NCBI GenBank assembly: GCA_902781895.1
Contig: CACZLA010000001.1
Coordinates: 62,001-126,000 of the forward strand
From: an uncultured Lachnospiraceae bacterium
Lineage (GTDB): Bacteria; Bacillota; Clostridia; Lachnospirales; Lachnospiraceae
Direction: 5' to 3'
DNA length: 64,000 nucleotides
Of the stretch, positions 1-64,000 are shown in pieces. Both the position numbers and the translations under genes were made by a program. A model generated the notes under the pieces. The model had not been told where the DNA came from, searched no databases, and saw only the letters and a list, made by a program, of their open reading frames with translations. How positions within the stretch are numbered: position 1 is the first letter of the stretch; each line of letters begins with the position of its first letter.

Positions 1-1412
1 AGATTCTCGAGACTATCCACTCTGTGCATCTGTATGCCCAGTCCTTCAACAATATTGAAGATAACCGAGTTGTAATATTCTCTTACATGAGGATTCTTGA
101 ATCCTACAAATCTCAGGAATGAGCCGACACAGAATTCGTCCGGTTTTACGAATGACATACAGCTTTCCTGATCGATAACAGTCTGGGGCAGACTAACATG
201 AACAGTGGTTCCTTCCCCGACCTGACTCCTGATAGTCATAAAGCCGCCGAGAAGAGATACGAATCCGTTAACAATTCCGAGACCGAGGCCGAGGCCTCCA
301 CCCACTCTGGCTCTTCCGGAATCTGACTGATAGAATCTGTCATAAACCTTCTGAAGCTCCTCATCCGTCATTCCGATACCAGTATCTGTTACCTCTATGC
401 AGAGATTAACTCCGTAGGAATGCTTATCCGTGGTAACCTTTACATATACTCCGCCTTCCTTGGTATATTTCAGACCATTGGAAATAAGAGCCTTGAATAT
501 TTTCTTCAGCTTCTGTACATCCGTATTCATGACTGAGGGGATTTCAGGAGAAATATCGATGATGAGCTCGACCCCATGTCTGTCATACTCTCTAAGCTCC
601 ATCACAAGGTCATTCATTACCGATGATATCATATAGTCTTCGCAGTTTTTTGCCAGCTTACCACGGTCTATCTCAGAATAATCAAGGATATCCCCGATCT
701 GCTCGGCAACTCTCCTGCCGGCACTTCTTATGGATATCATATCATTTCTGATCGAATCATTTTCTTCTTTATCTATACAAACACCGGTGAGGCCGATGAC
801 TGCATTTATGGGAGTACGTATCTCATGGGATACGTTTGCCAGGAAATCATTCAGACGCTCAGTTGACTCATTATATTCCTGCAGATCGTCCTTGGCATCT
901 ATCAGTATTCCGGTCCATTTTTTTATGATTGCTCTGGTAAGCCATGCCACCATGGTAACCAGAAGCAGGTTCATTACGATACGACTGATAACAAGAACGT
1001 CAAACTCTTTCTCTTCAATTATCAGCTTTATCACTCCATAGCCAAGGGTCAGATAATAAGTCAGCTGACACATTGTGATCAGATTTATATTACCGAGCAT
1101 GGTAACCAGAACCATGACAGCCGCCATGACGATTGCAAGATCAAACAGTCTCTCTGTATGGATTCCGTAAAAGAAACATACAAACATAAGATAGACCACA
1201 TAATACCAGCCCCGCTGTGATCCGCTCATGAAGTTTTTTACATGGATTACCCATCCTGCTATGGTTCCGACTACTATAGGTACGATAGCCCATTTCTCCC
1301 AGTTAAGTACAAATATCTGGATTATTACAATAATAGAAAGAAATGTACTGCAGCTCAGTATTGTAAGATATGAAATCGATATATTATCTATTGTCCCTAT
1401 TTTTTTATTCAT
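1..1412 (-). CDS. Membrane sensor histidine kinase, 3' end outside window
   Basis: The reading frame starts at an ATG at 1412 and is still open at base 1, so the C-terminus is missing. The first ~170 residues hold about five hydrophobic segments (integral membrane sensor). A HisKA box follows, FLANVSHEIRTPINAVIG, with the phosphoacceptor His. The HATPase_c motifs are NGLKYT (N box), DTGIGM (G1) and GGGLGLGIV (G2). The kinase should autophosphorylate and pass phosphate to a receiver. It lies 34 bp downstream of the REC-GGDEF-REC gene on the same strand, so they are probably co-transcribed and may be partners. About 90 residues past the G2 box are visible, without a recognisable receiver; REC or HPt domains may follow beyond the edge. 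Family call is firm; stimulus unknown. Confidence 0.9.
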   Translation of the reverse strand, partial: MNKKIGTIDNISISYLTILSCSTFLSIIVIIQIFVLNWEKWAIVPIVVGTIAGWVIHVKNFMSGSQRGWYYVVYLMFVCFFYGIHTERLFDLAIVMAAVMVLVTMLGNINLITMCQLTYYLTLGYGVIKLIIEEKEFDVLVISRIVMNLLLVTMVAWLTRAIIKKWTGILIDAKDDLQEYNESTERLNDFLANVSHEIRTPINAVIGLTGVCIDKEENDSIRNDMISIRSAGRRVAEQIGDILDYSEIDRGKLAKNCEDYMISSVMNDLVMELREYDRHGVELIIDISPEIPSVMNTDVQKLKKIFKALISNGLKYTKEGGVYVKVTTDKHSYGVNLCIEVTDTGIGMTDEELQKVYDRFYQSDSGRARVGGGLGLGLGIVNGFVSLLGGFMTIRSQVGEGTTVHVSLPQTVIDQESCMSFVKPDEFCVGSFLRFVGFKNPHVREYYNSVIFNIVEGLGIQMHRVDSLEN

Positions 1413-1446
1413 AATACAGTTTCCTGACTCGATGCTTTATTACTTT

Positions 1447-3222
1447 TTATTTCCGCCTTATTATCTTCACAAATCTCTTTCTCAGCATTACCAGTTCGAG
1501 GATATGATTTACGCGAAGCTTAAGGATTTCCGCAACATAAGGTTTTCTGATGAAGTCCATCGCACCCAGTGCCAGACCTTCTGCCTCCGCTCCCGAACTG
1601 TCATCTGCAGTCAGGAATATAACCGATATACGTCCCTGATCTCCGCCCATGCTTCTGAGCTTCCTGAAGGTTTCATATCCATCCATTCCCGGCATATTTA
1701 TATCCATCAGCACAAGATCCGGAAGCTCTTCATTTTCCTCAAGATGCTTCAGAAGGGCTTCTCCGGAGTTCAGAGTTGTTACATTTACTCCGTCTTCTCT
1801 CAGAATCTTTGCAGCCATATCAAGGCTTATATCTTCATCATCAACAATGATAACATTTCTGTCTTCATCACCCAGTGCAGAGCCTATCTCGCTTCTCACA
1901 AACTCCGTGTCATATTTGATCACCACATCTCTGCCCTTTTCCTGATACCAGGACTCGATGATATTGTCCACAACCTTCTTGGTAAACTCCTCACGAATAT
2001 CCGTAAGAAATACATAATACTGATTATAACGGCTACGGGTCAGAATATCCGACTTACGGAGTGACTGTCTGACATGATTACCGAACTCATCGCAGAGATC
2101 CTTATATTTCTGTATATCAACCTTTTCGCTTGATTCAAGTGTAAAAAGAACCTTGCAGGCATTTACATTATGTCGGGCAATATACCTGATGATATATCTG
2201 TAAACATAGGAAAATGCATCCATATCCATCTGCAGTGCAACATTAGGTATATTTCTCTCACCCAGTATTTCAGAAAGAGAAACTATATCCATTACGGCAG
2301 AGTCTGTTTCTTCCTCGGCAAAGGAATCAGTATTATACAGCTCGTAACCGTGTTTTCCGTTTTTCTTTACTTTATAAAGACCCTTATCGGCAAGCTTCAG
2401 AAGAGAGGTATAGTCATTACCATACTTGGGAACCATTATGGCACCCACTGATGTTCCGAGAGGAATATTCATATCCTCACCCATCATTTCCTTCGCCGCC
2501 TTAACCAGCATCTCGTTCATATCTCTGGTTATCTTTGCAACGCTTTCCTCTTCGGTAAAGCCCTTGCAGAATGCCACGAACTCGTCACCGCCGATACGTC
2601 CCGCCTTACTGCCCGGAGGGATAACCTCTTTAATGATATTTGAAAATGCTATCAGGACTTTATCACCCATCTCATGTCCGTAGATATCATTTACAAGCTT
2701 GAAGGAATCCAGGTCTATCATCATGAGACAGCCTGTATCGTTATAACACATTTTTGAAAGCTCTATACCTGTTGCCGCTTTATTTAAAAAGCCGGTAAGC
2801 TTATCGGTGGTTGCTTCGCTTCTGAGACTGAGCATCTCATTTGATGTGGAAATGACATTATCTATACGGCGAAGAAGTACATCCGGATTGAAAGGCTTTC
2901 TTATAAAATCGGATACACCCACCTCAAAGCCTCTGGACTCAGTCTCCGTATTTTCGTCTGCAGTCAAAAAAACGACCGGAGTCTCATGGATTCCCTTATT
3001 CTTCTCCAGTTCACGAAGAAGCTTCAGGGTCTCAAAACCATCAAGCTCCGGCATTTTAATATCAAGAAGTATCAGATCAGGTGAACCCTTCGTATCCACA
3101 TAATCAAGCAGCGCTTTTCCTGATTTAAGCGCTGTTACCCTCATATTGTTTTTGCTGAGTATATGACCTGCCATCTGCAGGTTTGACACATCATCATCTA
3201 CCACCATTATCCATTTAGCCAT
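1447..3222 (-). CDS. REC-GGDEF-(degenerate GGDEF)-REC response regulator
   Basis: This 591-residue soluble protein has two receiver domains flanking a cyclase core. REC1 covers ~1-125 with acidic pocket VVDDD and phosphoacceptor D54 in LLDIKMPELDG. A GGDEF domain (~135-300) has an intact RIGGDEF signature, so diguanylate cyclase activity is expected. Residues ~310-440 keep a GGDEF-like pattern (MDMDAF, then SDILTRSRYNQYYVFL where the signature would be) without catalytic residues; I read this as a decayed second GGDEF domain. REC2 (~455-590) has IIVDDED and LMDINMPGMDG. The ATG at 3222 has a GGAGGGG site 9 nt upstream. Upstream and downstream genes run the same way, and the histidine kinase at 1-1412 is the obvious phosphodonor candidate (inference). 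Confidence 0.9.
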   Translation of the reverse strand: MAKWIMVVDDDVSNLQMAGHILSKNNMRVTALKSGKALLDYVDTKGSPDLILLDIKMPELDGFETLKLLRELEKNKGIHETPVVFLTADENTETESRGFEVGVSDFIRKPFNPDVLLRRIDNVISTSNEMLSLRSEATTDKLTGFLNKAATGIELSKMCYNDTGCLMMIDLDSFKLVNDIYGHEMGDKVLIAFSNIIKEVIPPGSKAGRIGGDEFVAFCKGFTEEESVAKITRDMNEMLVKAAKEMMGEDMNIPLGTSVGAIMVPKYGNDYTSLLKLADKGLYKVKKNGKHGYELYNTDSFAEEETDSAVMDIVSLSEILGERNIPNVALQMDMDAFSYVYRYIIRYIARHNVNACKVLFTLESSEKVDIQKYKDLCDEFGNHVRQSLRKSDILTRSRYNQYYVFLTDIREEFTKKVVDNIIESWYQEKGRDVVIKYDTEFVRSEIGSALGDEDRNVIIVDDEDISLDMAAKILREDGVNVTTLNSGEALLKHLEENEELPDLVLMDINMPGMDGYETFRKLRSMGGDQGRISVIFLTADDSSGAEAEGLALGAMDFIRKPYVAEILKLRVNHILELVMLRKRFVKIIRRK

Positions 3223-3254
3223 AATAATAAACCCCTCCGTACTGCTTTACATCT

Positions 3255-3854
3255 TTAACGCTGTGATCCGTCTTCACCCGTTGGCGGAACATTTCCGTAT
3301 ACAGGCGGATTGCCTCCGCCACCCTGCGGTATTCCGGCTCCCTGTGGTGGTCCGCCGAGACCAACCTTACGAACCACTATCGGTGATATGATCAGCGCCA
3401 GTATATAGCCGACGATTATAGAAAGAGGAAGAGTGACTATCCAGTTGGAAAACCACATTTTAAAAAGCGGGTCAGCTTTATCTGCAGGCATTTTTGCATG
3501 TGCCTGTGCTATATTTATAAAGCTGCATATTGCACTCAGAATCACACCATTAATAACCGCAAAGGGAATACTGTTGAGAGCATTGAACTTCATGCTTCCG
3601 GGTCTTGCCCCGGCTTTGGCTGCAAGTGATCTTCCCATTCTTCCCATAGGGATGATGAGCGCAACTATAATACCTATTGTAATGGATTCAAGCAGGCTTG
3701 TTATGATCATCACGGGAACAGGCGGCATATTCTTAAGCTGCTGAGGATCTGCCGTCATTCTGGCTATAAAGGCAAACAAAAGTCCCATAACCGCTGACAT
3801 TATGACAGCCATAATGATGTTTACCTTTCTCTCTTTTTTCTTCATATCTCCCAC
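3255..3854 (-). CDS. Four-helix membrane protein with Gly/Pro-rich tail, function unknown
   Basis: I do not recognise the function. About 199 residues hold roughly four hydrophobic helices in two similar halves (near IIMAVIMSAVMGLLFAFIA and VMIITSLLESITIGIIVALI, then FAVINGVILSAICSFI and IVTLPLSIIVGYILALIISP). A glycine/proline-rich hydrophilic tail follows (GGPPQGAGIPQGGG...). The two-times-two-helix layout resembles DUF2798-type proteins, but that is only an impression. I chose a GTG start at 3854 because GGAGG at 3865-3869 lies 10 nt upstream; an ATG at 3878 has no ribosome site. It sits between two cyclic-di-GMP genes, 32 and 53 bp away, so it is probably in their operon and could be a membrane partner (inference). 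Confidence 0.7.
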   Translation of the reverse strand: MGDMKKKERKVNIIMAVIMSAVMGLLFAFIARMTADPQQLKNMPPVPVMIITSLLESITIGIIVALIIPMGRMGRSLAAKAGARPGSMKFNALNSIPFAVINGVILSAICSFINIAQAHAKMPADKADPLFKMWFSNWIVTLPLSIIVGYILALIISPIVVRKVGLGGPPQGAGIPQGGGGNPPVYGNVPPTGEDGSQR

Positions 3855-3907
3855 GTTACGAATACCTCCACGATACATTTTCAGTCTGTTATTTCACTAC
3901 AGGTCAT

Positions 3908-5575
3908 CTATGTATAATGCTTATTTTCCAGTCTTTTCTCAAACTCCTCAACCGGAAGCGGCTTATCAAAGAAGAACCCCTGCGCTATCCTGCAGTTGTT
4001 TTTCTTCAGAAGCTCTATCTGTTTTTCAGTTTCTACACCTTCAACCACGCATTTCATCCCCAGATCCTGAGCCATGGATATAACATGATTGAACATAACA
4101 CTGGTTGTACTTCCCGAACCCTCGTCATCAAGTGGAAGGAAATTCTTATCAACCTTAAGAACATCCCAGGGAATCTCACGTATAAGATTGAGTGATGAGT
4201 ATCCGATACCGAAGTCATCCACCGCCGTGCTGACACCCTCCCGGTGAAGTCCCGTAACAACTCTCTTCAGGTCACGGAACTGAACGTCCGTGGTAGTCTC
4301 GGTAAGCTCTATCTCAATATATTCATGAGGAGTATTATTCCTGTCTATTATTTCCATTATGTGGCTTAGCAGGTCAACATCAACCAGATGCTTTCTGGAA
4401 AGATTGACTGATACCTTGACCACTTTCTTTCCTTCTTCAATCCATCTGTGAATATCCTTGCACACCCGGTCCAGCATGTAGAAATCAAGATCACATATAT
4501 CCATTCCCTGTTCAAGGATCGGAATAAACTCCATAGGCGGAATGATACCGCCTTCATGGAACCATCTGCAAAGTGCCTCGGCACCTATCATCTCATTTGT
4601 ATTAACATCAACCTTAGGCTGATAGAAGGCCTTAAACTCTTCATCTGCCAGCGCATCCCTGAATTTTCTCTGAACCCATTTGGTGCGCTTGTTCATGTTC
4701 TCCAGCTCCTGATCATATATGACCACTGCGCCCTCATTCTTGCGTTTTGCTATAGTCGAAGACATGATGATCTTATCCATTATCTCTCCGTATGAAACCA
4801 GAACAAAAGAAGGAGGAAGTACATATACACCCGCAGCAGCCGAAACTACAACCCTTCTGCCGGAAATGTCACCGAAGCCCACAGGTTCTCCGCGGAATAT
4901 CTCAAAAAGACGCTCCTTAACCTTTTCCGGGAAAACTCCGATAAACTTATCACCGCCCAGACGACATATTATACCTTCATCACCTATCAGTTCACTTATG
5001 GTATTGTAATAATTCCGCATAACCTTATCGCCGTTATTTCTTCCAATCTCCTGATTGACGATAGTAAAATTATGCATATCAAAATGAAAAATCATTTTTC
5101 CGTCAAGTGTTTTATCAATATCTGCAAGATCAAGATATCTGGTAAAGGAACGGAAATTCGGATAATGCTTTTCATCATAAAAACCAAACATCTCAACAAC
5201 ATGCTGAAGACGTCTGAAGCTCATGAAGCTAAGGATCAGGCTCAGGAGCATATGCAGCTCATACAAAGTCCTGGCATCTCTCTCAGGCTCATCCTTCTCA
5301 ACATAAAGGGAGCCCTTCACTACCGCCTTTGTCTTGGTGACTACTCTTATTTCAAATAACTGCTTTTCGCCTTTTCCGTTATCATAATCACAGTAGACAT
5401 CACCCTGACCTCTTTGTTCCATTGTTTTATTCTGGTAAAATTCCGCAACCCCCTTGCAGATGTTATAAGACTCACAGATCTCACGTACTATCCCCGCATA
5501 CTCTTTTCGATCAAAATCATAAGTCGCGTGAGTCACCTTGATCAACTTCTCCAGAAGCTCCCCATATCTATCCAT
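3908..5575 (-). CDS. GGDEF/EAL protein, likely cyclic-di-GMP phosphodiesterase
   Basis: The protein has 555 residues and no membrane segment. Residues ~1-135 form an unassigned domain, perhaps GAF-like. The GGDEF domain (~145-290) carries GGDKF instead of GGDEF, with Lys in place of the catalytic Glu, so it is probably not a working cyclase. The EAL domain (~310-550) keeps GAEALCRW, the metal-binding IEIELTETT, DDFGIGYSSLN, LKVDK and CVVEGVET, so phosphodiesterase activity is likely. The ATG at 5575 follows AGGAGA at a good distance. It is the first gene of a minus-strand run of four signalling genes and is divergent from another GGDEF gene at 5786. The cyclase downstream and this phosphodiesterase could oppose one another. 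Confidence 0.9.
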   Translation of the reverse strand: MDRYGELLEKLIKVTHATYDFDRKEYAGIVREICESYNICKGVAEFYQNKTMEQRGQGDVYCDYDNGKGEKQLFEIRVVTKTKAVVKGSLYVEKDEPERDARTLYELHMLLSLILSFMSFRRLQHVVEMFGFYDEKHYPNFRSFTRYLDLADIDKTLDGKMIFHFDMHNFTIVNQEIGRNNGDKVMRNYYNTISELIGDEGIICRLGGDKFIGVFPEKVKERLFEIFRGEPVGFGDISGRRVVVSAAAGVYVLPPSFVLVSYGEIMDKIIMSSTIAKRKNEGAVVIYDQELENMNKRTKWVQRKFRDALADEEFKAFYQPKVDVNTNEMIGAEALCRWFHEGGIIPPMEFIPILEQGMDICDLDFYMLDRVCKDIHRWIEEGKKVVKVSVNLSRKHLVDVDLLSHIMEIIDRNNTPHEYIEIELTETTTDVQFRDLKRVVTGLHREGVSTAVDDFGIGYSSLNLIREIPWDVLKVDKNFLPLDDEGSGSTTSVMFNHVISMAQDLGMKCVVEGVETEKQIELLKKNNCRIAQGFFFDKPLPVEEFEKRLENKHYT

Positions 5576-5675
5576 AATACTTCTCCTAAAAGCATTTAAT
5601 CACAAAACAAATATATGCATTATTTTACCACATTTTTTATATAATAAAAAGGAAAACGTGACTTATGTATCGTTG

Positions 5676-5704
5676 TTGCAAATCGGTTAAGTTATTATTA
5701 TAAT
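5676..5704 (+). promoter_or_regulatory. Sigma-A-type promoter for the 5786 GGDEF gene
   Basis: TTGCAA at 5676-5681 and TATAAT at 5699-5704 are separated by 17 bp. The predicted transcript starts near 5711, about 75 nt before the ATG at 5786. The rest of the 210-bp divergent region is AT-rich. I saw no clear promoter for the minus-strand operon beyond a TAAAAT stretch near 5626. Confidence 0.7.
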
Positions 5705-5785
5705 GGTGATTATAAGAATTGCTTTAGCAATGGATTAGTCCGTATGTCATATTTTTATAGACTCACTAAGAAAAGGGAAACTGCG

Positions 5786-7699
5786 ATGATCAACGGAAAA
5801 AGACTCGTGGCTCTATGCACCTCGCGTGTATATGACCCTCAGATACATGGTTTTATAGAGAAATTTTCAGATTATCTGAAGGAACGTAACTGCTGCGTTT
5901 TTATTTTCGCGATTAATTCCGACATTTACTGGGAAGAGGACAGACAGGCAGCGGAAAGATATGTTTTCCATCTTATTCCATATGATTTTGTTGACGCAGT
6001 TGTCATCATGGATGAGAAAATCAAAAGTCATAAGATTGCAAACAAGATCATCAGGCATGCATCAGAAAAAAATGTTCCCGTAATCATAGCGGACGGAAGA
6101 TATGAAAACACTTCCTGCATCAACTTCGACTATGAAAAGGGATTCGAAAAAGTTGTCCGCCACGTCATCGAATACCACAAGGTAAAAAGGCCTCATATGA
6201 TGTGTGGTCATCCGGACAACGAATTCTCCGAAAGACGTATAGAAGTTTTTAAGAAGGTCATTGAAGAAAATGGCTTTGTTTTTAGTGACAGTATGCTTAG
6301 CTACGGTTATTTCTGGGCTGATCCATGCCGGCTTGCCACTGAAGAACTGCTGGAGAGGGAGGAGCTTCCCGATGCCATCATATGTGCAAATGATGTCATG
6401 GCAATAACCGTTGCGGAGATGTTTAAAGAAGCGGGCTACAAAATTCCCGAAGATGTCATCATCACAGGTTTTGACGGATATGACGAGATATATTTTACAT
6501 CTCCGAAGATTACCACAGCCTCCTGCGATATCATTTTACTTGCTCAGTCAACTGCCGAAACAGTCATCAATACCATAAACGGCAGTAAACCTACAAACAG
6601 CTATATCACCCCGATTTTCATCTCAAATCAGTCCTGCGGCTGTCCGGAGCATACAGAGCATCCGCAGATACTTCTCAACTGGTTCAACGAAAGTTTCTCG
6701 AGGATAAACGATGATAACCGAGTTCTGCAGCAGCTGTCATCCTCGATGCAGACAAGCAGTTCTCCGGGGGAACTGGTTTCACATATGGAGTGCTATAAAA
6801 CAGATAATCTGATATGCGTAGTTGACAGGAATATTTTCAACAGTGAAAACAATTACTTTACGGTAGCGGAAAAATATATGCATCCGAAGGACTTCGTGAT
6901 CATGTTTGATTCAGATCATCCGAAGGACTACAAGGCAGATACATTCACTATGCCGGAGCCTAACGAAGAAAGTACAGAGGACGTTCTCTCCGTAAACATC
7001 AGAGAGAAAATAACCGAACTTTCCTGTACCGGTTATCCCCTGATATTCAATTCACTTGATTTCATGGACCGTCCCTTCGGCTTCATCTGTTACTACTTCA
7101 ACGGATATTTCATTTCAAACTATACAAACACAATGAGTGTTACAAATTCACTCTGCACGGGTATCGGAGGATATGTAAATATACAATATCAGCGTACACT
7201 TCTTGACCGTATGGACGAAATGTACAAACACGATATACTTACCGGTCTTTACAATCGTGCCGGTTTCCTGAAGGTCTATACCGATCTCATGTCAAAGGGG
7301 AAATATTTCGGTGAAAAGGTTACCGTTATCATGTCCGATATGGATGGACTGAAATATACCAATGATACATTCGGGCATGCCGAGGGTGACAATGCCATCT
7401 ACACCGTTGCCCAGGCACTGGCAAGCATCACACCGGAAAACGGTATTTCCGCCAGATTCGGCGGTGATGAACTGTTCTCCGTTATTTTCGGAGAATTTGA
7501 TTCCGAAAAAGCCATAAAACAAGTCGAAGAATATCTAAGCAGCTACAACAGCAGGTACAATAAGCCTTACAAAATATCCACCAGCTGCGGTTATTCAACC
7601 AGTATCTTCAATAAAGACTATGACTTCATACAAGCCATGAAGGACGCCGACGAAATGATGTATGCGGTAAAAAATAAAAAGATGGTAAATCGAAAATAA
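5786..7699 (+). CDS. LacI-type ligand-sensor domain fused to GGDEF, putative diguanylate cyclase
   Basis: The 637-residue protein starts with a periplasmic-binding-protein-like domain of the LacI/GalR type (~1-290: DYEKGFEKVVRHVIEY, ICANDVMAITVAEMF, DVIITGFDGYDE) but has no helix-turn-helix, signal peptide or membrane segment, so it should sense a small molecule in the cytoplasm. A NQSCGC motif closes this domain. A ~180-residue linker domain and a C-terminal GGDEF domain follow, with DILTGLYNRAGF and RFGGDELF; GGDEL is a tolerated variant, so activity is plausible. I chose the ATG at 5786 because AAAAGGGA lies 7 nt upstream; an earlier ATG at 5744 has no ribosome site. The EAL protein at 45215 has the same sensor architecture and the same SCGC motif. 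Confidence 0.88.
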   Translation: MINGKRLVALCTSRVYDPQIHGFIEKFSDYLKERNCCVFIFAINSDIYWEEDRQAAERYVFHLIPYDFVDAVVIMDEKIKSHKIANKIIRHASEKNVPVIIADGRYENTSCINFDYEKGFEKVVRHVIEYHKVKRPHMMCGHPDNEFSERRIEVFKKVIEENGFVFSDSMLSYGYFWADPCRLATEELLEREELPDAIICANDVMAITVAEMFKEAGYKIPEDVIITGFDGYDEIYFTSPKITTASCDIILLAQSTAETVINTINGSKPTNSYITPIFISNQSCGCPEHTEHPQILLNWFNESFSRINDDNRVLQQLSSSMQTSSSPGELVSHMECYKTDNLICVVDRNIFNSENNYFTVAEKYMHPKDFVIMFDSDHPKDYKADTFTMPEPNEESTEDVLSVNIREKITELSCTGYPLIFNSLDFMDRPFGFICYYFNGYFISNYTNTMSVTNSLCTGIGGYVNIQYQRTLLDRMDEMYKHDILTGLYNRAGFLKVYTDLMSKGKYFGEKVTVIMSDMDGLKYTNDTFGHAEGDNAIYTVAQALASITPENGISARFGGDELFSVIFGEFDSEKAIKQVEEYLSSYNSRYNKPYKISTSCGYSTSIFNKDYDFIQAMKDADEMMYAVKNKKMVNRK

Positions 7700-7732
7700 G
7701 TAAGCGGGACCGGTTCCCACTTACTTATTTTT
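7695..7732. terminator. Bidirectional intrinsic terminator between convergent genes
   Basis: A 15-base arm at 7695-7709 pairs with 7715-7729 with one mismatch. Both ends have A/T-rich tails, so it can stop transcription from the GGDEF gene (plus) and the dehydrogenase gene (minus). Confidence 0.8.
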
Positions 7733-7734
7733 AA

Positions 7735-8925
7735 TTATGATTTCAGTATATCAACTATTTTTTTCGCATCCAGCGGCACGTAATGGCCAACCGTCCCATT
7801 ACGTGTAGCTCGTGCTGCAATTCTCTCAAATCTGCTGTCATCAATCTTTAACTCCTTCAAAGAGGTAGCGAGACCGAGTTCACTAAAGAACTCACGAAGC
7901 TTATCTGAAAGAATAAGCGCTCTGTCTTCTTCTGAATAATCATAAGAATCCACACCAAATACTCTGTTTGCCAGAAGTGCAAGTCTCCATGGTTTGATAT
8001 GTGCTATATACTTTGTCCAGGCAACGAGAACAACAGCCATTCCTTCACCATGTGTTATTCCATACTCGGCCGACAGTTCATGTTCGATCCTGTGAGATCC
8101 CCAGTCAGCCGTTCTTCCTGCATCGAGGAAATTGTTATGTGCGACACTTGCAAGCCACTGTATTTCTGATTTTGCATTATAATATTCTTTTGAATCCGCA
8201 AGCTTTACTACGGGATATTCCTTCTGAAGCTTTATGATCCTTCGCCCGTTCAAAAGAAGGGCCTTTACGGCACCCTCGATCAGATAGTCCGTCGTATCGC
8301 TATATTTTTCATCCGAGAAATATCTTTCAAGCAAATGCGCCAGCACATCGGCTATTCCTACATTTGTCTGATACTCCGGAAGACCGAGGGTATACTTAGG
8401 ATTCATTATGGCAAATTTCGGGATGATCCTGTCATCCTCAAAACCCAGCTTCCACTCTCCGCTTGACAGTATTGCTGCGTTTGATGTTTCGGATCCGCTT
8501 GAGGCTGTTGTGGAGATAACTCCGATAGGGAGTACCGTCTCAGGCACCACACCTTTTTCGAAGAAATCCCACACATCGCCTATATAAGGGATACCTATGG
8601 CGACCGCCTTTGCGGTATCTATGGCGCTACCGCCTCCGACCGCCAAGATAAAATCTACTTTTTCTTCTTTACCCTTCTCAATCAGCTCTCTCACCAGCTC
8701 TATGTCAGGGTTTGGAACAACATCACCGTTTTCAATGAAGCTGATTTCCAGTTCCTCTGCAGCCGTTTGTACTTCCTGATATATACCCAGATTCTTAATG
8801 AAGTCACCGCTATATACCAGGAGCAGGGACGTCACGCCCTCGGCTTTTAAGAGGTATTTTAATTTTTTTTGACTACCGGCTCCGAAAATGATCTTTGCCG
8901 GATTATAGTACTCAAAATTTTTCAT
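7735..8925 (-). CDS. Iron-containing alcohol dehydrogenase, butanol dehydrogenase (BdhA/YqhD) type
   Basis: This 396-residue enzyme should reduce aldehydes such as butyraldehyde with NAD(P)H. The N-terminus FEYYNPAKIIFGAGS and the nucleotide-binding VGGGSAIDTAKA are typical of the group. The iron ligands appear as Asp and His in GIADVLAHLLERYF, His in the SHRIEHELS segment and His in GITHGEGMAVV. Length is normal. Its ATG lies only 18 bp after the metQ stop codon, so it is probably co-transcribed with metQ and under the LysR-type control proposed there. That coupling of a fermentative dehydrogenase to methionine uptake is odd. Substrate is inferred from family only. Confidence 0.92.
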   Translation of the reverse strand: MKNFEYYNPAKIIFGAGSQKKLKYLLKAEGVTSLLLVYSGDFIKNLGIYQEVQTAAEELEISFIENGDVVPNPDIELVRELIEKGKEEKVDFILAVGGGSAIDTAKAVAIGIPYIGDVWDFFEKGVVPETVLPIGVISTTASSGSETSNAAILSSGEWKLGFEDDRIIPKFAIMNPKYTLGLPEYQTNVGIADVLAHLLERYFSDEKYSDTTDYLIEGAVKALLLNGRRIIKLQKEYPVVKLADSKEYYNAKSEIQWLASVAHNNFLDAGRTADWGSHRIEHELSAEYGITHGEGMAVVLVAWTKYIAHIKPWRLALLANRVFGVDSYDYSEEDRALILSDKLREFFSELGLATSLKELKIDDSRFERIAARATRNGTVGHYVPLDAKKIVDILKS

Positions 8926-8943
8926 AACAACGCCTACTTATTT

Positions 8944-9900
8944 TTAATATAACGGAACTACTGCTCCATCATATGTTGCATTAATGTAATCGCTGATTTC
9001 TTTGCTCTGCAGAACTGATACAAGTGCCTTAAGAGCTTCGTCGTTCTGCTTATCAGCTGATGTTGCAATAATATTTCCATAGGTCTGTGCTGCAAGTCCG
9101 TCATTTGCTTCAACAGCAAGTGCATCCTTAACGCTGAGTCCACCCTCGATTGCATAGTTACCGTTGATTACTGCTACATCTACATCAGGAAGTGCCTGTA
9201 CAAGCTGCTCAGGTGCAAGCTCTTTGAACTGGATATTCTTAGGATTTTCAGTGATATCTGCAACTGTTGCTTCGATTCCCGCATCTTCCTTAAGTGTAAG
9301 GATTCCTTCCTGTGCAAGAAGAAGCAGTGCTCTTGCTTCATTTGTTACATTGTTTGGAACTGCTATGACTGCTCCGTCCGGAAGGTCCTTCAAATCCTTA
9401 ACCTTTCCTGCATAAATACCGAAAGGCTCATAGTGAACTGCACCGATCGATACGAGATCTGAACCGTTTTCCTCATTGAACTGCTCAAGATACGGAACAT
9501 GCTGGAAATAGTTTGCATCAAGGCTGCCCTCGATAACTCCTGTATTAGGTGCGATAGAATCCTCTATCTGAACTACCTCAAGTGTTATTCCCTGCTCTGC
9601 AAGGATTGGCTTTGCCTGCTCAAGTATCTCTGAATGTGGTGTTATGTTCGCACCAACCTTGATCGTTACAGGATCACCTGTATATACAAAGCTCTCTGCA
9701 TCACCTGATGTGCTTGCAAGCTTATCTGACTCAACTACCTCTGTTTCAGGTTCCTTTTTCTCAGCCTCCTCTGTTGCCTCAGCAACTGCCTCAGCTGTTG
9801 TTGACTCTGTCTTGTTTTCCGACTTATCAGAAGATCCGCATCCTACAAGTCCAAGTGCCAGCACAAGTGATACTCCTAAACCAATAAATTTCTTTCTCAT
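8944..9900 (-). CDS. metQ: Methionine ABC transporter substrate-binding lipoprotein MetQ
   Basis: A 318-residue NlpA-family protein that captures methionine outside the membrane and delivers it to MetNI. The signal peptide ends in a lipobox (LGLVGCGSS), so Cys21 should be lipidated. A Glu/Ala/Thr-rich linker of ~40 residues follows, then the ligand domain with ITPHSEILEQAKPILAEQGI and the DANYFQHVPYLEQF segment typical of MetQ. The start has AGGAGG upstream. It is separated from metI by 188 bp that carry a separate promoter and LysR-type boxes, so metQ may be expressed apart from metNI. The dehydrogenase gene follows after 18 bp. Confidence 0.95.
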   Translation of the reverse strand: MRKKFIGLGVSLVLALGLVGCGSSDKSENKTESTTAEAVAEATEEAEKKEPETEVVESDKLASTSGDAESFVYTGDPVTIKVGANITPHSEILEQAKPILAEQGITLEVVQIEDSIAPNTGVIEGSLDANYFQHVPYLEQFNEENGSDLVSIGAVHYEPFGIYAGKVKDLKDLPDGAVIAVPNNVTNEARALLLLAQEGILTLKEDAGIEATVADITENPKNIQFKELAPEQLVQALPDVDVAVINGNYAIEGGLSVKDALAVEANDGLAAQTYGNIIATSADKQNDEALKALVSVLQSKEISDYINATYDGAVVPLY

Positions 9901-9965
9901 AATTTGTTTCCTCCTTTTTTCGATGCGTCCCTTTCTCGCATCCCTTATATATATTTTGGGTATTG

Positions 9966-9982
9966 CCTATCTGTTCGATAGG
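9966..9982. promoter_or_regulatory. Inverted repeat CCTATC-N5-GATAGG in metQ leader
   Basis: A perfect 6+6 bp inverted repeat lying just downstream of the predicted metQ start site. It matches the CCTA-N9-TAGG pattern seen at other sulfur promoters in this window, so it may be a second LysR-type site. It could also form a small hairpin in the mRNA. Confidence 0.45.
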
Positions 9983-10000
9983 TTTTTTGTTTATGTGACA

Positions 10001-10029
10001 ACTATAATTCCTGTCACCTTTAAAATCAA
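10001..10029 (-). promoter_or_regulatory. Promoter for metQ
   Basis: On the minus strand TTGATT (10024-10029) and TATAGT (10001-10006) are 17 bp apart, giving a start site near 9995 and a leader of about 95 nt before metQ. Confidence 0.6.
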
Positions 10030-10039
10030 ATCCTTGATT

Positions 10040-10057
10040 TCTATACTTTGTTATAGG
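10040..10057. promoter_or_regulatory. Candidate LysR-family activator site upstream of metQ
   Basis: CTATA-N6-TATAG followed by G, related to the CCTA-N9-TAGG boxes at 9966, 19383 and 24311. Its centre is about 54 bp upstream of the predicted metQ start site, the usual place for a LysR-type activator site. The regulator is inferred, perhaps the LysR protein at 14862 or at 24450. Confidence 0.45.
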
Positions 10058-10088
10058 TTTTTTCGATAACCTTATGCATATACCTTGA

Positions 10089-10742
10089 TCATGCTTTTCT
10101 TGTCTTTTTTGAAAGCTTCACTCCCGCTTCCTGGATCATCATTACCATAAGAATGAGTATGGAGACCGTTATCCAGAGAACCGTCTTGTCATATCTGTAA
10201 TATCCGTACTGCAGTGCTATGGCACCCAGTCCGCCGCCTCCGATAACTCCTGCCATGGCAGAGTAACCAAGCACCGTGGCTATATTTATAGCCGCTCCCA
10301 GTAGGAGTGACGGAAATGCCTCCGGAATTATAAAATGTATTATTATAAACAGAGGACTTGCACCCATGGAGTTTGCTGCCTCAATGATTCCCGATGGTAC
10401 TTCATTCAGTGAGGACTCCACCATCCTTGCAACTATCGGTATGGTTCCTATGGTAAGGGGCACGATAGATGCCGTGGTTCCTATGGATGAACCCACCAGA
10501 AATCTTGTTACCGGAATAAATAAAACCAGCAGTATCAGAAACGGCAGGGATCTGAAAAGATTCACTATAAATCCGACTATCGTATTTACTGCACGATTCT
10601 CATAAAGCCTGCCCTTTGATGTCACATAAAGTATGACTCCAAGAGGAAGTCCGATGATATATGCAAAGATCGATGAGAAAAATGTCATCTGCAGCGTTTC
10701 GAATATTCCGTTTATTATCGCTTGTCTTATATAATCATTCAT
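10089..10742 (-). CDS. metI: Methionine ABC transporter permease MetI
   Basis: A 217-residue inner-membrane permease with about five helices. The EAA loop, EAANSMGASPLFIIIHFIIP, is the contact with the MetN ATPase; VLGYSAMAGVIGGGGLGAIA is typical of MetI. Its ATG directly follows the metN stop codon (10743), so translation is coupled. It forms the methionine importer with metN and metQ. Confidence 0.95.
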   Translation of the reverse strand: MNDYIRQAIINGIFETLQMTFFSSIFAYIIGLPLGVILYVTSKGRLYENRAVNTIVGFIVNLFRSLPFLILLVLFIPVTRFLVGSSIGTTASIVPLTIGTIPIVARMVESSLNEVPSGIIEAANSMGASPLFIIIHFIIPEAFPSLLLGAAINIATVLGYSAMAGVIGGGGLGAIALQYGYYRYDKTVLWITVSILILMVMMIQEAGVKLSKKTRKA

Positions 10743-11783
10743 TTACACCGCCTCCTGCCACTCTATCTCGGTAACGCTCAGACCGCTTTTTTTGAAATAG
10801 TCAAGAACTATATCCTGATCACTTTTCTCCTCAGGCAGTTCAACAACCATCTGGCCGTAGCCTATACCACCCACACTTTTTGTGTTTGCACTGAGTATGT
10901 TTACCTTTCTTCCCGTATCTTCAACCAGATCGGAGATAAATGGTTTATGTGCGGTAAGCCCGTCGAATACTATACGCACCAGTCTGCGGCTTCCATCCGG
11001 TTCATCAAACTCATTTTCGGAAACAGCATCGTCTGCTCTGAATACCAGTCTTTTTGCCGCATCTGATTTCGGACTTGAAAATACATCCACTACATTTCCT
11101 ATCTCAGCCAGATTTCCGGAATCTATTATCGCAACTCTGTCGCATATCTTTTCCACTATCGACATCTCATGAGTGATTATCACAACCGTAAGCTTTCGGG
11201 TTCTGTTTATCTCACGGAGCAGATCCAGTATCTCTCCGGTCATTTTCGGATCAAGTGCCGATGTTGCTTCATCACAGAGAAGAACCTTCGGATCGTTCGT
11301 AAGAGCTCTCGCTATTGCCACTCTCTGTCTCTGACCTCCGGACAGCTGTGCCGGATAGGACTTACGCTTATCCTCAAGACCAACCACCTTCAGCATCTCA
11401 AGTGCTTTCTTTTTCCTTTCGGATCTGCCCACTCCTGCTATACGCAGCGGCAGCATCACATTTTCCAGAACCGTTTTCTGCATCAGGAGATTGAAGCCCT
11501 GAAATATCATGGAGATATCCTGACGGACCTTGCGAAGTTCAGAAGACTTAATCTTCCCTATATCCTGTCCGTAAAAAAGAACCTCTCCCGAGTCAACCTC
11601 TTCCAGTCTGTTTAATGTTCTGACAAGGGTTGATTTACCGGCACCGCTCATTCCGATGATTCCGAATACCTCTCCCTCAAAGACATCCAGACTCACATCC
11701 TTCAGAGCGGTAAACTCTTTACCTTCGTTTTTATATATCTTTGATACATTCCTTAACTCAAAGACCTTATTTTCATTTGCCAT
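10743..11783 (-). CDS. metN: Methionine ABC transporter ATP-binding protein MetN
   Basis: This 346-residue ATPase powers methionine import. The Walker A motif is GMSGAGKST, the signature LSGGQRQR, Walker B VLLCDEATSALD and the switch His VIITHEM. The C-terminal ~75 residues (VNILSANTKSVGGIGYGQMV) form the NIL/ACT-like domain that binds methionine and inhibits transport in MetN proteins. It abuts metI and lies 18 bp downstream of the AhpD-like gene. Confidence 0.96.
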   Translation of the reverse strand: MANENKVFELRNVSKIYKNEGKEFTALKDVSLDVFEGEVFGIIGMSGAGKSTLVRTLNRLEEVDSGEVLFYGQDIGKIKSSELRKVRQDISMIFQGFNLLMQKTVLENVMLPLRIAGVGRSERKKKALEMLKVVGLEDKRKSYPAQLSGGQRQRVAIARALTNDPKVLLCDEATSALDPKMTGEILDLLREINRTRKLTVVIITHEMSIVEKICDRVAIIDSGNLAEIGNVVDVFSSPKSDAAKRLVFRADDAVSENEFDEPDGSRRLVRIVFDGLTAHKPFISDLVEDTGRKVNILSANTKSVGGIGYGQMVVELPEEKSDQDIVLDYFKKSGLSVTEIEWQEAV

Positions 11784-11801
11784 AGAATCACTCCGCTGAT
11801 A

Positions 11802-12356
11802 TTACTTAATGTTCTCTCTCCATGTAGCAGGCTTAAACTCATTGATGATCGGAAGAAGTCTCTGATCCACATCGATCTTCAGAACTGAGTTGAAGTTGTT
11901 TGTTGCGATCATCTGTCCTGCAAAACCTACGATAACTACGATCTCCTGATCATTCCAGAACTTACGGACTCTGTCGAAAAGCTCATCCGATACTGCAGTA
12001 GGATTTTTTACTATCTGCTGTCCCAGCTCTGCAAGCACCTGTTCTTTCTCATCATACTGAAGATTTGCAGGATCAAGTCCAAGACCCTTTACATCACTTA
12101 TGAAAAACAGTGAGCATAACTGGCATGAATTTGTTGTTGAGATCGAATGTGCATAAAGTACTGCATCCTTTTCTCCGATCACTTCTACCAGACGATTCCA
12201 TGATGTATACCATGCGATAAATGCATCATATGTTGCTGCGTCATTCAGAAGACCTTTCTTCATGTTTGTTACAGCATTTCTGCCTGCCAGCTCCTCATAT
12301 CTTTCTCTCTCTGCTCCTGTTGTTTCCTCTAATTCTACTAATTTTACTCTTGCCAT
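11802..12356 (-). CDS. AhpD-like carboxymuconolactone decarboxylase family protein
   Basis: The 184-residue protein has a CMD/AhpD-type core with the redox motif in NSCQLCSLFF (Cys-x-x-Cys) and a preceding HS, the arrangement used by alkylhydroperoxidase-like disulfide enzymes. N- and C-terminal regions (FDRVRKFWNDQEIVVIVGFAGQMIATNNFN) fit the CMD helical fold. It lies 18 bp upstream of metN and downstream of mccA, so it probably belongs to sulfur metabolism, perhaps as a thiol-dependent redox protein. Exact reaction unknown. An earlier gap of 170 bp to mccA is T/A-rich with no clear promoter. Confidence 0.8.
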   Translation of the reverse strand: MARVKLVELEETTGAERERYEELAGRNAVTNMKKGLLNDAATYDAFIAWYTSWNRLVEVIGEKDAVLYAHSISTTNSCQLCSLFFISDVKGLGLDPANLQYDEKEQVLAELGQQIVKNPTAVSDELFDRVRKFWNDQEIVVIVGFAGQMIATNNFNSVLKIDVDQRLLPIINEFKPATWRENIK

Positions 12357-12526
12357 TTCGGTATCTCCTTATTTTTTTTTATGTTTTGTTTTTTTCTCAT
12401 AACTGCAGTTTTACAAGTTCGGTGTAATAATAATTCGGAACCGGTCATCTGTCTAATTCCTATATTTTATTGTTTTCTATAGCTTTACCTTATAACTGAA
12501 TTTTCAGATAAGATATTTTTATCACG

Positions 12527-13435
12527 TCAGAACAGTCCCTTACTGATATATCTGTCGCCTCTGTCCGGAAGGACTGCTACTATGTTTCCTTCCTCTATCT
12601 CCTCTGCCAGTTTAAGTGCGGCATAAAGTGCGGCTCCGGATGACGAACCCGCAAGGATTCCTTCATGCAGTGCAAGACTTCTTGAGGTTTCAAACGCATT
12701 ATCATCTGATATTTTTATAACCTTGTCTATCAGACTCACATCCATGGTATCGGCTATAAAATCATTTCCTATCCCCTCTATATCGTAGTCCGCATGTTCT
12801 CCTCCCCCGATGATGGAACCGTAGGGATCAGCCAGTACTCCTTTTATGGAGCTGTCCTGCTCCTTCAGATATTTCATAACTCCGGAGAAGGTACCGCCGC
12901 TTCCGGCCCCGGCAACGAAATAATCCACCTTACCATCCAGCTGCCTGTAAATCTCCGGTCCCGTGGTCTCATAGTGGGCTAGAGGATTTGCAGGATTCTT
13001 AAACTGTTTAAGAGATATAGCTCCCGGTATGGACTCTATTATCTCCTCGGCCTTTTTGTCGGCACCCAGCATTCCGTCTGCACGGGGCGTATGAACTATC
13101 TCAGCACCAAGGGCCATCATAACCCGTTGTTTTTCTATGGAGAATTTTTCAGGCACCGCAAAGATAATACGATAGCCCTTGTTGAGTGCAGCAACTGCTA
13201 TTCCTATTCCCGTATTTCCGGCAGTGGCATCAACTATGGTTCCGCCTTCCTTCAGGATGCCTCTATCCTCTGCATCTTTTATCATATATTCACCAACCCT
13301 GTCCTTCACACTTCCTGCAGGGTTCATAAGTTCCAGCTTTACATATACATTTACTCCGGGCTTAACGCCCATATGATTTATCTTGAGGATCGGTGTATTT
13401 CCTATCATTTCCTGAACACTGTTATATACTTCCAT
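12527..13435 (-). CDS. mccA: O-acetylserine-dependent cystathionine beta-synthase / cysteine synthase family
   Basis: A 302-residue fold-type II PLP enzyme. The PLP lysine is in NPAGSVKDRVG, the phosphate-binding loop is ATAGNTGIG, and GSSSGAALYA is conserved. VPEKFSIEKQ and EIVHTPRADGM match what I recall of Bacillus subtilis MccA rather than CysK (which has TSGNTG). MccA joins O-acetylserine with homocysteine to give cystathionine. The next gene upstream encodes the matching lyase (mccB), 57 bp away, so together they run reverse transsulfuration from methionine to cysteine. A plain cysteine synthase cannot be excluded. Confidence 0.85.
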   Translation of the reverse strand: MEVYNSVQEMIGNTPILKINHMGVKPGVNVYVKLELMNPAGSVKDRVGEYMIKDAEDRGILKEGGTIVDATAGNTGIGIAVAALNKGYRIIFAVPEKFSIEKQRVMMALGAEIVHTPRADGMLGADKKAEEIIESIPGAISLKQFKNPANPLAHYETTGPEIYRQLDGKVDYFVAGAGSGGTFSGVMKYLKEQDSSIKGVLADPYGSIIGGGEHADYDIEGIGNDFIADTMDVSLIDKVIKISDDNAFETSRSLALHEGILAGSSSGAALYAALKLAEEIEEGNIVAVLPDRGDRYISKGLF

Positions 13436-13492
13436 ATCTTATTCCTTTCTATAAATCCCATGGGATGGACTCAATTAAAACCTCCCTATGGA

Positions 13493-14638
13493 TCACTTTA
13501 TGATTGCCTGCTCCAGATCAGCTATAATATCATTCACATCTTCTATTCCCACTGAGAGTCTGATCAGCTCATCAGTTATTCCCACTTCATCCCTTATTTC
13601 TTTCGGGATGGCCGCATGTGTCATGGTTGCCGGGTGGCATACCAGAGACTCAACTCCCCCGAGACTTTCCGCCAGTGTCACCAGCTTCACACTCTTAAAG
13701 AACTTCCTATAATCATACTGCTTCTTAAGGGTAAATGAGATCATGGCACCCGGACCGTCTGCCTGTTTCTTCTGGGTTTCATATCCCGGATCCGACTCAA
13801 GTCCCGGATAGTAAACCTTATCCACATATCCACTATCCACCAGCCACTGGGCGATCTTCTTTGCATTCTCCACATGTCTGTCCATCCTGACTCCCAGAGT
13901 CTTGATACCTCTGATCATCAGATAGCTGTCCCAGGGACCGAGGATACCACCGATAGCATTCTGCAGATAGTAAAGTCTGTCTGCAAGCTTCTTATCATTT
14001 ACTACCACAAAACCTGAAACCACATCGCTGTGTCCACCCAGATATTTCGTTCCGCTGTGGATGACGATATCCGCTCCCAGCTCTATAGGCCTCTGGAGAT
14101 AAGGAGTCATGAATGTGTTGTCAACTATCAGCAGTCTTCCACTTTCCTTTGCCACCTTCGATACAGCTTCAATATCTGTAACCGTAAGCAGCGGATTTGC
14201 AGGACTCTCAACATAGATAGCTTTAACATCATCATCGATAGCCGCCTTTACTGCCTCAAGATCGGAGGTATCCACGATCTTATAGGTGATATCAAAATTG
14301 TTAAATACATTATCCAGTATCCTGAAGGTTCCACCGTAAATGTTATCGGAAACTATCAGCTTATCTCCCGTCTTAAACAGCGAAAGAACTGTGGATATGG
14401 CTGCAAGTCCCGACGCAAATGCGAAACCGTACTCTCCCTTTTCCAGATCCGCTATCAGCTTCTCAAGAGCAGCTCTTGTGGGATTTCCCGTTCTCGAATA
14501 CTCCCATCCGCCTCTGGTCTGACCCAGACCATCCTGCTTATAGGTTGAGGTCTGATACACCGGAACATTTACAGCTCCCGTTGTCTCATCTCCGTCAACA
14601 CCTCCATGAATAAGTAATGAATTAATATTAAGTGACAT
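13493..14638 (-). CDS. mccB: Cystathionine gamma-lyase / trans-sulfuration PLP enzyme
   Basis: A 381-residue Cys/Met-metabolism PLP enzyme, normal length. The PLP lysine lies in HSGTKYLGGHSD; other family motifs are YSRTGNPTR, FASGLAAIS, VESPANPLL, DNTFMTPY and the C-terminal SLGGVESL. With mccA downstream it most likely splits cystathionine to cysteine. Cystathionine gamma-synthase or homocysteine gamma-lyase activity is possible, since family members are hard to tell apart by sequence. An AGGAGG site precedes the ATG. Upstream lie a candidate promoter and a terminator-like hairpin in the leader. Confidence 0.88.
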   Translation of the reverse strand: MSLNINSLLIHGGVDGDETTGAVNVPVYQTSTYKQDGLGQTRGGWEYSRTGNPTRAALEKLIADLEKGEYGFAFASGLAAISTVLSLFKTGDKLIVSDNIYGGTFRILDNVFNNFDITYKIVDTSDLEAVKAAIDDDVKAIYVESPANPLLTVTDIEAVSKVAKESGRLLIVDNTFMTPYLQRPIELGADIVIHSGTKYLGGHSDVVSGFVVVNDKKLADRLYYLQNAIGGILGPWDSYLMIRGIKTLGVRMDRHVENAKKIAQWLVDSGYVDKVYYPGLESDPGYETQKKQADGPGAMISFTLKKQYDYRKFFKSVKLVTLAESLGGVESLVCHPATMTHAAIPKEIRDEVGITDELIRLSVGIEDVNDIIADLEQAIIK

Positions 14639-14675
14639 ATTATTATCCTCCTTTATGTTTTTTGATATTCACTTT

Positions 14676-14720
14676 ATAAAAATAAAAAAAGACAAAGCAT
14701 GATAATTCTTGCTTCGTCTT
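14676..14720 (-). terminator. Intrinsic terminator or attenuator in mccB leader
   Basis: On the minus strand an 11-bp stem (14710-14720 with 14689-14699, one G-U pair) is followed by a T-rich run. It lies 140 nt after the lysR stop and 50 nt before mccB. It may end the lysR transcript, or attenuate mccB if the promoter at 14780 is used. Confidence 0.6.
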
Positions 14721-14779
14721 AATTATTTGCTAATAATTACAGATACAATTACCGGATTCCCAGACATACGAAACAAGCC

Positions 14780-14809
14780 ATTATGAATATTCATTCACAA
14801 CAGCAACAA
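14780..14809 (-). promoter_or_regulatory. Candidate mccB promoter with 12-bp palindrome
   Basis: TTGTTG (14804-14809) and CATAAT (14780-14785) are 18 bp apart on the minus strand. The perfect palindrome ATGAATATTCAT at 14783-14794 overlaps the spacer and the -10 element, where a repressor would block RNA polymerase. The regulator is not known. The rest of the 223-bp gap shows no riboswitch I recognise. Confidence 0.4.
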
Positions 14810-14861
14810 CAGTTTCTTCTAAATGTCTGAACTGATCCTTTCACCTTATCTGTCTCCTCTT

Positions 14862-15776
14862 TTAATTCTTATTATACGCTTTATCACTATACTTGCTCAG
14901 TTCTTCTATATAGAGCTTTCCCAGTTCGGATATACGAGAGTCCTTTCTCTTGATATATCCGATACGCATCTTCTCGCTCTCCCTGAGGGGGACGGCCGCA
15001 TAGCCTGAGCCATTCAGATCCTCACTGATGATACCCGAGCAAAGGGTGTAACCATTTAACCCTACCATGAGATTCAGCATGGTGGCACGGTCGTTACCTT
15101 TGATGATCTTATCATAATCGTAGGTACTCAGCTGTTCCTCTGCCAGGAAGAGTGAACCGGATTTACCCTGATCAAAGGAAAGAACCGGATAGTCCGAAAG
15201 CTCCTCCATGGATATTTCCTTCTGCTTTGCAAGGGGATGATCCACACTCAGATAGACAAATGTATCGCATGTGAACAGTTCTTTAAACTCAAGGGAGTTT
15301 GTAGTCAGAAGCTTGTGTATAACCTTTTCATTAAAGTCATTCACATACAGTATTCCCAGCTCGGACTTGAAATTCTTTACGTTTTCAATCACTTCATCTG
15401 TTCTGGTCTCATATACCGCAAATTCAAATTTTTCCATGCCATACTGCTTTACCACCTGCACAAATGCTTCAACTGCAAAGGAATAATGCTGCATCGACAC
15501 ACTGAATTTCTTTTTTGATTCCTTTTCCAGATAATGATCCGAAAGAAGCTCAAACTGATCATTTACCTGTCTCGCGTAACCAAGGAACTCCTCACCCTCC
15601 GGAGTAAGGATCATTCCCTTTGCGGATCTGATGAATATTTCAAATCCCAGTTCCGATTCAAGTTCTTTCATTGCTCCCGAAAGACTGGGCTGTGATATAA
15701 AAAGCTTTTTCGCCGCCTCATTCATAGAGCCGCTGTTTGCTATCTCTATGACATATTTTAACTGCTGTAATGTCAT
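14862..15776 (-). CDS. LysR-family transcription regulator, sulfur cluster
   Basis: A 304-residue LTTR. The N-terminal winged helix-turn-helix is clear (LQQLKYVIEIANSGSMNEAA, then KLFISQPSLSGAMKELE), followed by the effector-binding domain. It sits between the ligase operon and mccBA, all on the same strand. It is a close paralogue of the LysR protein at 24450 (both end their DNA-binding part with EGEEFLGYARQV), which is divergent from metE. This suggests control of cysteine/methionine genes, like CysB, CmbR or MetR (inference). Effector unknown. Confidence 0.9.
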   Translation of the reverse strand: MTLQQLKYVIEIANSGSMNEAAKKLFISQPSLSGAMKELESELGFEIFIRSAKGMILTPEGEEFLGYARQVNDQFELLSDHYLEKESKKKFSVSMQHYSFAVEAFVQVVKQYGMEKFEFAVYETRTDEVIENVKNFKSELGILYVNDFNEKVIHKLLTTNSLEFKELFTCDTFVYLSVDHPLAKQKEISMEELSDYPVLSFDQGKSGSLFLAEEQLSTYDYDKIIKGNDRATMLNLMVGLNGYTLCSGIISEDLNGSGYAAVPLRESEKMRIGYIKRKDSRISELGKLYIEELSKYSDKAYNKN

Positions 15777-15807
15777 CCTGTAGTATCCCTTTCCCTTTAT
15801 TCCCTGA

Positions 15808-15845
15808 CTTTTAAACTGCGAACGCTGTCTTTTAAACTATGAACG
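15808..15845. repeat. Pair of 17-bp direct repeats upstream of lysR
   Basis: CTTTTAAACTGCGAACG (15808-15824) and CTTTTAAACTATGAACG (15829-15845) differ at two bases and are offset by 21 bp, two turns of the helix. The spacing suggests two sites bound on the same DNA face, perhaps autoregulation of the LysR gene. Confidence 0.4.
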
Positions 15846-15878
15846 GTGCATACGGCATATATTTATCCGATGGATATA

Positions 15879-17288
15879 TCAGGCATACTCGCGTATGATA
15901 TCACTGATGGATCTGCCTTCCTTACGCATTCTCACATAATCTATCGCAGGATTCGTCTTATTTTCCACCCTTTCGTACAAAGAGTCAAGAAATACTTCTT
16001 CACCGAGGCCTCTTTCAACGAGACCGGTTTTTGCTATATCCAGAACCTCCTTTGCAACACTGTAGATTCTGTTCTGGTTGATAAAGCCGGGGCATGAGCC
16101 GGTGGTAAACATTTTTCTAAGTTCACCCACGCTGTAGCCCTGCTGATAAACATCCTTTTCCGTGTCAAGTAATATGGTCAGATCACGAACCTTCTTTTTA
16201 AGTCCCGCGTGAAATGCAGCCGTTGCCATCACATCCTTTACAGGCTGCTCGCACACGCTCCTGAACTCAACGGTTCCTCTGTAGGTAAGATCATTAAACT
16301 TAAATGATCTGAGATACTCCAGATCCTCCGGCTGCGGTTTAAATGTTATTTCCGCAGGCTTTCCCAGTTCTGTGGAATAATACTCTCCCTCAATAGTCTC
16401 CGATGCAAAATATTCATCAAGTCTTGTGGGCTTAAAGTTGATATATTTTCCATCCCGGTCTGTACAATAAAGACTCATGGTCTTTATATAGTTCACAACC
16501 TCATCTATGGAATGGAGCACTGTATCATAATCATCCACATTATGGGGATTTATCCCATGTAAGCTGTATTTCCAGAAATAATCCCGACTCGCCAGAAATT
16601 TGCGATTCTCATCAACCTTAAACGCCGAGTTTGCAAGTATAACAGCCTTGATGGGTTCCAGCTTTGTAAATGTATTTAATATCTCGACCAGATTGTTTAT
16701 ATTAACATCCAGCTGAACCTGGGATGCACAGCTGAACATTCCGAAATGCGGATATTTATGAAATGGAATAATATCTCCATACTTCGTGTATGACTGAAGA
16801 TGTCTGTAAAGCATCCTGTATCTTCCGTTTGCCACAGGCTGCGCCACATTTACCTCATAACCCGGATTTATTCCAAGTCCTGTTATCATATGATCATTCT
16901 TTGCCAGCTCATCCTGAACAAAAGAATAGTATCTATCAAATCTTTTCTTTACTTCATGTATATCCTCTACTGCACCAAATGAAAACTCTATGGTATTATA
17001 GCTACAGTCAAAGGACAGGATATCACCGGTCTTCTCATCCTCGGCATTGTAGATAAACCCGTCATCATCACGGGTTACTGACGAAAAATCAAACTTTACA
17101 ACAAAAAGCTCTGCCATCCGGTGAACCACGTCGAAATCAACCGGTCTGAGTATCCGGTCATGTGACGCATCAGTCAGATTTACTATAGGGTATTCCAGCT
17201 CGACACCCACAAGTCTTTTCGCCGGCCTCTCGGTAGGCCTGATATATTTATCATAAATAGCTTCTGAAAGCCTTTGATCTGTAACCAT
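15879..17288 (-). CDS. Glutamate-cysteine ligase (GCS2) family protein, second paralogue
   Basis: A 469-residue ATP-grasp-like ligase of the gamma-glutamylcysteine synthetase 2 type. The metal/glutamate-binding N-terminus reads LVGVELEYPIVN; CASQVQLDVN and GTVEFRSVCEQP match the family core. It probably forms a gamma-glutamyl amide bond with cysteine or another amine. I chose the ATG at 17288 (MVTDQRLSE) with AAGGTG upstream; in-frame codons further up overlap the amidotransferase gene. It is the third gene of a set: ligase (18100), amidotransferase (17299), this ligase, with a 10-bp gap before it. Two divergent ligases in one operon suggest two different acceptor substrates (inference). Confidence 0.8.
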   Translation of the reverse strand: MVTDQRLSEAIYDKYIRPTERPAKRLVGVELEYPIVNLTDASHDRILRPVDFDVVHRMAELFVVKFDFSSVTRDDDGFIYNAEDEKTGDILSFDCSYNTIEFSFGAVEDIHEVKKRFDRYYSFVQDELAKNDHMITGLGINPGYEVNVAQPVANGRYRMLYRHLQSYTKYGDIIPFHKYPHFGMFSCASQVQLDVNINNLVEILNTFTKLEPIKAVILANSAFKVDENRKFLASRDYFWKYSLHGINPHNVDDYDTVLHSIDEVVNYIKTMSLYCTDRDGKYINFKPTRLDEYFASETIEGEYYSTELGKPAEITFKPQPEDLEYLRSFKFNDLTYRGTVEFRSVCEQPVKDVMATAAFHAGLKKKVRDLTILLDTEKDVYQQGYSVGELRKMFTTGSCPGFINQNRIYSVAKEVLDIAKTGLVERGLGEEVFLDSLYERVENKTNPAIDYVRMRKEGRSISDIIREYA

Positions 17289-17298
17289 AATAACACCT

Positions 17299-18072
17299 TT
17301 ATAAACCTGAAAAACCCAGATAAAGCAGCTTCGTCTGCTCCTCATTTTCCTCATACGTGTATGAATGCTTATGTCCCTTATAGACACATTCACCATCTTT
17401 ATACACAAGCAGCTGATTGTCGGGAGCCTCTGTCCAGTCTTCATTATCAAGAGGATGTGTAGCAAATATCACACCACCCGGCACCTCCTTCATAAAAAGA
17501 GTGCCGACATCATTTTTATGAACATAGAGATATTCTCCGTCATGGATCACAAGATTAAGTTTGTTCTCCGGAGACAGCTTCGCTATAACCGATTCAACCG
17601 TCTTAAATCTCTCATTAACATCAAAGAAATTCATATCATCAAGTATCTTTTTATTTACCTGATCCACAAGATAAAGAAGAACTCTCTCGCTGTCTGTTGA
17701 ACCTATCTGTCTGTATTGATATGCACTTATCACGGGAGAATCAAAAATGGTTCCGTTATGCATAAGCACCCAGGTCCGGCCTGATTCATCCTTTGTAACA
17801 AAGGGATGAGTATTTTCATAGTCCACATCTCCTACAGTTGCCTTTCTTATATGTGCAAGGAGGTTGGATGTAACTATATTTGCCGAAAGTCTGTTTTTAA
17901 GATACAGACTGTTCTTTGCTTTTACCGGTTCTCTCTCCAGAGATACATTATTTCCGTCAAGTATGGCGAGTCCCCATCCGTTGGGATGTTCATCACTTCT
18001 GTCAAAAAATGTTTTAAGAAGTGCATTTACTTTTATCTTTCTGCCTGAACTTACAGCAAGTAATTCACACAT
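17299..18072 (-). CDS. Class II glutamine amidotransferase (EgtC/YafJ type)
   Basis: A 257-residue Ntn-hydrolase. I start it at 18072 so the mature N-terminal nucleophile is Cys2 in MCELLAVSS, as in class II amidotransferases. Supporting motifs are HPNGWGLAIL, LAHIRKATVG and WVLMHNGTI (Asn-Gly oxyanion region), and STDSERVLLYL. The domain is stand-alone, as in EgtC, which removes the gamma-glutamyl group from an ergothioneine precursor. Placed between two glutamate-cysteine ligase family genes (27 and 10 bp away), it may cleave a gamma-glutamyl amide made by them. No EgtB or EgtD gene is nearby, so ergothioneine itself is not supported. Confidence 0.85.
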   Translation of the reverse strand: MCELLAVSSGRKIKVNALLKTFFDRSDEHPNGWGLAILDGNNVSLEREPVKAKNSLYLKNRLSANIVTSNLLAHIRKATVGDVDYENTHPFVTKDESGRTWVLMHNGTIFDSPVISAYQYRQIGSTDSERVLLYLVDQVNKKILDDMNFFDVNERFKTVESVIAKLSPENKLNLVIHDGEYLYVHKNDVGTLFMKEVPGGVIFATHPLDNEDWTEAPDNQLLVYKDGECVYKGHKHSYTYEENEEQTKLLYLGFSGL

Positions 18073-18099
18073 TTTAAGTCTCCTTTCCAAGCCACGGCT

Positions 18100-19317
18100 T
18101 TATCCGGCAATGGCATGGAAATCCGGTATCGGTACCAGTTCCTTAAGCAGTCCCCTTTCATCCTCTGTCAGGCCTTTTGCAGAAATATGCGCTATCTTTA
18201 TACACATTTTGCCTACGCTTATGCCATCCATACAAACAGCTTTTATGCCATCGCATTCTATATTATTTATTATTTCATTTATATCATCGATACATCGTAT
18301 ATCACTAAGAAGCTCTTCCGCCTCCTCCAGACAGTCATCATCATAAAGAATACCCTTAATAAGTGCAGCATATGCTATAGCCTTATCTATAGGAACCGAA
18401 TCTGCAACTCTCACCTCAAGATATTTTTTGATCCTTATATGAAAGAAAAACATCGAAATAAGATGCTCTACGAGATGTTCACTGAGTCCGCCCATTTCCA
18501 TAATGCTTTTTGAACCTGCATATGTGGTTTCCCCTTTGTCTGTATATACAACAAGGGGTTTTGACAGTATATCCTCAGCATATTTAACATAGCTGTAATC
18601 CTTGTCAAGGGAGCCTGCGAGAAAGCCCGTTCTATCCGGATCCAGATCATCCCATACCTGAGTTCTGAGAAGATGCACCTTTTTATCATCATCAAGAAAA
18701 CTATCCTTTTCAGATTTATTTTCCATCATAAGCATTAAGAACGGAGATATCTTCTCCAGCACCCTCAGCTTTCTTACAAGATCTTTTTCAGAAATATAAT
18801 CAATGGAAACCTGAGTTGAAGCACTGGCTCTCATCATATGCCTTCCGTACTTTCCGGTTTCCAGGAAATATCTGTCCATGTAATGATATCTTTTTTTAGG
18901 TATGAGTGGTAAGTCGGCAGGTGCCATTTCTCCTGTCTCAACTCTCGGATCTATACCATTTTCAACAAGATAAAAGCCTTCCTCTGCCAGCACCTCTGTC
19001 CATACATCACGGAAGCTGTCATATATATTTCTTATCTTAAAAAGATCCTCATATGGTGAGATACTTATCTCAAGCTGACATGAGGGTTCAACACTTACAC
19101 AGTATTCCTCCAGTGAATAACCCATGACACGTCCGTCAATAACTGCGATATCCGCTCCCAGCCTTTCTGCAACCTTCTCTATCATTCCTGACAGCATATC
19201 AAATGAAACAGATCTGCCCAGTGAATCCATAACAAAATGCTCAAGCTCAAGGCCCAGTCTTTTTCCGTCATTCTCACCGGATCTGATATATTCTGTAATA
19301 TAATCAATTTCCTTCAT
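18100..19317 (-). CDS. Glutamate-cysteine ligase (GCS2/GshA-EgtA type)
   Basis: A 405-residue ligase with the clearer family signature of the two: LGLELEHFVMD (metal-binding Glu), VSVEPSCQLEIS, MRASASTQVSIDY, DPDRTGFL and YLEVRVADS. It should ATP-dependently join glutamate to cysteine through the gamma carboxyl. No glutathione synthetase gene is in the window, so the end product may be gamma-glutamylcysteine or a different thiol. It is first in a three-gene operon. Its promoter carries a palindromic LysR-type box centred on the -35 element, which links it to the sulfur regulon. Confidence 0.87.
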   Translation of the reverse strand: MKEIDYITEYIRSGENDGKRLGLELEHFVMDSLGRSVSFDMLSGMIEKVAERLGADIAVIDGRVMGYSLEEYCVSVEPSCQLEISISPYEDLFKIRNIYDSFRDVWTEVLAEEGFYLVENGIDPRVETGEMAPADLPLIPKKRYHYMDRYFLETGKYGRHMMRASASTQVSIDYISEKDLVRKLRVLEKISPFLMLMMENKSEKDSFLDDDKKVHLLRTQVWDDLDPDRTGFLAGSLDKDYSYVKYAEDILSKPLVVYTDKGETTYAGSKSIMEMGGLSEHLVEHLISMFFFHIRIKKYLEVRVADSVPIDKAIAYAALIKGILYDDDCLEEAEELLSDIRCIDDINEIINNIECDGIKAVCMDGISVGKMCIKIAHISAKGLTEDERGLLKELVPIPDFHAIAG

Positions 19318-19368
19318 AAATCATAAAACCTTTATATAATTAGTGTATTACAACTGTAACTTCTGAAG

Positions 19369-19398
19369 ATAATAACATCTATAAACCTACTATGTCAA
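19369..19398 (-). promoter_or_regulatory. Promoter of the gamma-glutamyl ligase operon
   Basis: Minus-strand TTGACA (19393-19398) and TATTAT (19369-19374) are 18 bp apart. The start would be near 19362, about 45 nt before the ATG at 19317. Confidence 0.65.
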
Positions 19399-19405
19399 TA
19401 GGTTT
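19383..19405. promoter_or_regulatory. Palindromic box AAACCTA-N9-TAGGTTT over the -35 element
   Basis: A perfect 7+7 bp inverted repeat enclosing the TTGACA element. It fits the LysR T-N11-A pattern and matches the CCTATC-N5-GATAGG repeat at metQ. Its position would block the promoter when bound, unlike the upstream site at metQ. Confidence 0.5.
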
Positions 19406-19410
19406 TATGT

Positions 19411-19449
19411 ATAAAAAATAAGTCAATGGGGACAGCCCCATCGACTTAT
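19411..19449 (-). terminator. Terminator of the solute-binding protein gene
   Basis: Minus-strand stem ATAAGTC-ATGGGG / CCCCAT-GACTTAT, with one internal mismatch and a 4-base loop, is followed by TTTTTTA. It lies 17 bp after the stop codon of the lipoprotein gene. Confidence 0.85.
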
Positions 19450-19466
19450 CTTTAGCGGGTACTCGC

Positions 19467-21776
19467 TTATTTATTTTCATTTACATATGTGGTTACACGA
19501 TCCTGGATTATCTTACAGGTGTCATCCAGTGATTTATCACCTAAGAAATATGCCTGCGCATCTTCATTTACGATAGACATCACATGATTATCATTTGTCT
19601 CCATACTGTCAATATTGTCAATAATCTTACGATACTCTTTTAATTCATCCTCAGTCATCGGCTCATACGGCGCTGTTATATCATCCAGACTCTGCTCACC
19701 TGACATATCTAAGAATTCATTTCCATACTTATCTGTACCTTTTGAGGTTGCAGTAAATCCCTTCATAAATTCGGCATATGCATCTTCTCTTACAGGAATA
19801 CCATATCCATATCCGATAATCTCTCCTGCACGCTTCTCTGTAAGATAGTATCTGAGGAACTTCCATGCTGCATCCTTATCACTGCAGCCTGATGACATGG
19901 CAACAGGGGCGTTAAATGAAGCCTGGAATCCTTTTCCGTTTGCTGAAGGAAATCCTTTAATAGCCACGTTTTTGAACACCTTCTTATACAGATACATCTT
20001 GTTCTCACGGTTTCCTATAGACTCTGTTATAAACAACTGCTTGCCGCTTTTAATATCCTCACCTGTATGTGTTATGACTTCGGGATCACTATCTTCCATG
20101 GTTCCTCTGTTGCAAACCTCCAGCAGAGCCTTGAACTCCGGCGAATCAAAATGACACTCACCCTTATCCCAGTCAACAAAATCAAGAGTTTTTGAACTGA
20201 AATATGTTTCAAGTATTTTATTCTTTGATGTAGACCAGCATATCTTGGCCTCCTCAGGTTTGGAAAATACATAATCCTTAAACTCTGTGAAGGTCCATCC
20301 CGGTTCGCTTCCTATTTCATCCGCATTACCTATTATTGCATTTACACGGAATGAATCCGCTACAAAATACAGTTTTCCGTCTCTGCACATGGTGTTATAT
20401 ACAGACGGAATAAAGTCTTCCTTGGAAAGCTCACTGTCTTTTTCGAGGAATGGAGTCAGATCCTCTATATACCCCTTGCTGATAGCCTGATCTATAGTCA
20501 TTCCCGCTACACCATCTGCAAGAACATACATATCGGGAATATTTCCGGCAGAAATATCTGCACTGAGCTTTGCATTTGCATCAGCCTCTTCGCTGTAATC
20601 AAGTATCTTGATCTTTATCTCATCCTGTGACTCATTGAACTTCTTTGCCGCATCCCTTACGCCGTAATGTGTCAGCGTAGTTGCTACGGTCAGTATCTTA
20701 CGATCCTTTACGTTTTCGGCAGGAACCTTCTTATATCTGACTACCTTCTCTTTTCCGCTTTCAGAATCCTCAGGTACCTGCGTAGCATAAAATGTTTCTT
20801 CATCTGCTACAGTTATTCTCATGGTCTGGTTGCTGTCTATATCAGACAGATCCATATCCATGATCGCAGTTTCTTTTTTATCGGCATAGCTGTATCCGTA
20901 AATTACTGTTGAAGTCTTGTAAAAGAAATCATATTTTCCGGATCCGCTGAACAGATCACTATATGCCATATTCGAAACATTTATCGGATATTCATCAGAC
21001 TTAAATGACTTCGATGCCGTATCATATACCTTTGCGTTAAACACCTTTTCGGAATTTGACTCATCATCTTTGCTATATACCACTACAACATTTCCGTCCT
21101 TATCCATCGCAATGGCATTTATTGAATCTTCAAGCTTGAAACTGTATTTCTGTGCGCCTGACTTATCATAGCAGATGACAGAATTGTTATATAATACCAC
21201 AACGTTTCCGTCCTTATCATTTATGATACTCTGTGAAAACTCTGAACCCTGATTGATAATAGCTGTCATGGCCTCATTGGCTCTTACCATTTTATCTCCG
21301 TCCAGCTCTGAAAGAATACCATCCGGCAGACTGTTTATTATGTAAGGCGTACCATCACCGAAGTAAAATATATCCTGAATATCTCCCTGACCGGATATTG
21401 TTGCAATATCCTGAGACTCACCATCCACAGGCTGTTTTTTCAGATAATATGTTGCATCACTCATACCCTCGTCAATAACTGCATCAGACATAGTTGATGC
21501 ATCCGCAGGTGACGCATTTTCCGAACTCTCATTATACTCATGACCGAGAACATAAAGGTCACTTCCGACAAGATTCAGATTATCGATGGATTTTATTTCA
21601 ACGCCCTTAAAGCTGTCATCCTTCGCAAAAATAAGATCCGCATAATTATTCTTTGCAGAATCACTACTTACGGCACTTCCTTCACTACTTTTCTTGTCAT
21701 CTTTTCCGCAGCCGATAACACTAAGTGCCATACATGCAGATAGAGTTATGCACAGAAGCTTCTTTACTTTTTTCAT
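19467..21776 (-). CDS. Extracellular solute-binding lipoprotein with extra N-terminal propeller-like domain
   Basis: A 769-residue lipoprotein (lipobox LSVIGCGKD). Residues ~60-370 contain repeats such as DKDGNVVVLYN and MDKDGNVVVVYS that look like beta-propeller blades. Residues ~375-765 are a family 1 sugar-type solute-binding domain (ADISAGNIPDMYVLADG, SGCSDKDAAWKFLRYYLTEK). Usual family members are ~430 residues, so the N-terminal half is an addition. The start at 21776 has AGGAGAA; an upstream in-frame ATG lies inside the promoter and is rejected. No permease or ATPase gene is adjacent, so its partners must be elsewhere, or it is a binding/sensing protein. The promoter carries LacI-type operator symmetry. 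Confidence 0.87.
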   Translation of the reverse strand: MKKVKKLLCITLSACMALSVIGCGKDDKKSSEGSAVSSDSAKNNYADLIFAKDDSFKGVEIKSIDNLNLVGSDLYVLGHEYNESSENASPADASTMSDAVIDEGMSDATYYLKKQPVDGESQDIATISGQGDIQDIFYFGDGTPYIINSLPDGILSELDGDKMVRANEAMTAIINQGSEFSQSIINDKDGNVVVLYNNSVICYDKSGAQKYSFKLEDSINAIAMDKDGNVVVVYSKDDESNSEKVFNAKVYDTASKSFKSDEYPINVSNMAYSDLFSGSGKYDFFYKTSTVIYGYSYADKKETAIMDMDLSDIDSNQTMRITVADEETFYATQVPEDSESGKEKVVRYKKVPAENVKDRKILTVATTLTHYGVRDAAKKFNESQDEIKIKILDYSEEADANAKLSADISAGNIPDMYVLADGVAGMTIDQAISKGYIEDLTPFLEKDSELSKEDFIPSVYNTMCRDGKLYFVADSFRVNAIIGNADEIGSEPGWTFTEFKDYVFSKPEEAKICWSTSKNKILETYFSSKTLDFVDWDKGECHFDSPEFKALLEVCNRGTMEDSDPEVITHTGEDIKSGKQLFITESIGNRENKMYLYKKVFKNVAIKGFPSANGKGFQASFNAPVAMSSGCSDKDAAWKFLRYYLTEKRAGEIIGYGYGIPVREDAYAEFMKGFTATSKGTDKYGNEFLDMSGEQSLDDITAPYEPMTEDELKEYRKIIDNIDSMETNDNHVMSIVNEDAQAYFLGDKSLDDTCKIIQDRVTTYVNENK

Positions 21777-21826
21777 CTTTTCTCCTTCTATGTCCGTATC
21801 CCCCTCATTAGGTCTGATACAGCAAA

Positions 21827-21886
21827 ATGGTACAATGCAAATTGTAACGTTACTTCGCATTGTACCATTTCATTTTAATATGTCAA
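21827..21886 (-). promoter_or_regulatory. Promoter with nested operator palindromes
   Basis: TTGACA (21881-21886) and TACAAT (21859-21864) are 16 bp apart on the minus strand. A perfect 12-bp inverted repeat (21827-21838 and 21857-21868) brackets a central GTAACGTTAC palindrome (21844-21853). The CG-centred core is typical of LacI-family operators and sits just after the -10 element, so repression is likely. No LacI repressor gene with a helix-turn-helix is in the window. Confidence 0.7.
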
Positions 21887-21914
21887 TATGACAAAACGGT
21901 TAAAAAGGTAAAAC

Positions 21915-24200
21915 CTATCCCCTTATTTCCTTTGTAGCTTTAACCAGGTTGATAAGGCTTGCCTTTGTTTCTTCATCTCCTCTGGTCTTCAGACCGCAGT
22001 CCGGATTTACCCAGAGCTTGTTATCATCTATCCTTTCACGCATCTTTGTAAGGGACGCAACTATCTCCTCTACAGAAGGAACTCTCGGGCTGTGAATATC
22101 ATACACTCCGGGACCAACCTCAGTCTTGAAGTTGTTCTCCTTCAGTGAATCAAGTATCTGAAGATCGGAACGTGACGCCTCAAAAGTTATAACATCTGCA
22201 TCCATTGCATCGATGGCAGGGATGATATCCGTAAACTCACTATAGCACATATGTGTATGTATCTGAGTCTCAGGCTTAACGCCGCTGTGAACCAGTCGGA
22301 ATGCGGGGATGGCAAAATCAAGATACTCTGAATACCAGTCAGACTTTCTGAGAGGAAGCTTCTCTCTCAGGGCGGCCTCATCTATCTGAATTATATCGAT
22401 ACCATTTGCCTCCAGATCCAGAACCTCATCACGGATGGCAAGGGCTATCTGAAGCACGCTTTCCTTTATGGAGATATCTTCTCTCGGGAAGGACCAGTTG
22501 AGTATGGTAACAGGTCCCGTAAGCATACCCTTTACCGGCTTGTCAGTACAGCTTTTGGCATAGACAGACCATGGCACGGTTATGGCTTCCTTTCTGGATA
22601 CATCGCCCCAGATGATCGGCGGCTTTACGCATCTGGTTCCGTAAGACTGAACCCATGCATTCTTTGTGAATACATATCCTGCCAGGTGCTCTCCGAAATA
22701 TTCAACCATGTCATTACGTTCAAACTCACCGTGAACTATGACATCAAGACCTATCTCCTCCTGAAGAGCTATACATTCGGCTATTTTCTTCTTGTTAAAA
22801 TCAATATATTCTTCCTTTGTTATCTCGCCCTTTCTGAACTGGCTTCTGTTCTTTCTGACCTCAGCAGTCTGAGGGAAGGAACCGATGGTAGTTGTAGGGA
22901 ACAGAGGAAGTCCCAGTCTCTGTTTCTGTATCTTTTCTCTTTCGTGAAACTCCGGAAGTCTTGTATAATCAGACTCCTTAATTGAAGCAACTCTTGACTT
23001 TACAGCCTCATCCACACTGTCATCTCTGCTGGCAAAAAGTGCCTGGTTATTTTTGAAGCTGTCTACAGTAGCTACATTTGAAGAAGCTGCATAATCAGCA
23101 AGCTTTGAAAGCTCCGCTATCTCCACCAGCTTTTCCTCTGCAAATGCAAAATGCTTCTTATAATTTTCAGGAAGCTTATCCTCTCCTGCCAGTGAATATG
23201 GCACATGAAGAAGTGAGCATGAAGTACTGAGCACCAGATTCTCATCTGAAATACCCTCAACATTTTTCAGCTTCTTTATGATATCGATGGTCTTTGCATA
23301 ATTATTTCTCCAGATATTCTTTCCGTTTACCAGTCCCGCAAAAAGAAGCTTACCTGCAGGGAATCCATTTTCCGTTACAAGCTCGAAGGTTTTTCTTCCC
23401 TCTGTAAAGTCCAGTCCCACTCCGTCAAAGTCCAGTTCCGAGAGGGCTGTATAAATATCCCTGACATCACCGAAATAGGTCTGAACCAGTACCTTCACAT
23501 TCTTTTTTGCAGCAAGGAGCTGTGTATATATCTTCTTAAAAAGCTCCTTGTCCTGATCACTCAGATCTCTCACGAGATAAGGTTCATCAAACTGAACCCA
23601 TTTTACTCCTGCATCATTTAACTCACCGAGAAGCTTTGTATATTCAGATATAAACGCATCCACAAAGTCTGTCTTTTTCTTTTCTCCCGTATACTTTGCA
23701 AGGCTGATAAATGTAAATGGACCGGTCAGTAAAACCTTTGTCTCCACGCCCTGAGACAAAGCCTCCTTATATTCCTTAAGGGGCTTATCTCCCACCAGCT
23801 TAACCTCTGAGTCATCATCAATCTCGGGAACCAGGTAGTGATAGTTTGTATTGAACCACTTCTTAAGTGCAAGGGCTTTTACATTTCCCTTCTCTCCCTG
23901 ATAACCTCTTGCCAGAGCAAAGTAGGTCTCAAGCTCTGAAAGTCCAAGCTCCTTATATCTTTTCGGAACTATATTGAACAGCACTGCCGTATCCAGCACA
24001 TTATCATAGTAGGAAAAATCATTTGATGAGATAAATGATATTCCTGCTTCCTGCTGTTTCTTGTAATTCTTACTCTTTATCTCCTTTGCAACCGCCTCAA
24101 GGCCGTTCTCATCCAGCTCTCCTTTAAAAAACTTCTCAGATGCAAATTTTAATTCTCTCTCTGCTCCGATTCTCGGATAACCAATAACTGATGTTTTCAT
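21915..24200 (-). CDS. metE: Cobalamin-independent methionine synthase MetE
   Basis: A 761-residue enzyme that methylates homocysteine to methionine from 5-methyltetrahydropteroyl-triglutamate. The N-terminus SVIGYPRIGAERELKFA is diagnostic. The C-terminal half has TTTIGSFPQT, HGEFERNDMVEYFGE and VDIIQID-type barrel strands (here GIDIIQIDEAALRE), with zinc ligands in HTHMCYSEF and NPDCGLKTR. The start at 24200 follows GGAAG. It is divergent from a LysR gene, and the intergenic region has overlapping promoters and a LysR-type box. Confidence 0.97.
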   Translation of the reverse strand: MKTSVIGYPRIGAERELKFASEKFFKGELDENGLEAVAKEIKSKNYKKQQEAGISFISSNDFSYYDNVLDTAVLFNIVPKRYKELGLSELETYFALARGYQGEKGNVKALALKKWFNTNYHYLVPEIDDDSEVKLVGDKPLKEYKEALSQGVETKVLLTGPFTFISLAKYTGEKKKTDFVDAFISEYTKLLGELNDAGVKWVQFDEPYLVRDLSDQDKELFKKIYTQLLAAKKNVKVLVQTYFGDVRDIYTALSELDFDGVGLDFTEGRKTFELVTENGFPAGKLLFAGLVNGKNIWRNNYAKTIDIIKKLKNVEGISDENLVLSTSCSLLHVPYSLAGEDKLPENYKKHFAFAEEKLVEIAELSKLADYAASSNVATVDSFKNNQALFASRDDSVDEAVKSRVASIKESDYTRLPEFHEREKIQKQRLGLPLFPTTTIGSFPQTAEVRKNRSQFRKGEITKEEYIDFNKKKIAECIALQEEIGLDVIVHGEFERNDMVEYFGEHLAGYVFTKNAWVQSYGTRCVKPPIIWGDVSRKEAITVPWSVYAKSCTDKPVKGMLTGPVTILNWSFPREDISIKESVLQIALAIRDEVLDLEANGIDIIQIDEAALREKLPLRKSDWYSEYLDFAIPAFRLVHSGVKPETQIHTHMCYSEFTDIIPAIDAMDADVITFEASRSDLQILDSLKENNFKTEVGPGVYDIHSPRVPSVEEIVASLTKMRERIDDNKLWVNPDCGLKTRGDEETKASLINLVKATKEIRG

Positions 24201-24299
24201 ATCTTTTCTTCCTTTCATCTATATTTTGTTTTTTCATATTTATGATGCAGGTGTCAAAAGCACCTTTGGGTTAATTAACAAGCATCGATGTTTGAAGGA

Positions 24300-24328
24300 A
24301 GTATAACCTTGTCATGACAATAGGTAAA
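24300..24328 (-). promoter_or_regulatory. Candidate metE promoter
   Basis: TTTACC (24323-24328) and TATACT (24300-24305) are 17 bp apart on the minus strand. The -35 is weak, as often at activator-dependent promoters. It overlaps the plus-strand promoter and the LysR-type box. Confidence 0.45.
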
Positions 24329-24337
24329 ATATATAAT
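24309..24337 (+). promoter_or_regulatory. Promoter for the LysR gene at 24450, overlapping the metE promoter
   Basis: TTGTCA (24309-24314) and TATAAT (24332-24337) are 17 bp apart. The 12-bp palindrome TTGTCATGACAA (24309-24320) and the half-site ATAGGT (24320-24325) lie over it, resembling the sulfur-promoter boxes. Confidence 0.55.
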
Positions 24338-24350
24338 ATTATGGAGTTTT

Positions 24351-24423
24351 CATAGATTTTTTCTATGGTTTATGTTATTGTATTGTGTAAATCTATTAAA
24401 CTATATAGGGTATTACTATACCC
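24351..24423. promoter_or_regulatory. Two further palindromes in the metE-lysR gap
   Basis: CATAGA-N5-TCTATG at 24351-24367 and GGGTAT-N4-ATACCC at 24408-24423 are perfect inverted repeats in the lysR leader. They may be autoregulatory sites or short mRNA hairpins. Confidence 0.4.
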
Positions 24424-24449
24424 CACTGAGATATAAAAGGAGAACTGCC

Positions 24450-25370
24450 ATGACTATAAAACAGCTCAGATATGTTGTAACCGTTGCAGATACGGGAAAT
24501 ATAACAGAAGCCGCAAGAAAGCTCTATATTGCCCAGCCCAGCCTTACCTCTGCTATTCAGGAGCTGGAAAAGGAATATGGGATAAATATATTTAACAGGA
24601 GCAGGAAGGGTATCGAGCTTACCTCCGAGGGCGAGGAATTTCTCGGATATGCAAGGCAGGTTCTGGAGCAGGCAGATCTTATAGACGAACGCTACACCGG
24701 TAAATCCACCGGAAAGCTTCACTTCTGCGTTTCCTCACAGCATTACTCCTTTGCCGTGGAAGCATTTGTAGAGCTTCTCAAGGAATACGGAGGCGACAAG
24801 TATGAATTTCATATGAGGGAAACCCAGACCTATTCCATTATAGAGGATGTCGCCATGCACCGCAGCGAGATAGGAATACTGTATCTGAACAGCTTTAACG
24901 AAACCATCATAAAAAAGACTCTGCGGGATAATGGACTGTCATTCACGCCATTATTCACCGCAAAGCCTCATGTTTTCGTCGGGAAGAATTCCCCTCTCGC
25001 CGGGAAAAAGCAAATAAGTCTCTCAGACCTGGCTCCCTATCCCCGCCTTTCATATGAGCAGGGAAGCCATAACTCCTTCTATTTCTCGGAAGAGATCCTC
25101 AGTACGGTTGACTGTGACAAGGAGCTTATCGTACAGGACCGCGCAACACTGTTTAACCTTCTGATAGGTATGAACGGCTATACCATCTGCTCCGGTATCA
25201 TCAACGAAGATCTGAACGGGCCTAACATCGTAGCAAGACCGCTCAAGGTAAATGATTATATGGAGATAGGCTATATACTGCCATCCTCTGTGAAACCCAC
25301 ATTACTTACAAACGAATATATAAAATATCTCCAGGCCTTCCACAATCCGGGCAGCAAAATAAGATCATGA
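24450..25370 (+). CDS. LysR-family regulator divergent from metE
   Basis: A 306-residue LTTR with N-terminal winged helix (IKQLRYVVTVADTGNITEAA, KLYIAQPSLTSAIQELE) and effector domain. The start at 24450 has AAAGGAGAA at good spacing; codons further upstream lie in the promoter region. It is paralogous to the LysR protein at 14862. Divergence from metE is the classic MetR layout, so it probably controls metE and perhaps other genes with the same box (inference). Confidence 0.92.
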   Translation: MTIKQLRYVVTVADTGNITEAARKLYIAQPSLTSAIQELEKEYGINIFNRSRKGIELTSEGEEFLGYARQVLEQADLIDERYTGKSTGKLHFCVSSQHYSFAVEAFVELLKEYGGDKYEFHMRETQTYSIIEDVAMHRSEIGILYLNSFNETIIKKTLRDNGLSFTPLFTAKPHVFVGKNSPLAGKKQISLSDLAPYPRLSYEQGSHNSFYFSEEILSTVDCDKELIVQDRATLFNLLIGMNGYTICSGIINEDLNGPNIVARPLKVNDYMEIGYILPSSVKPTLLTNEYIKYLQAFHNPGSKIRS

Positions 25371-25390
25371 CGTATTGATCATCTGCCAGC

Positions 25391-25645
25391 TCAATCATTT
25401 GCCTCCACAAACCACCGGTGATTATCTCCGTAGTAAAGATGTTTTACAAACCCATCCACATAGATGGTATATCTTACTCCTGTTCCTCCGGTGGCAAGAT
25501 TAGCCGTTCTCCTGATCTCCGTTACACGCTGTATCTCATATATTGCCCCGTCACGCCAGATGATGGACCTGGGGATAAGACGTCCATCTCTGGTAAATTC
25601 AACATTCACATCTACATACACCTTGCAGGGACTTTCCTCAATCAA
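25391..25645 (-). CDS. Small conserved-looking beta-strand protein, unknown function
   Basis: I do not recognise a named family. The 84-residue protein reads as several beta strands (KVYVDVNVEFTRDGRLIPRS, IIWRDGAIYEIQRVTEI, TGVRYTIYVDGFVKHLYY) and ends RWFVEAND. The pattern dGR-x-P-x-x-x-WRDG-x-x-Y-x-I-x-x-V recalls DUF6504-like proteins found with SOS polymerase genes, but no polymerase is here. The start is a TTG at 25645 with AAGGAG 9 nt upstream. It is divergent from an S24/LexA-like repressor, and both promoters lie in the shared gap, so it may be a target of that repressor. Confidence 0.75.
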   Translation of the reverse strand: MIEESPCKVYVDVNVEFTRDGRLIPRSIIWRDGAIYEIQRVTEIRRTANLATGGTGVRYTIYVDGFVKHLYYGDNHRWFVEAND

Positions 25646-25741
25646 ATAAACCAGCTCCTTTCTGCATATTTTTCCTCTTTTCGCCTCTGATCAGTTCAGT
25701 TTCATTTTAATCAATACCGAATCCATATGTGATGTATCACT

Positions 25742-25770
25742 ATAATAATTCTATATCATTTAGATTTCAA
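25742..25770 (-). promoter_or_regulatory. Promoter of the 84-residue protein gene
   Basis: TTGAAA (25765-25770) and TATTAT (25742-25747) are 17 bp apart on the minus strand. The first direct repeat (25749-25767) fills the spacer. Confidence 0.6.
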
Positions 25771-25807
25771 GTATATTTTAAAATAATATTCTATATTTTA
25801 TGGATTT
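25749..25807. repeat. Two 19-bp direct repeats, candidate repressor sites
   Basis: Copies at 25749-25767 and 25789-25807 share TTCTATAT and GATTT, about 15 of 19 bases. They are 40 bp apart, about four helical turns. One overlaps the minus promoter and the other abuts the -35 of the plus promoter, as expected for sites of the divergent XRE/S24 repressor. Confidence 0.5.
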
Positions 25808-25811
25808 TTGC

Positions 25812-25840
25812 TTGATTTATTGCTCATATTCCTCTATAAT
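25812..25840 (+). promoter_or_regulatory. Promoter of the XRE/S24 repressor gene
   Basis: TTGATT (25812-25817) and TATAAT (25835-25840) are 17 bp apart, 32 bp before the ATG at 25873. Confidence 0.7.
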
Positions 25841-25872
25841 TACAATTAATCATCAGGAAAGAAGGTATCCAT

Positions 25873-26631
25873 ATGAAAACACTGGGTGAAACTCTCGCTC
25901 TTTACAGAAAAAAAGCAGGCTACTCACAGATAGATGTGGCAGCCATGCTCACGAAAAATAATTATCCTATTAAAAACAAGGGGATCTCAGCATGGGAGAA
26001 GGGACTGGCACACCCCAACGCCACACAGTTCCTTCTTCTATGTAAGATGTATGGCATAACGGATATATACTCAGCCTTCCTGGAACCGAATCCCGACAAC
26101 CCTCTCTCTGTTCTCAATAGCGAGGGTAAAGAAAAGGCTTTGGATTTCATAAGGATTCTGTCCCTTACCAAGGAATACAGTATAGCTGCCGGCAGTTCAG
26201 ACCATTCAGTCAAAGCTGTTAAGTCAGCCAATCCGAAGGATACTCCCCCCGTTTCCCCTGCAAGAATACAGCGGGAGCTTCCGCTCTTCCATCTGGCCGC
26301 ATCAGCCGGTACGGGTGAATATCTTGACGGAGACGCATATGATATGGTCATAGTCGGAAGCGAAGTACCTGACTCCGCAAGCTTCGGCATCCGCCTTAAC
26401 GGTGACAGTATGACTCCGAGATATCTGGATGGGCAGATAGTATGGGTACACCGCACCACCGAACTTATGGACGGGGATATCGGAATTTTCTCTCTGGACG
26501 GAGAAGCATATTGCAAGCGGCTTCATAAGGAAAAGGGACGTATAGAACTGCTGTCCATCAACCCCGCTTACAGACCCATTCCCATAAAAGAAGGAAGCGA
26601 CTTCAGAATATACGGCAGGGTGGTCAGCTGA
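25873..26631 (+). CDS. XRE helix-turn-helix / S24 (LexA-like) self-cleaving repressor
   Basis: A 252-residue repressor. Residues ~1-70 are an XRE helix-turn-helix (GETLALYRKKAGYSQIDVA, GISAWEKGLAHPNATQ). A ~65-residue linker leads to a C-terminal S24 peptidase domain with a likely Ala-Gly cleavage site in AASAGTGEYL, catalytic Ser in LNGDSMTPRY and catalytic Lys in EAYCKRLH. It should therefore respond to RecA filaments or a similar signal by autocleavage. Unlike LexA it has an XRE rather than a LexA winged helix. No phage genes are around. Likely targets are its own promoter and the divergent 84-residue gene. Confidence 0.88.
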   Translation: MKTLGETLALYRKKAGYSQIDVAAMLTKNNYPIKNKGISAWEKGLAHPNATQFLLLCKMYGITDIYSAFLEPNPDNPLSVLNSEGKEKALDFIRILSLTKEYSIAAGSSDHSVKAVKSANPKDTPPVSPARIQRELPLFHLAASAGTGEYLDGDAYDMVIVGSEVPDSASFGIRLNGDSMTPRYLDGQIVWVHRTTELMDGDIGIFSLDGEAYCKRLHKEKGRIELLSINPAYRPIPIKEGSDFRIYGRVVS

Positions 26632-26637
26632 CCACCC
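26618..26637. repeat. 20-bp perfect palindrome over the repressor stop codon
   Basis: GGGTGGTCAGCTGACCACCC is fully self-complementary and contains the TGA stop (26629-26631). As RNA it forms an 8-bp stem with an AGCT loop. It has no U-tract on either side. It may protect or end the mRNA between the convergent genes, or be a protein site. Confidence 0.6.
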
Positions 26638-26664
26638 CGGTGGGGATACAGAAAAGGCTTCTTT

Positions 26665-27897
26665 TTAGCTTCTTCTTATCTTTTTCCTTTTTTTACTCTT
26701 ATACATATCAGCATCAGACTTGGCAATATACTCTTCCAGATATGTATCCGAATCATAGGATTCCATAGTGCTGAAACCAAAGGATACACTAAGCTTCTGA
26801 TCAACTATCTTGAAAATATCCTCCATCTCATTCAGGACATTCACAAAACGTCTTGCAGTGTCAGTATCCGTTTTTTCAAGAAATACAACGAATTCATCAC
26901 CGCCCATTCTGCAGATAACAGCAGACTCGGGAAGTATGGTCTTCATCATGGTTACCGACATTCTTATATATTCATCTCCTACCATATGACCGTATTTGTC
27001 ATTTATATTTTTCAGGTTATCACAGTCTGCGGAAATAATACTTATCGGGAACTTATCCGGACTTACATTCTTTACATAATTCTCATAAAAAGTTCGATTA
27101 TTAACTCCGGTCAGTTCGTCGGTAAAGGAAATCTTTTCCAGCTTACGACGAAGCAGCTCCTCTTCGGTGACATCATTTATAAGTGCAATGATTCCCTTGA
27201 CTCTTCCGTTTTCATCCTTGAGAGGTTCCTTTATAAGCTGCAGGAATTCCTGCTGATCATCCTCATTTTCCTCAATAATATAGGAAGTTCCGACTCCGGA
27301 GCTGATGATCCTTTTATCGGACTCCATAGCCTTTTTTGCATTTTCAGTATCTTTTCTTATCTCCAGATCAGTCTTTCCTGCTATGGTCCAGTCCGGATCA
27401 TCATAATGGTCCAGATGATGCCAGTACTGCGTACTGAAAACATATCTTCCCTCATCATCCTTCAGATAAACAAGGGACGGAAGGACACGAAGCATATCTG
27501 CAAATTCATTAAAGGAAAGTGAGTTCACACTTTGTGATACATTACCTACTCTGTTATAGATAATATTTTCTCTTTCAGACGAATCCAGTATATCAATCAC
27601 AGGACCACCAAGGAATTTTTCATCCTCTTCGATAGTATCCAGACCGGGTATGACAAATATAGGAACGGCAAACAAAAATGTATTGCTGTCCTTGATCCAT
27701 GAAATAAAATCATCAATCCCATACCAGACTGATGGCTTATGGATAATAATACCGGTAATATCCGCTTTATTATCATTAACAAAAGCCTTAACCTCTTCAA
27801 AGGTCTCTATTTTATGCAGCTCATACTTTTTTTCAAGTATGTTCTCTATAGTTTTTATCCCCTCATAATCCTTAGAAAGTAAAACAACTTTCTTCAT
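26665..27897 (-). CDS. PAS-GGDEF diguanylate cyclase with receiver-like N-terminus
   Basis: A 410-residue soluble protein. Residues ~1-115 look like a receiver fold (MKKVVLLSKDYEGIKTIENIL) but lack the acidic pair and the phosphoacceptor Asp (IIIHKP at its place), so it is a pseudo-receiver. A PAS domain (~130-245: LPSLVYLKDDEGRYVFS) ends with a coiled linker. The GGDEF domain (~255-405) has DELTGVNNRTFY and RMGGDEFVVF, so it should make cyclic-di-GMP. The start at 27897 has AAGGAGA; an ATG 30 nt upstream has no ribosome site. It is monocistronic by context. Confidence 0.92.
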   Translation of the reverse strand: MKKVVLLSKDYEGIKTIENILEKKYELHKIETFEEVKAFVNDNKADITGIIIHKPSVWYGIDDFISWIKDSNTFLFAVPIFVIPGLDTIEEDEKFLGGPVIDILDSSERENIIYNRVGNVSQSVNSLSFNEFADMLRVLPSLVYLKDDEGRYVFSTQYWHHLDHYDDPDWTIAGKTDLEIRKDTENAKKAMESDKRIISSGVGTSYIIEENEDDQQEFLQLIKEPLKDENGRVKGIIALINDVTEEELLRRKLEKISFTDELTGVNNRTFYENYVKNVSPDKFPISIISADCDNLKNINDKYGHMVGDEYIRMSVTMMKTILPESAVICRMGGDEFVVFLEKTDTDTARRFVNVLNEMEDIFKIVDQKLSVSFGFSTMESYDSDTYLEEYIAKSDADMYKSKKRKKIRRS

Positions 27898-27985
27898 ATC
27901 TTTCTCCTTGTCCGCCGGTAGAAACATATTTTGGCTAATAATATTCTCTTGATAATTATATCAAATATAATACTATTTTTCAGCT

Positions 27986-28011
27986 TAAAAATGGGAACAG
28001 CTCATCTTCCC
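27986..28011 (-). terminator. Weak hairpin after the MFS gene
   Basis: Minus-strand GGGAA-N9-TTCCC (28011 to 27993) is followed by ATTTTT. It lies just past the MFS stop codon and may end the S1-MFS transcript. Confidence 0.45.
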
Positions 28012-28012
28012 T

Positions 28013-29185
28013 TTATTTTTCCTTCCTTACCGAAGCCAGTAATGTTACTAGTGTTCCAATAACAGTAATTATCACTCCACCTAAAAGCATAAATCTTGTT
28101 CCGCCGTAATTTATTAAAGCTCCGCCGATAAAGGTTCCGGCAACAACTCCGAAGGCATCCGCAAATGTCATTACCGCCTGACCTGTTGCCTTATCCTCCG
28201 GTTCCATACATTCATCCGCATAGGTTGCCTTTGCTGCCACCATAAGTCCGTAGGTCACTCCCTGCATCAACTGGATCAGATAGATCATTGTCACATTTCC
28301 CGCAAACAGGTATAGAACGCCTCTTATAATATATAATCCACAGGATATGAGCAGTAAAAGTTTGGACGACTTGATCACACGGCGATTTATAAATCCGTAG
28401 ATAAATAATATGGGAAGTTCCATAATTGAAGCTATAGCCAGTGACGTTCCCAGATTCCCACCGGTTCCTCCCACATCTTCAACTACTCGGATAAAAAATA
28501 TAGTCAGCATATTGTGATAAACAAAAATCAGAGTCACACCTATGGATATAACAAAAAAAGCAGGATATTTCTTAATAAAATCAGTGATTTTAGTCTTCTT
28601 TTTTTCCGTATCCGCATCCTGCTTCTGAGAAGCAGGATCACCGGGATCAGGCATAATAAATACAACCACCAAAAGCGCTGCTGTCAAAACAGCGGTAGTA
28701 GTCAAAACAATCCTGCCTCCCCGGTTGTCCGTCAGCTTTCCGATAATATAAGACGCTACGGCAAAAGCAGCAGAGCCAACTCCTCTGATGACTCCATAGT
28801 TTACCGGCATTCCTTTAGACGTATAGTCAAAACCGGACAGATTCACCAAAGGCATCATGATCAGCTGGACAACCATTATCAGGCCATACAGGATCAGCTC
28901 GCAGATATCCCCATGGATAAACAATCTTGATACTGCAATCGCAAGTTCAATACCTCCGAATAACAGCAGAAGCTTCTTCCAATTCCAGTGCATAGTACTA
29001 TCTGCTATTCTTCCGACCACAATCTGTATCACCGCACCCGCCGCACATGCTCCCGAGATAACAAAGGAGATAACCAGGTCAGATATACCAATGTCAGCAA
29101 GATAATATGTCACATAGCTGAATATGACACAATGCACTGCATAATAAGCCGCCATAAGGCCCGAACATTTCAAATTAACTTTCAT
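28013..29185 (-). CDS. MFS transporter, 12-helix, LacY/NHS-like
   Basis: A 390-residue major facilitator protein with about twelve hydrophobic helices and a charged central loop (PDPGDPASQKQDADTEKKKTK). The loop after helix 2 reads GRIADSTMHWNWKK, a degenerate G-x-x-x-D signature. The overall pattern fits the MFS_1_like/nucleoside-symporter-like group, with GVIRGVGSAAFAV in the first half. Substrate cannot be read from sequence. Its ATG is 32 bp after the S1-domain gene, so they are probably co-transcribed. Confidence 0.85.
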   Translation of the reverse strand: MKVNLKCSGLMAAYYAVHCVIFSYVTYYLADIGISDLVISFVISGACAAGAVIQIVVGRIADSTMHWNWKKLLLLFGGIELAIAVSRLFIHGDICELILYGLIMVVQLIMMPLVNLSGFDYTSKGMPVNYGVIRGVGSAAFAVASYIIGKLTDNRGGRIVLTTTAVLTAALLVVVFIMPDPGDPASQKQDADTEKKKTKITDFIKKYPAFFVISIGVTLIFVYHNMLTIFFIRVVEDVGGTGGNLGTSLAIASIMELPILFIYGFINRRVIKSSKLLLLISCGLYIIRGVLYLFAGNVTMIYLIQLMQGVTYGLMVAAKATYADECMEPEDKATGQAVMTFADAFGVVAGTFIGGALINYGGTRFMLLGGVIITVIGTLVTLLASVRKEK

Positions 29186-29217
29186 TCTTCTTCCACTCTT
29201 CTTTTATTTCAACCATC

Positions 29218-29916
29218 TTATAATTTTAATCCATCTAAAATATCTCCAAGGGATGTTCCAAGTCCGTCTGATTCAGGAAGTACAATATCCTCATCAAGGG
29301 GCTGTTCCTGCGGATCATCCAGAAGAGCCTTTATTGAAAGTGATATTTTGCCATCCTTGATATCGATGACCTTAACATCAACCTCCTGACCTTCCTTAAG
29401 AACCACTCCCGGATGCTTGATCCTGTTATGTGATATCTGTGAGATATGAACCAGTCCTGACAGACCGGAACCGATATCAACAAATGCTCCGTATTCCTTT
29501 ATGGTAGCAACCACTCCATGATATACCTGTCCCGGCTTAACATCACTAAGCTTCTTCTTTCTGCTGTCCTCCTGTTTTTCTTTAAGTATCTCCCTTGCAG
29601 ACAGAATCAGTTTATCTGCTTCCATATCCGCTTCAAAGACTCTGACCTCAATCTCCTTATCCAAAAAAGGATCACAATCGTCTATTCTTTCTATAGATAG
29701 TTTTGAAATAGGAATAAAAGCTCTTATCCCTTCAAAATCGGCAACCACACCACCCTTAACAACTTCACTTACCGTAACGGTGATATTCTCCTGCGATTCC
29801 TGAAGTTCCTCGGCCTTTTTCCAGGCAAGAAGTTCATCAGTATTATGAACACCATCCCCCATAAGACTGTATGATTCTTCCAGCATTCCCTCATAGTCCT
29901 TCATTGATTCTCCCAT
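29218..29916 (-). CDS. S1-domain RNA-binding protein (two S1 motifs)
   Basis: A 232-residue protein with two S1/OB domains. The first (~45-110) is VTVSEVVKGGVVADFEGIRAFIPISKL; the second (~128-200) is PGQVYHGVVATIKEYGAFVDIGSGLSGLVHISQIS. It is shorter than ribosomal protein S1 (usually four or more motifs in Firmicutes) and resembles the RpsA-like proteins of clostridia. It probably binds mRNA. The ATG at 29916 follows GAGGT at 7 nt. It leads a two-gene operon with the MFS gene. Confidence 0.87.
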   Translation of the reverse strand: MGESMKDYEGMLEESYSLMGDGVHNTDELLAWKKAEELQESQENITVTVSEVVKGGVVADFEGIRAFIPISKLSIERIDDCDPFLDKEIEVRVFEADMEADKLILSAREILKEKQEDSRKKKLSDVKPGQVYHGVVATIKEYGAFVDIGSGLSGLVHISQISHNRIKHPGVVLKEGQEVDVKVIDIKDGKISLSIKALLDDPQEQPLDEDIVLPESDGLGTSLGDILDGLKL

Positions 29917-29976
29917 TTCAATACCTCACTTTCATTACTTTAAAAACTTATAAAAGTATTTAAAAACTCAGAAAAA

Positions 29977-30006
29977 ATCATAAACACTATGATACGAGGT
30001 TGTCAA
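29977..30006 (-). promoter_or_regulatory. Promoter of the S1-domain gene
   Basis: TTGACA (30001-30006) and TATGAT (29977-29982) are 18 bp apart on the minus strand. Confidence 0.65.
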
Positions 30007-30028
30007 CAAAAAATACGTTCTGAAGCTG

Positions 30029-30056
30029 TTGATATTATTTGTTTTTGTTTTATAAT
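30029..30056 (+). promoter_or_regulatory. Promoter of tcdA
   Basis: TTGATA (30029-30034) and TATAAT (30051-30056) are 16 bp apart, 44 bp before the ATG at 30101. Confidence 0.7.
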
Positions 30057-30100
30057 TCTCTTATATTTATATTGATATTTTTTCAGGAAAGGATGTTTTA

Positions 30101-30805
30101 ATGTCAGAACAGTTTTCGAGAATGCAGCTTTTATATGGCGCTGATGCTATGAATCGTATAGCCGCGTGTCGTGTAGCCGTATTTGGAGTAGGCGGAGTGG
30201 GTGGATATGTTGTAGAGGCACTTGCTCGTTCCGGGATAGGCGCCCTTGATCTGATAGATAATGACAAGGTTTGTCTTTCCAATATCAACAGACAGATAAT
30301 TGCAACAGAAAAGACTGTCGGAAGGTATAAGGTTGATGTGGCAGAAGAAAGAATAAAGGATATTTCACCCGAGTGCAAAGTCAGAACCTATAAGACTTTT
30401 TATCTCCCCGAAACACAGGATCAGTTTGATTTTCGTGAGTATGATTATGTTGTGGATGCTATTGATACGGTAACCGGAAAACTGACTATAGTGGAGAACG
30501 CAAAAAAAGCCGGAGTCCCTGTGATCTCCTCCATGGGTGCAGGAAATAAAATAAAATCCGCACTGTTCGAGGTTGCTGATATTTATGAAACTTCCATCTG
30601 CCCCCTGGCAAAGGTTATGCGACGCGAATGCAGAAAGCGCGGCATTGATTCCCTTAAGGTAGTATATTCAAAGGAGCCACCTATACAGCCACTTGAAAAC
30701 ACATCAGAAAAGCCGGTTCCCGGCTCTACTGCCTTTGTACCATCTGTTGTGGGACTGATAATTGCAGGGGAGATAATAAATGATCTATCCGGAAAAAATA
30801 AATAA
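30101..30805 (+). CDS. tcdA: tRNA threonylcarbamoyladenosine dehydratase TcdA
   Basis: A 234-residue E1-like (ThiF/MoeB) ATPase that dehydrates t6A37 to the cyclic form ct6A in tRNAs reading ANN codons. The nucleotide-binding loop is VFGVGGVGGYVVEALARSG and the ATP-contacting segment is IDNDKVCLSNINRQ. VDAIDTVTGKL is also conserved, and SSMGAGNK fits TcdA. The CxxC zinc motifs of ThiF/MoeB are absent, as in TcdA. Its usual sulfur-transfer partner genes (csdA/csdE) are not nearby. Confidence 0.93.
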   Translation: MSEQFSRMQLLYGADAMNRIAACRVAVFGVGGVGGYVVEALARSGIGALDLIDNDKVCLSNINRQIIATEKTVGRYKVDVAEERIKDISPECKVRTYKTFYLPETQDQFDFREYDYVVDAIDTVTGKLTIVENAKKAGVPVISSMGAGNKIKSALFEVADIYETSICPLAKVMRRECRKRGIDSLKVVYSKEPPIQPLENTSEKPVPGSTAFVPSVVGLIIAGEIINDLSGKNK

Positions 30806-30815
30806 TCTTTCGAAA

Positions 30816-30844
30816 TTGCGAATTTCCTGAATCTAAGTTAAAAT
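30816..30844 (+). promoter_or_regulatory. Promoter of the 40-residue membrane peptide gene
   Basis: TTGCGA (30816-30821) and TAAAAT (30839-30844) are 17 bp apart, 55 bp before the ATG at 30900. Confidence 0.6.
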
Positions 30845-30899
30845 AGGAGTGATGTTAATTCACACAATATCTCTATATTTTTAAAGGGGGTAACGTATC

Positions 30900-31022
30900 A
30901 TGAAAAAAGATAGAGAAATACCTATTCCTCTTCTGGCATTTACCTTTTTCTACGCCGTAGCCATTTATGTATTTCTTCTCGGTTTCTTCTTCTGGCACTG
31001 GCACAAGGAAGACTCGGAATAA
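30900..31022 (+). CDS. 40-residue single-helix membrane peptide
   Basis: The frame from ATG 30900 to TAA 31020-31022 has GGGGG 9 nt upstream and its own promoter. The product is KKDREIPIP, one transmembrane helix (LLAFTFFYAVAIYVFLLGFF) rich in aromatics, then WHWHKEDSE. The charge pattern predicts the N-terminus inside. No function is known to me. Gene signals are good for such a short frame. Confidence 0.65.
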   Translation: MKKDREIPIPLLAFTFFYAVAIYVFLLGFFFWHWHKEDSE

Positions 31023-31053
31023 GATATTATCAGGGAGGGGAGTATCAGACATA

Positions 31054-31785
31054 TTAATCATCATATGATGAATAAAACTCTTCTCCCGTGTCAAGGCACA
31101 GGACAGCAAGTCTTCCGCCGGGTATATGTGCTCCGCAATCAATGGCTATATGGTTGTTTTTCTTAAATATATATCCCGGCTTTGGATTTCCCTCAATAAA
31201 CTGTGTGGGTGTATGACCACTCACTGTATATTTGTCAGGAAAATACTGAATGTCATAATCAGCTCTGTCCCAGACCATTTCAAAAACAGAATACTCCTCT
31301 ATCTTTTTATCGGGGCGATAATTTCCCAGCCCCGCATGTACCAGAAAGTAATCCTTATCTCCTACAGTAACTTCTTCATACAAAGAAAAATCCTTAAAAA
31401 ATTCCAGAACCTCCATCTGTGTTTCCCTGTCCAACGCACGGAATTCTTTTAGTGTTGTATCACAACCGTTTATCTTCCACGAAACTATATTATTTATCGT
31501 CATGGCATCCATAGAGGCTATGGATTCATTTGTAATCTCCTTCATCAGAAAATCAAGACAGTCGATAGCCATCAACTCATGATTTCCAACAAGACAGATA
31601 ACATTCGGCATCTCCATAAGCTTCAGAACAGTTTTAATGGGATGAGGACCTCTGTCGATCAGATCCCCAAGCACGTAAAGTGTATCTTCATCATTCAGTT
31701 TTATTTTTTCGATAATATCCATAAGGAGATCATATTGTCCATGAATATCAGACATAACGTATGTAGCTATGGTGATCACCTCCAT
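31054..31785 (-). CDS. PPP-family metallophosphatase (PphA/PrpE-like)
   Basis: About 240 residues with all metallophosphoesterase motifs: SDIHGQYD, LGDLIDRGPHP, VGNHELM and the C-terminal SGHTPTQF with YFLVHAG. It removes phosphate from Ser/Thr proteins or hydrolyses dinucleotides in related enzymes. The start is uncertain. The ATG at 31785 has only weak GGAA upstream. A perfect GGAGGTGATC site lies inside the frame, 8 nt before an ATA codon at 31770, where relatives usually begin (M-A-T-Y-V-M-S-D-I-H-G). An AUA start giving 238 residues is therefore possible. It follows the cyclase-family gene by 28 to 43 bp. Confidence 0.88.
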   Translation of the reverse strand: MEVITIATYVMSDIHGQYDLLMDIIEKIKLNDEDTLYVLGDLIDRGPHPIKTVLKLMEMPNVICLVGNHELMAIDCLDFLMKEITNESIASMDAMTINNIVSWKINGCDTTLKEFRALDRETQMEVLEFFKDFSLYEEVTVGDKDYFLVHAGLGNYRPDKKIEEYSVFEMVWDRADYDIQYFPDKYTVSGHTPTQFIEGNPKPGYIFKKNNHIAIDCGAHIPGGRLAVLCLDTGEEFYSSYDD

Positions 31786-31813
31786 ATTTCCATCAGTTAA
31801 GTAAGCTTCTTCC

Positions 31814-32407
31814 CTATAACTCCACCAGAGTTGCCCTGCATGGTGCTCCGTCGGCTCCACCCAGATTGAGAGGTGCTGCATTCAGCAGATATACTCCCTC
31901 CGGAACACTTTCAAGTCTGATTCCCTCAAGGAGTACTATCTCCGCTCCCAGCATAATGAGGTGAACCTCCTTCGGTGCGTCCTCGGGACCAACGGTCTGT
32001 GACTCATTTCCATAAAGCTTTATTCCCGCAGCTGCAAAAACCTTCGCAGCCTCAGCAGTCATGGTGGCGTCCCCCTTCACAAGGATCCTCTCTACAGCCC
32101 TCGGATCACATTTTTCTGCCTGACTGAGAATCTTCTCTGCATCCTCTGCAGTAATATCTCCCTCATGCTCTGCCACATATGCATAACCGATAAATCTGTC
32201 CATATCCACCTGGTCTATGGTCTTTCCGTCGTTTACAAAATGATATGGTGCATCCACATGTGTTCCGTTATGTGCACACATTTTAAACTCAGTCAGGTTG
32301 CAGATATCTCCCTTATCTATATCCATCATGATTGTTCTTTCCGGACTTGGATCACCCGGAAAAACCCTGCACCCGAATACTTCCTGTGCTATATCATATA
32401 TCTTCAT
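31814..32407 (-). CDS. Cyclase/kynurenine-formamidase-like metal hydrolase
   Basis: A 197-residue protein of the cyclase family (KynB-like). The metal-binding signature is AHNGTHVDAPYHF; a second His/Glu cluster includes YGNESQTVGPEDAP. The family hydrolyses formyl-kynurenine, isatin or related cyclic amides; no tryptophan-degradation genes are nearby, so the substrate is open. The ATG at 32407 with GGAG 9 nt upstream is preferred over one at 32422. It heads an operon with the phosphatase. Confidence 0.85.
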   Translation of the reverse strand: MKIYDIAQEVFGCRVFPGDPSPERTIMMDIDKGDICNLTEFKMCAHNGTHVDAPYHFVNDGKTIDQVDMDRFIGYAYVAEHEGDITAEDAEKILSQAEKCDPRAVERILVKGDATMTAEAAKVFAAAGIKLYGNESQTVGPEDAPKEVHLIMLGAEIVLLEGIRLESVPEGVYLLNAAPLNLGGADGAPCRATLVEL

Positions 32408-32469
32408 AGTTTCAGTCTCCATTCCCGAACGTTATTACTTGTTGTTCATGTCTCTAACGGTTTCATCGT

Positions 32470-32498
32470 ATCATATATCTTAGTTTTTTTCGAGTAAA
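32470..32498 (-). promoter_or_regulatory. Promoter of the cyclase-phosphatase operon
   Basis: TTTACT (32493-32498) and TATGAT (32470-32475) are 17 bp apart on the minus strand, 62 bp before the ATG at 32407. Confidence 0.55.
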
Positions 32499-32502
32499 TC
32501 AT

Positions 32503-32535
32503 AAAAAACCCGAATTATTCCATGAATAATTCGGG
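32503..32535 (-). terminator. Terminator of the 76-residue protein gene
   Basis: A perfect 12-bp stem (32509-32520 with 32524-32535) and 3-base loop, followed on the minus strand by TTTTTT. It lies 16 bp after the stop codon at 32552. Confidence 0.92.
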
Positions 32536-32551
32536 CTTATATATAAAAGGA

Positions 32552-32782
32552 TTATTTTGTAAAAATCTGATTACTTACTATATCCCAGACCTTACTGTCA
32601 CATCCATATACACCACCGGCTGCATCAACGAAGGATCTGTATTCTTTCATTTCTTCCTGAGAAATCTGTTTTCTTGCATATATTGCTTCATTTTCATCAT
32701 CCTTCTGTGGCTTTATTTCATTACCGTACTTATCAGTTCCCGGCTCTGTACATGTACACATAACTTTCTTCAGATTTCTCAT
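32552..32782 (-). CDS. 76-residue protein resembling the C-terminus of the solute-binding lipoprotein
   Basis: The sequence shares PGTDKYGNE..., then ...SQEEMKEYRSFVDAAGG, with the C-terminal part of the lipoprotein at 19467 (KGTDKYGNEFLD, TEDELKEYRKIIDNID). The residues between are similar in layout. It has no signal peptide and stops where the larger protein continues for ~30 residues. A strong GAGGAGG site 5 nt before the ATG and a strong terminator after it suggest real expression. It could be a remnant of a lost solute-binding gene or a retained mini-protein. Confidence 0.65.
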   Translation of the reverse strand: MRNLKKVMCTCTEPGTDKYGNEIKPQKDDENEAIYARKQISQEEMKEYRSFVDAAGGVYGCDSKVWDIVSNQIFTK

Positions 32783-32881
32783 AACATCCTCCTCAAAAAC
32801 TCATTCATTTGTTTTCATCGGGGACATACTACTCAAAAAAAACATCAATTTGGCATCAAAAATGATGTTTTTTCAAAAAAA

Positions 32882-32920
32882 TAAAAAAGAAAAGACGCCG
32901 ATATCTCAGCGTCTTTTCTT
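32882..32920. terminator. Strong intrinsic terminator of the cls-HAD operon
   Basis: A perfect 12-bp stem (32887-32898 with 32909-32920), 10-base loop, with A/T tails on both sides. It lies ~135 bp after the HAD gene stop. It could also end a short RNA started at 32963-32991. Confidence 0.85.
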
Positions 32921-32957
32921 TTACACTATTTATATAAGAAACTTGTAGGTTCCTCGT
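32882..32957 (-). ncRNA. Possible short RNA between promoter-like site and terminator
   Basis: TTGGGA (32986-32991) and TATACA (32963-32968), 17 bp apart on the minus strand, would start a ~75-nt transcript ending at the strong hairpin 32887-32920. No open frame or known RNA family was recognised. The alternative is an incidental promoter in the 3' region of the HAD operon. Confidence 0.25.
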
Positions 32958-33053
32958 TGAACTGTATATATAGTAGCATGTCTTTTCCCAAAAGGGTTGA
33001 ATAATCCGTAAAAAAGCTTTAAACAAATTGTAAATGTTATGTTCAAAATCTGT

Positions 33054-33605
33054 TCATATTTCTTCTTCACCGAAATCACGTTTTCTTATCTTGTCCGCAC
33101 AGTCAATAACCTTTTCCTTCCAGTCATCATCCTGGGCGTTCAGCTGAAAAACGTTATAGCCATACTGTTTTCCCAACGAAACCACTATAGCCTCATCATC
33201 TATATGAAGGGATATCCTGTATCTGTTGGGGAGCTTCTGCGGAAGCTGCTGTTTGTTATCTCTCTGGACCTCCTTCAGATGACGGGTTCCGTTTATTATA
33301 CCATCAAACTTTATATGGTAATGGCGGAAAAGATTCCTGATGTAGCTCTCAGTTCTGAAGGACGAGGTATATACCCACACTTCATATCCCAGCTCCTGAA
33401 GAGTATTTATCACATCCGGAGTTCCAAGTCGAAGACGTTCCTTATATATTTTATTAAAGGGAAATCTCAGGGGTGGTTCTGTTTTGTGTGTTTCAGGCAG
33501 CACGAAAAGAACTTCATCCAGATCGAATGAAACACGCATTTTTTCATGATTTTCTAAACGAGCTTTTTTCATTTTCCTATCCAATCCTTTTAATGCAGGA
33601 TCCAT
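33054..33605 (-). CDS. Stand-alone HAD-superfamily phosphatase-like protein
   Basis: A 183-residue HAD-like protein. Motif I is SFDLDEVLF (nucleophile Asp and acid Asp), motif II WVYTSS, motif IV LHIDDEA. There is no large cap domain. RFPFNKIYKERLRLGTPDVI, GYEVWVYTSS and KFDGIINGTR closely match the HAD half of the ParB-HAD protein encoded just upstream (8 bp gap), so the two are paralogues, probably acting together. Substrate unknown. Confidence 0.8.
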   Translation of the reverse strand: MDPALKGLDRKMKKARLENHEKMRVSFDLDEVLFVLPETHKTEPPLRFPFNKIYKERLRLGTPDVINTLQELGYEVWVYTSSFRTESYIRNLFRHYHIKFDGIINGTRHLKEVQRDNKQQLPQKLPNRYRISLHIDDEAIVVSLGKQYGYNVFQLNAQDDDWKEKVIDCADKIRKRDFGEEEI

Positions 33606-33613
33606 TTCCCTTA

Positions 33614-34492
33614 TTACCGCTGAAACTTACGAATAATACCCATAACCTCTCTGGACCAATCTGATGGCTCCGCCTTTATTTCATAATCCTCAAACCTTGA
33701 TTCTTCAGGGAATATCCTGACAAGCACATCTCTGTCTATATGAAGAGTTTCTTTATATTTTTTAGTGATCATGGTCTCTGCCTTCTTCTTTGCAACAGAG
33801 AATTTCTTATCCTTTCTGCTTATACCCGTTACTATACCGTCCACCTTTACGGAATATCTTTTGAAATAATTCTGGAGATAATCCAGGGAATAATACTCTG
33901 CCGAATATACCCATACATCATATCCCTTTTTTCCCAGATAATGCAACAGGGCAGGAAGACCAAGTCTTATTCTTTCGGCAAACATTTTATTCATTGGAAA
34001 GGGAAGGGGTCTCTCTGCCACATCACTTCCATGGGAACAGAAAATAACCTCGTCCAGATCCAGTGCAGCTCTCTTATCATGTTCGGATGCACGGAGCATC
34101 TTCTCAATATCAACTTCATTTGTCAGGTTTACGATCTTCACCGGAATCATCTTGAAGCCCACTCTCATGGCTGCCGCCCATCTGTGATGTCCGTTAAGTA
34201 TCATATATCCATCGGGATGTACCTTCTGAACTGTTATGGGTTCATCCTTAATACTCTGTTCCATGGTTCCGAATCTTTGAAACGCACGCACATAACGGTT
34301 ATAAATGCTATAATTCGGCCCTACGGTTTTACTGCAGAATTCGTCATCCGGATTCGGATGAAGCTTCTCTATGGGAACCTTCTTTGTAAACATCCTCTCT
34401 GAACTGCTTGCCTTTATAGGAACCATTATACCTTCATATTTTCTTATTTGACGATCAACATATTCTGCTAATTCTGTCTTTGGTGCTGCCAT
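33614..34492 (-). CDS. ParB-like nuclease/CTPase-fold domain fused to HAD domain
   Basis: A 292-residue fusion. Residues ~45-130 are a ParB/sulfiredoxin-like domain (KKVPIEKLHPNP, DEPITVQKVHPDGYMILNGHHRWAAAMRVGF) with the conserved G-H-x-R box; no DNA-binding helix-turn-helix follows. Residues ~140-290 are a HAD domain with ALDLDEVIF, VWVYSAEY and LHIDRDV; the motif IV Asp pair is reduced to one Asp. It is preceded by a GGGGAGGT site. It lies between the DUF2252 gene (54 bp) and a HAD paralogue (8 bp). The combination is unusual; a nucleotide- or phosphoprotein-directed role is a guess. Confidence 0.8.
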   Translation of the reverse strand: MAAPKTELAEYVDRQIRKYEGIMVPIKASSSERMFTKKVPIEKLHPNPDDEFCSKTVGPNYSIYNRYVRAFQRFGTMEQSIKDEPITVQKVHPDGYMILNGHHRWAAAMRVGFKMIPVKIVNLTNEVDIEKMLRASEHDKRAALDLDEVIFCSHGSDVAERPLPFPMNKMFAERIRLGLPALLHYLGKKGYDVWVYSAEYYSLDYLQNYFKRYSVKVDGIVTGISRKDKKFSVAKKKAETMITKKYKETLHIDRDVLVRIFPEESRFEDYEIKAEPSDWSREVMGIIRKFQR

Positions 34493-34546
34493 AAACTACC
34501 TCCCCATAATCATGCAACAAATCAACTACCCCGTTTTACTTCTCCA

Positions 34547-35908
34547 TCATTTATTACAATACTTCAAAAACATCTCATAATCAGCTTCATTCTGATCTGC
34601 ATAATGTGATGCATATTTTACCATAGCTTTTTCAAATGTATCATTTTTTCCGAGATATCCGGCTATAGCATGTCTGTCACCGGTCTTGGCATGTGCATGA
34701 GCAAGTGACCAGGCACACATGGAAGCAAGACCTTTGAGACCGTTTTCATTTATGGTTTCCAGATCAAAGGATCCCTTTGCATCCCAAAGCTGCCTTACAT
34801 AATAGTCTCTATGAACCCCTTCATGGATTTCAAGACTGAGCCATCCCAGAAGTATATCTCCGGCAGTCTGGATAGCACGCTGACCTTCAACAACGCGCTG
34901 ACCACCCTTCTTATACTTACTTTTACCGTAATACTCTTCAAGCACCGATCTTTCAGCCTGCTTTATCTGGAGTACCAGTGGATCACCCTTCGTACTTCCC
35001 ATAATTACCAGCATCCAGGCCTGAAGACCAACGCTGCCTACACCTACTACCTTATGGGCAAGCTCCAGCGGTTCATAATGCTTCACAAGATCCCTACGCT
35101 CTGCCGGAAGAGACTTTACGTATATTTCAAGAGCTTTATTGATATTATAACTGAAATCATATAAAACTTTTTCCTCACTTAACATATCTCTTATGGGAAT
35201 AATAAGAGGAGGATTACTCTTGATACGAAGCTTGCCGTCAACTGTTTCCGTAAGCTTCTTTATGGCACGGTTGCTGTCCTTCTTTAATGCTTTATTTACA
35301 GTCTCTCTCATTATAGCCAGCTGATCTGCATCCGAAAAATTCGGATCGTTTTCAATAAATCTTTCCAGATCCAGATGCTTATACCAGACCTCTATGGTTC
35401 CCATTTCCGAAAAATGCATCATGGACTCTCGATAAAACTTTGCTGCCGAATATACTGCATCCTCCCGGTCCTTTTTCAAAAAGCCGCGAGTACGTCCGCA
35501 TATTTCTATACTTGCCACGAGACGTTTTATATCCACCTCAAAAGGAGCCGGAAGAGTCTCATCAAAATCATTTATATCAAATACAACTCTTCTCTCAGGA
35601 GAACCAAAGATACCAAAATTTGAAATATGTGCATCACCACAGGCCTGAACTCTGAAATCCGTTCTCGGTGTTGATGCAAGATCATGGGCCTGAATGTTGG
35701 CTGCCCCTCTGAAAAATGTAAATGGGGTTGCAGACATACGTTCATGTCTTATGGGAATAAGAAGCTCGTGTCTGGTTGATTCCTGCTTACTGATCAGTTC
35801 CTCCACAATAGTACGTTTTGTCTGTACCTCCCAAAGTCCGAGATCACTTCTGGAGGTTATTTTTCTATACGCTTTGGCTTCTTTTTTCCTTGCTTCTGTA
35901 TCATCCAT
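34547..35908 (-). CDS. DUF2252 family protein, kinase-like fold
   Basis: A 453-residue DUF2252 protein. The family resembles aminoglycoside-phosphotransferase kinases: catalytic-loop-like VQACGDAHISNFGIFG and metal-binding-like VVFDINDFDETLPAPFEVD. Also typical are RMSATPFTFFRGAA near the N-terminus and GVGSVGLQAWMLVIMG. Its substrate is unknown. It follows cardiolipin synthase after 91 bp containing a large hairpin and precedes the ParB-HAD gene, so it may phosphorylate something the HAD proteins dephosphorylate (speculation). Confidence 0.9.
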   Translation of the reverse strand: MDDTEARKKEAKAYRKITSRSDLGLWEVQTKRTIVEELISKQESTRHELLIPIRHERMSATPFTFFRGAANIQAHDLASTPRTDFRVQACGDAHISNFGIFGSPERRVVFDINDFDETLPAPFEVDIKRLVASIEICGRTRGFLKKDREDAVYSAAKFYRESMMHFSEMGTIEVWYKHLDLERFIENDPNFSDADQLAIMRETVNKALKKDSNRAIKKLTETVDGKLRIKSNPPLIIPIRDMLSEEKVLYDFSYNINKALEIYVKSLPAERRDLVKHYEPLELAHKVVGVGSVGLQAWMLVIMGSTKGDPLVLQIKQAERSVLEEYYGKSKYKKGGQRVVEGQRAIQTAGDILLGWLSLEIHEGVHRDYYVRQLWDAKGSFDLETINENGLKGLASMCAWSLAHAHAKTGDRHAIAGYLGKNDTFEKAMVKYASHYADQNEADYEMFLKYCNK

Positions 35909-35940
35909 ACTTATCCCCTTTCCTGTCTTTTATGTGGAAA

Positions 35941-35985
35941 GGGGACGACTCCGATGTCTCTCTTTGGGACATCGAAATCGTCCCC
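35941..35985. other. Large imperfect hairpin between cls and the DUF2252 gene
   Basis: GGGGACGA/TCGTCCCC and CGATGTC/GACATCG arms pair with a 2 to 3-base internal bulge and 9-base loop. On the minus strand it starts 15 nt after the cls stop and lacks a proper U-tract. It may reduce read-through or protect upstream mRNA. Confidence 0.65.
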
Positions 35986-35999
35986 TCGTCTCATTTTTC

Positions 36000-37553
36000 C
36001 TAAAGCAGCGGTGCCGCTATTCTCAGAATGCCATCCCAAAGCATTCCAAGTCTTCCCTTTTGAACATCTTCTATAGACATCACACGACATTTCTTAAGTG
36101 TCTCAAGATAATCCTTCTTCAGGCTCTCATATATATCAGCCTTGTAGAACAGTGAGTAGCACTCAAAATGCAGGAACAGACTTCTGTAATCCAGATTGAC
36201 CGTACCGATACCACAGATCTTTCCATCCATGAGTACAGCCTTGGCGTGTACAAATCCCGGTTCATATTCATATATCTTAACACCGGCAGCAAGAAGATCC
36301 TTATAATAGCTTCTTCCCAGTCTGAATACCATTTTCTTATCAGGAATACCCGGCATGATGATCCTTACATCAACGCCACGCTTGGCAGCTCTGATAAATG
36401 CATCGAAAAGCGCATCTCCCAGCATCAGGTATGGTGTATAGAACCAGACATAATCCGTAGCCATAGATAAAAATTCGGTAAACAGCACATTACTTGCAGG
36501 TTCATCACGCATAGGTGAATCATAATACGGAAGTATATATCCGTTAGTCTCATCAGGAGCTTCATCATATCCGGACTTAACCAGCATCTTCTTCGGAACA
36601 GGATCCTTAGAGAAGGCGTCCCAGAATTCAGCAAACATGTATGTATAACTCTGAACTGCTGTTCCCGTAATTCTGAAACCGATATCCTTCCAGACACCGA
36701 ACTTCTCAACCTCGTTGATATACTCATCAGCAAGGTTAACACCACCACTGTAAGCAACCTTACCGTCTATAACCATGATCTTTCTGTGGTCTCTGTTGTT
36801 AAGCTGTGACTTAATAAGCAGGAACGGATTAAATGATATACATCTGATTCCCTTCTTCTGAAGATCCGCTATATCCTTTACTGAATAAGTTCCGATACTT
36901 CCCAGGTCATCATACATTACACGTACATCAACACCTTCACTGGCCTTATTCTGAAGGATATCAACAAGTGTATCCCAGAATTTTCCGTTCTCAATAATAA
37001 AGTACTCTATATATACATAGTGCTCGGCTTTCTTCAGATCCTCCACCATATCCGCGAACATATCCTCACCGAAAGGATAATACTTCGAAGTTCCGTTTAT
37101 ATGAACGGGGAAATATGTTGATTCGGATAAATGCTGAAGACTCTGACCAAGACGAGGTTCTTCACTTTTAATCTTATCCAGTATGATCTGATTCTGCGAC
37201 CGACCTTTTTCTGCTTTTTCATTATCCTCCAAAAGATTCTTTTTAGCCTTTTGAAGCTTCTCTGTAAGCTTTTTGCCTGTCTTCTTGTTTCCCAGTGTAA
37301 GATAAAGCATGGCACCGAGAATAGGAAGTGCAAGTATAACTATGATCCATAGTATTTTATACGAGCTTTCATCTCTCTTCGAAACCAGATAGATGACAAA
37401 AATTATAGCAAGTACAGTAAATACAGCCCTCAGTACTATACCCAGATTTCCGCCCATGAATTTGTTCAGAACCAATACTACCAGGACATACCATAATATC
37501 TGCAGTAATACTGCCGGTAATACGATCAGAACTCTACCAATAATCCTTTTCAT
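36000..37553 (-). CDS. cls: Cardiolipin synthase (phospholipase D family)
   Basis: A 517-residue membrane enzyme that condenses two phosphatidylglycerols to cardiolipin. Two N-terminal helices (VLIVLPAVLLQILWYVLVVLV, then ...ILALPILGAMLYL) precede two HKD motifs: NRDHRKIMVIDGKVAYSGG and VHAKAVLMDGKICGIGT. Length is normal. It lies 32 bp downstream of a hypothetical gene and upstream of the DUF2252/ParB-HAD/HAD genes, probably one operon ended at 32882-32920. Confidence 0.95.
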   Translation of the reverse strand: MKRIIGRVLIVLPAVLLQILWYVLVVLVLNKFMGGNLGIVLRAVFTVLAIIFVIYLVSKRDESSYKILWIIVILALPILGAMLYLTLGNKKTGKKLTEKLQKAKKNLLEDNEKAEKGRSQNQIILDKIKSEEPRLGQSLQHLSESTYFPVHINGTSKYYPFGEDMFADMVEDLKKAEHYVYIEYFIIENGKFWDTLVDILQNKASEGVDVRVMYDDLGSIGTYSVKDIADLQKKGIRCISFNPFLLIKSQLNNRDHRKIMVIDGKVAYSGGVNLADEYINEVEKFGVWKDIGFRITGTAVQSYTYMFAEFWDAFSKDPVPKKMLVKSGYDEAPDETNGYILPYYDSPMRDEPASNVLFTEFLSMATDYVWFYTPYLMLGDALFDAFIRAAKRGVDVRIIMPGIPDKKMVFRLGRSYYKDLLAAGVKIYEYEPGFVHAKAVLMDGKICGIGTVNLDYRSLFLHFECYSLFYKADIYESLKKDYLETLKKCRVMSIEDVQKGRLGMLWDGILRIAAPLL

Positions 37554-37585
37554 TTTTACATCCTTTCATCCTTCAAATATATATA

Positions 37586-37969
37586 CTAAAGGCCCAGAGC
37601 CTGAAGCACCTCGTATATCGATTTCACCTGTTCCTCGGCACGCCTTGTGTTTTTTCCGGCGAAGTTGAATATACCTACCAGACCACGACTTCCTTTTTTC
37701 ATCACGCGATACTCAACTCTGTTTACTATTCCGACCTCTCTGGATTTTTTTATCTTAAATTTGGAAAACGAACCTTTTTTTAACTCTGCAGGGGCGATAC
37801 GAACCTGGTTAAACTTGTCAAGGGGAGGAAATATGATCAGCTGAATAATGCCATCCTTATAATACTCAGGTTTACCAGCATCAAACTTCTGATCTTTTAT
37901 TGCTTCATATAGTTCTTCCATGGTGTATGGCTTATTTGTATTAAGTCGTCTGACAGTCAAACCAAACAC
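37586..37969 (-). CDS. Hypothetical 127-residue protein upstream of cls
   Basis: Not recognised. The soluble, basic protein has an N-terminal helix-rich part (PYTMEELYEAIKDQKFDAGKP), a beta-rich core (GIIQLIIFPPLDKFNQVRI, SKFKIKKSREVGIVNRVEYR) and a C-terminal helix (RRAEEQVKSIYEVLQAL). The start is a GTG at 37969 with AGGAGG 8 nt upstream. It begins the presumed cls operon and is divergent from the PP2C phosphatase array. Confidence 0.7.
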   Translation of the reverse strand: MFGLTVRRLNTNKPYTMEELYEAIKDQKFDAGKPEYYKDGIIQLIIFPPLDKFNQVRIAPAELKKGSFSKFKIKKSREVGIVNRVEYRVMKKGSRGLVGIFNFAGKNTRRAEEQVKSIYEVLQALGL

Positions 37970-38068
37970 GATAATATCCTCCTATAACAATTATAGAAAC
38001 AAACTGTCATTATTATAACACCCATATTTATTTATTTCTATATATTTAACCAGAATGGAAAAGCCGTG

Positions 38069-38097
38069 TTGCACTCATCCTTCATATCATTTAAAAT
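38069..38097 (+). promoter_or_regulatory. Promoter of the PP2C phosphatase array
   Basis: TTGCAC (38069-38074) and TAAAAT (38092-38097) are 17 bp apart, ~47 bp before the ATG at 38144. Confidence 0.6.
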
Positions 38098-38100
38098 ATA

Positions 38101-38116
38101 ATGACATAAGTGTCAT
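38101..38116. promoter_or_regulatory. Palindrome ATGACA-N4-TGTCAT at the array start site
   Basis: A perfect 6+6 bp inverted repeat directly after the -10 element, where a repressor could bind. An extra copy of CATAAGT overlaps it. The regulator is unknown. Confidence 0.45.
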
Positions 38117-38143
38117 AAGTCAAAATGCGTCTGGGAATCATAC

Positions 38144-39871
38144 ATGAAAAAAAGAAACAAAAAAATTCTATTACAAACAGGTCTTGTCATTACTCTTATC
38201 TTTCTGATAAGTCTTATTATTTGCGTTCTTTTTGTAATAAGAATCACGGAAAATATCATAGTATCAAGTAAAAGAGAACCTATGAAAAATGATATTTCCG
38301 AAATAGATCAGTGTCTATCCTTTGAAACCAAATCCGAGTCATCAATAAAATATATGCTTGAACACTCCTCCGAACTATCTTATGACAGTTTTGCTGTTGA
38401 TGAAGACAAAGATTATCTTGTCTATGGTACCGATGAAGAAACACACCGGAATAAATTTGAAACCTACACTCCCGAGGACCAAAGCATACTGGCAAACTAT
38501 TATTATTCTCTTGATAATTTTATTCTGATTTATTTACTGGAAAACAGTTTTTATAATGACTACTGCAGCGTGGTTTTAGATTCGCAGGGAGAGGCACGCG
38601 TACTTCTTTCATATTCAAAAAATAAAGAGCACATATATAATCTGGGGGAAATATATGGTGAAAACCTCGCCGATATCAAACCTGTAAAAAATATATTAGA
38701 GGACGATTATATTGATTTTACATACGAACTGAAGGGAGAATTCCTAAGTCCTGATATTTATGTATATTTCCCTTTCAAAGACGAAAGCGGAAACATCGTA
38801 AGTATAGGTATCTTCCATTATTATATGGATGATATAATATCCTACGTAATTCAGGAGTCTTTTGAGATATCCATAATAGCTATCGTACTCAGTCTGATCC
38901 TGCTGGATTTTATTGTACTTCTGTTTCTCAGAAAAAAAGCAACAAAGCCTCTGCTCTCCATAAAATCATCTTTACATGACTATATGGAGAACAAACAGAG
39001 TGCTGATGTAGTTGAACGTATGTCAAAAATAAAAGCCAAAAATGAACTCGGAGTTCTTTCAGAAGATGTCAGTACTCTGGCTGTGGAACTGGATACTTAT
39101 GCTATTGATAATATAAAGCTGGCACAGAATAAGGAAAGAGTTAAAGCCGAGCTTTCCCTCGCATCCGAAATACAGGATGATTCCCTTATAAAAGATTTTC
39201 CTGATAATGACAACATAAAAATATGTGCATCTATGACTCCCGCCAAAGAGGTAGGAGGAGACTTCTATGATTTCTTCTATATAGATGATAGTCACGTTGC
39301 ACTTACAATAGCCGATGTATCCGGAAAGGGAATTCCGGCCGCTCTTGTTATGATGTCAGCCATGACTTCAATCAGAAACTACACTATGCTGCTCTCTGAT
39401 CCGGCCGAAATACTCGAAAAACTAAATGACAAATTATGTCTGAGAAATAACACAAATATGTTTGTTACTGCCTGGCTCGGAATACTGGATCTTAAGACCG
39501 GTCTTTTAACCACTTCCAATGCCGGTCATGAATTCCCGGCTGTAAATACAAACGGAAAATATGAATTATTCAAAGATAAACATGGTTTTGTTCTCGGCGG
39601 AATGCCCGGCATGAAATACAAAAATGAAGAAATCCGGCTGAAGCCCGGCAACAGCATTTTCGTCTATACAGACGGCGTTCCTGAAGCAACAAATGTCAAA
39701 AATGAATTATTTGGAACAGATAGGATGATCAGCGCACTCAACACTTCCGAAAGCACACTTCCTGAAGATGCTTTGGAAAACGTTAAAAAGGCTGTTGATG
39801 ACTTTATAGGCACAGCGCAGCAGTTTGATGATCTTACAATGCTATGTATAAAATTTAAAGGTAAACTATGA
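38144..39871 (+). CDS. Membrane PP2C/SpoIIE-type Ser/Thr phosphatase, copy A1
   Basis: A 575-residue membrane phosphatase. TM1 is ~10-32, an extracytoplasmic sensor region ~33-240, TM2 ~242-262, a HAMP-like linker ~262-320, then a helix LASEIQDDSLIKDFP and the PP2C domain ~355-572. Metal ligands are present: EVGGDFYD (D373), IADVSGKG (D391), YTDGV (D510) and FDDLT (D562/D563). Such enzymes usually dephosphorylate STAS anti-anti-sigma factors, but no such partner or anti-sigma kinase gene is in the window. First of four; it overlaps the next gene by 4 bp. It is most like the gene at 41690. Confidence 0.9.
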   Translation: MKKRNKKILLQTGLVITLIFLISLIICVLFVIRITENIIVSSKREPMKNDISEIDQCLSFETKSESSIKYMLEHSSELSYDSFAVDEDKDYLVYGTDEETHRNKFETYTPEDQSILANYYYSLDNFILIYLLENSFYNDYCSVVLDSQGEARVLLSYSKNKEHIYNLGEIYGENLADIKPVKNILEDDYIDFTYELKGEFLSPDIYVYFPFKDESGNIVSIGIFHYYMDDIISYVIQESFEISIIAIVLSLILLDFIVLLFLRKKATKPLLSIKSSLHDYMENKQSADVVERMSKIKAKNELGVLSEDVSTLAVELDTYAIDNIKLAQNKERVKAELSLASEIQDDSLIKDFPDNDNIKICASMTPAKEVGGDFYDFFYIDDSHVALTIADVSGKGIPAALVMMSAMTSIRNYTMLLSDPAEILEKLNDKLCLRNNTNMFVTAWLGILDLKTGLLTTSNAGHEFPAVNTNGKYELFKDKHGFVLGGMPGMKYKNEEIRLKPGNSIFVYTDGVPEATNVKNELFGTDRMISALNTSESTLPEDALENVKKAVDDFIGTAQQFDDLTMLCIKFKGKL

Positions 39872-41643
39872 AAAACAGCGAAAAGAAAAACAACAAAAAA
39901 AGCAAAAGGCTTATTGTTGAAACAGGTATATTCATATCTGTTATTCTTTCCGTGCTTTTTCTCACATTGGCAATAATAATCATTACCATAACAATCTTTT
40001 TGGAAAAGACCAGCATCAATGACAATCTGTATGTTAATGTTTTAGAAATACAAAGCGAATTCAAAGATCAGATTCCGTCATTCATGCTTGATTATCTGAT
40101 AGATAACCCTGAAGTAATGAGCAATGAAAATCTGGAATTGTTCAGCAACTTTGAAAATATCGAATCTTTGGATATGGAAGATATACCGGAAAGATTAAAC
40201 GAAACAAACTTCAACGCTCTGAGTGAAGAAAGTAAAAATTATATTACAATTCTGTATTATAAATTATCATACTATCGAATGAATTATATTGTTACCAGAA
40301 ACCGACGTGATTACATATCCATATTAGATGTTTCGGATCCGCAAAATCCCTTTGTAGTCATGTATGCCGACAACAGTGACATCTCAGAAATATTTGTTTT
40401 TAATAAATTCCTGAATAATTCATCATTCAGAAAAAATAGTCCCGATATTAACATCAGTGAACATCCGGCTATTGAAGCAATAATAAACGGAAGCTCAAAC
40501 CCATATGAGATTGAAAAAATAAATCCCGATAATTCCCCCAGCACCATTATCGCAGCTCCTTTATTCGTTGGTAACAGCCGATATATTGCAATCTTATCGG
40601 ATGAAACGGAAGATGTCAGCATAAAAGAAATCCTTAAGATTCTGTTTCCGCCACTTGTCCTCATTCTCATAGGTGTTATTTGTATTGCAATTATAATATC
40701 TGTTTACATTTATATAATTATAACCAGACCTCTCTCTAAAATAACAGATTCAATCCGAGGCTATATAAATGATAAAAACAGTGAAACTGTAGAATATCAG
40801 ATGTCAGAGATCAAATCCAAGAATGAGATTGGAGAGCTTGCCGACGAGTTCTGTGATCTGACATCAGAAATAGACAGATATAATAACGAACACATTAACC
40901 TTATAAAAGAAACAGGAAAATATGAATCAGACCTGAACGTTGCAGCAAGTATCCAGAATGATATGCTTATAAAAGATTTCCCTGATGACTCAAGATTCAG
41001 GTTATTTGCATCCATGACTCCGGCCAAGGAGGTAGGTGGCGACTTTTATGATTTCTTTATGATAGATGATGACCATCTCTGTATGACCATAGCAGATGTA
41101 TCGGGAAAAGGTGTTCCGGCATCCCTTGTTATGATGGCAACTCTCACTTCCATCAGGGATTATGCTTCACTCATTAACTCTCCCGAAAAAATACTTGAAA
41201 GAGTAAATGAGGAAATATGCCGTAAAAATATGAAGGATATGTTTGTTACTGTATGGCTTGGTATACTGGATCTGAAAACAGGAACTCTCATCACATCAAA
41301 TGCAGGACATGAATATCCTGCCATTAACATAAACGGCAGCTTTGAACTATTTAAAGATAAACACGGTTTTGTTATAGGCGGCATGAGCGGCACAAAGTAT
41401 AAAACCGAAGAGATCCATTTAAAGGCAGGCGACACCATATTTGTATATACTGATGGTGTTCCGGAAGCAACAAATGCAAAAGATGAGATGTTCGGAACGG
41501 ACAGAATGCTTGAGGTACTGAATAATTCACCTGACGCACAGCCCGAGGAGCTTCTTAAAAATGTCAAAGCCTCTGTAGATGAGTTTGCCGGCGAAGCACC
41601 GCAATTTGATGATCTGACAGTACTTTCAATCAAGTTATTATAA
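39868..41643 (+). CDS. Membrane PP2C/SpoIIE-type Ser/Thr phosphatase, copy B1
   Basis: A 591-residue protein with the same plan as its neighbours: TM ~18-42, sensor region to ~255, TM ~258-285, HAMP-like ~288-340, PP2C ~370-590 with EVGGDFYDFF, IADVSGKGVPA, YTDGVPEATN and FDDLTVLS. The N-terminal sensor differs from copy A1 and matches the gene at 43414 (SINDNLYVNVLEIQ versus SLRDNLYVNVLSAQ). An ATGA overlap with the upstream gene implies coupled translation. A1 and B1 may form a heterodimeric sensor (inference). Confidence 0.9.
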   Translation: MKNSEKKNNKKSKRLIVETGIFISVILSVLFLTLAIIIITITIFLEKTSINDNLYVNVLEIQSEFKDQIPSFMLDYLIDNPEVMSNENLELFSNFENIESLDMEDIPERLNETNFNALSEESKNYITILYYKLSYYRMNYIVTRNRRDYISILDVSDPQNPFVVMYADNSDISEIFVFNKFLNNSSFRKNSPDINISEHPAIEAIINGSSNPYEIEKINPDNSPSTIIAAPLFVGNSRYIAILSDETEDVSIKEILKILFPPLVLILIGVICIAIIISVYIYIIITRPLSKITDSIRGYINDKNSETVEYQMSEIKSKNEIGELADEFCDLTSEIDRYNNEHINLIKETGKYESDLNVAASIQNDMLIKDFPDDSRFRLFASMTPAKEVGGDFYDFFMIDDDHLCMTIADVSGKGVPASLVMMATLTSIRDYASLINSPEKILERVNEEICRKNMKDMFVTVWLGILDLKTGTLITSNAGHEYPAININGSFELFKDKHGFVIGGMSGTKYKTEEIHLKAGDTIFVYTDGVPEATNAKDEMFGTDRMLEVLNNSPDAQPEELLKNVKASVDEFAGEAPQFDDLTVLSIKLL

Positions 41644-41689
41644 CAGGATGTAACATGGCATATTCCTTGTCACATTACAGGTATTAATT

Positions 41690-43417
41690 ATGAAAAAAAG
41701 GAATCATAAAATTCTATTACAGATAGGTTTCATCGTTACTTTTATATTCCTGATATTTCTTATCATCTGCGTCTGCTACATCATATGGACCACGGAAAAA
41801 AATGTTGTAGCAAGCAAAGTAAAGCCAATATACAATGACTTCAACGAGATATCAGAATCCTTATCCGGTGCAACCAGATCAAAGCAGATAAGTAATTACT
41901 GGCTTGATAACTCTTCCAAATTATCCAAAGATATCAAGCCCGGTATATTTGATGCAAGAGCTGAAATAGAATATACAGATAATGAAATAATCGAAAAGGG
42001 TTTTAATACCTTCACAGACAAGGAACAGTATGTAGTAGCCGAGTCCTGTTATTACTACGATACTATGGCTCTGAAAACTCTGGTCCATTCCTCATTCTAT
42101 TATGAGATTTTTTGTGTATCCGTAGATTCAGTCGGCACAGCAAAGATTCTTATTTATGATTCAGCCTCAGACAGCAGTAAATACTCCCTGGGAGATATAT
42201 ACAGCGAAAACTTTTATAAACTGGGTCCCGTAAAAAAAATATTATCCGATGATTATACTGATTTTACATACGAGCTGACAGGAGACATTTTTATGCCTGA
42301 CACTTATGCATATTATCCTGTCAAAAATCCCAGCGGAAATATAGCCACCTACTGTATCCTCCACTATAAAATGGATGATATCATTTCCTACTCCCTCCAG
42401 GATTCTTTTGAGCTTGCATTACTTATCATAGTAATATGCCTGATCATCCTTGATCTGGTATGTTTTATATTCATACGGCATAAGGCTACCAAGCCCCTGA
42501 CTTCCATACAATCCGCATTACGTGGCTATATGGATAACAAGGACAGTGATGCCGTAGTAGAAAAAATGTCAAAAATAAAACTCAAAAATGAATTCGGAAT
42601 ACTTTCCGAGGATATAAGCGCTCTTGCCATAGAGCTGGACAAATATGCAATTGATAATATAAAGCTTACTCAGGATAAGGAAAGAGTAAAATCAGAGTTA
42701 TCACTGGCTTCGGTAATACAGGACGATTCTCTTATAAAGGAATTTCCTGATACGGAAAACATCACATTATTTGCATCCATGACGCCGGCCAAGGAAGTAG
42801 GCGGGGACTTTTATGATTTCTTCTATGTTGATGATACACATCTGGCTCTTGTTATAGCCGATGTATCAGGAAAGGGAATCCCGGCATCTCTTGTTATGAT
42901 GGCCGCCATGACTTCCATAAGAAATTACACCATGTATCTTTCCGATCCGGCTGAAATATTCGAAAAAGTCAATATTGATCTCTGCAGCCGAAATAACATG
43001 GATATGTTCGTAACGGCATGGCTTGGTATACTGGATCTTAAAACCGGATCACTCGTCACTGCCAATGCAGGTCACGAATTCCCTGCCATAAATACAACCG
43101 GAAGATACGAGATCAAGAAAGAAAAACACTGCTTTGTACTCGGCGGAATGTCCGGAATAAAATACAGAAATGAAACAATACAGCTTAAACCGGGAGACAG
43201 TATTTTTGTATATACAGACGGTGTAGCCGAAGCAACAAATATAACCAATGAACTTTTCGGAACAGACAGACTTCTCGAAGCATTAAACACAGATCCTCAG
43301 GCTTTGCCTGAAGAAACTCTTAAAAATGTTAAAGAATCTGTTGATCACTTTATACGTACAGCTCAGCAGTTTGATGATCTTACCATGCTCTGCCTGAAAT
43401 TTAAAGGAACACTATGA
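41690..43417 (+). CDS. Membrane PP2C/SpoIIE-type Ser/Thr phosphatase, copy A2
   Basis: A 575-residue paralogue of the gene at 38144 with exactly the same length: MKKRNHKILLQIGF against MKKRNKKILLQTGL, then similar sensor, HAMP and PP2C parts. The catalytic motifs EVGGDFYDFFYVDD, IADVSGKGIPA, YTDGVAEATN and FDDLTMLC are intact. The 46-bp gap after B1 has no terminator that I can see, so all four genes are probably on one transcript. It overlaps B2 by 4 bp, repeating the A1-B1 junction. Confidence 0.9.
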   Translation: MKKRNHKILLQIGFIVTFIFLIFLIICVCYIIWTTEKNVVASKVKPIYNDFNEISESLSGATRSKQISNYWLDNSSKLSKDIKPGIFDARAEIEYTDNEIIEKGFNTFTDKEQYVVAESCYYYDTMALKTLVHSSFYYEIFCVSVDSVGTAKILIYDSASDSSKYSLGDIYSENFYKLGPVKKILSDDYTDFTYELTGDIFMPDTYAYYPVKNPSGNIATYCILHYKMDDIISYSLQDSFELALLIIVICLIILDLVCFIFIRHKATKPLTSIQSALRGYMDNKDSDAVVEKMSKIKLKNEFGILSEDISALAIELDKYAIDNIKLTQDKERVKSELSLASVIQDDSLIKEFPDTENITLFASMTPAKEVGGDFYDFFYVDDTHLALVIADVSGKGIPASLVMMAAMTSIRNYTMYLSDPAEIFEKVNIDLCSRNNMDMFVTAWLGILDLKTGSLVTANAGHEFPAINTTGRYEIKKEKHCFVLGGMSGIKYRNETIQLKPGDSIFVYTDGVAEATNITNELFGTDRLLEALNTDPQALPEETLKNVKESVDHFIRTAQQFDDLTMLCLKFKGTL

Positions 43418-45195
43418 GAAAAAACGATAACTCCGAAACTAAATACAGCAAGCTTATCATAGAGACAGGTTCTTTTATATTCATTATTCTTTCTGTGCTC
43501 TTCTTTATCATGTCCAATATTGTAATAGGTATTACCTCGATAATGATGAAGACCAGCCTTAGAGATAACCTGTATGTAAATGTCCTGAGTGCCCAGAATA
43601 CTATTAACGAGAATTTTATGAGATTTAAGATGGACTATCTGATGGATCATAAAGACATCTTAAGCAAAGAATCATTAACCGAATACCTGCCGAATGACGG
43701 TACAATGCATTATGAAGGAAAATATGACGAAGCTTCATATAACAGAGAGGAATACTTTGATAAGCTGAGTGAAAAAGAAAAAAAAGAAATTGTACTGAAT
43801 ACCTATCAGTTTAATTCATTAATGCTTTCTTATGTTATAGAGAGAAATGACCGGGATTCTATACTGGTTATAGATGCATCAGATCCGGATAATCTTTTTG
43901 TAGTCTTCAACCTTGACGGGCAACCCTCTTTAAACGACTTCTATTCAATAACGGATATAGAAAAAACATCCTTCTGGGAAAATTCCGAAGCCTTTGAATT
44001 AAAGGATCATCCCGCCATAAAAAAAATATTAAACGGAAGTCCTGAAAAATATGAAATTGAAACATTTGAAGTAAACAAAAAGTCCATGACAAATCTTTGT
44101 TTACCGCTTTACAGAAACGGAGACCTAAGATACATATTATGCATGACCACCAAAACAGAGGTTGTCAGCAAAAAAGGTATACTTAAAACCCTGTTCAAAC
44201 CTCTTGTTTTTATATTTTTAGCAACACTTTTGATTGCAGTTCTTATTTCCATATATATTTACCGGATAATAACAAGACCATTATCCAAAATAACAAAATC
44301 AATACAAAGCTATACAAAAACAAAGGACAGCGAAGAAGCAGCTTATCAGATGTCAGAGATAGACTCAAAAAATGAAATAGGTGTGCTGGCTGATGACTTC
44401 CGCAACCTGACAGCTGAAATAGACAGGTATAATAACGAACACATTAACCTCATAAAAGAAAAAAGTAAATATGAATCAGATCTGTTGATTGCCACAAAAA
44501 TACAGGAGAACATGCTTATAAAGGATTTCCCTGACGATCCGAGATTCAGGCTGTATGCATCCATGACTCCGGCCAAGGAGGTGGGTGGGGATCTCTATGA
44601 CTTCTTTATGCTGGACGAGGATCATCTCTGTATGACTATCGCAGATGTATCGGGAAAAGGAATCGCAGCAGGACTTATCATGATGGCAGCCCTTACCTCC
44701 ATCAGAAATTATACCTTCCTTCTGAAGTCACCTGATCTGATACTTGAAAAAGCAAACGATGAAATGTGCAGGAAAAATCCGAAGGGCATGTTTGTTACCG
44801 CCTGGATCGGCATCCTCGATCTCAGTACTGGCGTTCTTACTACTGCCAATGCCGGACACGAATATCCTGCCATCAATATAAACGGTCAGTTCGAATTGTT
44901 TAAAGATAAACACGGCTTTGTTCTCGGCGGAATGAGCGGAATGAAATATAAAACAGAAGTAATACAGTTAAAGAAAGGTGACAGCATCTTTGTATATACG
45001 GATGGTGTTCCGGAAGCAACGGACTCCGAAGAGAAAATGTTCGGAACAGACAAAATGATAGAGGCTCTGAACATTTCTTCTGATGCAGAACCTGAAGAAC
45101 TGCTGAAGAATGTCAAAGCCTCTGTCGATGAATTTGTCGGTAACACACCGCAGTTCGATGATCTGACGATGCTTTCCATCAAATATTCAGGTTAA
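43414..45195 (+). CDS. Membrane PP2C/SpoIIE-type Ser/Thr phosphatase, copy B2
   Basis: A 593-residue paralogue of the gene at 39868. Two membrane helices flank a diverged sensor domain; HAMP-like linker and PP2C domain follow with EVGGDLYDFFMLDE, IADVSGKGIAA, YTDGVPEATDSEE and FDDLTMLS. All metal-binding Asp residues are kept. The sensor domain has changed more than the catalytic domain, suggesting a different signal from B1. It ends 20 bp before the convergent EAL gene; I saw no terminator there. Confidence 0.9.
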   Translation: MRKNDNSETKYSKLIIETGSFIFIILSVLFFIMSNIVIGITSIMMKTSLRDNLYVNVLSAQNTINENFMRFKMDYLMDHKDILSKESLTEYLPNDGTMHYEGKYDEASYNREEYFDKLSEKEKKEIVLNTYQFNSLMLSYVIERNDRDSILVIDASDPDNLFVVFNLDGQPSLNDFYSITDIEKTSFWENSEAFELKDHPAIKKILNGSPEKYEIETFEVNKKSMTNLCLPLYRNGDLRYILCMTTKTEVVSKKGILKTLFKPLVFIFLATLLIAVLISIYIYRIITRPLSKITKSIQSYTKTKDSEEAAYQMSEIDSKNEIGVLADDFRNLTAEIDRYNNEHINLIKEKSKYESDLLIATKIQENMLIKDFPDDPRFRLYASMTPAKEVGGDLYDFFMLDEDHLCMTIADVSGKGIAAGLIMMAALTSIRNYTFLLKSPDLILEKANDEMCRKNPKGMFVTAWIGILDLSTGVLTTANAGHEYPAININGQFELFKDKHGFVLGGMSGMKYKTEVIQLKKGDSIFVYTDGVPEATDSEEKMFGTDKMIEALNISSDAEPEELLKNVKASVDEFVGNTPQFDDLTMLSIKYSG

Positions 45196-45214
45196 GGAAA
45201 CAACACTCACAGGC

Positions 45215-48200
45215 CTAACTATAATCCTGTTTTGAGTTTCGTTTCATCTCCTGATCATTTACGATGAACCTTGCTCTTCCGTTTACAATATGGAAGTTTT
45301 CATCCGTTGCATAGGTATCAACTCCCGACTGATTATGTACTTCTTCTTTGATATCACCGTTATTTAAAAGGAATCTGGTATCCTCCGAATATCCGCCTAT
45401 ACCAAGGGCTTTAGTTCCTACGTTCTCCATCTGCAGACTTCCGTTTTCCATAACAAAGTCTGTGGAACCGTGAAGTGCCCCGATGCAGGTAGACTCTTCT
45501 CCTCGAAGATCCATTTTTCCGATGGTATCACGGAACTTTATCTTAACATTACTTCCATCTATTGAACCTACACCCACACATTCAGTACCACCTACATCGA
45601 AATCAAATGTACTGTGGCAGATATCTATCTCAGCATCGCCCTCTCTGCAGCCAATACAAACACCCTCTACAAGGGACATATTTGAAGCGATCATACAGTT
45701 CAGTATATCGAGCTTTACCGCTCCCTCATGTGCACCAATGGCTACACTGACACCGCCCCTTGTGTCAAACTCATACGCTCCTCTGTTAATATGTATTTCT
45801 CCGCCTTTTCCTGCTCCGATATTGACTCCTTTAGGCCCGCCGGAAATAATACGGATAAGACCTTCCTGGTTAAATGTAAGAACTCCGTGAGTTTCATCAG
45901 GCCCATTACCGATGCCACAGAATCCCGAATTATAAGCATTGATCAGAAGCGAACCTGTTCCCTCGATAGAAAGTGTGGAACTGGGTGGAACTATAATTCC
46001 GCCATTAATGAGCTTATTCTCTCCCTTAAGAATCAGTGAAACCTCCGAGTTATCTCCAATCTCTATACACGGTCTGTCTTTAAGATTCGACAGATACACA
46101 TTTTCCAGTATGATCTGTCCCTGATATCCGGCTTCGATACGCATGTGGATATCAGTTTCCAATCCCGGAGTTCCGATAATAGATATATCCTTATAGGTCA
46201 CATTCACCGACGGAATCACGATATCAGTATTTCCAAACTTCTTCAGGTTACTGAGAAGAACACGGTTTGTTTTTCCCGCGGTATAGATTCGTTTTGTTAC
46301 TCCATCCTGACTTTCCTGTACATAATCCCGGATTTCTTTTCGTATTTTATCCTCTATATTCTGATGGATATGTTCTGAAGGCTTTGCCGTATAATATCCC
46401 TGGATCAGATCGGCTCCAAGATGTATAACCATACGAAGCTCCTCTGATGTTTCAACACCTTCCGCCAGAGCCATGATATTATTCTCATGACAAAACTCTA
46501 TTATCTCACGTACAAAATGCTGTTTGGACGGATGGAACTGTATCTCACTGAGAAGTGAACGGTCTATTTTTACATAATTAGGTAAATATCTCAGCAGATT
46601 GCTGACATTGGAGTATCCTGTACCATAATCATCAATGGCCGTTTCAATTCCCAGATCACTTATCATTTTCTGCATTCTTTCCAGATCGGCCTGTTCCATT
46701 TCGGCCTCCTCAGTCAGTTCTACAACAACTATATCCTTGTATTTGGAAAGCAGCTGCTGAACCTGCGGAGCATCCTTCTGTCTTAACTGAACACCGGGAA
46801 TACTGTTTATAAATACTTTCTTTCCGAAAATAAAATCATGGTTCTTTTCTATAAGACCAAGTACATTCAGGAATGTAGCACTCTCCACATCCTGAAGTCG
46901 ATTTATCATATTTGCATATTTTATAATCTTAAGAGGTGATATTCTCTGCCTGGTGGTGGAACGCATCAACGCCTCATAAGAATATATACTTCCATCCGAT
47001 ACCTTGACAATGGGCTGGAAATAATACTCAAGCAGATTATTATCCAGTATTTCTTCAACCAGCTCCAGTTCTTTCTTTTCGGTCTCGCTCAGAATCACTT
47101 CATTTCCGCCGGTACTTCCTATGACTCTCCATACACGATCATCTTCCTTTTTCTCACTCAAGTGTCTCTGAAGCGTGATACGGCGAAGCATTTCAAGATG
47201 TCTGGTTACAGACCTGATCCATAGACGGTACACCTCATCATAACATCTGGGAACCGAACCGTAGCTGACTACTGCATAGCCAAAGCATTTTGACTCAGCA
47301 TAAACCGGCGTAAAGAAATATGCTCTGGGTTCATCATATTCATTATTTAATTCAGGAAGCATATCCTCCGTCGGAAAATGTTCGTTAAGACTTACTTTTC
47401 CTTCGGTTCCGCTCCTGTAATACTGAATAGCATGAAGCATACTGTCGGAGTATCCGCTTACATTAAACAAAACATCCGGCTCTGTATCCATATTCTGCCA
47501 TGTATCATTCAGACAGAGATGAAAGCTCTCAGCTTCCGGAATCTGATAAGCATAGGAATAAACCATACTGAGATATCCCAGTATGTTATTCTGAAGCATA
47601 AGATCGTCAGGGGTCGTTGAATTTACAGAGAAATAACCTTCACTGGAAATAACAGTGTCCCAGCTTTTTCTGCGTATATCCTTCATATAGGTCTGACAGT
47701 TTTTGCAGCCACAGCTTTTTCCCACAACCAGATGAGGCTCAGTCAAAAACTCTTCGGGTTCACCTCCGGAGAAGTATGCTGCCATATACTCTGCCGAATA
47801 TTCGCCACATTCACGTGCAGGTATCATAACGGAAGTGATGGGAATAGGACTGGTTCTTCCTTCCTCAGTGGAGTCATAGCTGACCACCGCCACATCTTCG
47901 GGGACTCTGTAACCTCTGTTTATGATTGCTTTACAAAGACCTATCGCCATACAGTCATTTGCCACCGCAACTGCTTCAGGCAGATGCCCGTTCCTTGACA
48001 GAAGCTGTTCAACACATTGTTCACCACTGGTATACCAGAAATCTCCATGTACGATATTATCCTCTTTGACCTCCAAACCGTTTTCTCTCAAAACATCCTT
48101 AAAGGCCTGCAGACGCTGCACTGAATGACTGTGCCATTTCTTACCGTTAAGAAATGCGATATCCTTAAACTGATGATCTTTTACAATATGTTCAACCGCA

Positions 48201-48562
48201 GTCTTCATACCCGAATATCCATCGGTAAGTATACTGGGATAGTACTCGCTGTCCTGCTCAATAATAAGAACCTTACCCTTAAATTCTTTATGAAGCTTAT
48301 CCTCTATCTCCTGGGCTTTTCCCGCTATCTGTATCGTATCCTTTAATATAACAATTGCATCAAAACGCTGTGGGTTGATAAGCGTAAAAATGCTGCTTTC
48401 CCCCTCTTCACGATCGGCCGAATTCTGATACTTTCGATACATGGAAAAAACACAGACATCTATTCCATGTCGGAATCCGACCTCTATAAAGCCCTCTATA
48501 AAGTTTCTCTGGTAGTATTCATCCGCCTGACCTACCAGGATTGCAGCCCTCTTTCTCCCCAT
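45215..48562 (-). CDS. LacI-type sensor / EAL phosphodiesterase / beta-repeat fusion
   Basis: A 1115-residue protein without signal peptide or membrane segments. Residues ~1-285 are a LacI-type periplasmic-binding fold (AVANDCMAIGLCKAI, DVAVVSYDS) without helix-turn-helix, closed by GKSCGC (283-286). Residues ~300-500 are an unassigned linker domain. The EAL domain (~505-735) has YEAL at 529-532, VVELTEE, DDYGTGYSNVS, VKIDR and QGYY, so it should degrade cyclic-di-GMP. Residues ~775-1100 contain about a dozen short repeats of the type GSLLINAYNSGFCGIGNG / VNIGAGKGGEIHINRGAYEF / VGVGSIDGSNVKIKF, as in right-handed beta-helix carbohydrate-binding domains. Such a domain in a cytoplasmic protein is unusual. 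It follows the YhhN gene by 71 bp on the same strand. Confidence 0.87.
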   Translation of the reverse strand: MGRKRAAILVGQADEYYQRNFIEGFIEVGFRHGIDVCVFSMYRKYQNSADREEGESSIFTLINPQRFDAIVILKDTIQIAGKAQEIEDKLHKEFKGKVLIIEQDSEYYPSILTDGYSGMKTAVEHIVKDHQFKDIAFLNGKKWHSHSVQRLQAFKDVLRENGLEVKEDNIVHGDFWYTSGEQCVEQLLSRNGHLPEAVAVANDCMAIGLCKAIINRGYRVPEDVAVVSYDSTEEGRTSPIPITSVMIPARECGEYSAEYMAAYFSGGEPEEFLTEPHLVVGKSCGCKNCQTYMKDIRRKSWDTVISSEGYFSVNSTTPDDLMLQNNILGYLSMVYSYAYQIPEAESFHLCLNDTWQNMDTEPDVLFNVSGYSDSMLHAIQYYRSGTEGKVSLNEHFPTEDMLPELNNEYDEPRAYFFTPVYAESKCFGYAVVSYGSVPRCYDEVYRLWIRSVTRHLEMLRRITLQRHLSEKKEDDRVWRVIGSTGGNEVILSETEKKELELVEEILDNNLLEYYFQPIVKVSDGSIYSYEALMRSTTRQRISPLKIIKYANMINRLQDVESATFLNVLGLIEKNHDFIFGKKVFINSIPGVQLRQKDAPQVQQLLSKYKDIVVVELTEEAEMEQADLERMQKMISDLGIETAIDDYGTGYSNVSNLLRYLPNYVKIDRSLLSEIQFHPSKQHFVREIIEFCHENNIMALAEGVETSEELRMVIHLGADLIQGYYTAKPSEHIHQNIEDKIRKEIRDYVQESQDGVTKRIYTAGKTNRVLLSNLKKFGNTDIVIPSVNVTYKDISIIGTPGLETDIHMRIEAGYQGQIILENVYLSNLKDRPCIEIGDNSEVSLILKGENKLINGGIIVPPSSTLSIEGTGSLLINAYNSGFCGIGNGPDETHGVLTFNQEGLIRIISGGPKGVNIGAGKGGEIHINRGAYEFDTRGGVSVAIGAHEGAVKLDILNCMIASNMSLVEGVCIGCREGDAEIDICHSTFDFDVGGTECVGVGSIDGSNVKIKFRDTIGKMDLRGEESTCIGALHGSTDFVMENGSLQMENVGTKALGIGGYSEDTRFLLNNGDIKEEVHNQSGVDTYATDENFHIVNGRARFIVNDQEMKRNSKQDYS

Positions 48563-48633
48563 AGTTGATTATTCCTTCCTTTAATTTAGCTCCTTCCCTA
48601 AAGTCCTCAAATTATGACATAATAATTTAAATA

Positions 48634-49299
48634 TCACTCGATAAAAAACATAGATAATGCAATGAGCAGCTGACCCACATAGTAAAGTGAAAGATTCATC
48701 ACTCTCAGAAATGCATCATGAATCCTTCCGTTAAGAACCATTATCACATCCGATACAGTAAACAGAACCGCTCCCACAGCAAACCATATCCGAAATGCAC
48801 TTCCGTCATGAATAACATTTCCGACCGCTATGGCAGTCATAATACTGACCACTCCTATGTAGAAAACTCCGAACGCCTTGTACAGCTTATCCAGCTCAAC
48901 GTTTTTGTAAATGATATACAGTATAACCGCAGCCACACCCACACCTATAGATATACTGATCTTAAGATTCCAGGACTCGGGAATCTCAGCAGCAATATAC
49001 ATGATGTGTCCTATAAAAAACATAAAGGAACCGGCCATCATAAATACTTTATTGGTATGATTCCTGAAATTATATCTGAGTGCCAGAAGAATATCCCCTA
49101 TCATTCCAAAGGTAAGACCCAGACATATCAGCAGATTCTTATCTGCCATAAAGCCGATGACAACAAAAACCATTGCCGCCGATCCCTTGAAGAAGACCGC
49201 TGGCGCATACTTGCCTTTATGATCGACAGCTATAAAAAATCCCTGTAGAACCATTCCTATAACTGCCAGAATAATAACCGGAATAAAATAATCCATCAT
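48634..49299 (-). CDS. YhhN/TMEM86 family membrane protein (lysoplasmalogenase-like)
   Basis: A 221-residue protein with about eight membrane helices and YhhN signatures: GDILLALRYNF, FFIGHIMYI, AVLFTVSDVIMVLN and YYVGQLLIALS. Characterised relatives cleave the vinyl-ether bond of lysoplasmalogens. Many rumen and gut clostridia make plasmalogens, so the activity fits (inference). It is the last gene of the acyl/NRPS operon, 28 bp after the NRPS-like gene, which points to a lipid-related job for that operon. Confidence 0.85.
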   Translation of the reverse strand: MMDYFIPVIILAVIGMVLQGFFIAVDHKGKYAPAVFFKGSAAMVFVVIGFMADKNLLICLGLTFGMIGDILLALRYNFRNHTNKVFMMAGSFMFFIGHIMYIAAEIPESWNLKISISIGVGVAAVILYIIYKNVELDKLYKAFGVFYIGVVSIMTAIAVGNVIHDGSAFRIWFAVGAVLFTVSDVIMVLNGRIHDAFLRVMNLSLYYVGQLLIALSMFFIE

Positions 49300-49327
49300 A
49301 TCTTCTCGTAAGCTTCATCTGCTTATA

Positions 49328-52300
49328 TCAGAATTTCTTTCTTCTCCTGAGTATGGCTTTTACCTTACCCAACATTTTATGCTCTTTAATCTCTTTCCTA
49401 AGCTGTCCTATAGTTACATTTTCCTGAGAATCATGGGATACAAGAACTTTTGTAACCTTCATGAAAAGCTGGTTATATTCATTCATGCTTTCATCACTGT
49501 ATACATCAGATGCATAGTCCAGAAGGAGACGAAGTCCATCCGAACCGTCAAGCACCTCCATATCCATCATGGTCTGTGTGGCAGCCTGATTTTGTCTGAT
49601 ATCTACGGTTTCAAGATCCATTTCGTCATCTACATCACGAAGATCCTGCTGATACAGAAGATACGCAGCCTCTATATCTGTTCCGTGAGTCTTCAGATCT
49701 ACATAGGGATAACAGCTGTGTTCTATACCCTTCTGAACCTGGTCGTGAACCTCCATATAGATATCTCTCAGAAATGCATGATCATCAAAGCAGACTGCAA
49801 CCGGAAGTTCTCTGAAAAGAAGGCCTACAGTTGATATCATTTCCATATCCTCACGGCCGTTATATATCCAGTTCAGCATTATATTTTTCTTCTTGTTGTA
49901 GATAGCCATAGTCAGGCCTGCAACCGTAATAAAGAATTCATTTCTTGAAATCTTGTAAAGCTTTTCTATCTGAGAGATTTCTGCGGAGGACACTCCCATC
50001 TCGGATACTATTTCTCCGAGTTCATTAGAATTCTTTCGCCCTTTATCAGGTTTCGGAAGCAGTTCCCACTCAACACCTTCGTACTTTTCCTCAAAATATT
50101 TTTTGCTTTCTTCATAAAACTCGGTTCCAATGGAATCCTCACGTTTCTGAAGCATCAGATAGTAGTAATCCTTATTTAATTCAAGCCCCATATAAGCCTG
50201 CATGATATTTCCCATGAATATCTTGAAGGAGGTTCCGTCAAAGATAGAATGGTGAACATCAAAGAACACATACCCCGCTTTTTCCGTTTCGAATACCCTG
50301 CATCTGTGCAGCTTATGAGGAACCTTCTGATCGCATATCTTAAATGGCTGAACCAGATAATCCTTTACTGTATATTTAAACTCCCAGTCTGTCTTTTTCT
50401 CCACCAGGATGGGACTTAAAACCTCCGGCGTATAGGTCTGAACTATCTCTCCGTCATCATTAAAGGAATAGGTAGTGAGAAGAACCGGATGGTTCTTTAT
50501 GGCTGTTTCCAGCGCTTCAGCCATCCTGTTCATATCATAGTCATCCTTATCAAACTTAAGAAGTGTGAACAGATTGTACATAGTCGACATAGGAGTCTTA
50601 AGCTGATAATCAACCATATATAACTGCTCGGTGGTAAGCAGATGAGGCTGTTTCATTGATATATCATTTTTCTCATCCGGTGACATTCCGTCATCCTCGG
50701 CATGATTCTTTTCATAAAGTTCTGCTATCTTCTCAATAGTACGTCCCCTGAAAATAACCGATGCACTGAGACCCGGAAGCTCACTTACTGAAATAAGTTC
50801 TATAGCACTGAGGGAATCTCCTCCCATTTCATAAAAATCATCCCGTATTCCGACTCTTTCCAGCTTCAGCACCTTTTGGAAGGCCTCACAAAGTGCCTTC
50901 TGAATATCAGTTTCCGGTGGAACATAGTCATTTGCAAAATCCTTGGTATCAGGCTTTGGAAGGGCACTTCTGTCCATCTTTCCGTTTGCTTTCATAGGGA
51001 TCTCATCTATCCTGATATAGTATGCGGGAATCATATAGTAGGGGAGTCTTTTCAGAAGCTCCTCTCTCATTTCTTCCTTATCAACTTTTACATCTGCAGT
51101 ATAGTACGCACAGAGGAATGACTGCCCCTGTTCCTCGAAGCCTCTGGCTGCTGCCCAGTCTATGCCCAGCACACTCTTTACTGCAGCCTCCACCTCCGCG
51201 GGCTCGATACGATTTCCGTTTATCTTTATCATATCGTTTGAACGGCCAAGCAGAACAAAATCACCATTTGGATTTTTAATAGCCAGATCACCTGAATGAT
51301 AGAAATCAGGCTTAAATGAATCTGCCGTCTCCTCAGGAAGATTCATATATCCTCTGACATATTTATTTTCATAACAAAGCTCGCCCATCTCTCCATCGGA
51401 AACTTCATTTCCTTCTTCGTCCAGAATCACTATATTCTTATCAAAGAAGGGCTTTCCTATAGGACAGGTATCATACGCTTTATCGATCTTGAAAATAGTC
51501 AGAACGCAACCGGATTCACTCATGGCATATGCATTATAAAGCTCCACATTTTCCATATAAATATCATTTGCCGGCTCACTGGCAACTATGATCTTCTTTA
51601 AAAATGGTCCGGTTTTGCCTGAAAACTTTCTTGCATAAGAAGGAGTCAGGAATGTGCCGTTAATCCTTTTCTCAAGCAAAAATCTCATAAGCTTAAGGGG
51701 GTTTTTAAGAGTAGCATAGGATACAATATAAGTCTTAACATCTCCATAACAGAGCGTTACTATGGCAAGTATAACAGCGGCAACAAAATTGAGAGGACAC
51801 ATGATGGATATTCTGTCCCCGGGTTTCAGAAACATGCAGCTATCGCCGCCCACCGACTCATACGCTTCCATCAGATTTCCATACTCATGAAGTACTCCTT
51901 TGGGCTTTCCCGTAGTACCGGAGGTATAGATGGCATATGCCGCATCATGTTCATCAGCCTCCTCAAAGCCTTCAAGGGAAGAAAGCATCGTTGCTTCGTT
52001 CCATGTTTCTTCGTTCAGCTCTACCTTACAGCCTGAATCTTCTCTGATATAGTTTATTCTCTCCGGGGCATAACTGTCTTCTACTAAAGCAAAGGCAGCA
52101 CCTGCTCTCCATATACCTACCATGGCAATGATGGGCATTATACCTCTCGGAAGATTTATAAGAACAAAATCTTCCTTTCCGACTCCACGATCCTTAAGCC
52201 AGTGGTATATCTTCCCGGACAGCTCATTTAACTCGGAAAATGTAATTCCCTTTGGATGAATATCATCAAAAAGAACTGCCTTACCCGGATACTTCTCCAT

Positions 52301-52333
52301 ATTTTCAATAATATTTCCAATTATTGATTTCAT
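49328..52333 (-). CDS. NRPS-like protein with A-PCP-C domain order
   Basis: A 1001-residue protein. The adenylation domain (~1-475) has A3 YTSGTTGKPKG (136-146), A5 NAYAMSESG (267-275), A8 LLGRSNDMIKINGNRIEP and A10 PMKANGKMDR (catalytic Lys451). At A4 the text is PLNFVA (180-185), so the Asp that binds the amino group of alpha-amino acids seems absent. A carrier domain (~475-540) has GGDSL with Ser507 for the pantetheine arm. A condensation domain (~565-970) has the active HHSIFDG (694-700). A single module ending in C suggests transfer of one activated acyl unit to a free acceptor, as in D-alanylation or amino-acyl lipid formation. It overlaps the esterase gene by 4 bp. Confidence 0.9.
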   Translation of the reverse strand: MKSIIGNIIENMEKYPGKAVLFDDIHPKGITFSELNELSGKIYHWLKDRGVGKEDFVLINLPRGIMPIIAMVGIWRAGAAFALVEDSYAPERINYIREDSGCKVELNEETWNEATMLSSLEGFEEADEHDAAYAIYTSGTTGKPKGVLHEYGNLMEAYESVGGDSCMFLKPGDRISIMCPLNFVAAVILAIVTLCYGDVKTYIVSYATLKNPLKLMRFLLEKRINGTFLTPSYARKFSGKTGPFLKKIIVASEPANDIYMENVELYNAYAMSESGCVLTIFKIDKAYDTCPIGKPFFDKNIVILDEEGNEVSDGEMGELCYENKYVRGYMNLPEETADSFKPDFYHSGDLAIKNPNGDFVLLGRSNDMIKINGNRIEPAEVEAAVKSVLGIDWAAARGFEEQGQSFLCAYYTADVKVDKEEMREELLKRLPYYMIPAYYIRIDEIPMKANGKMDRSALPKPDTKDFANDYVPPETDIQKALCEAFQKVLKLERVGIRDDFYEMGGDSLSAIELISVSELPGLSASVIFRGRTIEKIAELYEKNHAEDDGMSPDEKNDISMKQPHLLTTEQLYMVDYQLKTPMSTMYNLFTLLKFDKDDYDMNRMAEALETAIKNHPVLLTTYSFNDDGEIVQTYTPEVLSPILVEKKTDWEFKYTVKDYLVQPFKICDQKVPHKLHRCRVFETEKAGYVFFDVHHSIFDGTSFKIFMGNIMQAYMGLELNKDYYYLMLQKREDSIGTEFYEESKKYFEEKYEGVEWELLPKPDKGRKNSNELGEIVSEMGVSSAEISQIEKLYKISRNEFFITVAGLTMAIYNKKKNIMLNWIYNGREDMEMISTVGLLFRELPVAVCFDDHAFLRDIYMEVHDQVQKGIEHSCYPYVDLKTHGTDIEAAYLLYQQDLRDVDDEMDLETVDIRQNQAATQTMMDMEVLDGSDGLRLLLDYASDVYSDESMNEYNQLFMKVTKVLVSHDSQENVTIGQLRKEIKEHKMLGKVKAILRRRKKF

Positions 52334-54018
52334 TTACTACTCCTCTTTTTTATTTCTGTTCTTATAAGATGTAACAAACCTATCCCACCGGCCACAAAAG
52401 CAGTCAGTGCAAACAGATTTCTATACACAAATGGAATATTTGCCGAATGCTCCTTATGATTTCCGTTATAATAATTATCTGTGAGCGGCATAAGAAGCTT
52501 TCTCTCATATCTCCTGATATCTTTACCCACACTTATCGGGTCATCCAGCAGCATGGTAAATCTGTTTTCACTGCTATAGGGTTCCCACTCTGCTCCTTCT
52601 ATGGACGGATTGCCTGTTCTTGCAAAATTCGCCCACATATTCTGAACTTTTTCGGAAAGCTCTGCATTTATGTTTTCGCCCGAATAAATGGTTTCTGAAA
52701 GATTTCCGAAAACATAAGCCAGCTCCACAGCGTGACACGCTCCCAGATGAGGATGCTTCGATGGATATTTCCAGAAATACATATAGACTTTTCCGCCATT
52801 ATCAGACTGATGCTCTGACTGACGGATAGCCGGCAGGCGGAAAATGATCTCATTATAAAGATCGGTTATTACCCAGGGTTTCTTTAAAAATGTTTTCAGA
52901 GGATTTTTCTCTTTATGTTTCTTAAAGAATCTTTTTGTTCTTTTCTTATTTCCGGCACCAAGCTTTTTACTGTCATTCTCGAACATATAATAAGCACAGA
53001 TCTTATAGATACTGAGCCCGCCTATATCCTTGATCCAGTATCTCATCTCATCCTTGTTTGTGCCTATTATCATGTCAACATGAGATGCTTCTCCGGACTT
53101 ATATGCTCCGTATAAATCCTGAGGAAGAACAACTCCGTCTCTTTCCGGGTAATTTGTATCATCAAATCTGTCTATTACTTTTTTCAGTTGCTCTTCGGAA
53201 AGAGCACATAAATCCTCCATGGAATGAGCGCCGGTCTTTTTCATCAGCTTATCTGTCAGATACATACATTCCCCGGGACTGTATGTCAGAGAGAGTGAAC
53301 CGCTCTCTGCTATCACTCTTTTAAAAAGTCCCTTCGCCTCCGGTATAAGAGGAAGCAGTGATACGCTTCCGCCTCCCGCTGACTCACCGAAGATGGTTAC
53401 ATTTTCAGCATCTCCTCCAAAGGAGCTGATATTCTTTTTTATATATCTGAGAGCCTCAACCTGGTCCAGCAGTCCCAGATTCCCGCCGGTCTTATAATCC
53501 TCACCTCCCGGAACTCCGGAAAAGTCCATAAATCCAAGGATTCCGAGTCTGTAGGTTATAGTTACAAGAACTATATCAGGATGATTCTTCACAAAATTAT
53601 GTCCGTCGTAAAGGGGATCCGCAGTTCCGCCCCATCCATATGCACCACCATGAATAAAAACCATTACCGGTCTTTTTTCTCCGGCATATTTTCCGGCAGT
53701 CCATATATTCAGATAGAGACAGTCCTCGCTCTGATGAAAAAGAGATGCCCTTTCTGATTCAGACCTGCTCTGCAGCGGTGAAGCCCCATTATAAAACGCT
53801 TCAAACACCTCGTCTTTCCTGCTGACTGAAACAGGTGATTTCCACCTCAGCTCTCCCACCGGAGGCTCAGCAAAGGGAATACCCTTAAAGGCCACAACTC
53901 CGTCATCGTTTTTCCCCACAAAAACACCATTTATACAGGAGGCAGCTACTGCGCTGTCATATGGACCGACTATCTGACTGTTTTTTTTGAAATTATCATC
54001 AACTGACTTTATTCTCAT
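52330..54018 (-). CDS. Type B carboxylesterase with C-terminal membrane anchor
   Basis: A 562-residue alpha/beta-hydrolase. The nucleophile elbow is FGESAGGGS; the oxyanion region is VFIHGGAYGWGG; a Glu-acid is expected in ...TNKDEMRYW; and the catalytic His lies in HLGACHAVELAYVFG. No signal peptide. Residues ~533-555 (LFALTAFVAGGIGLLHLI) form one helix followed by RTEIKKRSSK, so the enzyme is probably tail-anchored facing the cytoplasm. It overlaps the ligase gene by 20 bp and the NRPS-like gene by 4 bp, so production is coupled. It might release or trim an acyl product made by them. Confidence 0.88.
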   Translation of the reverse strand: MRIKSVDDNFKKNSQIVGPYDSAVAASCINGVFVGKNDDGVVAFKGIPFAEPPVGELRWKSPVSVSRKDEVFEAFYNGASPLQSRSESERASLFHQSEDCLYLNIWTAGKYAGEKRPVMVFIHGGAYGWGGTADPLYDGHNFVKNHPDIVLVTITYRLGILGFMDFSGVPGGEDYKTGGNLGLLDQVEALRYIKKNISSFGGDAENVTIFGESAGGGSVSLLPLIPEAKGLFKRVIAESGSLSLTYSPGECMYLTDKLMKKTGAHSMEDLCALSEEQLKKVIDRFDDTNYPERDGVVLPQDLYGAYKSGEASHVDMIIGTNKDEMRYWIKDIGGLSIYKICAYYMFENDSKKLGAGNKKRTKRFFKKHKEKNPLKTFLKKPWVITDLYNEIIFRLPAIRQSEHQSDNGGKVYMYFWKYPSKHPHLGACHAVELAYVFGNLSETIYSGENINAELSEKVQNMWANFARTGNPSIEGAEWEPYSSENRFTMLLDDPISVGKDIRRYERKLLMPLTDNYYNGNHKEHSANIPFVYRNLFALTAFVAGGIGLLHLIRTEIKKRSSK

Positions 54019-55714
54019 TTTCTGTTTCCTCTTCCAGCTGGCGATATGCTACTTTTCCTACCAGAGTTTTCGGAAGTGTATCACGGAATTCTATTTCCTT
54101 AGGCAGTGCATACTTAGCTATACGCTTCGACGCATAATTCATCAGAGTTTTCTTGGTATTTTCATCTGCCGGAACGCCCTGTTTCAACATGATAAATGCC
54201 TTTGGAACCTGCATCCTGTAAGTATCCGGTACACCGATAACACAGCTCATCTGAACCATCTCATGTGCATCGAATATGTTCTCAAGCTGTGCAGGATATA
54301 TATTATATCCCGAAGAAACTATCATTCGTTTTGAACGTCCGTGGAAATATACAAATCCTTCTTCATCCATAGATCCAAGGTCTCCTGTATAAACCCATGT
54401 AAGACCATCCGAATGGGTCTGAAGAGTCTTTGCAGTCTCCTCAGGATGCTTGATATATTCTTTCATAACCGTAGGACCTGCAAGAAGGATTTCTCCCTCT
54501 TCTCCGTAAGGAAGCTCCTCGTCTGTTCCCGGTTTTACTATCTTGATATAGGTATCCGGAAATGGTATTCCTATACTGCCCTCCTTAAACTTATTGATAG
54601 GAGTCAGACAGCATGCAGTAACCGTTTCGGTTGTTCCATATCCCTCTCTGATCTGTACAACAGCTTTATGATCATACAGAAATGTATCAAATTTCTTCTT
54701 AAGCTCCACCGACAGTGAATCACCACCGGAAAAAACTCCCTTCAGACAGCTGTAATCGGCCTTTTCCATATTCGAAAGTCTGAGGAGTGCCTCATACAGT
54801 GTAGGAACACCTGCAATAAAATTACATTTATACTTTGTAATGAGCTTAGAATAGCTATCTGCCGTAAAGCGGGGAACAAGGACACATCTTCCTCCCTGAG
54901 CCAGCATGGAATGTATACAAACTCCAAGTCCGAAGCCATGGAAAAGTGGCATAGCCGAGAGCATTTTGTCCCCGGGCCTGTACATGGGATTTGTAGCTAC
55001 TATCTGGGCAGACAGAGCATTAAAATTCAGATTTGTAAGAAGAATACCCTTGGTTGTTCCTGTTGTTCCACCGGAATAAAGTATGGCAGCAGGATCATCT
55101 CCTTTACGCTTAACCTTATAATTCCAGAAACAGGATTTTCCGAGACGCATAAAATCCTTCCACATTATTACAGGAGCATCCTCGGGAATCTTTCTTATTT
55201 TACGTCCCTCAGTAAGCATATATCCCACCTTAAGGGGACGGGATAAAGCATCCTTTATTCTGGCAATAACGATATTTACCGCACAGGTTTTTGCCCTTAT
55301 ACTTTCAAACTTATGATAGAACTGATCCAGGGTAACCACAGTAACACTCTCTGATTCATTGATATAGAACTGAAGTTCCTTCTCACTGGATAAGGGATGT
55401 ACCATACTTGCTACCGCACCTATCATATTTACTGCATAAAACATATAGATAGCCTGAGGGCAGTTTGGCATAGCTATTGTTACACGGTCATTCTCTCGTA
55501 CTCCGATGGTACGAAGACTTCTGGCACATTTATTTATATTTTCCACCATTTCCTTATAGGTGGTGGACTTACCCATAAAATCAAATGCAATATTATCCGG
55601 ATGAAGCTTGGCATTTTTCTCAAGCATCTCTACCATAGACCCCTGAAAATACTCCAGAGTTGCGGGTACATCACCTAAACTGTCAAGCCAGGGGCGTTTT
55701 GCTGTTATTTCCAT
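53999..55714 (-). CDS. Acyl-CoA synthetase / acyl-AMP ligase
   Basis: A 571-residue class I adenylate-forming enzyme. The P-loop is ILYSGGTTGTTKGI; the second motif is REGYGTTETV; the hinge and A8 are VYTGDLGSMDEEGFVYFHGRSKRMI; and the C-terminal Lys is in LPKTLVGKVAYR. This architecture fits fatty-acyl-CoA ligases. It may supply activated fatty acid to the acyltransferase or condensation domain of the same operon; no dedicated carrier protein gene besides the NRPS-like carrier domain is present. Gap of 15 bp after the acyltransferase gene. Confidence 0.9.
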   Translation of the reverse strand: MEITAKRPWLDSLGDVPATLEYFQGSMVEMLEKNAKLHPDNIAFDFMGKSTTYKEMVENINKCARSLRTIGVRENDRVTIAMPNCPQAIYMFYAVNMIGAVASMVHPLSSEKELQFYINESESVTVVTLDQFYHKFESIRAKTCAVNIVIARIKDALSRPLKVGYMLTEGRKIRKIPEDAPVIMWKDFMRLGKSCFWNYKVKRKGDDPAAILYSGGTTGTTKGILLTNLNFNALSAQIVATNPMYRPGDKMLSAMPLFHGFGLGVCIHSMLAQGGRCVLVPRFTADSYSKLITKYKCNFIAGVPTLYEALLRLSNMEKADYSCLKGVFSGGDSLSVELKKKFDTFLYDHKAVVQIREGYGTTETVTACCLTPINKFKEGSIGIPFPDTYIKIVKPGTDEELPYGEEGEILLAGPTVMKEYIKHPEETAKTLQTHSDGLTWVYTGDLGSMDEEGFVYFHGRSKRMIVSSGYNIYPAQLENIFDAHEMVQMSCVIGVPDTYRMQVPKAFIMLKQGVPADENTKKTLMNYASKRIAKYALPKEIEFRDTLPKTLVGKVAYRQLEEETENENKVS

Positions 55715-55729
55715 TTGTTTATACCTACC

Positions 55730-56614
55730 TTAATAATCTATTTTTTCTGTAAAAGGCTTATCGAGAATTTCCGGATTTTCCAGAATCTTACGAAGAAGCT
55801 TCAGACTCTTTGAATAATAATATCCATCACCGATTCGTTCATCCAGAGTCAGACCAAGGGTAATAACCGGATGCACATCATTGGTTCCGTCTTCCTTCCA
55901 ATCAGAAACCATATGCTTCTTACCGATCACGGCGAAAAACGAATTGGTCCCCCAATTATTTAAATGATGATATCCGCTGTCCATACCGATAGAACCGAGA
56001 TTTGTCAGGAATATGGACGCATAATTCGGATCGGTTTTTATAAGATCATATGGAACCTTTCCTCTGCGATCCAGGAAGAAAAGAATTTTCATAAGAACAA
56101 ACAGAACACCACGGGGGAGCTTTAAAAGTTTTTCCATAAAGTCAGTGCTGTTATCAACCGAATCAGCCCTGCGGCACTCGTGTATCTCCTTCATTATGGA
56201 TGTATGCAGAGTATCGATGGTATCATTTTTAGTATATTTCTTAAATGCAAGGGCTTCCTCCCCTTTGTCATCGAACTGCTTTTTGACTACAAATGCAACG
56301 GAAATATTATTTCTGAGATACATACGATTGCCTGAAATAAACCGGTTCAGTCTTGGTCTATGTACGACAGTCTTAACCATAGCTGCAAGGATAACATGAA
56401 AATAAGTATATTTATCCTCCGTCAGTCCTTCATTTTTCTTAGCCAGATAAGCATCTATGGGACGTGTATCCACATCAACCTTCATGTAAGCTTCATTGTC
56501 CGTACGATTCGGCATAAGATAGGGCATAAACTGATTCATAGCCGGAACCTCATCCCTAAGCCACCTTCCGTCAAATCTGTCTCCTCTGCGTCTCTTTCCC
56601 GGTTTCCTTTTCAT
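55730..56614 (-). CDS. CAT/E2-fold acyltransferase-like protein
   Basis: A 294-residue protein resembling the catalytic domain of 2-oxoacid dehydrogenase E2 acyltransferases and chloramphenicol acetyltransferase (YFHVILAAMVKTVVHRPRLNRFI, ASIFLTNLGSIGMDSGYHHL). The lipoyl domain is absent. At the active site, where E2 has H-x-x-x-D-G, it reads LDERIGDGYYYSK: the Asp-Gly is kept, the catalytic His is Glu. So it may work differently or be a scaffold. An N-terminal basic stretch (KRKPGKRRRGDRFDGR) could bind membrane. It sits between the ABC permease and the acyl ligase, 12 and 15 bp away. Confidence 0.82.
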   Translation of the reverse strand: MKRKPGKRRRGDRFDGRWLRDEVPAMNQFMPYLMPNRTDNEAYMKVDVDTRPIDAYLAKKNEGLTEDKYTYFHVILAAMVKTVVHRPRLNRFISGNRMYLRNNISVAFVVKKQFDDKGEEALAFKKYTKNDTIDTLHTSIMKEIHECRRADSVDNSTDFMEKLLKLPRGVLFVLMKILFFLDRRGKVPYDLIKTDPNYASIFLTNLGSIGMDSGYHHLNNWGTNSFFAVIGKKHMVSDWKEDGTNDVHPVITLGLTLDERIGDGYYYSKSLKLLRKILENPEILDKPFTEKIDY

Positions 56615-56626
56615 TTTTCTTCTCCT

Positions 56627-59600
56627 TTACTCTTCTGCTATTTCTTTTAATGAAAATTTTCTGATCTTCCAGAATGATACAGTACTTATGATCGTCATAA
56701 ATACAGCTTCTATCAGAGCCGAAATAGTCCATATAACAAGACTTGGTTCCCTGATATACTGTACATCAGATGGTTCAAGTATTTTCATTACCAACGAATT
56801 GGTCGACATACCGATTATCATTGCCAGCAGAATACCTACTAATGTTACAAATATAATTTCCCTTACAAGATACCCCACAGTCTGACTAAGTGAAAAACCA
56901 TTAACACGCATAACTATAAGTTCCCGTTTCTTATGCATTACAAATATATTATTCAGATTGGTTAACACAAGGAATGACATGATTACTGCATTTGCCAGCA
57001 TAAATATCGCTATGGAATTATATGTGATCTCTCCGGTTTTGAACCTTTGCAGGAAAGCTACGTCATCCTCTACACTTATATTACCCGATATTTTCTTTAT
57101 TTCATCACATACCGCGTCTTTATTGTCCTTATTATAGATCATAAATATGGTATTATAATCCGGGTCATCTCCAAACTCTTTCCTGTAAGCATCCTTTGAC
57201 ATTACTGCAAGTCGACCCTGATAATTCTGAAAAATACCTTCTATCGTAACAGGCACCTTTGTCATATAAGACGAATACATTTTTATTTCGTCACCCGTAT
57301 CGAATCCATAGTTTTCACTGGTCCTGTTCTGAAGCAGGATTCCTTCCTGCGGAAGAGTAATTAATTCTTTAGTCTCCGGATCTTTAAGTATGATAGCCTT
57401 ATCTATCTCCTCCGGATCTGCAGTAAGAATAACTATCGCTTCCGTTCTGTCACCCACATAATACAAATGGGTTTCTTCAGATGCCTCAATCCAGCTGACA
57501 TCATTACGTTCAAGACATTCCTTTGTTTTTTTCTTTTCATCTTCCGTAACCGCACTACTGAATGTCAGCTTTGTATCATAAGCATAAACCTCTTCAAGCT
57601 CAGCATTCATCATACCGGAAAAAGCATATCTTGCCGTAATTCCTATGCCTATAATAATAACACTTCCCATAATTATTACTATCGTAAGTATTACACGTAC
57701 TTTATCATCCTTAATATTTCTGATAATAAGCCTGGAATAGAGTGTTCCTATACCATGAGATTTTTTTCCTCTCTTTTTTTCCAGATTTCTTTCCTTCTTT
57801 ACAGTAACACCCTTCATCAATATGGAAGCGGGGCTTTTCAGCAGTCCTGTACATGCAAAAAATGTAGTAATGGCACATACCAGTACCGCACCTACCGCAA
57901 CAAGTATTGTTGAAAGTATCGGAATCTGCGGTTCTACATATGTAAATGTATACATACCTTCACGTAGGATCATAGAGAGCACAAGTTTAGACAGGATATA
58001 TCCCATTAAGACACCTGTGATGGATCCTACTATTGCTGCCGAAACGCCGAATAACATATATTTTTTCAGCACCTCATTATTTCGGAATCCAAAGGCCTTT
58101 GTTGTTCCGACCTGTTTGATCTGCTCTTCTATGATCATGGTAAGTGTTGAGAAACATACCAATGCTCCCACCAGTAAAAACAGTATTCCGAAAACCGTTC
58201 CCGCGCTATCTATTGAAGCTATAGTCGAATATAAATCCATATAACCGCCGTTGCTTCGACGATCTATCAATACAACTGTTGCCGTAATTTCGGAAACAGC
58301 TTTCCTGCCGTCTTCTAACTGATCTTCAGCCTCCTGACGTTTTTTATCAAGCTCTGCCTGCGCATCACTGATTTCCTTTTCTTTCTCCGCCTTTGTCTTT
58401 TCTAATTCAGCCCATCCGTCTTCTATCTTTTTACGTCCTTTTTCTTCTTCCTCCTTCATAAGACGTTTTGCGTCTTCAAGTTTCTTTAAACCTGCTTTAT
58501 ACTGTGCTTCTCCTTCGGCTATCTCAGCCTCAGCATCTGCAATCTCCTTTTTCTTCTGATCCATCAGCTCACTGATCTTTGAGAAACCACCATTATCGAA
58601 AAAGGTCCTGATTAGTGAAATGTTTTCCCTGAGATCCTCGGGTCCGCCAATGATTGTTGTCGGATAATATTCTTCTCCCAGAAACTCTGCAGCCTCTGAA
58701 ATATCTGTCATATACTGCTGATTCAGAAGGTCTACGTATTCATTTACAGCCTCATCAACTGCCTCCTGATAATTCGGGTCATCCTCACTACAGGAATTGA
58801 GCTTAGACTCTATACTGTTTAATCGAGAAAGAATATCGTCTTTATCAGCAGTCAGTCTGTTTAACAATGATTCCGCATATTCCAGCTTTTTACGTGACTC
58901 CTCAAGGGTTCTTTTAGCCTCATCCAGTTTTGCTCTTGCAGCCTTCAGTTCAGCCTCACCGCTGTTAATCTTTGCCTGAGCTTCTCTGAGTTTTTCTTCC
59001 AGCTCCTTTTCCCCGTCATTTAACTTCTTTTCAGCGTCAGCAACTTCTTTTTCCAGCGCGGCTTTCCCGTCATCTATTTTCTTTTGTGCATCAGCAAGCT
59101 TTGCTTCTGCTTCCTCATTCTCTTTGTCTATCGTTTTATTTAATCGCCTGCGCAATCTTTCAGTGGCTTCTTTTTCAATATATTCTCTCGCCGCCTGAAT
59201 CCTGTCTTCTACATCCTTAATATTTTCATAATATTCATCACTGAATATATCTTTATCATATTCACCATCAAGACGGATAACTGCCTGCATATCACAACCA
59301 TCCAGGCTTTCGAGATCAAAAGCATCTCTCGGTATCGCTACACACCCTTTTAATCCTACAACGATATATTTAGGATGCTTCATTACTCCTACTACCTTAT
59401 ATGAATCACCCTTAAGAATCTTATCAGCAAAAACAGCATCAGCTACTGACATTGTTACTTCATCACCCACTTCAAGATGGGCACTATCAGCAAGCTCAGT
59501 GGATATTATACATTCATCATTTTTTTGTGGTAAAACGCCCTCTACCACCTCAGGTACATCTATATGCTGTGTTAAGGAAAACAGATCGACATTACTCTGA

Positions 59601-59899
59601 CTTTTTCCACTATTCAAGCTGACATTTACGCTTTCCATTCCCTCAACATCAGCGACACCTTCAATATTCTTAAGGTAATTCATATCATCTTCCGACATTC
59701 CGACAGTTGAGACAAAGCTGTAATTTTCAAAGCTTCTGTCATCGTAAATGTCTTTAGTATCCTTCATGAATCCCCTGTACATATACCTGGTGGTAAAAAA
59801 TCCACCGGTTCCGAGCATCACAATAAGACATATCGAAAGATATGATACAATTCTTTTTCGTATATTTCTTACTGCGTCTACTCTCTGTGTCTGTTTCAT
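56627..59899 (-). CDS. FtsX/MacB-type ABC permease with long extracellular coiled coil
   Basis: A 1090-residue protein with two FtsX repeats and about eight membrane helices: one at ~17-38, three at ~575-700, one near 740-765 and three at ~965-1080. Between the first helix and the first FtsX part lie a MacB-like domain and two coiled-coil blocks (~230-360 and ~440-540: EAEAKLADAQKKIDDGKAAL, KLEDAKRLMKEEEEKGRKKI). The MacB class moves lipids, lipopeptides or transmits force rather than importing. It pairs with the GAF-ABC ATPase encoded 34 bp upstream. Long periplasmic or extracellular coiled coils of this kind are common in Gram-positive FtsX proteins of unknown role. Confidence 0.9.
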   Translation of the reverse strand: MKQTQRVDAVRNIRKRIVSYLSICLIVMLGTGGFFTTRYMYRGFMKDTKDIYDDRSFENYSFVSTVGMSEDDMNYLKNIEGVADVEGMESVNVSLNSGKSQSNVDLFSLTQHIDVPEVVEGVLPQKNDECIISTELADSAHLEVGDEVTMSVADAVFADKILKGDSYKVVGVMKHPKYIVVGLKGCVAIPRDAFDLESLDGCDMQAVIRLDGEYDKDIFSDEYYENIKDVEDRIQAAREYIEKEATERLRRRLNKTIDKENEEAEAKLADAQKKIDDGKAALEKEVADAEKKLNDGEKELEEKLREAQAKINSGEAELKAARAKLDEAKRTLEESRKKLEYAESLLNRLTADKDDILSRLNSIESKLNSCSEDDPNYQEAVDEAVNEYVDLLNQQYMTDISEAAEFLGEEYYPTTIIGGPEDLRENISLIRTFFDNGGFSKISELMDQKKKEIADAEAEIAEGEAQYKAGLKKLEDAKRLMKEEEEKGRKKIEDGWAELEKTKAEKEKEISDAQAELDKKRQEAEDQLEDGRKAVSEITATVVLIDRRSNGGYMDLYSTIASIDSAGTVFGILFLLVGALVCFSTLTMIIEEQIKQVGTTKAFGFRNNEVLKKYMLFGVSAAIVGSITGVLMGYILSKLVLSMILREGMYTFTYVEPQIPILSTILVAVGAVLVCAITTFFACTGLLKSPASILMKGVTVKKERNLEKKRGKKSHGIGTLYSRLIIRNIKDDKVRVILTIVIIMGSVIIIGIGITARYAFSGMMNAELEEVYAYDTKLTFSSAVTEDEKKKTKECLERNDVSWIEASEETHLYYVGDRTEAIVILTADPEEIDKAIILKDPETKELITLPQEGILLQNRTSENYGFDTGDEIKMYSSYMTKVPVTIEGIFQNYQGRLAVMSKDAYRKEFGDDPDYNTIFMIYNKDNKDAVCDEIKKISGNISVEDDVAFLQRFKTGEITYNSIAIFMLANAVIMSFLVLTNLNNIFVMHKKRELIVMRVNGFSLSQTVGYLVREIIFVTLVGILLAMIIGMSTNSLVMKILEPSDVQYIREPSLVIWTISALIEAVFMTIISTVSFWKIRKFSLKEIAEE

Positions 59900-59933
59900 A
59901 AAATTACTAATGCCTTAATAATCTGTTTATAAT

Positions 59934-61163
59934 TTACCAGGTCAGTTCCCTTGCATGTAGAGGATTCATATTGATTCTTATACTGGATATAAGACCGCCT
60001 CTAAGCTTTACCACACGGTCTGCCATCTTTGCAATTTCCGGATTATGAGTGATCATAATTACGGTTTTATTTTGATTTCTCACTATTTCTTCAACTATAT
60101 CCAGAACCTCGATACTCGTATCATAATCCAGTGCCGCCGTCGGCTCATCTGCCAGGATCAGCTTCGGATTCTTTGTTATGGCACGGGCTATGGATACTCT
60201 CTGCTGCTGACCACCACTCATCTGGGATGTAAAGTGATCTGCATACTCCGAAAGCCCCACCTGTTCCAAAGCCTTTTCCGGAGACACGGGATCGTTACTG
60301 ATCTCCGCAATAAACTTCAGATTTTCCAATGCGGAAAGATTTGGCATCAGATTATATGACTGAAATATAAATCCTATATAATCCCGCCTGAATTCCGTGA
60401 GTTCTTTTTGCGTCGGTTTTGAGAAATCCTTACCATCCAGCGTTATCGTGCCGTCTGTCATGGGGTCCATTCCACCGATGATATTCATAAGTGTACTTTT
60501 ACCACATCCGCTTTCACCCAGTATAACCAGAAACTCTCCCTGGTATATGTCGAGATCTATCCCCTTCAATACACGAAGAATATTTTCTCCTGACAAGAAC
60601 TCCTTTGTAATCCCCCTGAGCGAGATGATGGGGTCACGTTTCTTCTGAAGAGGAAACTTAAATCCCTTATCATCAATATCCAGTGCCACAAGTGCGGACA
60701 TATTACCGGCAAGCCTTCTGTCTTCCTTTCCGAACTTCTTTCCATTCTTCTTATTAAACATCTGAATGCAGCCAAATGGTTGTCCACCCGGTGTATTTAA
60801 CGGAGTAACCATCTGACTGTTAAAGGCTAATCCCAGAGTTTCAACAGTACCGCTTAGCGGACTGTCAGCAGGAATCTTACCATTCATCACTATGCTCTCT
60901 GCCGTACTTATTACTCGCCCGATGATTCCCTGATTCTTCGGTATGCTAAGACCGGTCATATCCATTCCGGTGGTGCAGGTAATAATAACCACACTATCAC
61001 TATCATTATCTAACAGCCATACAAAACCACCTTCACAGTCGAGTACATCTGTCATAATTCCAAGGCAGTTCGCCAGGGCACTTTCCATCTGATTTTCTTC
61101 CTGGAGTGCATCCGTTAATTCCCAGATGGCCTGAGTATATTTTTCATTTAATTTATCATCCAA
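59934..61163 (-). CDS. GAF domain fused to ABC transporter ATPase
   Basis: A 409-residue fusion. Residues ~15-165 form a GAF sensor domain (LANCLGIMTDVLDCEGGFVWL, NQGIIGRVISTAESIVMNG, CIQMFNKKNGKKFG). Residues ~178-400 are a MacB/LolD-type ATPase: Walker A GESGCGKST (216-224), Q-loop FQSYNLMP, signature MSGGQQQR, Walker B LILADEPTAALD and switch MITHNPEI. Regulatory GAF domains are not usual on ABC ATPases, so transport is probably gated by a cytoplasmic ligand. The start is TTG at 61163 with GGAGG 9 nt upstream. It is the first gene of a seven- or eight-gene operon. Confidence 0.9.
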   Translation of the reverse strand: MDDKLNEKYTQAIWELTDALQEENQMESALANCLGIMTDVLDCEGGFVWLLDNDSDSVVIITCTTGMDMTGLSIPKNQGIIGRVISTAESIVMNGKIPADSPLSGTVETLGLAFNSQMVTPLNTPGGQPFGCIQMFNKKNGKKFGKEDRRLAGNMSALVALDIDDKGFKFPLQKKRDPIISLRGITKEFLSGENILRVLKGIDLDIYQGEFLVILGESGCGKSTLMNIIGGMDPMTDGTITLDGKDFSKPTQKELTEFRRDYIGFIFQSYNLMPNLSALENLKFIAEISNDPVSPEKALEQVGLSEYADHFTSQMSGGQQQRVSIARAITKNPKLILADEPTAALDYDTSIEVLDIVEEIVRNQNKTVIMITHNPEIAKMADRVVKLRGGLISSIRINMNPLHARELTW

Positions 61164-61233
61164 AGATTCACACCTCCATCAACTCACTTCCAGTAAGAGA
61201 AATGCTATCATTTTTCAAAAAACACATATCAAC

Positions 61234-61262
61234 ATTATACTTTAAAAACCAATACTTTTAAA
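61234..61262 (-). promoter_or_regulatory. Promoter of the GAF-ABC / acyl / NRPS operon
   Basis: TTTAAA (61257-61262) and TATAAT (61234-61239) are 17 bp apart on the minus strand, giving a ~65-nt leader before the TTG at 61163. Confidence 0.6.
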
Positions 61263-61321
61263 CCTATTTATAGTTATATACTGCCATGCACTTATGTGAT
61301 AAAGAAAAATGTATTATTGAT

Positions 61322-61356
61322 CTAAAAGAACCGCCCCTTGATTGGGACGGTTCTTT
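61322..61356. terminator. Terminator of the hybrid histidine kinase gene
   Basis: AAAAGAACCG and CGGTTCTTTT arms with CCC/GGG and a short loop form a strong stem directly after the stop at 61361, ending in TTCTTTT on the minus strand. Confidence 0.85.
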
Positions 61357-61360
61357 TGGG

Positions 61361-64000
61361 TTATATCATTACAACTTCACCAAGCTGCTTGCATATCTCA
61401 AGATACTTATCAATAAAGGCATCAGCGTCCTGCTTTATAAACTCCGTATCATTATCTCTTGCTGCAAACTCATGTCTCTTTGCCCGCTCGCTGAAATCCT
61501 TAAGGCCGATGGTAAGCATCGTGCCCTTTATGGAATGCGCTTCTATCTTATAGGCTGCATAGTCCTCTGCCGCCAGGAATTCTCTCATCCTCTCAGCACG
61601 GTCAGGTCCTTCCTTTGAAACATCACCAACTATCTCCATAAGAAGATCTTCTTCATCAGCACAGTAGCTGAGGGCAAGTTTATAATCCAGTCCTTCGATG
61701 GATGCAAGTCCTTCTTTTCCCGATATAGTGGTTTCTGATGCAATATCAATATCATCTGAAGCACCTGTTTCCTTCACCTTCTCCTGAGGAAGCATCTTCT
61801 TCACAGTCTCTTCCAGCACGCCGGCATCCAGAGGTTTTGTAAGATAATCATCAAAGCCCTCGTTCATATACATCTGTCTGCTGCCTGCTACGGCATTCGC
61901 TGTGAGTACAACAGCTTTGGTATCTTTATTAAGGGAATCTGCATCCTCTCTGATCATGTGGAGTGTTTCTATTCCATCCGGCTCCGGCATCATATGATCC
62001 ATAAGAATAAGGTCATACTTTTTCTCTTTACAAAGCCGGAGAGCATGAGTTCCTGTACTGCAAAGATCCGGCACTATACCATTTCTCTTCAGGAACAGCT
62101 TTACTATGGTCAGGTTCGACTGGTTGTCATCAACTGCAAGTATTTTCGCATCCGGGGCAGTAAAGCTGCAGGCTACGGCAACTGCGGCTGACTCCGGTCT
62201 ATGGTTCATGAAATCATTTCCAAGAAGCTCTCCCGAGTTATATTTCACAGGAAGCTTCACCCAGAACTCTGAACCTACACCGTACTCGCTCTCGACTCCC
62301 ACTTCTCCGCCCATAGAGTCAACTATACTCTTAACTATGGCAAGACCAAGACCCGTTCCTTCTATGTTTGCATTGGACTTAACATCCGCTCTTGAGAAGG
62401 CTTCAAAGAGATGCTCCTGTTCTTCCGGACGTATTCCTTTTCCCGTATCCTTAACACGAAGGCTCAGTTCATAGTTCTCGGCATTATAGCTGCCGCCAAC
62501 CGCAAGCGTTATGGTTCCGGTCTCTGTGTACTTGACAGCATTATTCATCAGATTAACTATTATCTGTCTTATTCTGAACTCATCACTGATCACCACGTTC
62601 GGCACTTCGCCGGTGACCTCAACACTGAGTGCAAGTTGTTTTTCGTCAGCTCTTTCCCTTATAAGTTGCGTGACATCATAAAGCATGTCAGACATTAGGA
62701 ACTCTGACTCCCTGATTTCCAGCTTGCCGGATTCAATCTTCGTGAAATCAAGTACATCATTTACAAGCATAAGAAGCATCTTTCCGGAGGTCTTGATACT
62801 TCTTGAATATTCCTCAACATCTCTATCTTTATTTTCCCTGAGGATCATCTCGTTCATACCCAGGATAGCATTAATAGGTGTTCGGATCTCATGGGACATG
62901 CTGGCAAGGAATCTTGTTTTCGCCTCGGAAATATCGATGGCCCGCTGCTTCTCCATATTAATCTTTCTCAGGTCGTGCACCTGCTGAATTACAATAAATG
63001 TAAGAAGGAATCCAAGTCCGATAACGATAGGTATGGATACCTTGATGGCCTCTATCTCCAGAATGACGTCCATCAGCTCGATCAGACATCCAATGAGGAA
63101 GCCCATAAATCCGATACATGTATATTTGTACTCACTTGTATTTCTACGAATAACATCAACCACCAGAATACCTATACCTGATACAGCCAGGAATACAAGC
63201 ACTCCGTTTGCGAGATTGAGCACCCTGTAGAAAGGAAGTATTCCCGTAAAATGTAATATCGGAAAACCAACTGCATTGATAGCAGCCACTATCATCAAAA
63301 ATGATACAAACTTTTTATATTTTCCCTTCTGCAGAGATGACAGATATATAACCAGTCCAAGGGGTATCATAGAGCAGAACATAAAGCTCAGGATTCCGTT
63401 TACGTGATTTACGCCAAAGACATACGGGAACAGGAATGAGTCCGTGATGAGCCATGCAGCTATGGTAAATATTCCCAAAGCTCCGTAAAGCATATCTATT
63501 TTCTGTTTGTACATCAGGCTGAGAACAATACTTACCACAAATGCAACAAAGGAAAAGATCAGTATGATAAATGAAAGTACAAAAAGCAGACCGTCAGTTT
63601 TTACAAAATGAAAAAGCGTTCCGGTTCGGGTTCCGATAAAGAAATCCGGAGTCTCCTTATCCACATCCTCAACCGCATGTCTGACAACTGTGATTTCGGC
63701 GCCCGAATCCGATTCCTTAAGGGGAACTGACATATAGAATCTCTTGTAGGGTGCACCCGGGATATTTACATCTCTTTCTTCAATAAAATCCTTTCGGAGC
63801 TCTCCATTTATATATACCGAAGCATCCTTTCGGGTATCAAAATAAAGATATTCGTTATCGACTACATCCTGAGGAAGAGTTGTAGTAAGCAGCTGATCAC
63901 CACTTTTTTCTTCCTTAACCGCCCAGTCCTTTACCTGTCGGATTGATTCACGTTCTATAACGTCACTTCTGTTTATTAATCCATAATAAATAAAAACAAA
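61361..64000 (-). CDS. Hybrid sensor histidine kinase (7TM - HisKA - HATPase - REC - HPt), 5' end outside window
   Basis: The frame is open to base 64000, so the true start lies beyond; an internal Met at 63733 is not the start. The visible N-terminal ~115 residues (IYYGLINRSDVIERESIRQ...) look like a 7TMR-DISM-type extracytoplasmic sensor, before about seven membrane helices. Then come HisKA (FLASMSHEIRTPINAILGM), HATPase_c (NNAVKYTETG, DTGKGI, GTGLGLAIV), a receiver (AVDDNQSNL, LILMDHMMPEPDG) and an HPt domain with phosphoacceptor His in EAHSIKGTML. This is a full phosphorelay in one protein; the output regulator is not in view. The related kinase at 1-1412 could be a paralogue. Confidence 0.92.
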   Translation of the reverse strand, partial: FVFIYYGLINRSDVIERESIRQVKDWAVKEEKSGDQLLTTTLPQDVVDNEYLYFDTRKDASVYINGELRKDFIEERDVNIPGAPYKRFYMSVPLKESDSGAEITVVRHAVEDVDKETPDFFIGTRTGTLFHFVKTDGLLFVLSFIILIFSFVAFVVSIVLSLMYKQKIDMLYGALGIFTIAAWLITDSFLFPYVFGVNHVNGILSFMFCSMIPLGLVIYLSSLQKGKYKKFVSFLMIVAAINAVGFPILHFTGILPFYRVLNLANGVLVFLAVSGIGILVVDVIRRNTSEYKYTCIGFMGFLIGCLIELMDVILEIEAIKVSIPIVIGLGFLLTFIVIQQVHDLRKINMEKQRAIDISEAKTRFLASMSHEIRTPINAILGMNEMILRENKDRDVEEYSRSIKTSGKMLLMLVNDVLDFTKIESGKLEIRESEFLMSDMLYDVTQLIRERADEKQLALSVEVTGEVPNVVISDEFRIRQIIVNLMNNAVKYTETGTITLAVGGSYNAENYELSLRVKDTGKGIRPEEQEHLFEAFSRADVKSNANIEGTGLGLAIVKSIVDSMGGEVGVESEYGVGSEFWVKLPVKYNSGELLGNDFMNHRPESAAVAVACSFTAPDAKILAVDDNQSNLTIVKLFLKRNGIVPDLCSTGTHALRLCKEKKYDLILMDHMMPEPDGIETLHMIREDADSLNKDTKAVVLTANAVAGSRQMYMNEGFDDYLTKPLDAGVLEETVKKMLPQEKVKETGASDDIDIASETTISGKEGLASIEGLDYKLALSYCADEEDLLMEIVGDVSKEGPDRAERMREFLAAEDYAAYKIEAHSIKGTMLTIGLKDFSERAKRHEFAARDNDTEFIKQDADAFIDKYLEICKQLGEVVMI

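What the first reader, a model, noticed from the sequence alone, without database searches (positions are those of the whole stretch)
48634..61163. Seven-gene operon linking a GAF-gated ABC exporter to acyl activation and a single NRPS-like module
Seen: tightly spaced same-strand genes (gaps of 34, 12, 15 bp, overlaps of 20 and 4 bp, then 28 bp) for a GAF-ABC ATPase, coiled-coil FtsX permease, CAT/E2-like acyltransferase, acyl-AMP ligase, tail-anchored carboxylesterase, A-PCP-C protein and YhhN protein. Known: A-PCP-C and acyl ligases build acyl-amide or acyl-ester bonds, MacB-type exporters move lipids or lipopeptides, YhhN proteins cleave lysoplasmalogens. Inference: the operon makes and exports, or attaches, an acylated small molecule or a modified membrane lipid. 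It does not match any biosynthetic cluster I can name.
Basis: partly seen in the sequence, partly recalled or inferred. Interest (0 to 1): 0.85.

Follow-up and report, generated by a model that had tools for sequence, protein, structure and literature searches.

The report
Mosaic acyl-lipid and ABC-transporter gene run
In one bacterium of the family Lachnospiraceae, three gene pairs that in the relatives examined occur apart (a predicted ABC transporter, a predicted acid-activating ligase with a partner of predicted acyltransferase fold that lacks the usual catalytic histidine, and a one-module synthetase with a predicted membrane-anchored esterase) lie in a single run of seven genes, which likely is one transcription unit and would remodel fatty-acyl molecules at the membrane.

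Summary
All seven genes, their order and spacings are as described. One dedicated seven-gene pathway is not supported by conservation. Relatives show three separate modules: a GAF-ABC/FtsX transporter pair (17 of 18 fetched loci), a ligase/E2-fold pair (40 of 63 fetched loci across Clostridia), and an A-PCP-C synthetase with a tail-anchored carboxylesterase (12 of 14 close loci, in the other gene order). No fetched locus held two modules by sequence match; one (L139) has a remote FtsX-ABC transporter beside the ligase and E2-fold genes. In trees the window's ligase and E2-fold protein group with one other family (ligase 87% identical), so the pair probably moved sideways.

Three details change the chemistry. 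The E2-fold protein has Glu at the catalytic-His position in 64 of 64 sequences, plus an invariant YHH motif. The A domain has Val or Ala at the alpha-amino-binding Asp position in 24 of 24, so its substrate is probably not an alpha-amino acid. The permease is an 8-TM type VII protein, closest in fold to YbbP and BceAB. Most likely function (inferred): acyl remodelling or extraction of a membrane lipid. The widespread His-less E2-fold/ligase pair is the most interesting part.

The parts
59934..61163 (-). GAF-domain ABC ATPase (409 aa, TTG start), first gene of the run
   Evidence: GAF-containing relatives at E <= 1e-100 in 16 of 60 congeners (in G038 the gene is split) plus two further copies in the own genome, one cut by a contig start
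56627..59899 (-). Type VII ABC permease, FtsX-like (1090 aa): 8 predicted TM, two MacB-like periplasmic domains, long helical (coiled-coil) hairpin within residues 228-536
55730..56614 (-). E2/CAT-fold protein (294 aa) with Glu259 in place of the catalytic His and invariant Y215-H216-H217
53999..55714 (-). AMP-forming carboxylic-acid (fatty-acyl or aryl) ligase (571 aa), frequent neighbour of the E2-fold gene
52330..54018 (-). Type B carboxylesterase (562 aa) with a C-terminal hydrophobic anchor and no hydrophobic N-terminus; GESAG and CHAVEL motifs intact
49328..52333 (-). Single-module A-PCP-C synthetase (1001 aa); PCP Ser507 and C-domain HHxxxDG intact; Val184 at the alpha-amino-binding Asp position
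48634..49299 (-). YhhN-family membrane protein (221 aa), last gene of the run

Best explanation
The run is a mosaic of three gene pairs that in the relatives examined occur apart, plus a YhhN gene; it likely is transcribed as one unit, and its products would remodel acyl chains of a membrane lipid or lipid-like compound. Inferred steps: (1) The GAF domain would sense a cytosolic ligand and gate the ATPase. (2) The 8-TM type VII permease would pull an amphiphilic substrate out of the membrane by mechanotransmission, as proposed for YbbAP. (3) The ligase would activate a free fatty or aryl acid as acyl-AMP/acyl-CoA, and the E2-fold partner would transfer that acyl group with an active site that does not use the E2/CAT histidine. 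(4) The A-PCP-C protein would load a carboxylic acid that is not an alpha-amino acid and join it to an acceptor. (5) The tail-anchored esterase would hydrolyse or edit esters or thioesters at the membrane surface. (6) YhhN would clear lyso (vinyl-ether) lipids. Shown directly: the anatomy, the separate occurrence of the pairs in the loci fetched, the residue changes, the folds of two predicted models and the tree placement of the ligase and E2-fold protein. That the modules act on one substrate is not shown.
Against: No second genome with the whole run was found, so selection for joint function is undemonstrated and the run could be chance packing. The esterase has no N-terminal signal, so it cannot be given the place that TesA has in YbbAP-TesA. 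Window ligase and E2-fold genes have local G+C (41.9 and 40.3%) against 58.8% for the L241 locus, so direction and recency of transfer are unproven. The two proteins' trees do not agree throughout: L243-L246, close by the E2-fold protein, carry ligases from another clade, and in the ligase tree the families are intermixed. 23 of 63 E2-fold loci have no ligase next door (several at contig ends). The PAP2-like label rests on matches below Pfam's cut-off.
Confidence: 0.5

Rival explanations
1. A dedicated biosynthetic operon: ligase, E2-fold protein and A-PCP-C make one acylated amide or ester, which the ABC transporter exports.
For: Tight same-strand packing with overlaps; gene families fit. GAF-ABC occurs in 6 of the 11 congeners with the NRPS-esterase pair against 16 of 60 congeners overall (Fisher p 0.03), not corrected for kinship.
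Against: The modules are not found together in any fetched locus. In relatives the NRPS gene occurs with only an esterase or a MATE gene beside it.
Confidence: 0.15
2. Chance packing: unrelated modules share a transcription unit without a common substrate.
For: Neighbours of each pair differ from locus to locus; no second genome holds the whole run.
Against: Most modules point to acyl or lipid chemistry; at the joins between modules the genes are 12 bp apart (FtsX to E2-fold) and overlap by 20 bp (ligase to esterase); an FtsX-type transporter also lies beside ligase and E2-fold genes in L139.
Confidence: 0.25
3. A detoxification or resistance unit: the type VII transporter removes a membrane-active compound, as BceAB does, and the esterase and acyl enzymes repair or inactivate it, under control of the hybrid histidine kinase upstream.
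Against: [quoted passage not shown] whether the kinase controls the run is untested.
Confidence: 0.1

Closest known systems
E. coli YbbAP-TesA (type VII ABC transporter with esterase)
   Same: Separate ATPase and a duplicated FtsX permease with two periplasmic domains; best full-length fold match; a carboxylic-ester hydrolase is encoded in the same run.
   Different: 8 rather than 10 TM (PMC12646458), an added long helical hairpin, a GAF domain on the ATPase, and an esterase that is tail-anchored without a signal instead of the periplasmic TesA.
E2 acyltransferase core of 2-oxoacid dehydrogenases / chloramphenicol acetyltransferase
   Different: Catalytic His replaced by Glu in 64 of 64 locus sequences and in 120 of 120 listed homologues, one of which is the window's own; 294 aa with only the E2 catalytic-domain match; frequent partner is an acyl ligase.
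NRPS elongation modules such as linear gramicidin synthetase LgrA
   Same: A, PCP and C domains with carrier Ser and HHxxxDG.
   Different: Stand-alone module in the order A-PCP-C; Val in place of the alpha-amino-binding Asp; paired with an esterase or MATE gene.
YhhN/TMEM86 lysoplasmalogenases
   Same: Pfam YhhN family.
   Different: No activity tested; no YhhN match in the fetched neighbourhoods of the other modules.

Membership tests
YbbAP-type transporter (YbbAP-TesA) | FtsX permease with two MacB-like periplasmic domains, separate ATPase | tested here: met
YbbAP-type transporter (YbbAP-TesA) | 10 TM helices with linking TM5-6 | tested here: not met
   8 hydrophobic segments, 8 long membrane helices in the model; 10 TM from PMC12646458
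YbbAP-type transporter (YbbAP-TesA) | Periplasmic esterase partner | tested here: inconclusive
   The esterase in the run has a C-terminal anchor and no hydrophobic N-terminus; complex formation untested
MacB exporter | ATPase fused to one 4-TM, one-periplasmic-domain permease (layout recalled) | tested here: not met
   Separate ATPase gene, 8 TM, two periplasmic domains
E2/CAT acyltransferase | E2/CAT fold | tested here: met
E2/CAT acyltransferase | Catalytic His in (D)HRxxDG | tested here: not met
   Glu aligned to that His in E2 chains; DERxxDG in 64 of 64, DHR in 0 of 64
NRPS module | Phosphopantetheine Ser and C-domain HHxxxDG | tested here: met
   Window has GGDS and HHSIFDG; across 24 sequences Ser in 24, first His in 21, second His and Asp in 24, Gly in 23
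NRPS module | Asp that binds the alpha-amino group (Asp235 in GrsA, numbering recalled) | tested here: not met
   Position aligned to the LgrA FDGS Asp: Val in 23, Ala in 1, Asp in 0 of 24
Type B carboxylesterase | Pfam COesterase with nucleophile and His motifs | tested here: met
   2.4e-100; GESAG and CHAVEL in 13 of 13
YhhN lysoplasmalogenase | Hydrolysis of lysoplasmalogen | not testable with these tools
   Family match only; a 1411-aa frame with DUF2229 is in the genome, a domain that I recall from PlsA-type proteins, but plasmalogen synthesis is not shown
Conserved seven-gene biosynthetic cluster | Genes kept together in relatives | tested here: not met
   0 of 63 E2-fold loci match the window's FtsX, esterase, NRPS or YhhN, or its GAF-ABC above 150 bits; 20 GAF-ABC/FtsX stretches and 24 NRPS loci likewise lack the other modules. 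Stretches were 4 to 23 kb, some cut by contig ends

The most novel reading that the evidence does not exclude
The ligase/E2-fold pair is an undescribed acyl-transfer system of Clostridia: an E2/CAT-fold enzyme whose chemistry moved from the canonical His to a Glu plus an invariant Tyr-His-His motif, fed by its own acyl ligase, acting on a membrane lipid. In this bacterium the pair has been grafted between a GAF-gated type VII lipid extractor and an esterase/A-PCP-C pair, making an extract, deacylate and reacylate machine.
Probability: 0.2. Interest if true: 0.8.

Novelty: new variant of a known kind. Interest (0 to 1): 0.45.

Why it matters
Where one search shows a source name for the E2-fold protein's relatives, it is '2-oxo acid dehydrogenase subunit E2' (3 rows) or 'hypothetical protein' (3 rows). 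Yet the protein lacks the residue that defines E2 chemistry and often sits beside an acyl ligase or lipid enzymes. Correcting this would reassign a large family (3298 homologues at E <= 1e-10, of which 120 were checked for the motif) and point to an unstudied step in anaerobe lipid metabolism. The run also suggests how type VII transporters may become combined with new acyl enzymes.

Tried and rejected
A conserved seven-gene cluster: rejected. MacB-like exporter: rejected on architecture. Large ORFs (about 990-1400 aa) near the E2-fold gene in L203, L207, L211, L212, L213, L215 and L217, first taken for possible further FtsX permeases: rejected, they match GH38, SLH, carbamoyl-phosphate synthase, biotin carboxylase, GH2, DNA polymerase and GH38 families, and ABC genes in L212, L213 and L215 lie near BPD-type permease genes of importers. 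A transfer signal from base composition: not seen. Plasmalogen link for YhhN: only circumstantial. Diabolic-acid lipids of Butyrivibrio as the substrate: considered (listing; PMC8788747, passages only), with no evidence here for or against. Paper searches for GAF-domain ABC/FtsX in Butyrivibrio (0 papers), for A-PCP-C relatives with partner-switching genes (0 papers) and for the ligase/E2-fold pair (4 papers, none about such a pair by title) found no description. Listings on Butyrivibrio and NRPS or biosynthetic clusters were seen but not read. The library holds open-licence papers only. Structure searches used single chains, so the trimer in which an E2 active site forms (recalled) was not modelled; the segment 215-221 with the YHH motif is among the poorly predicted parts (pLDDT under 50).

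Full report
Observation. The seven genes are present on the minus strand at the stated coordinates, with the stated gaps and overlaps, and Pfam supports every family assignment. The window lies at 62001-126000 of a 127,290-base contig of a 2.35-Mb, 87-contig assembly. I take the genus to be that of Lachnospiraceae bacterium AC2029, because a congener (G002) has a contig of the same length, 3,859,732 bases, as that strain's record.

NRPS and esterase. The A-PCP-C protein was searched in 99 genomes (own, 60 congeners, 38 of the same order). Eleven congeners have 59-61% identical full-length relatives and five more have relatives at 38-39%. With the named records, 14 distinct close loci were examined (L043-L053, L063, L065, L066; L064 is a second copy of L052). 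In 12 of the 14 a carboxylesterase gene follows the NRPS gene (48-51% identical to the window's); in L065 and L066 a MATE gene does. The window has the reverse order, esterase first. The C-terminal anchor is present in 11 of the 12 esterases; the twelfth (L046) is cut by a contig end. Of the 24 NRPS loci annotated, none matches the window's FtsX, E2-fold protein or YhhN; matches to its ABC and ligase there are weak (81 bits or less).

Ligase and E2-fold pair. The E2-fold protein is found at E <= 1e-20 in 47 of 397 family genomes, at E <= 1e-60 in 30 of 391 class genomes (own genome included in both) and at E <= 1e-75 in 89 of 300 genomes of one other family, f59. I take f59 for Oscillospiraceae-like because named database relatives about 70% identical to the window protein carry that name. 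From these searches and, 63 loci with the gene were fetched, mostly the best matches (two from one genome, three nearly identical). In 40 of 63 the ligase lies within 1.6 kb on the same strand (12 of 27 genus, order and family loci, 16 of 20 class loci, 12 of 16 f59 loci); 0 of 63 match the window's FtsX, esterase, NRPS or YhhN, or its GAF-ABC above 150 bits. A further locus, L257, has only the ligase, next to an LPLAT gene. Other same-strand neighbours within 2.6 kb are PAP2-like (12 of 63; the label rests on matches below Pfam's cut-off), LPLAT (11), HGSNAT (4), DegV (4) and metallo-beta-lactamase (3); in L134 the PAP2-like and E2-fold parts share one frame. In many loci the remaining neighbours are unrelated metabolic genes.

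Trees. In trees of 42 ligases and 63 E2-fold proteins (window included in each), the window ligase is sister to L241 of f59 (100/100, 87% identical over 571 columns), and the window E2-fold protein groups with L241 and L242 (96/81) inside an eight-row clade that is otherwise all f59 (100/100). The only other congener with a ligase at E <= 1e-120 is 53% identical. The pair therefore seems to have moved between families. Against a simple story: families are intermixed in the ligase tree, L243-L246 carry ligases of another clade, L242 has none nearby, and base composition is local (41.9 and 40.3% against 58.8% at L241). Direction and date are not shown.

Reading. The run is a local mosaic. The most economical joint function is acyl remodelling of a membrane compound, but no result here shows that the modules share a substrate. 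L139, where an M56 peptidase, an FtsX permease and an ABC gene lie beside ligase, metallo-beta-lactamase and E2-fold genes, is the only hint seen that an FtsX-type transporter combines with the pair elsewhere; its FtsX is too remote to match the window's. The widespread His-less E2-fold protein with its ligase is the feature most worth an experiment.

Noticed in passing
L054-L058, L060-L061 (distant A-PCP-C relatives): A-PCP-C genes near partner-switching signalling genes: SpoIIE, HATPase_c_2 and STAS genes, a 459-aa protein without Pfam or PDB match and a MATE (L055); STAS-APH fusion and MATE-HATPase fusion (L060); a GH3-type amide synthetase (L056). Looks like an undescribed system; only L055, L056 and L060 were scanned, in part.
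   Followed up: partly
L139:9529-18205: M56 peptidase, FtsX, ABC, ligase, metallo-beta-lactamase and E2-fold genes in a row: a second transporter/acyl-enzyme combination.
   Followed up: partly
61361-64000 and L009:1362-5289: Hybrid histidine kinase gene 197 bp upstream of the run, preceded 52 bp upstream by a second AMP-binding ligase gene cut by the contig end.
   Followed up: partly
45215-48562: Protein with a LacI-like sugar-binding domain, an EAL domain and a C-terminal part of about 390 residues without Pfam match, just downstream of YhhN.
   Followed up: no
L126:5884-10484: MATE-HATPase_c_2 fusion next to the E2-fold/ligase pair, echoing the fusion near A-PCP-C in L060.
   Followed up: no
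L043-L053: One gene cluster lies near the NRPS-esterase pair in 9 of 14 close loci, mostly on the opposite strand; the one member scanned is a Na/H exchanger-type gene.
   Followed up: partly
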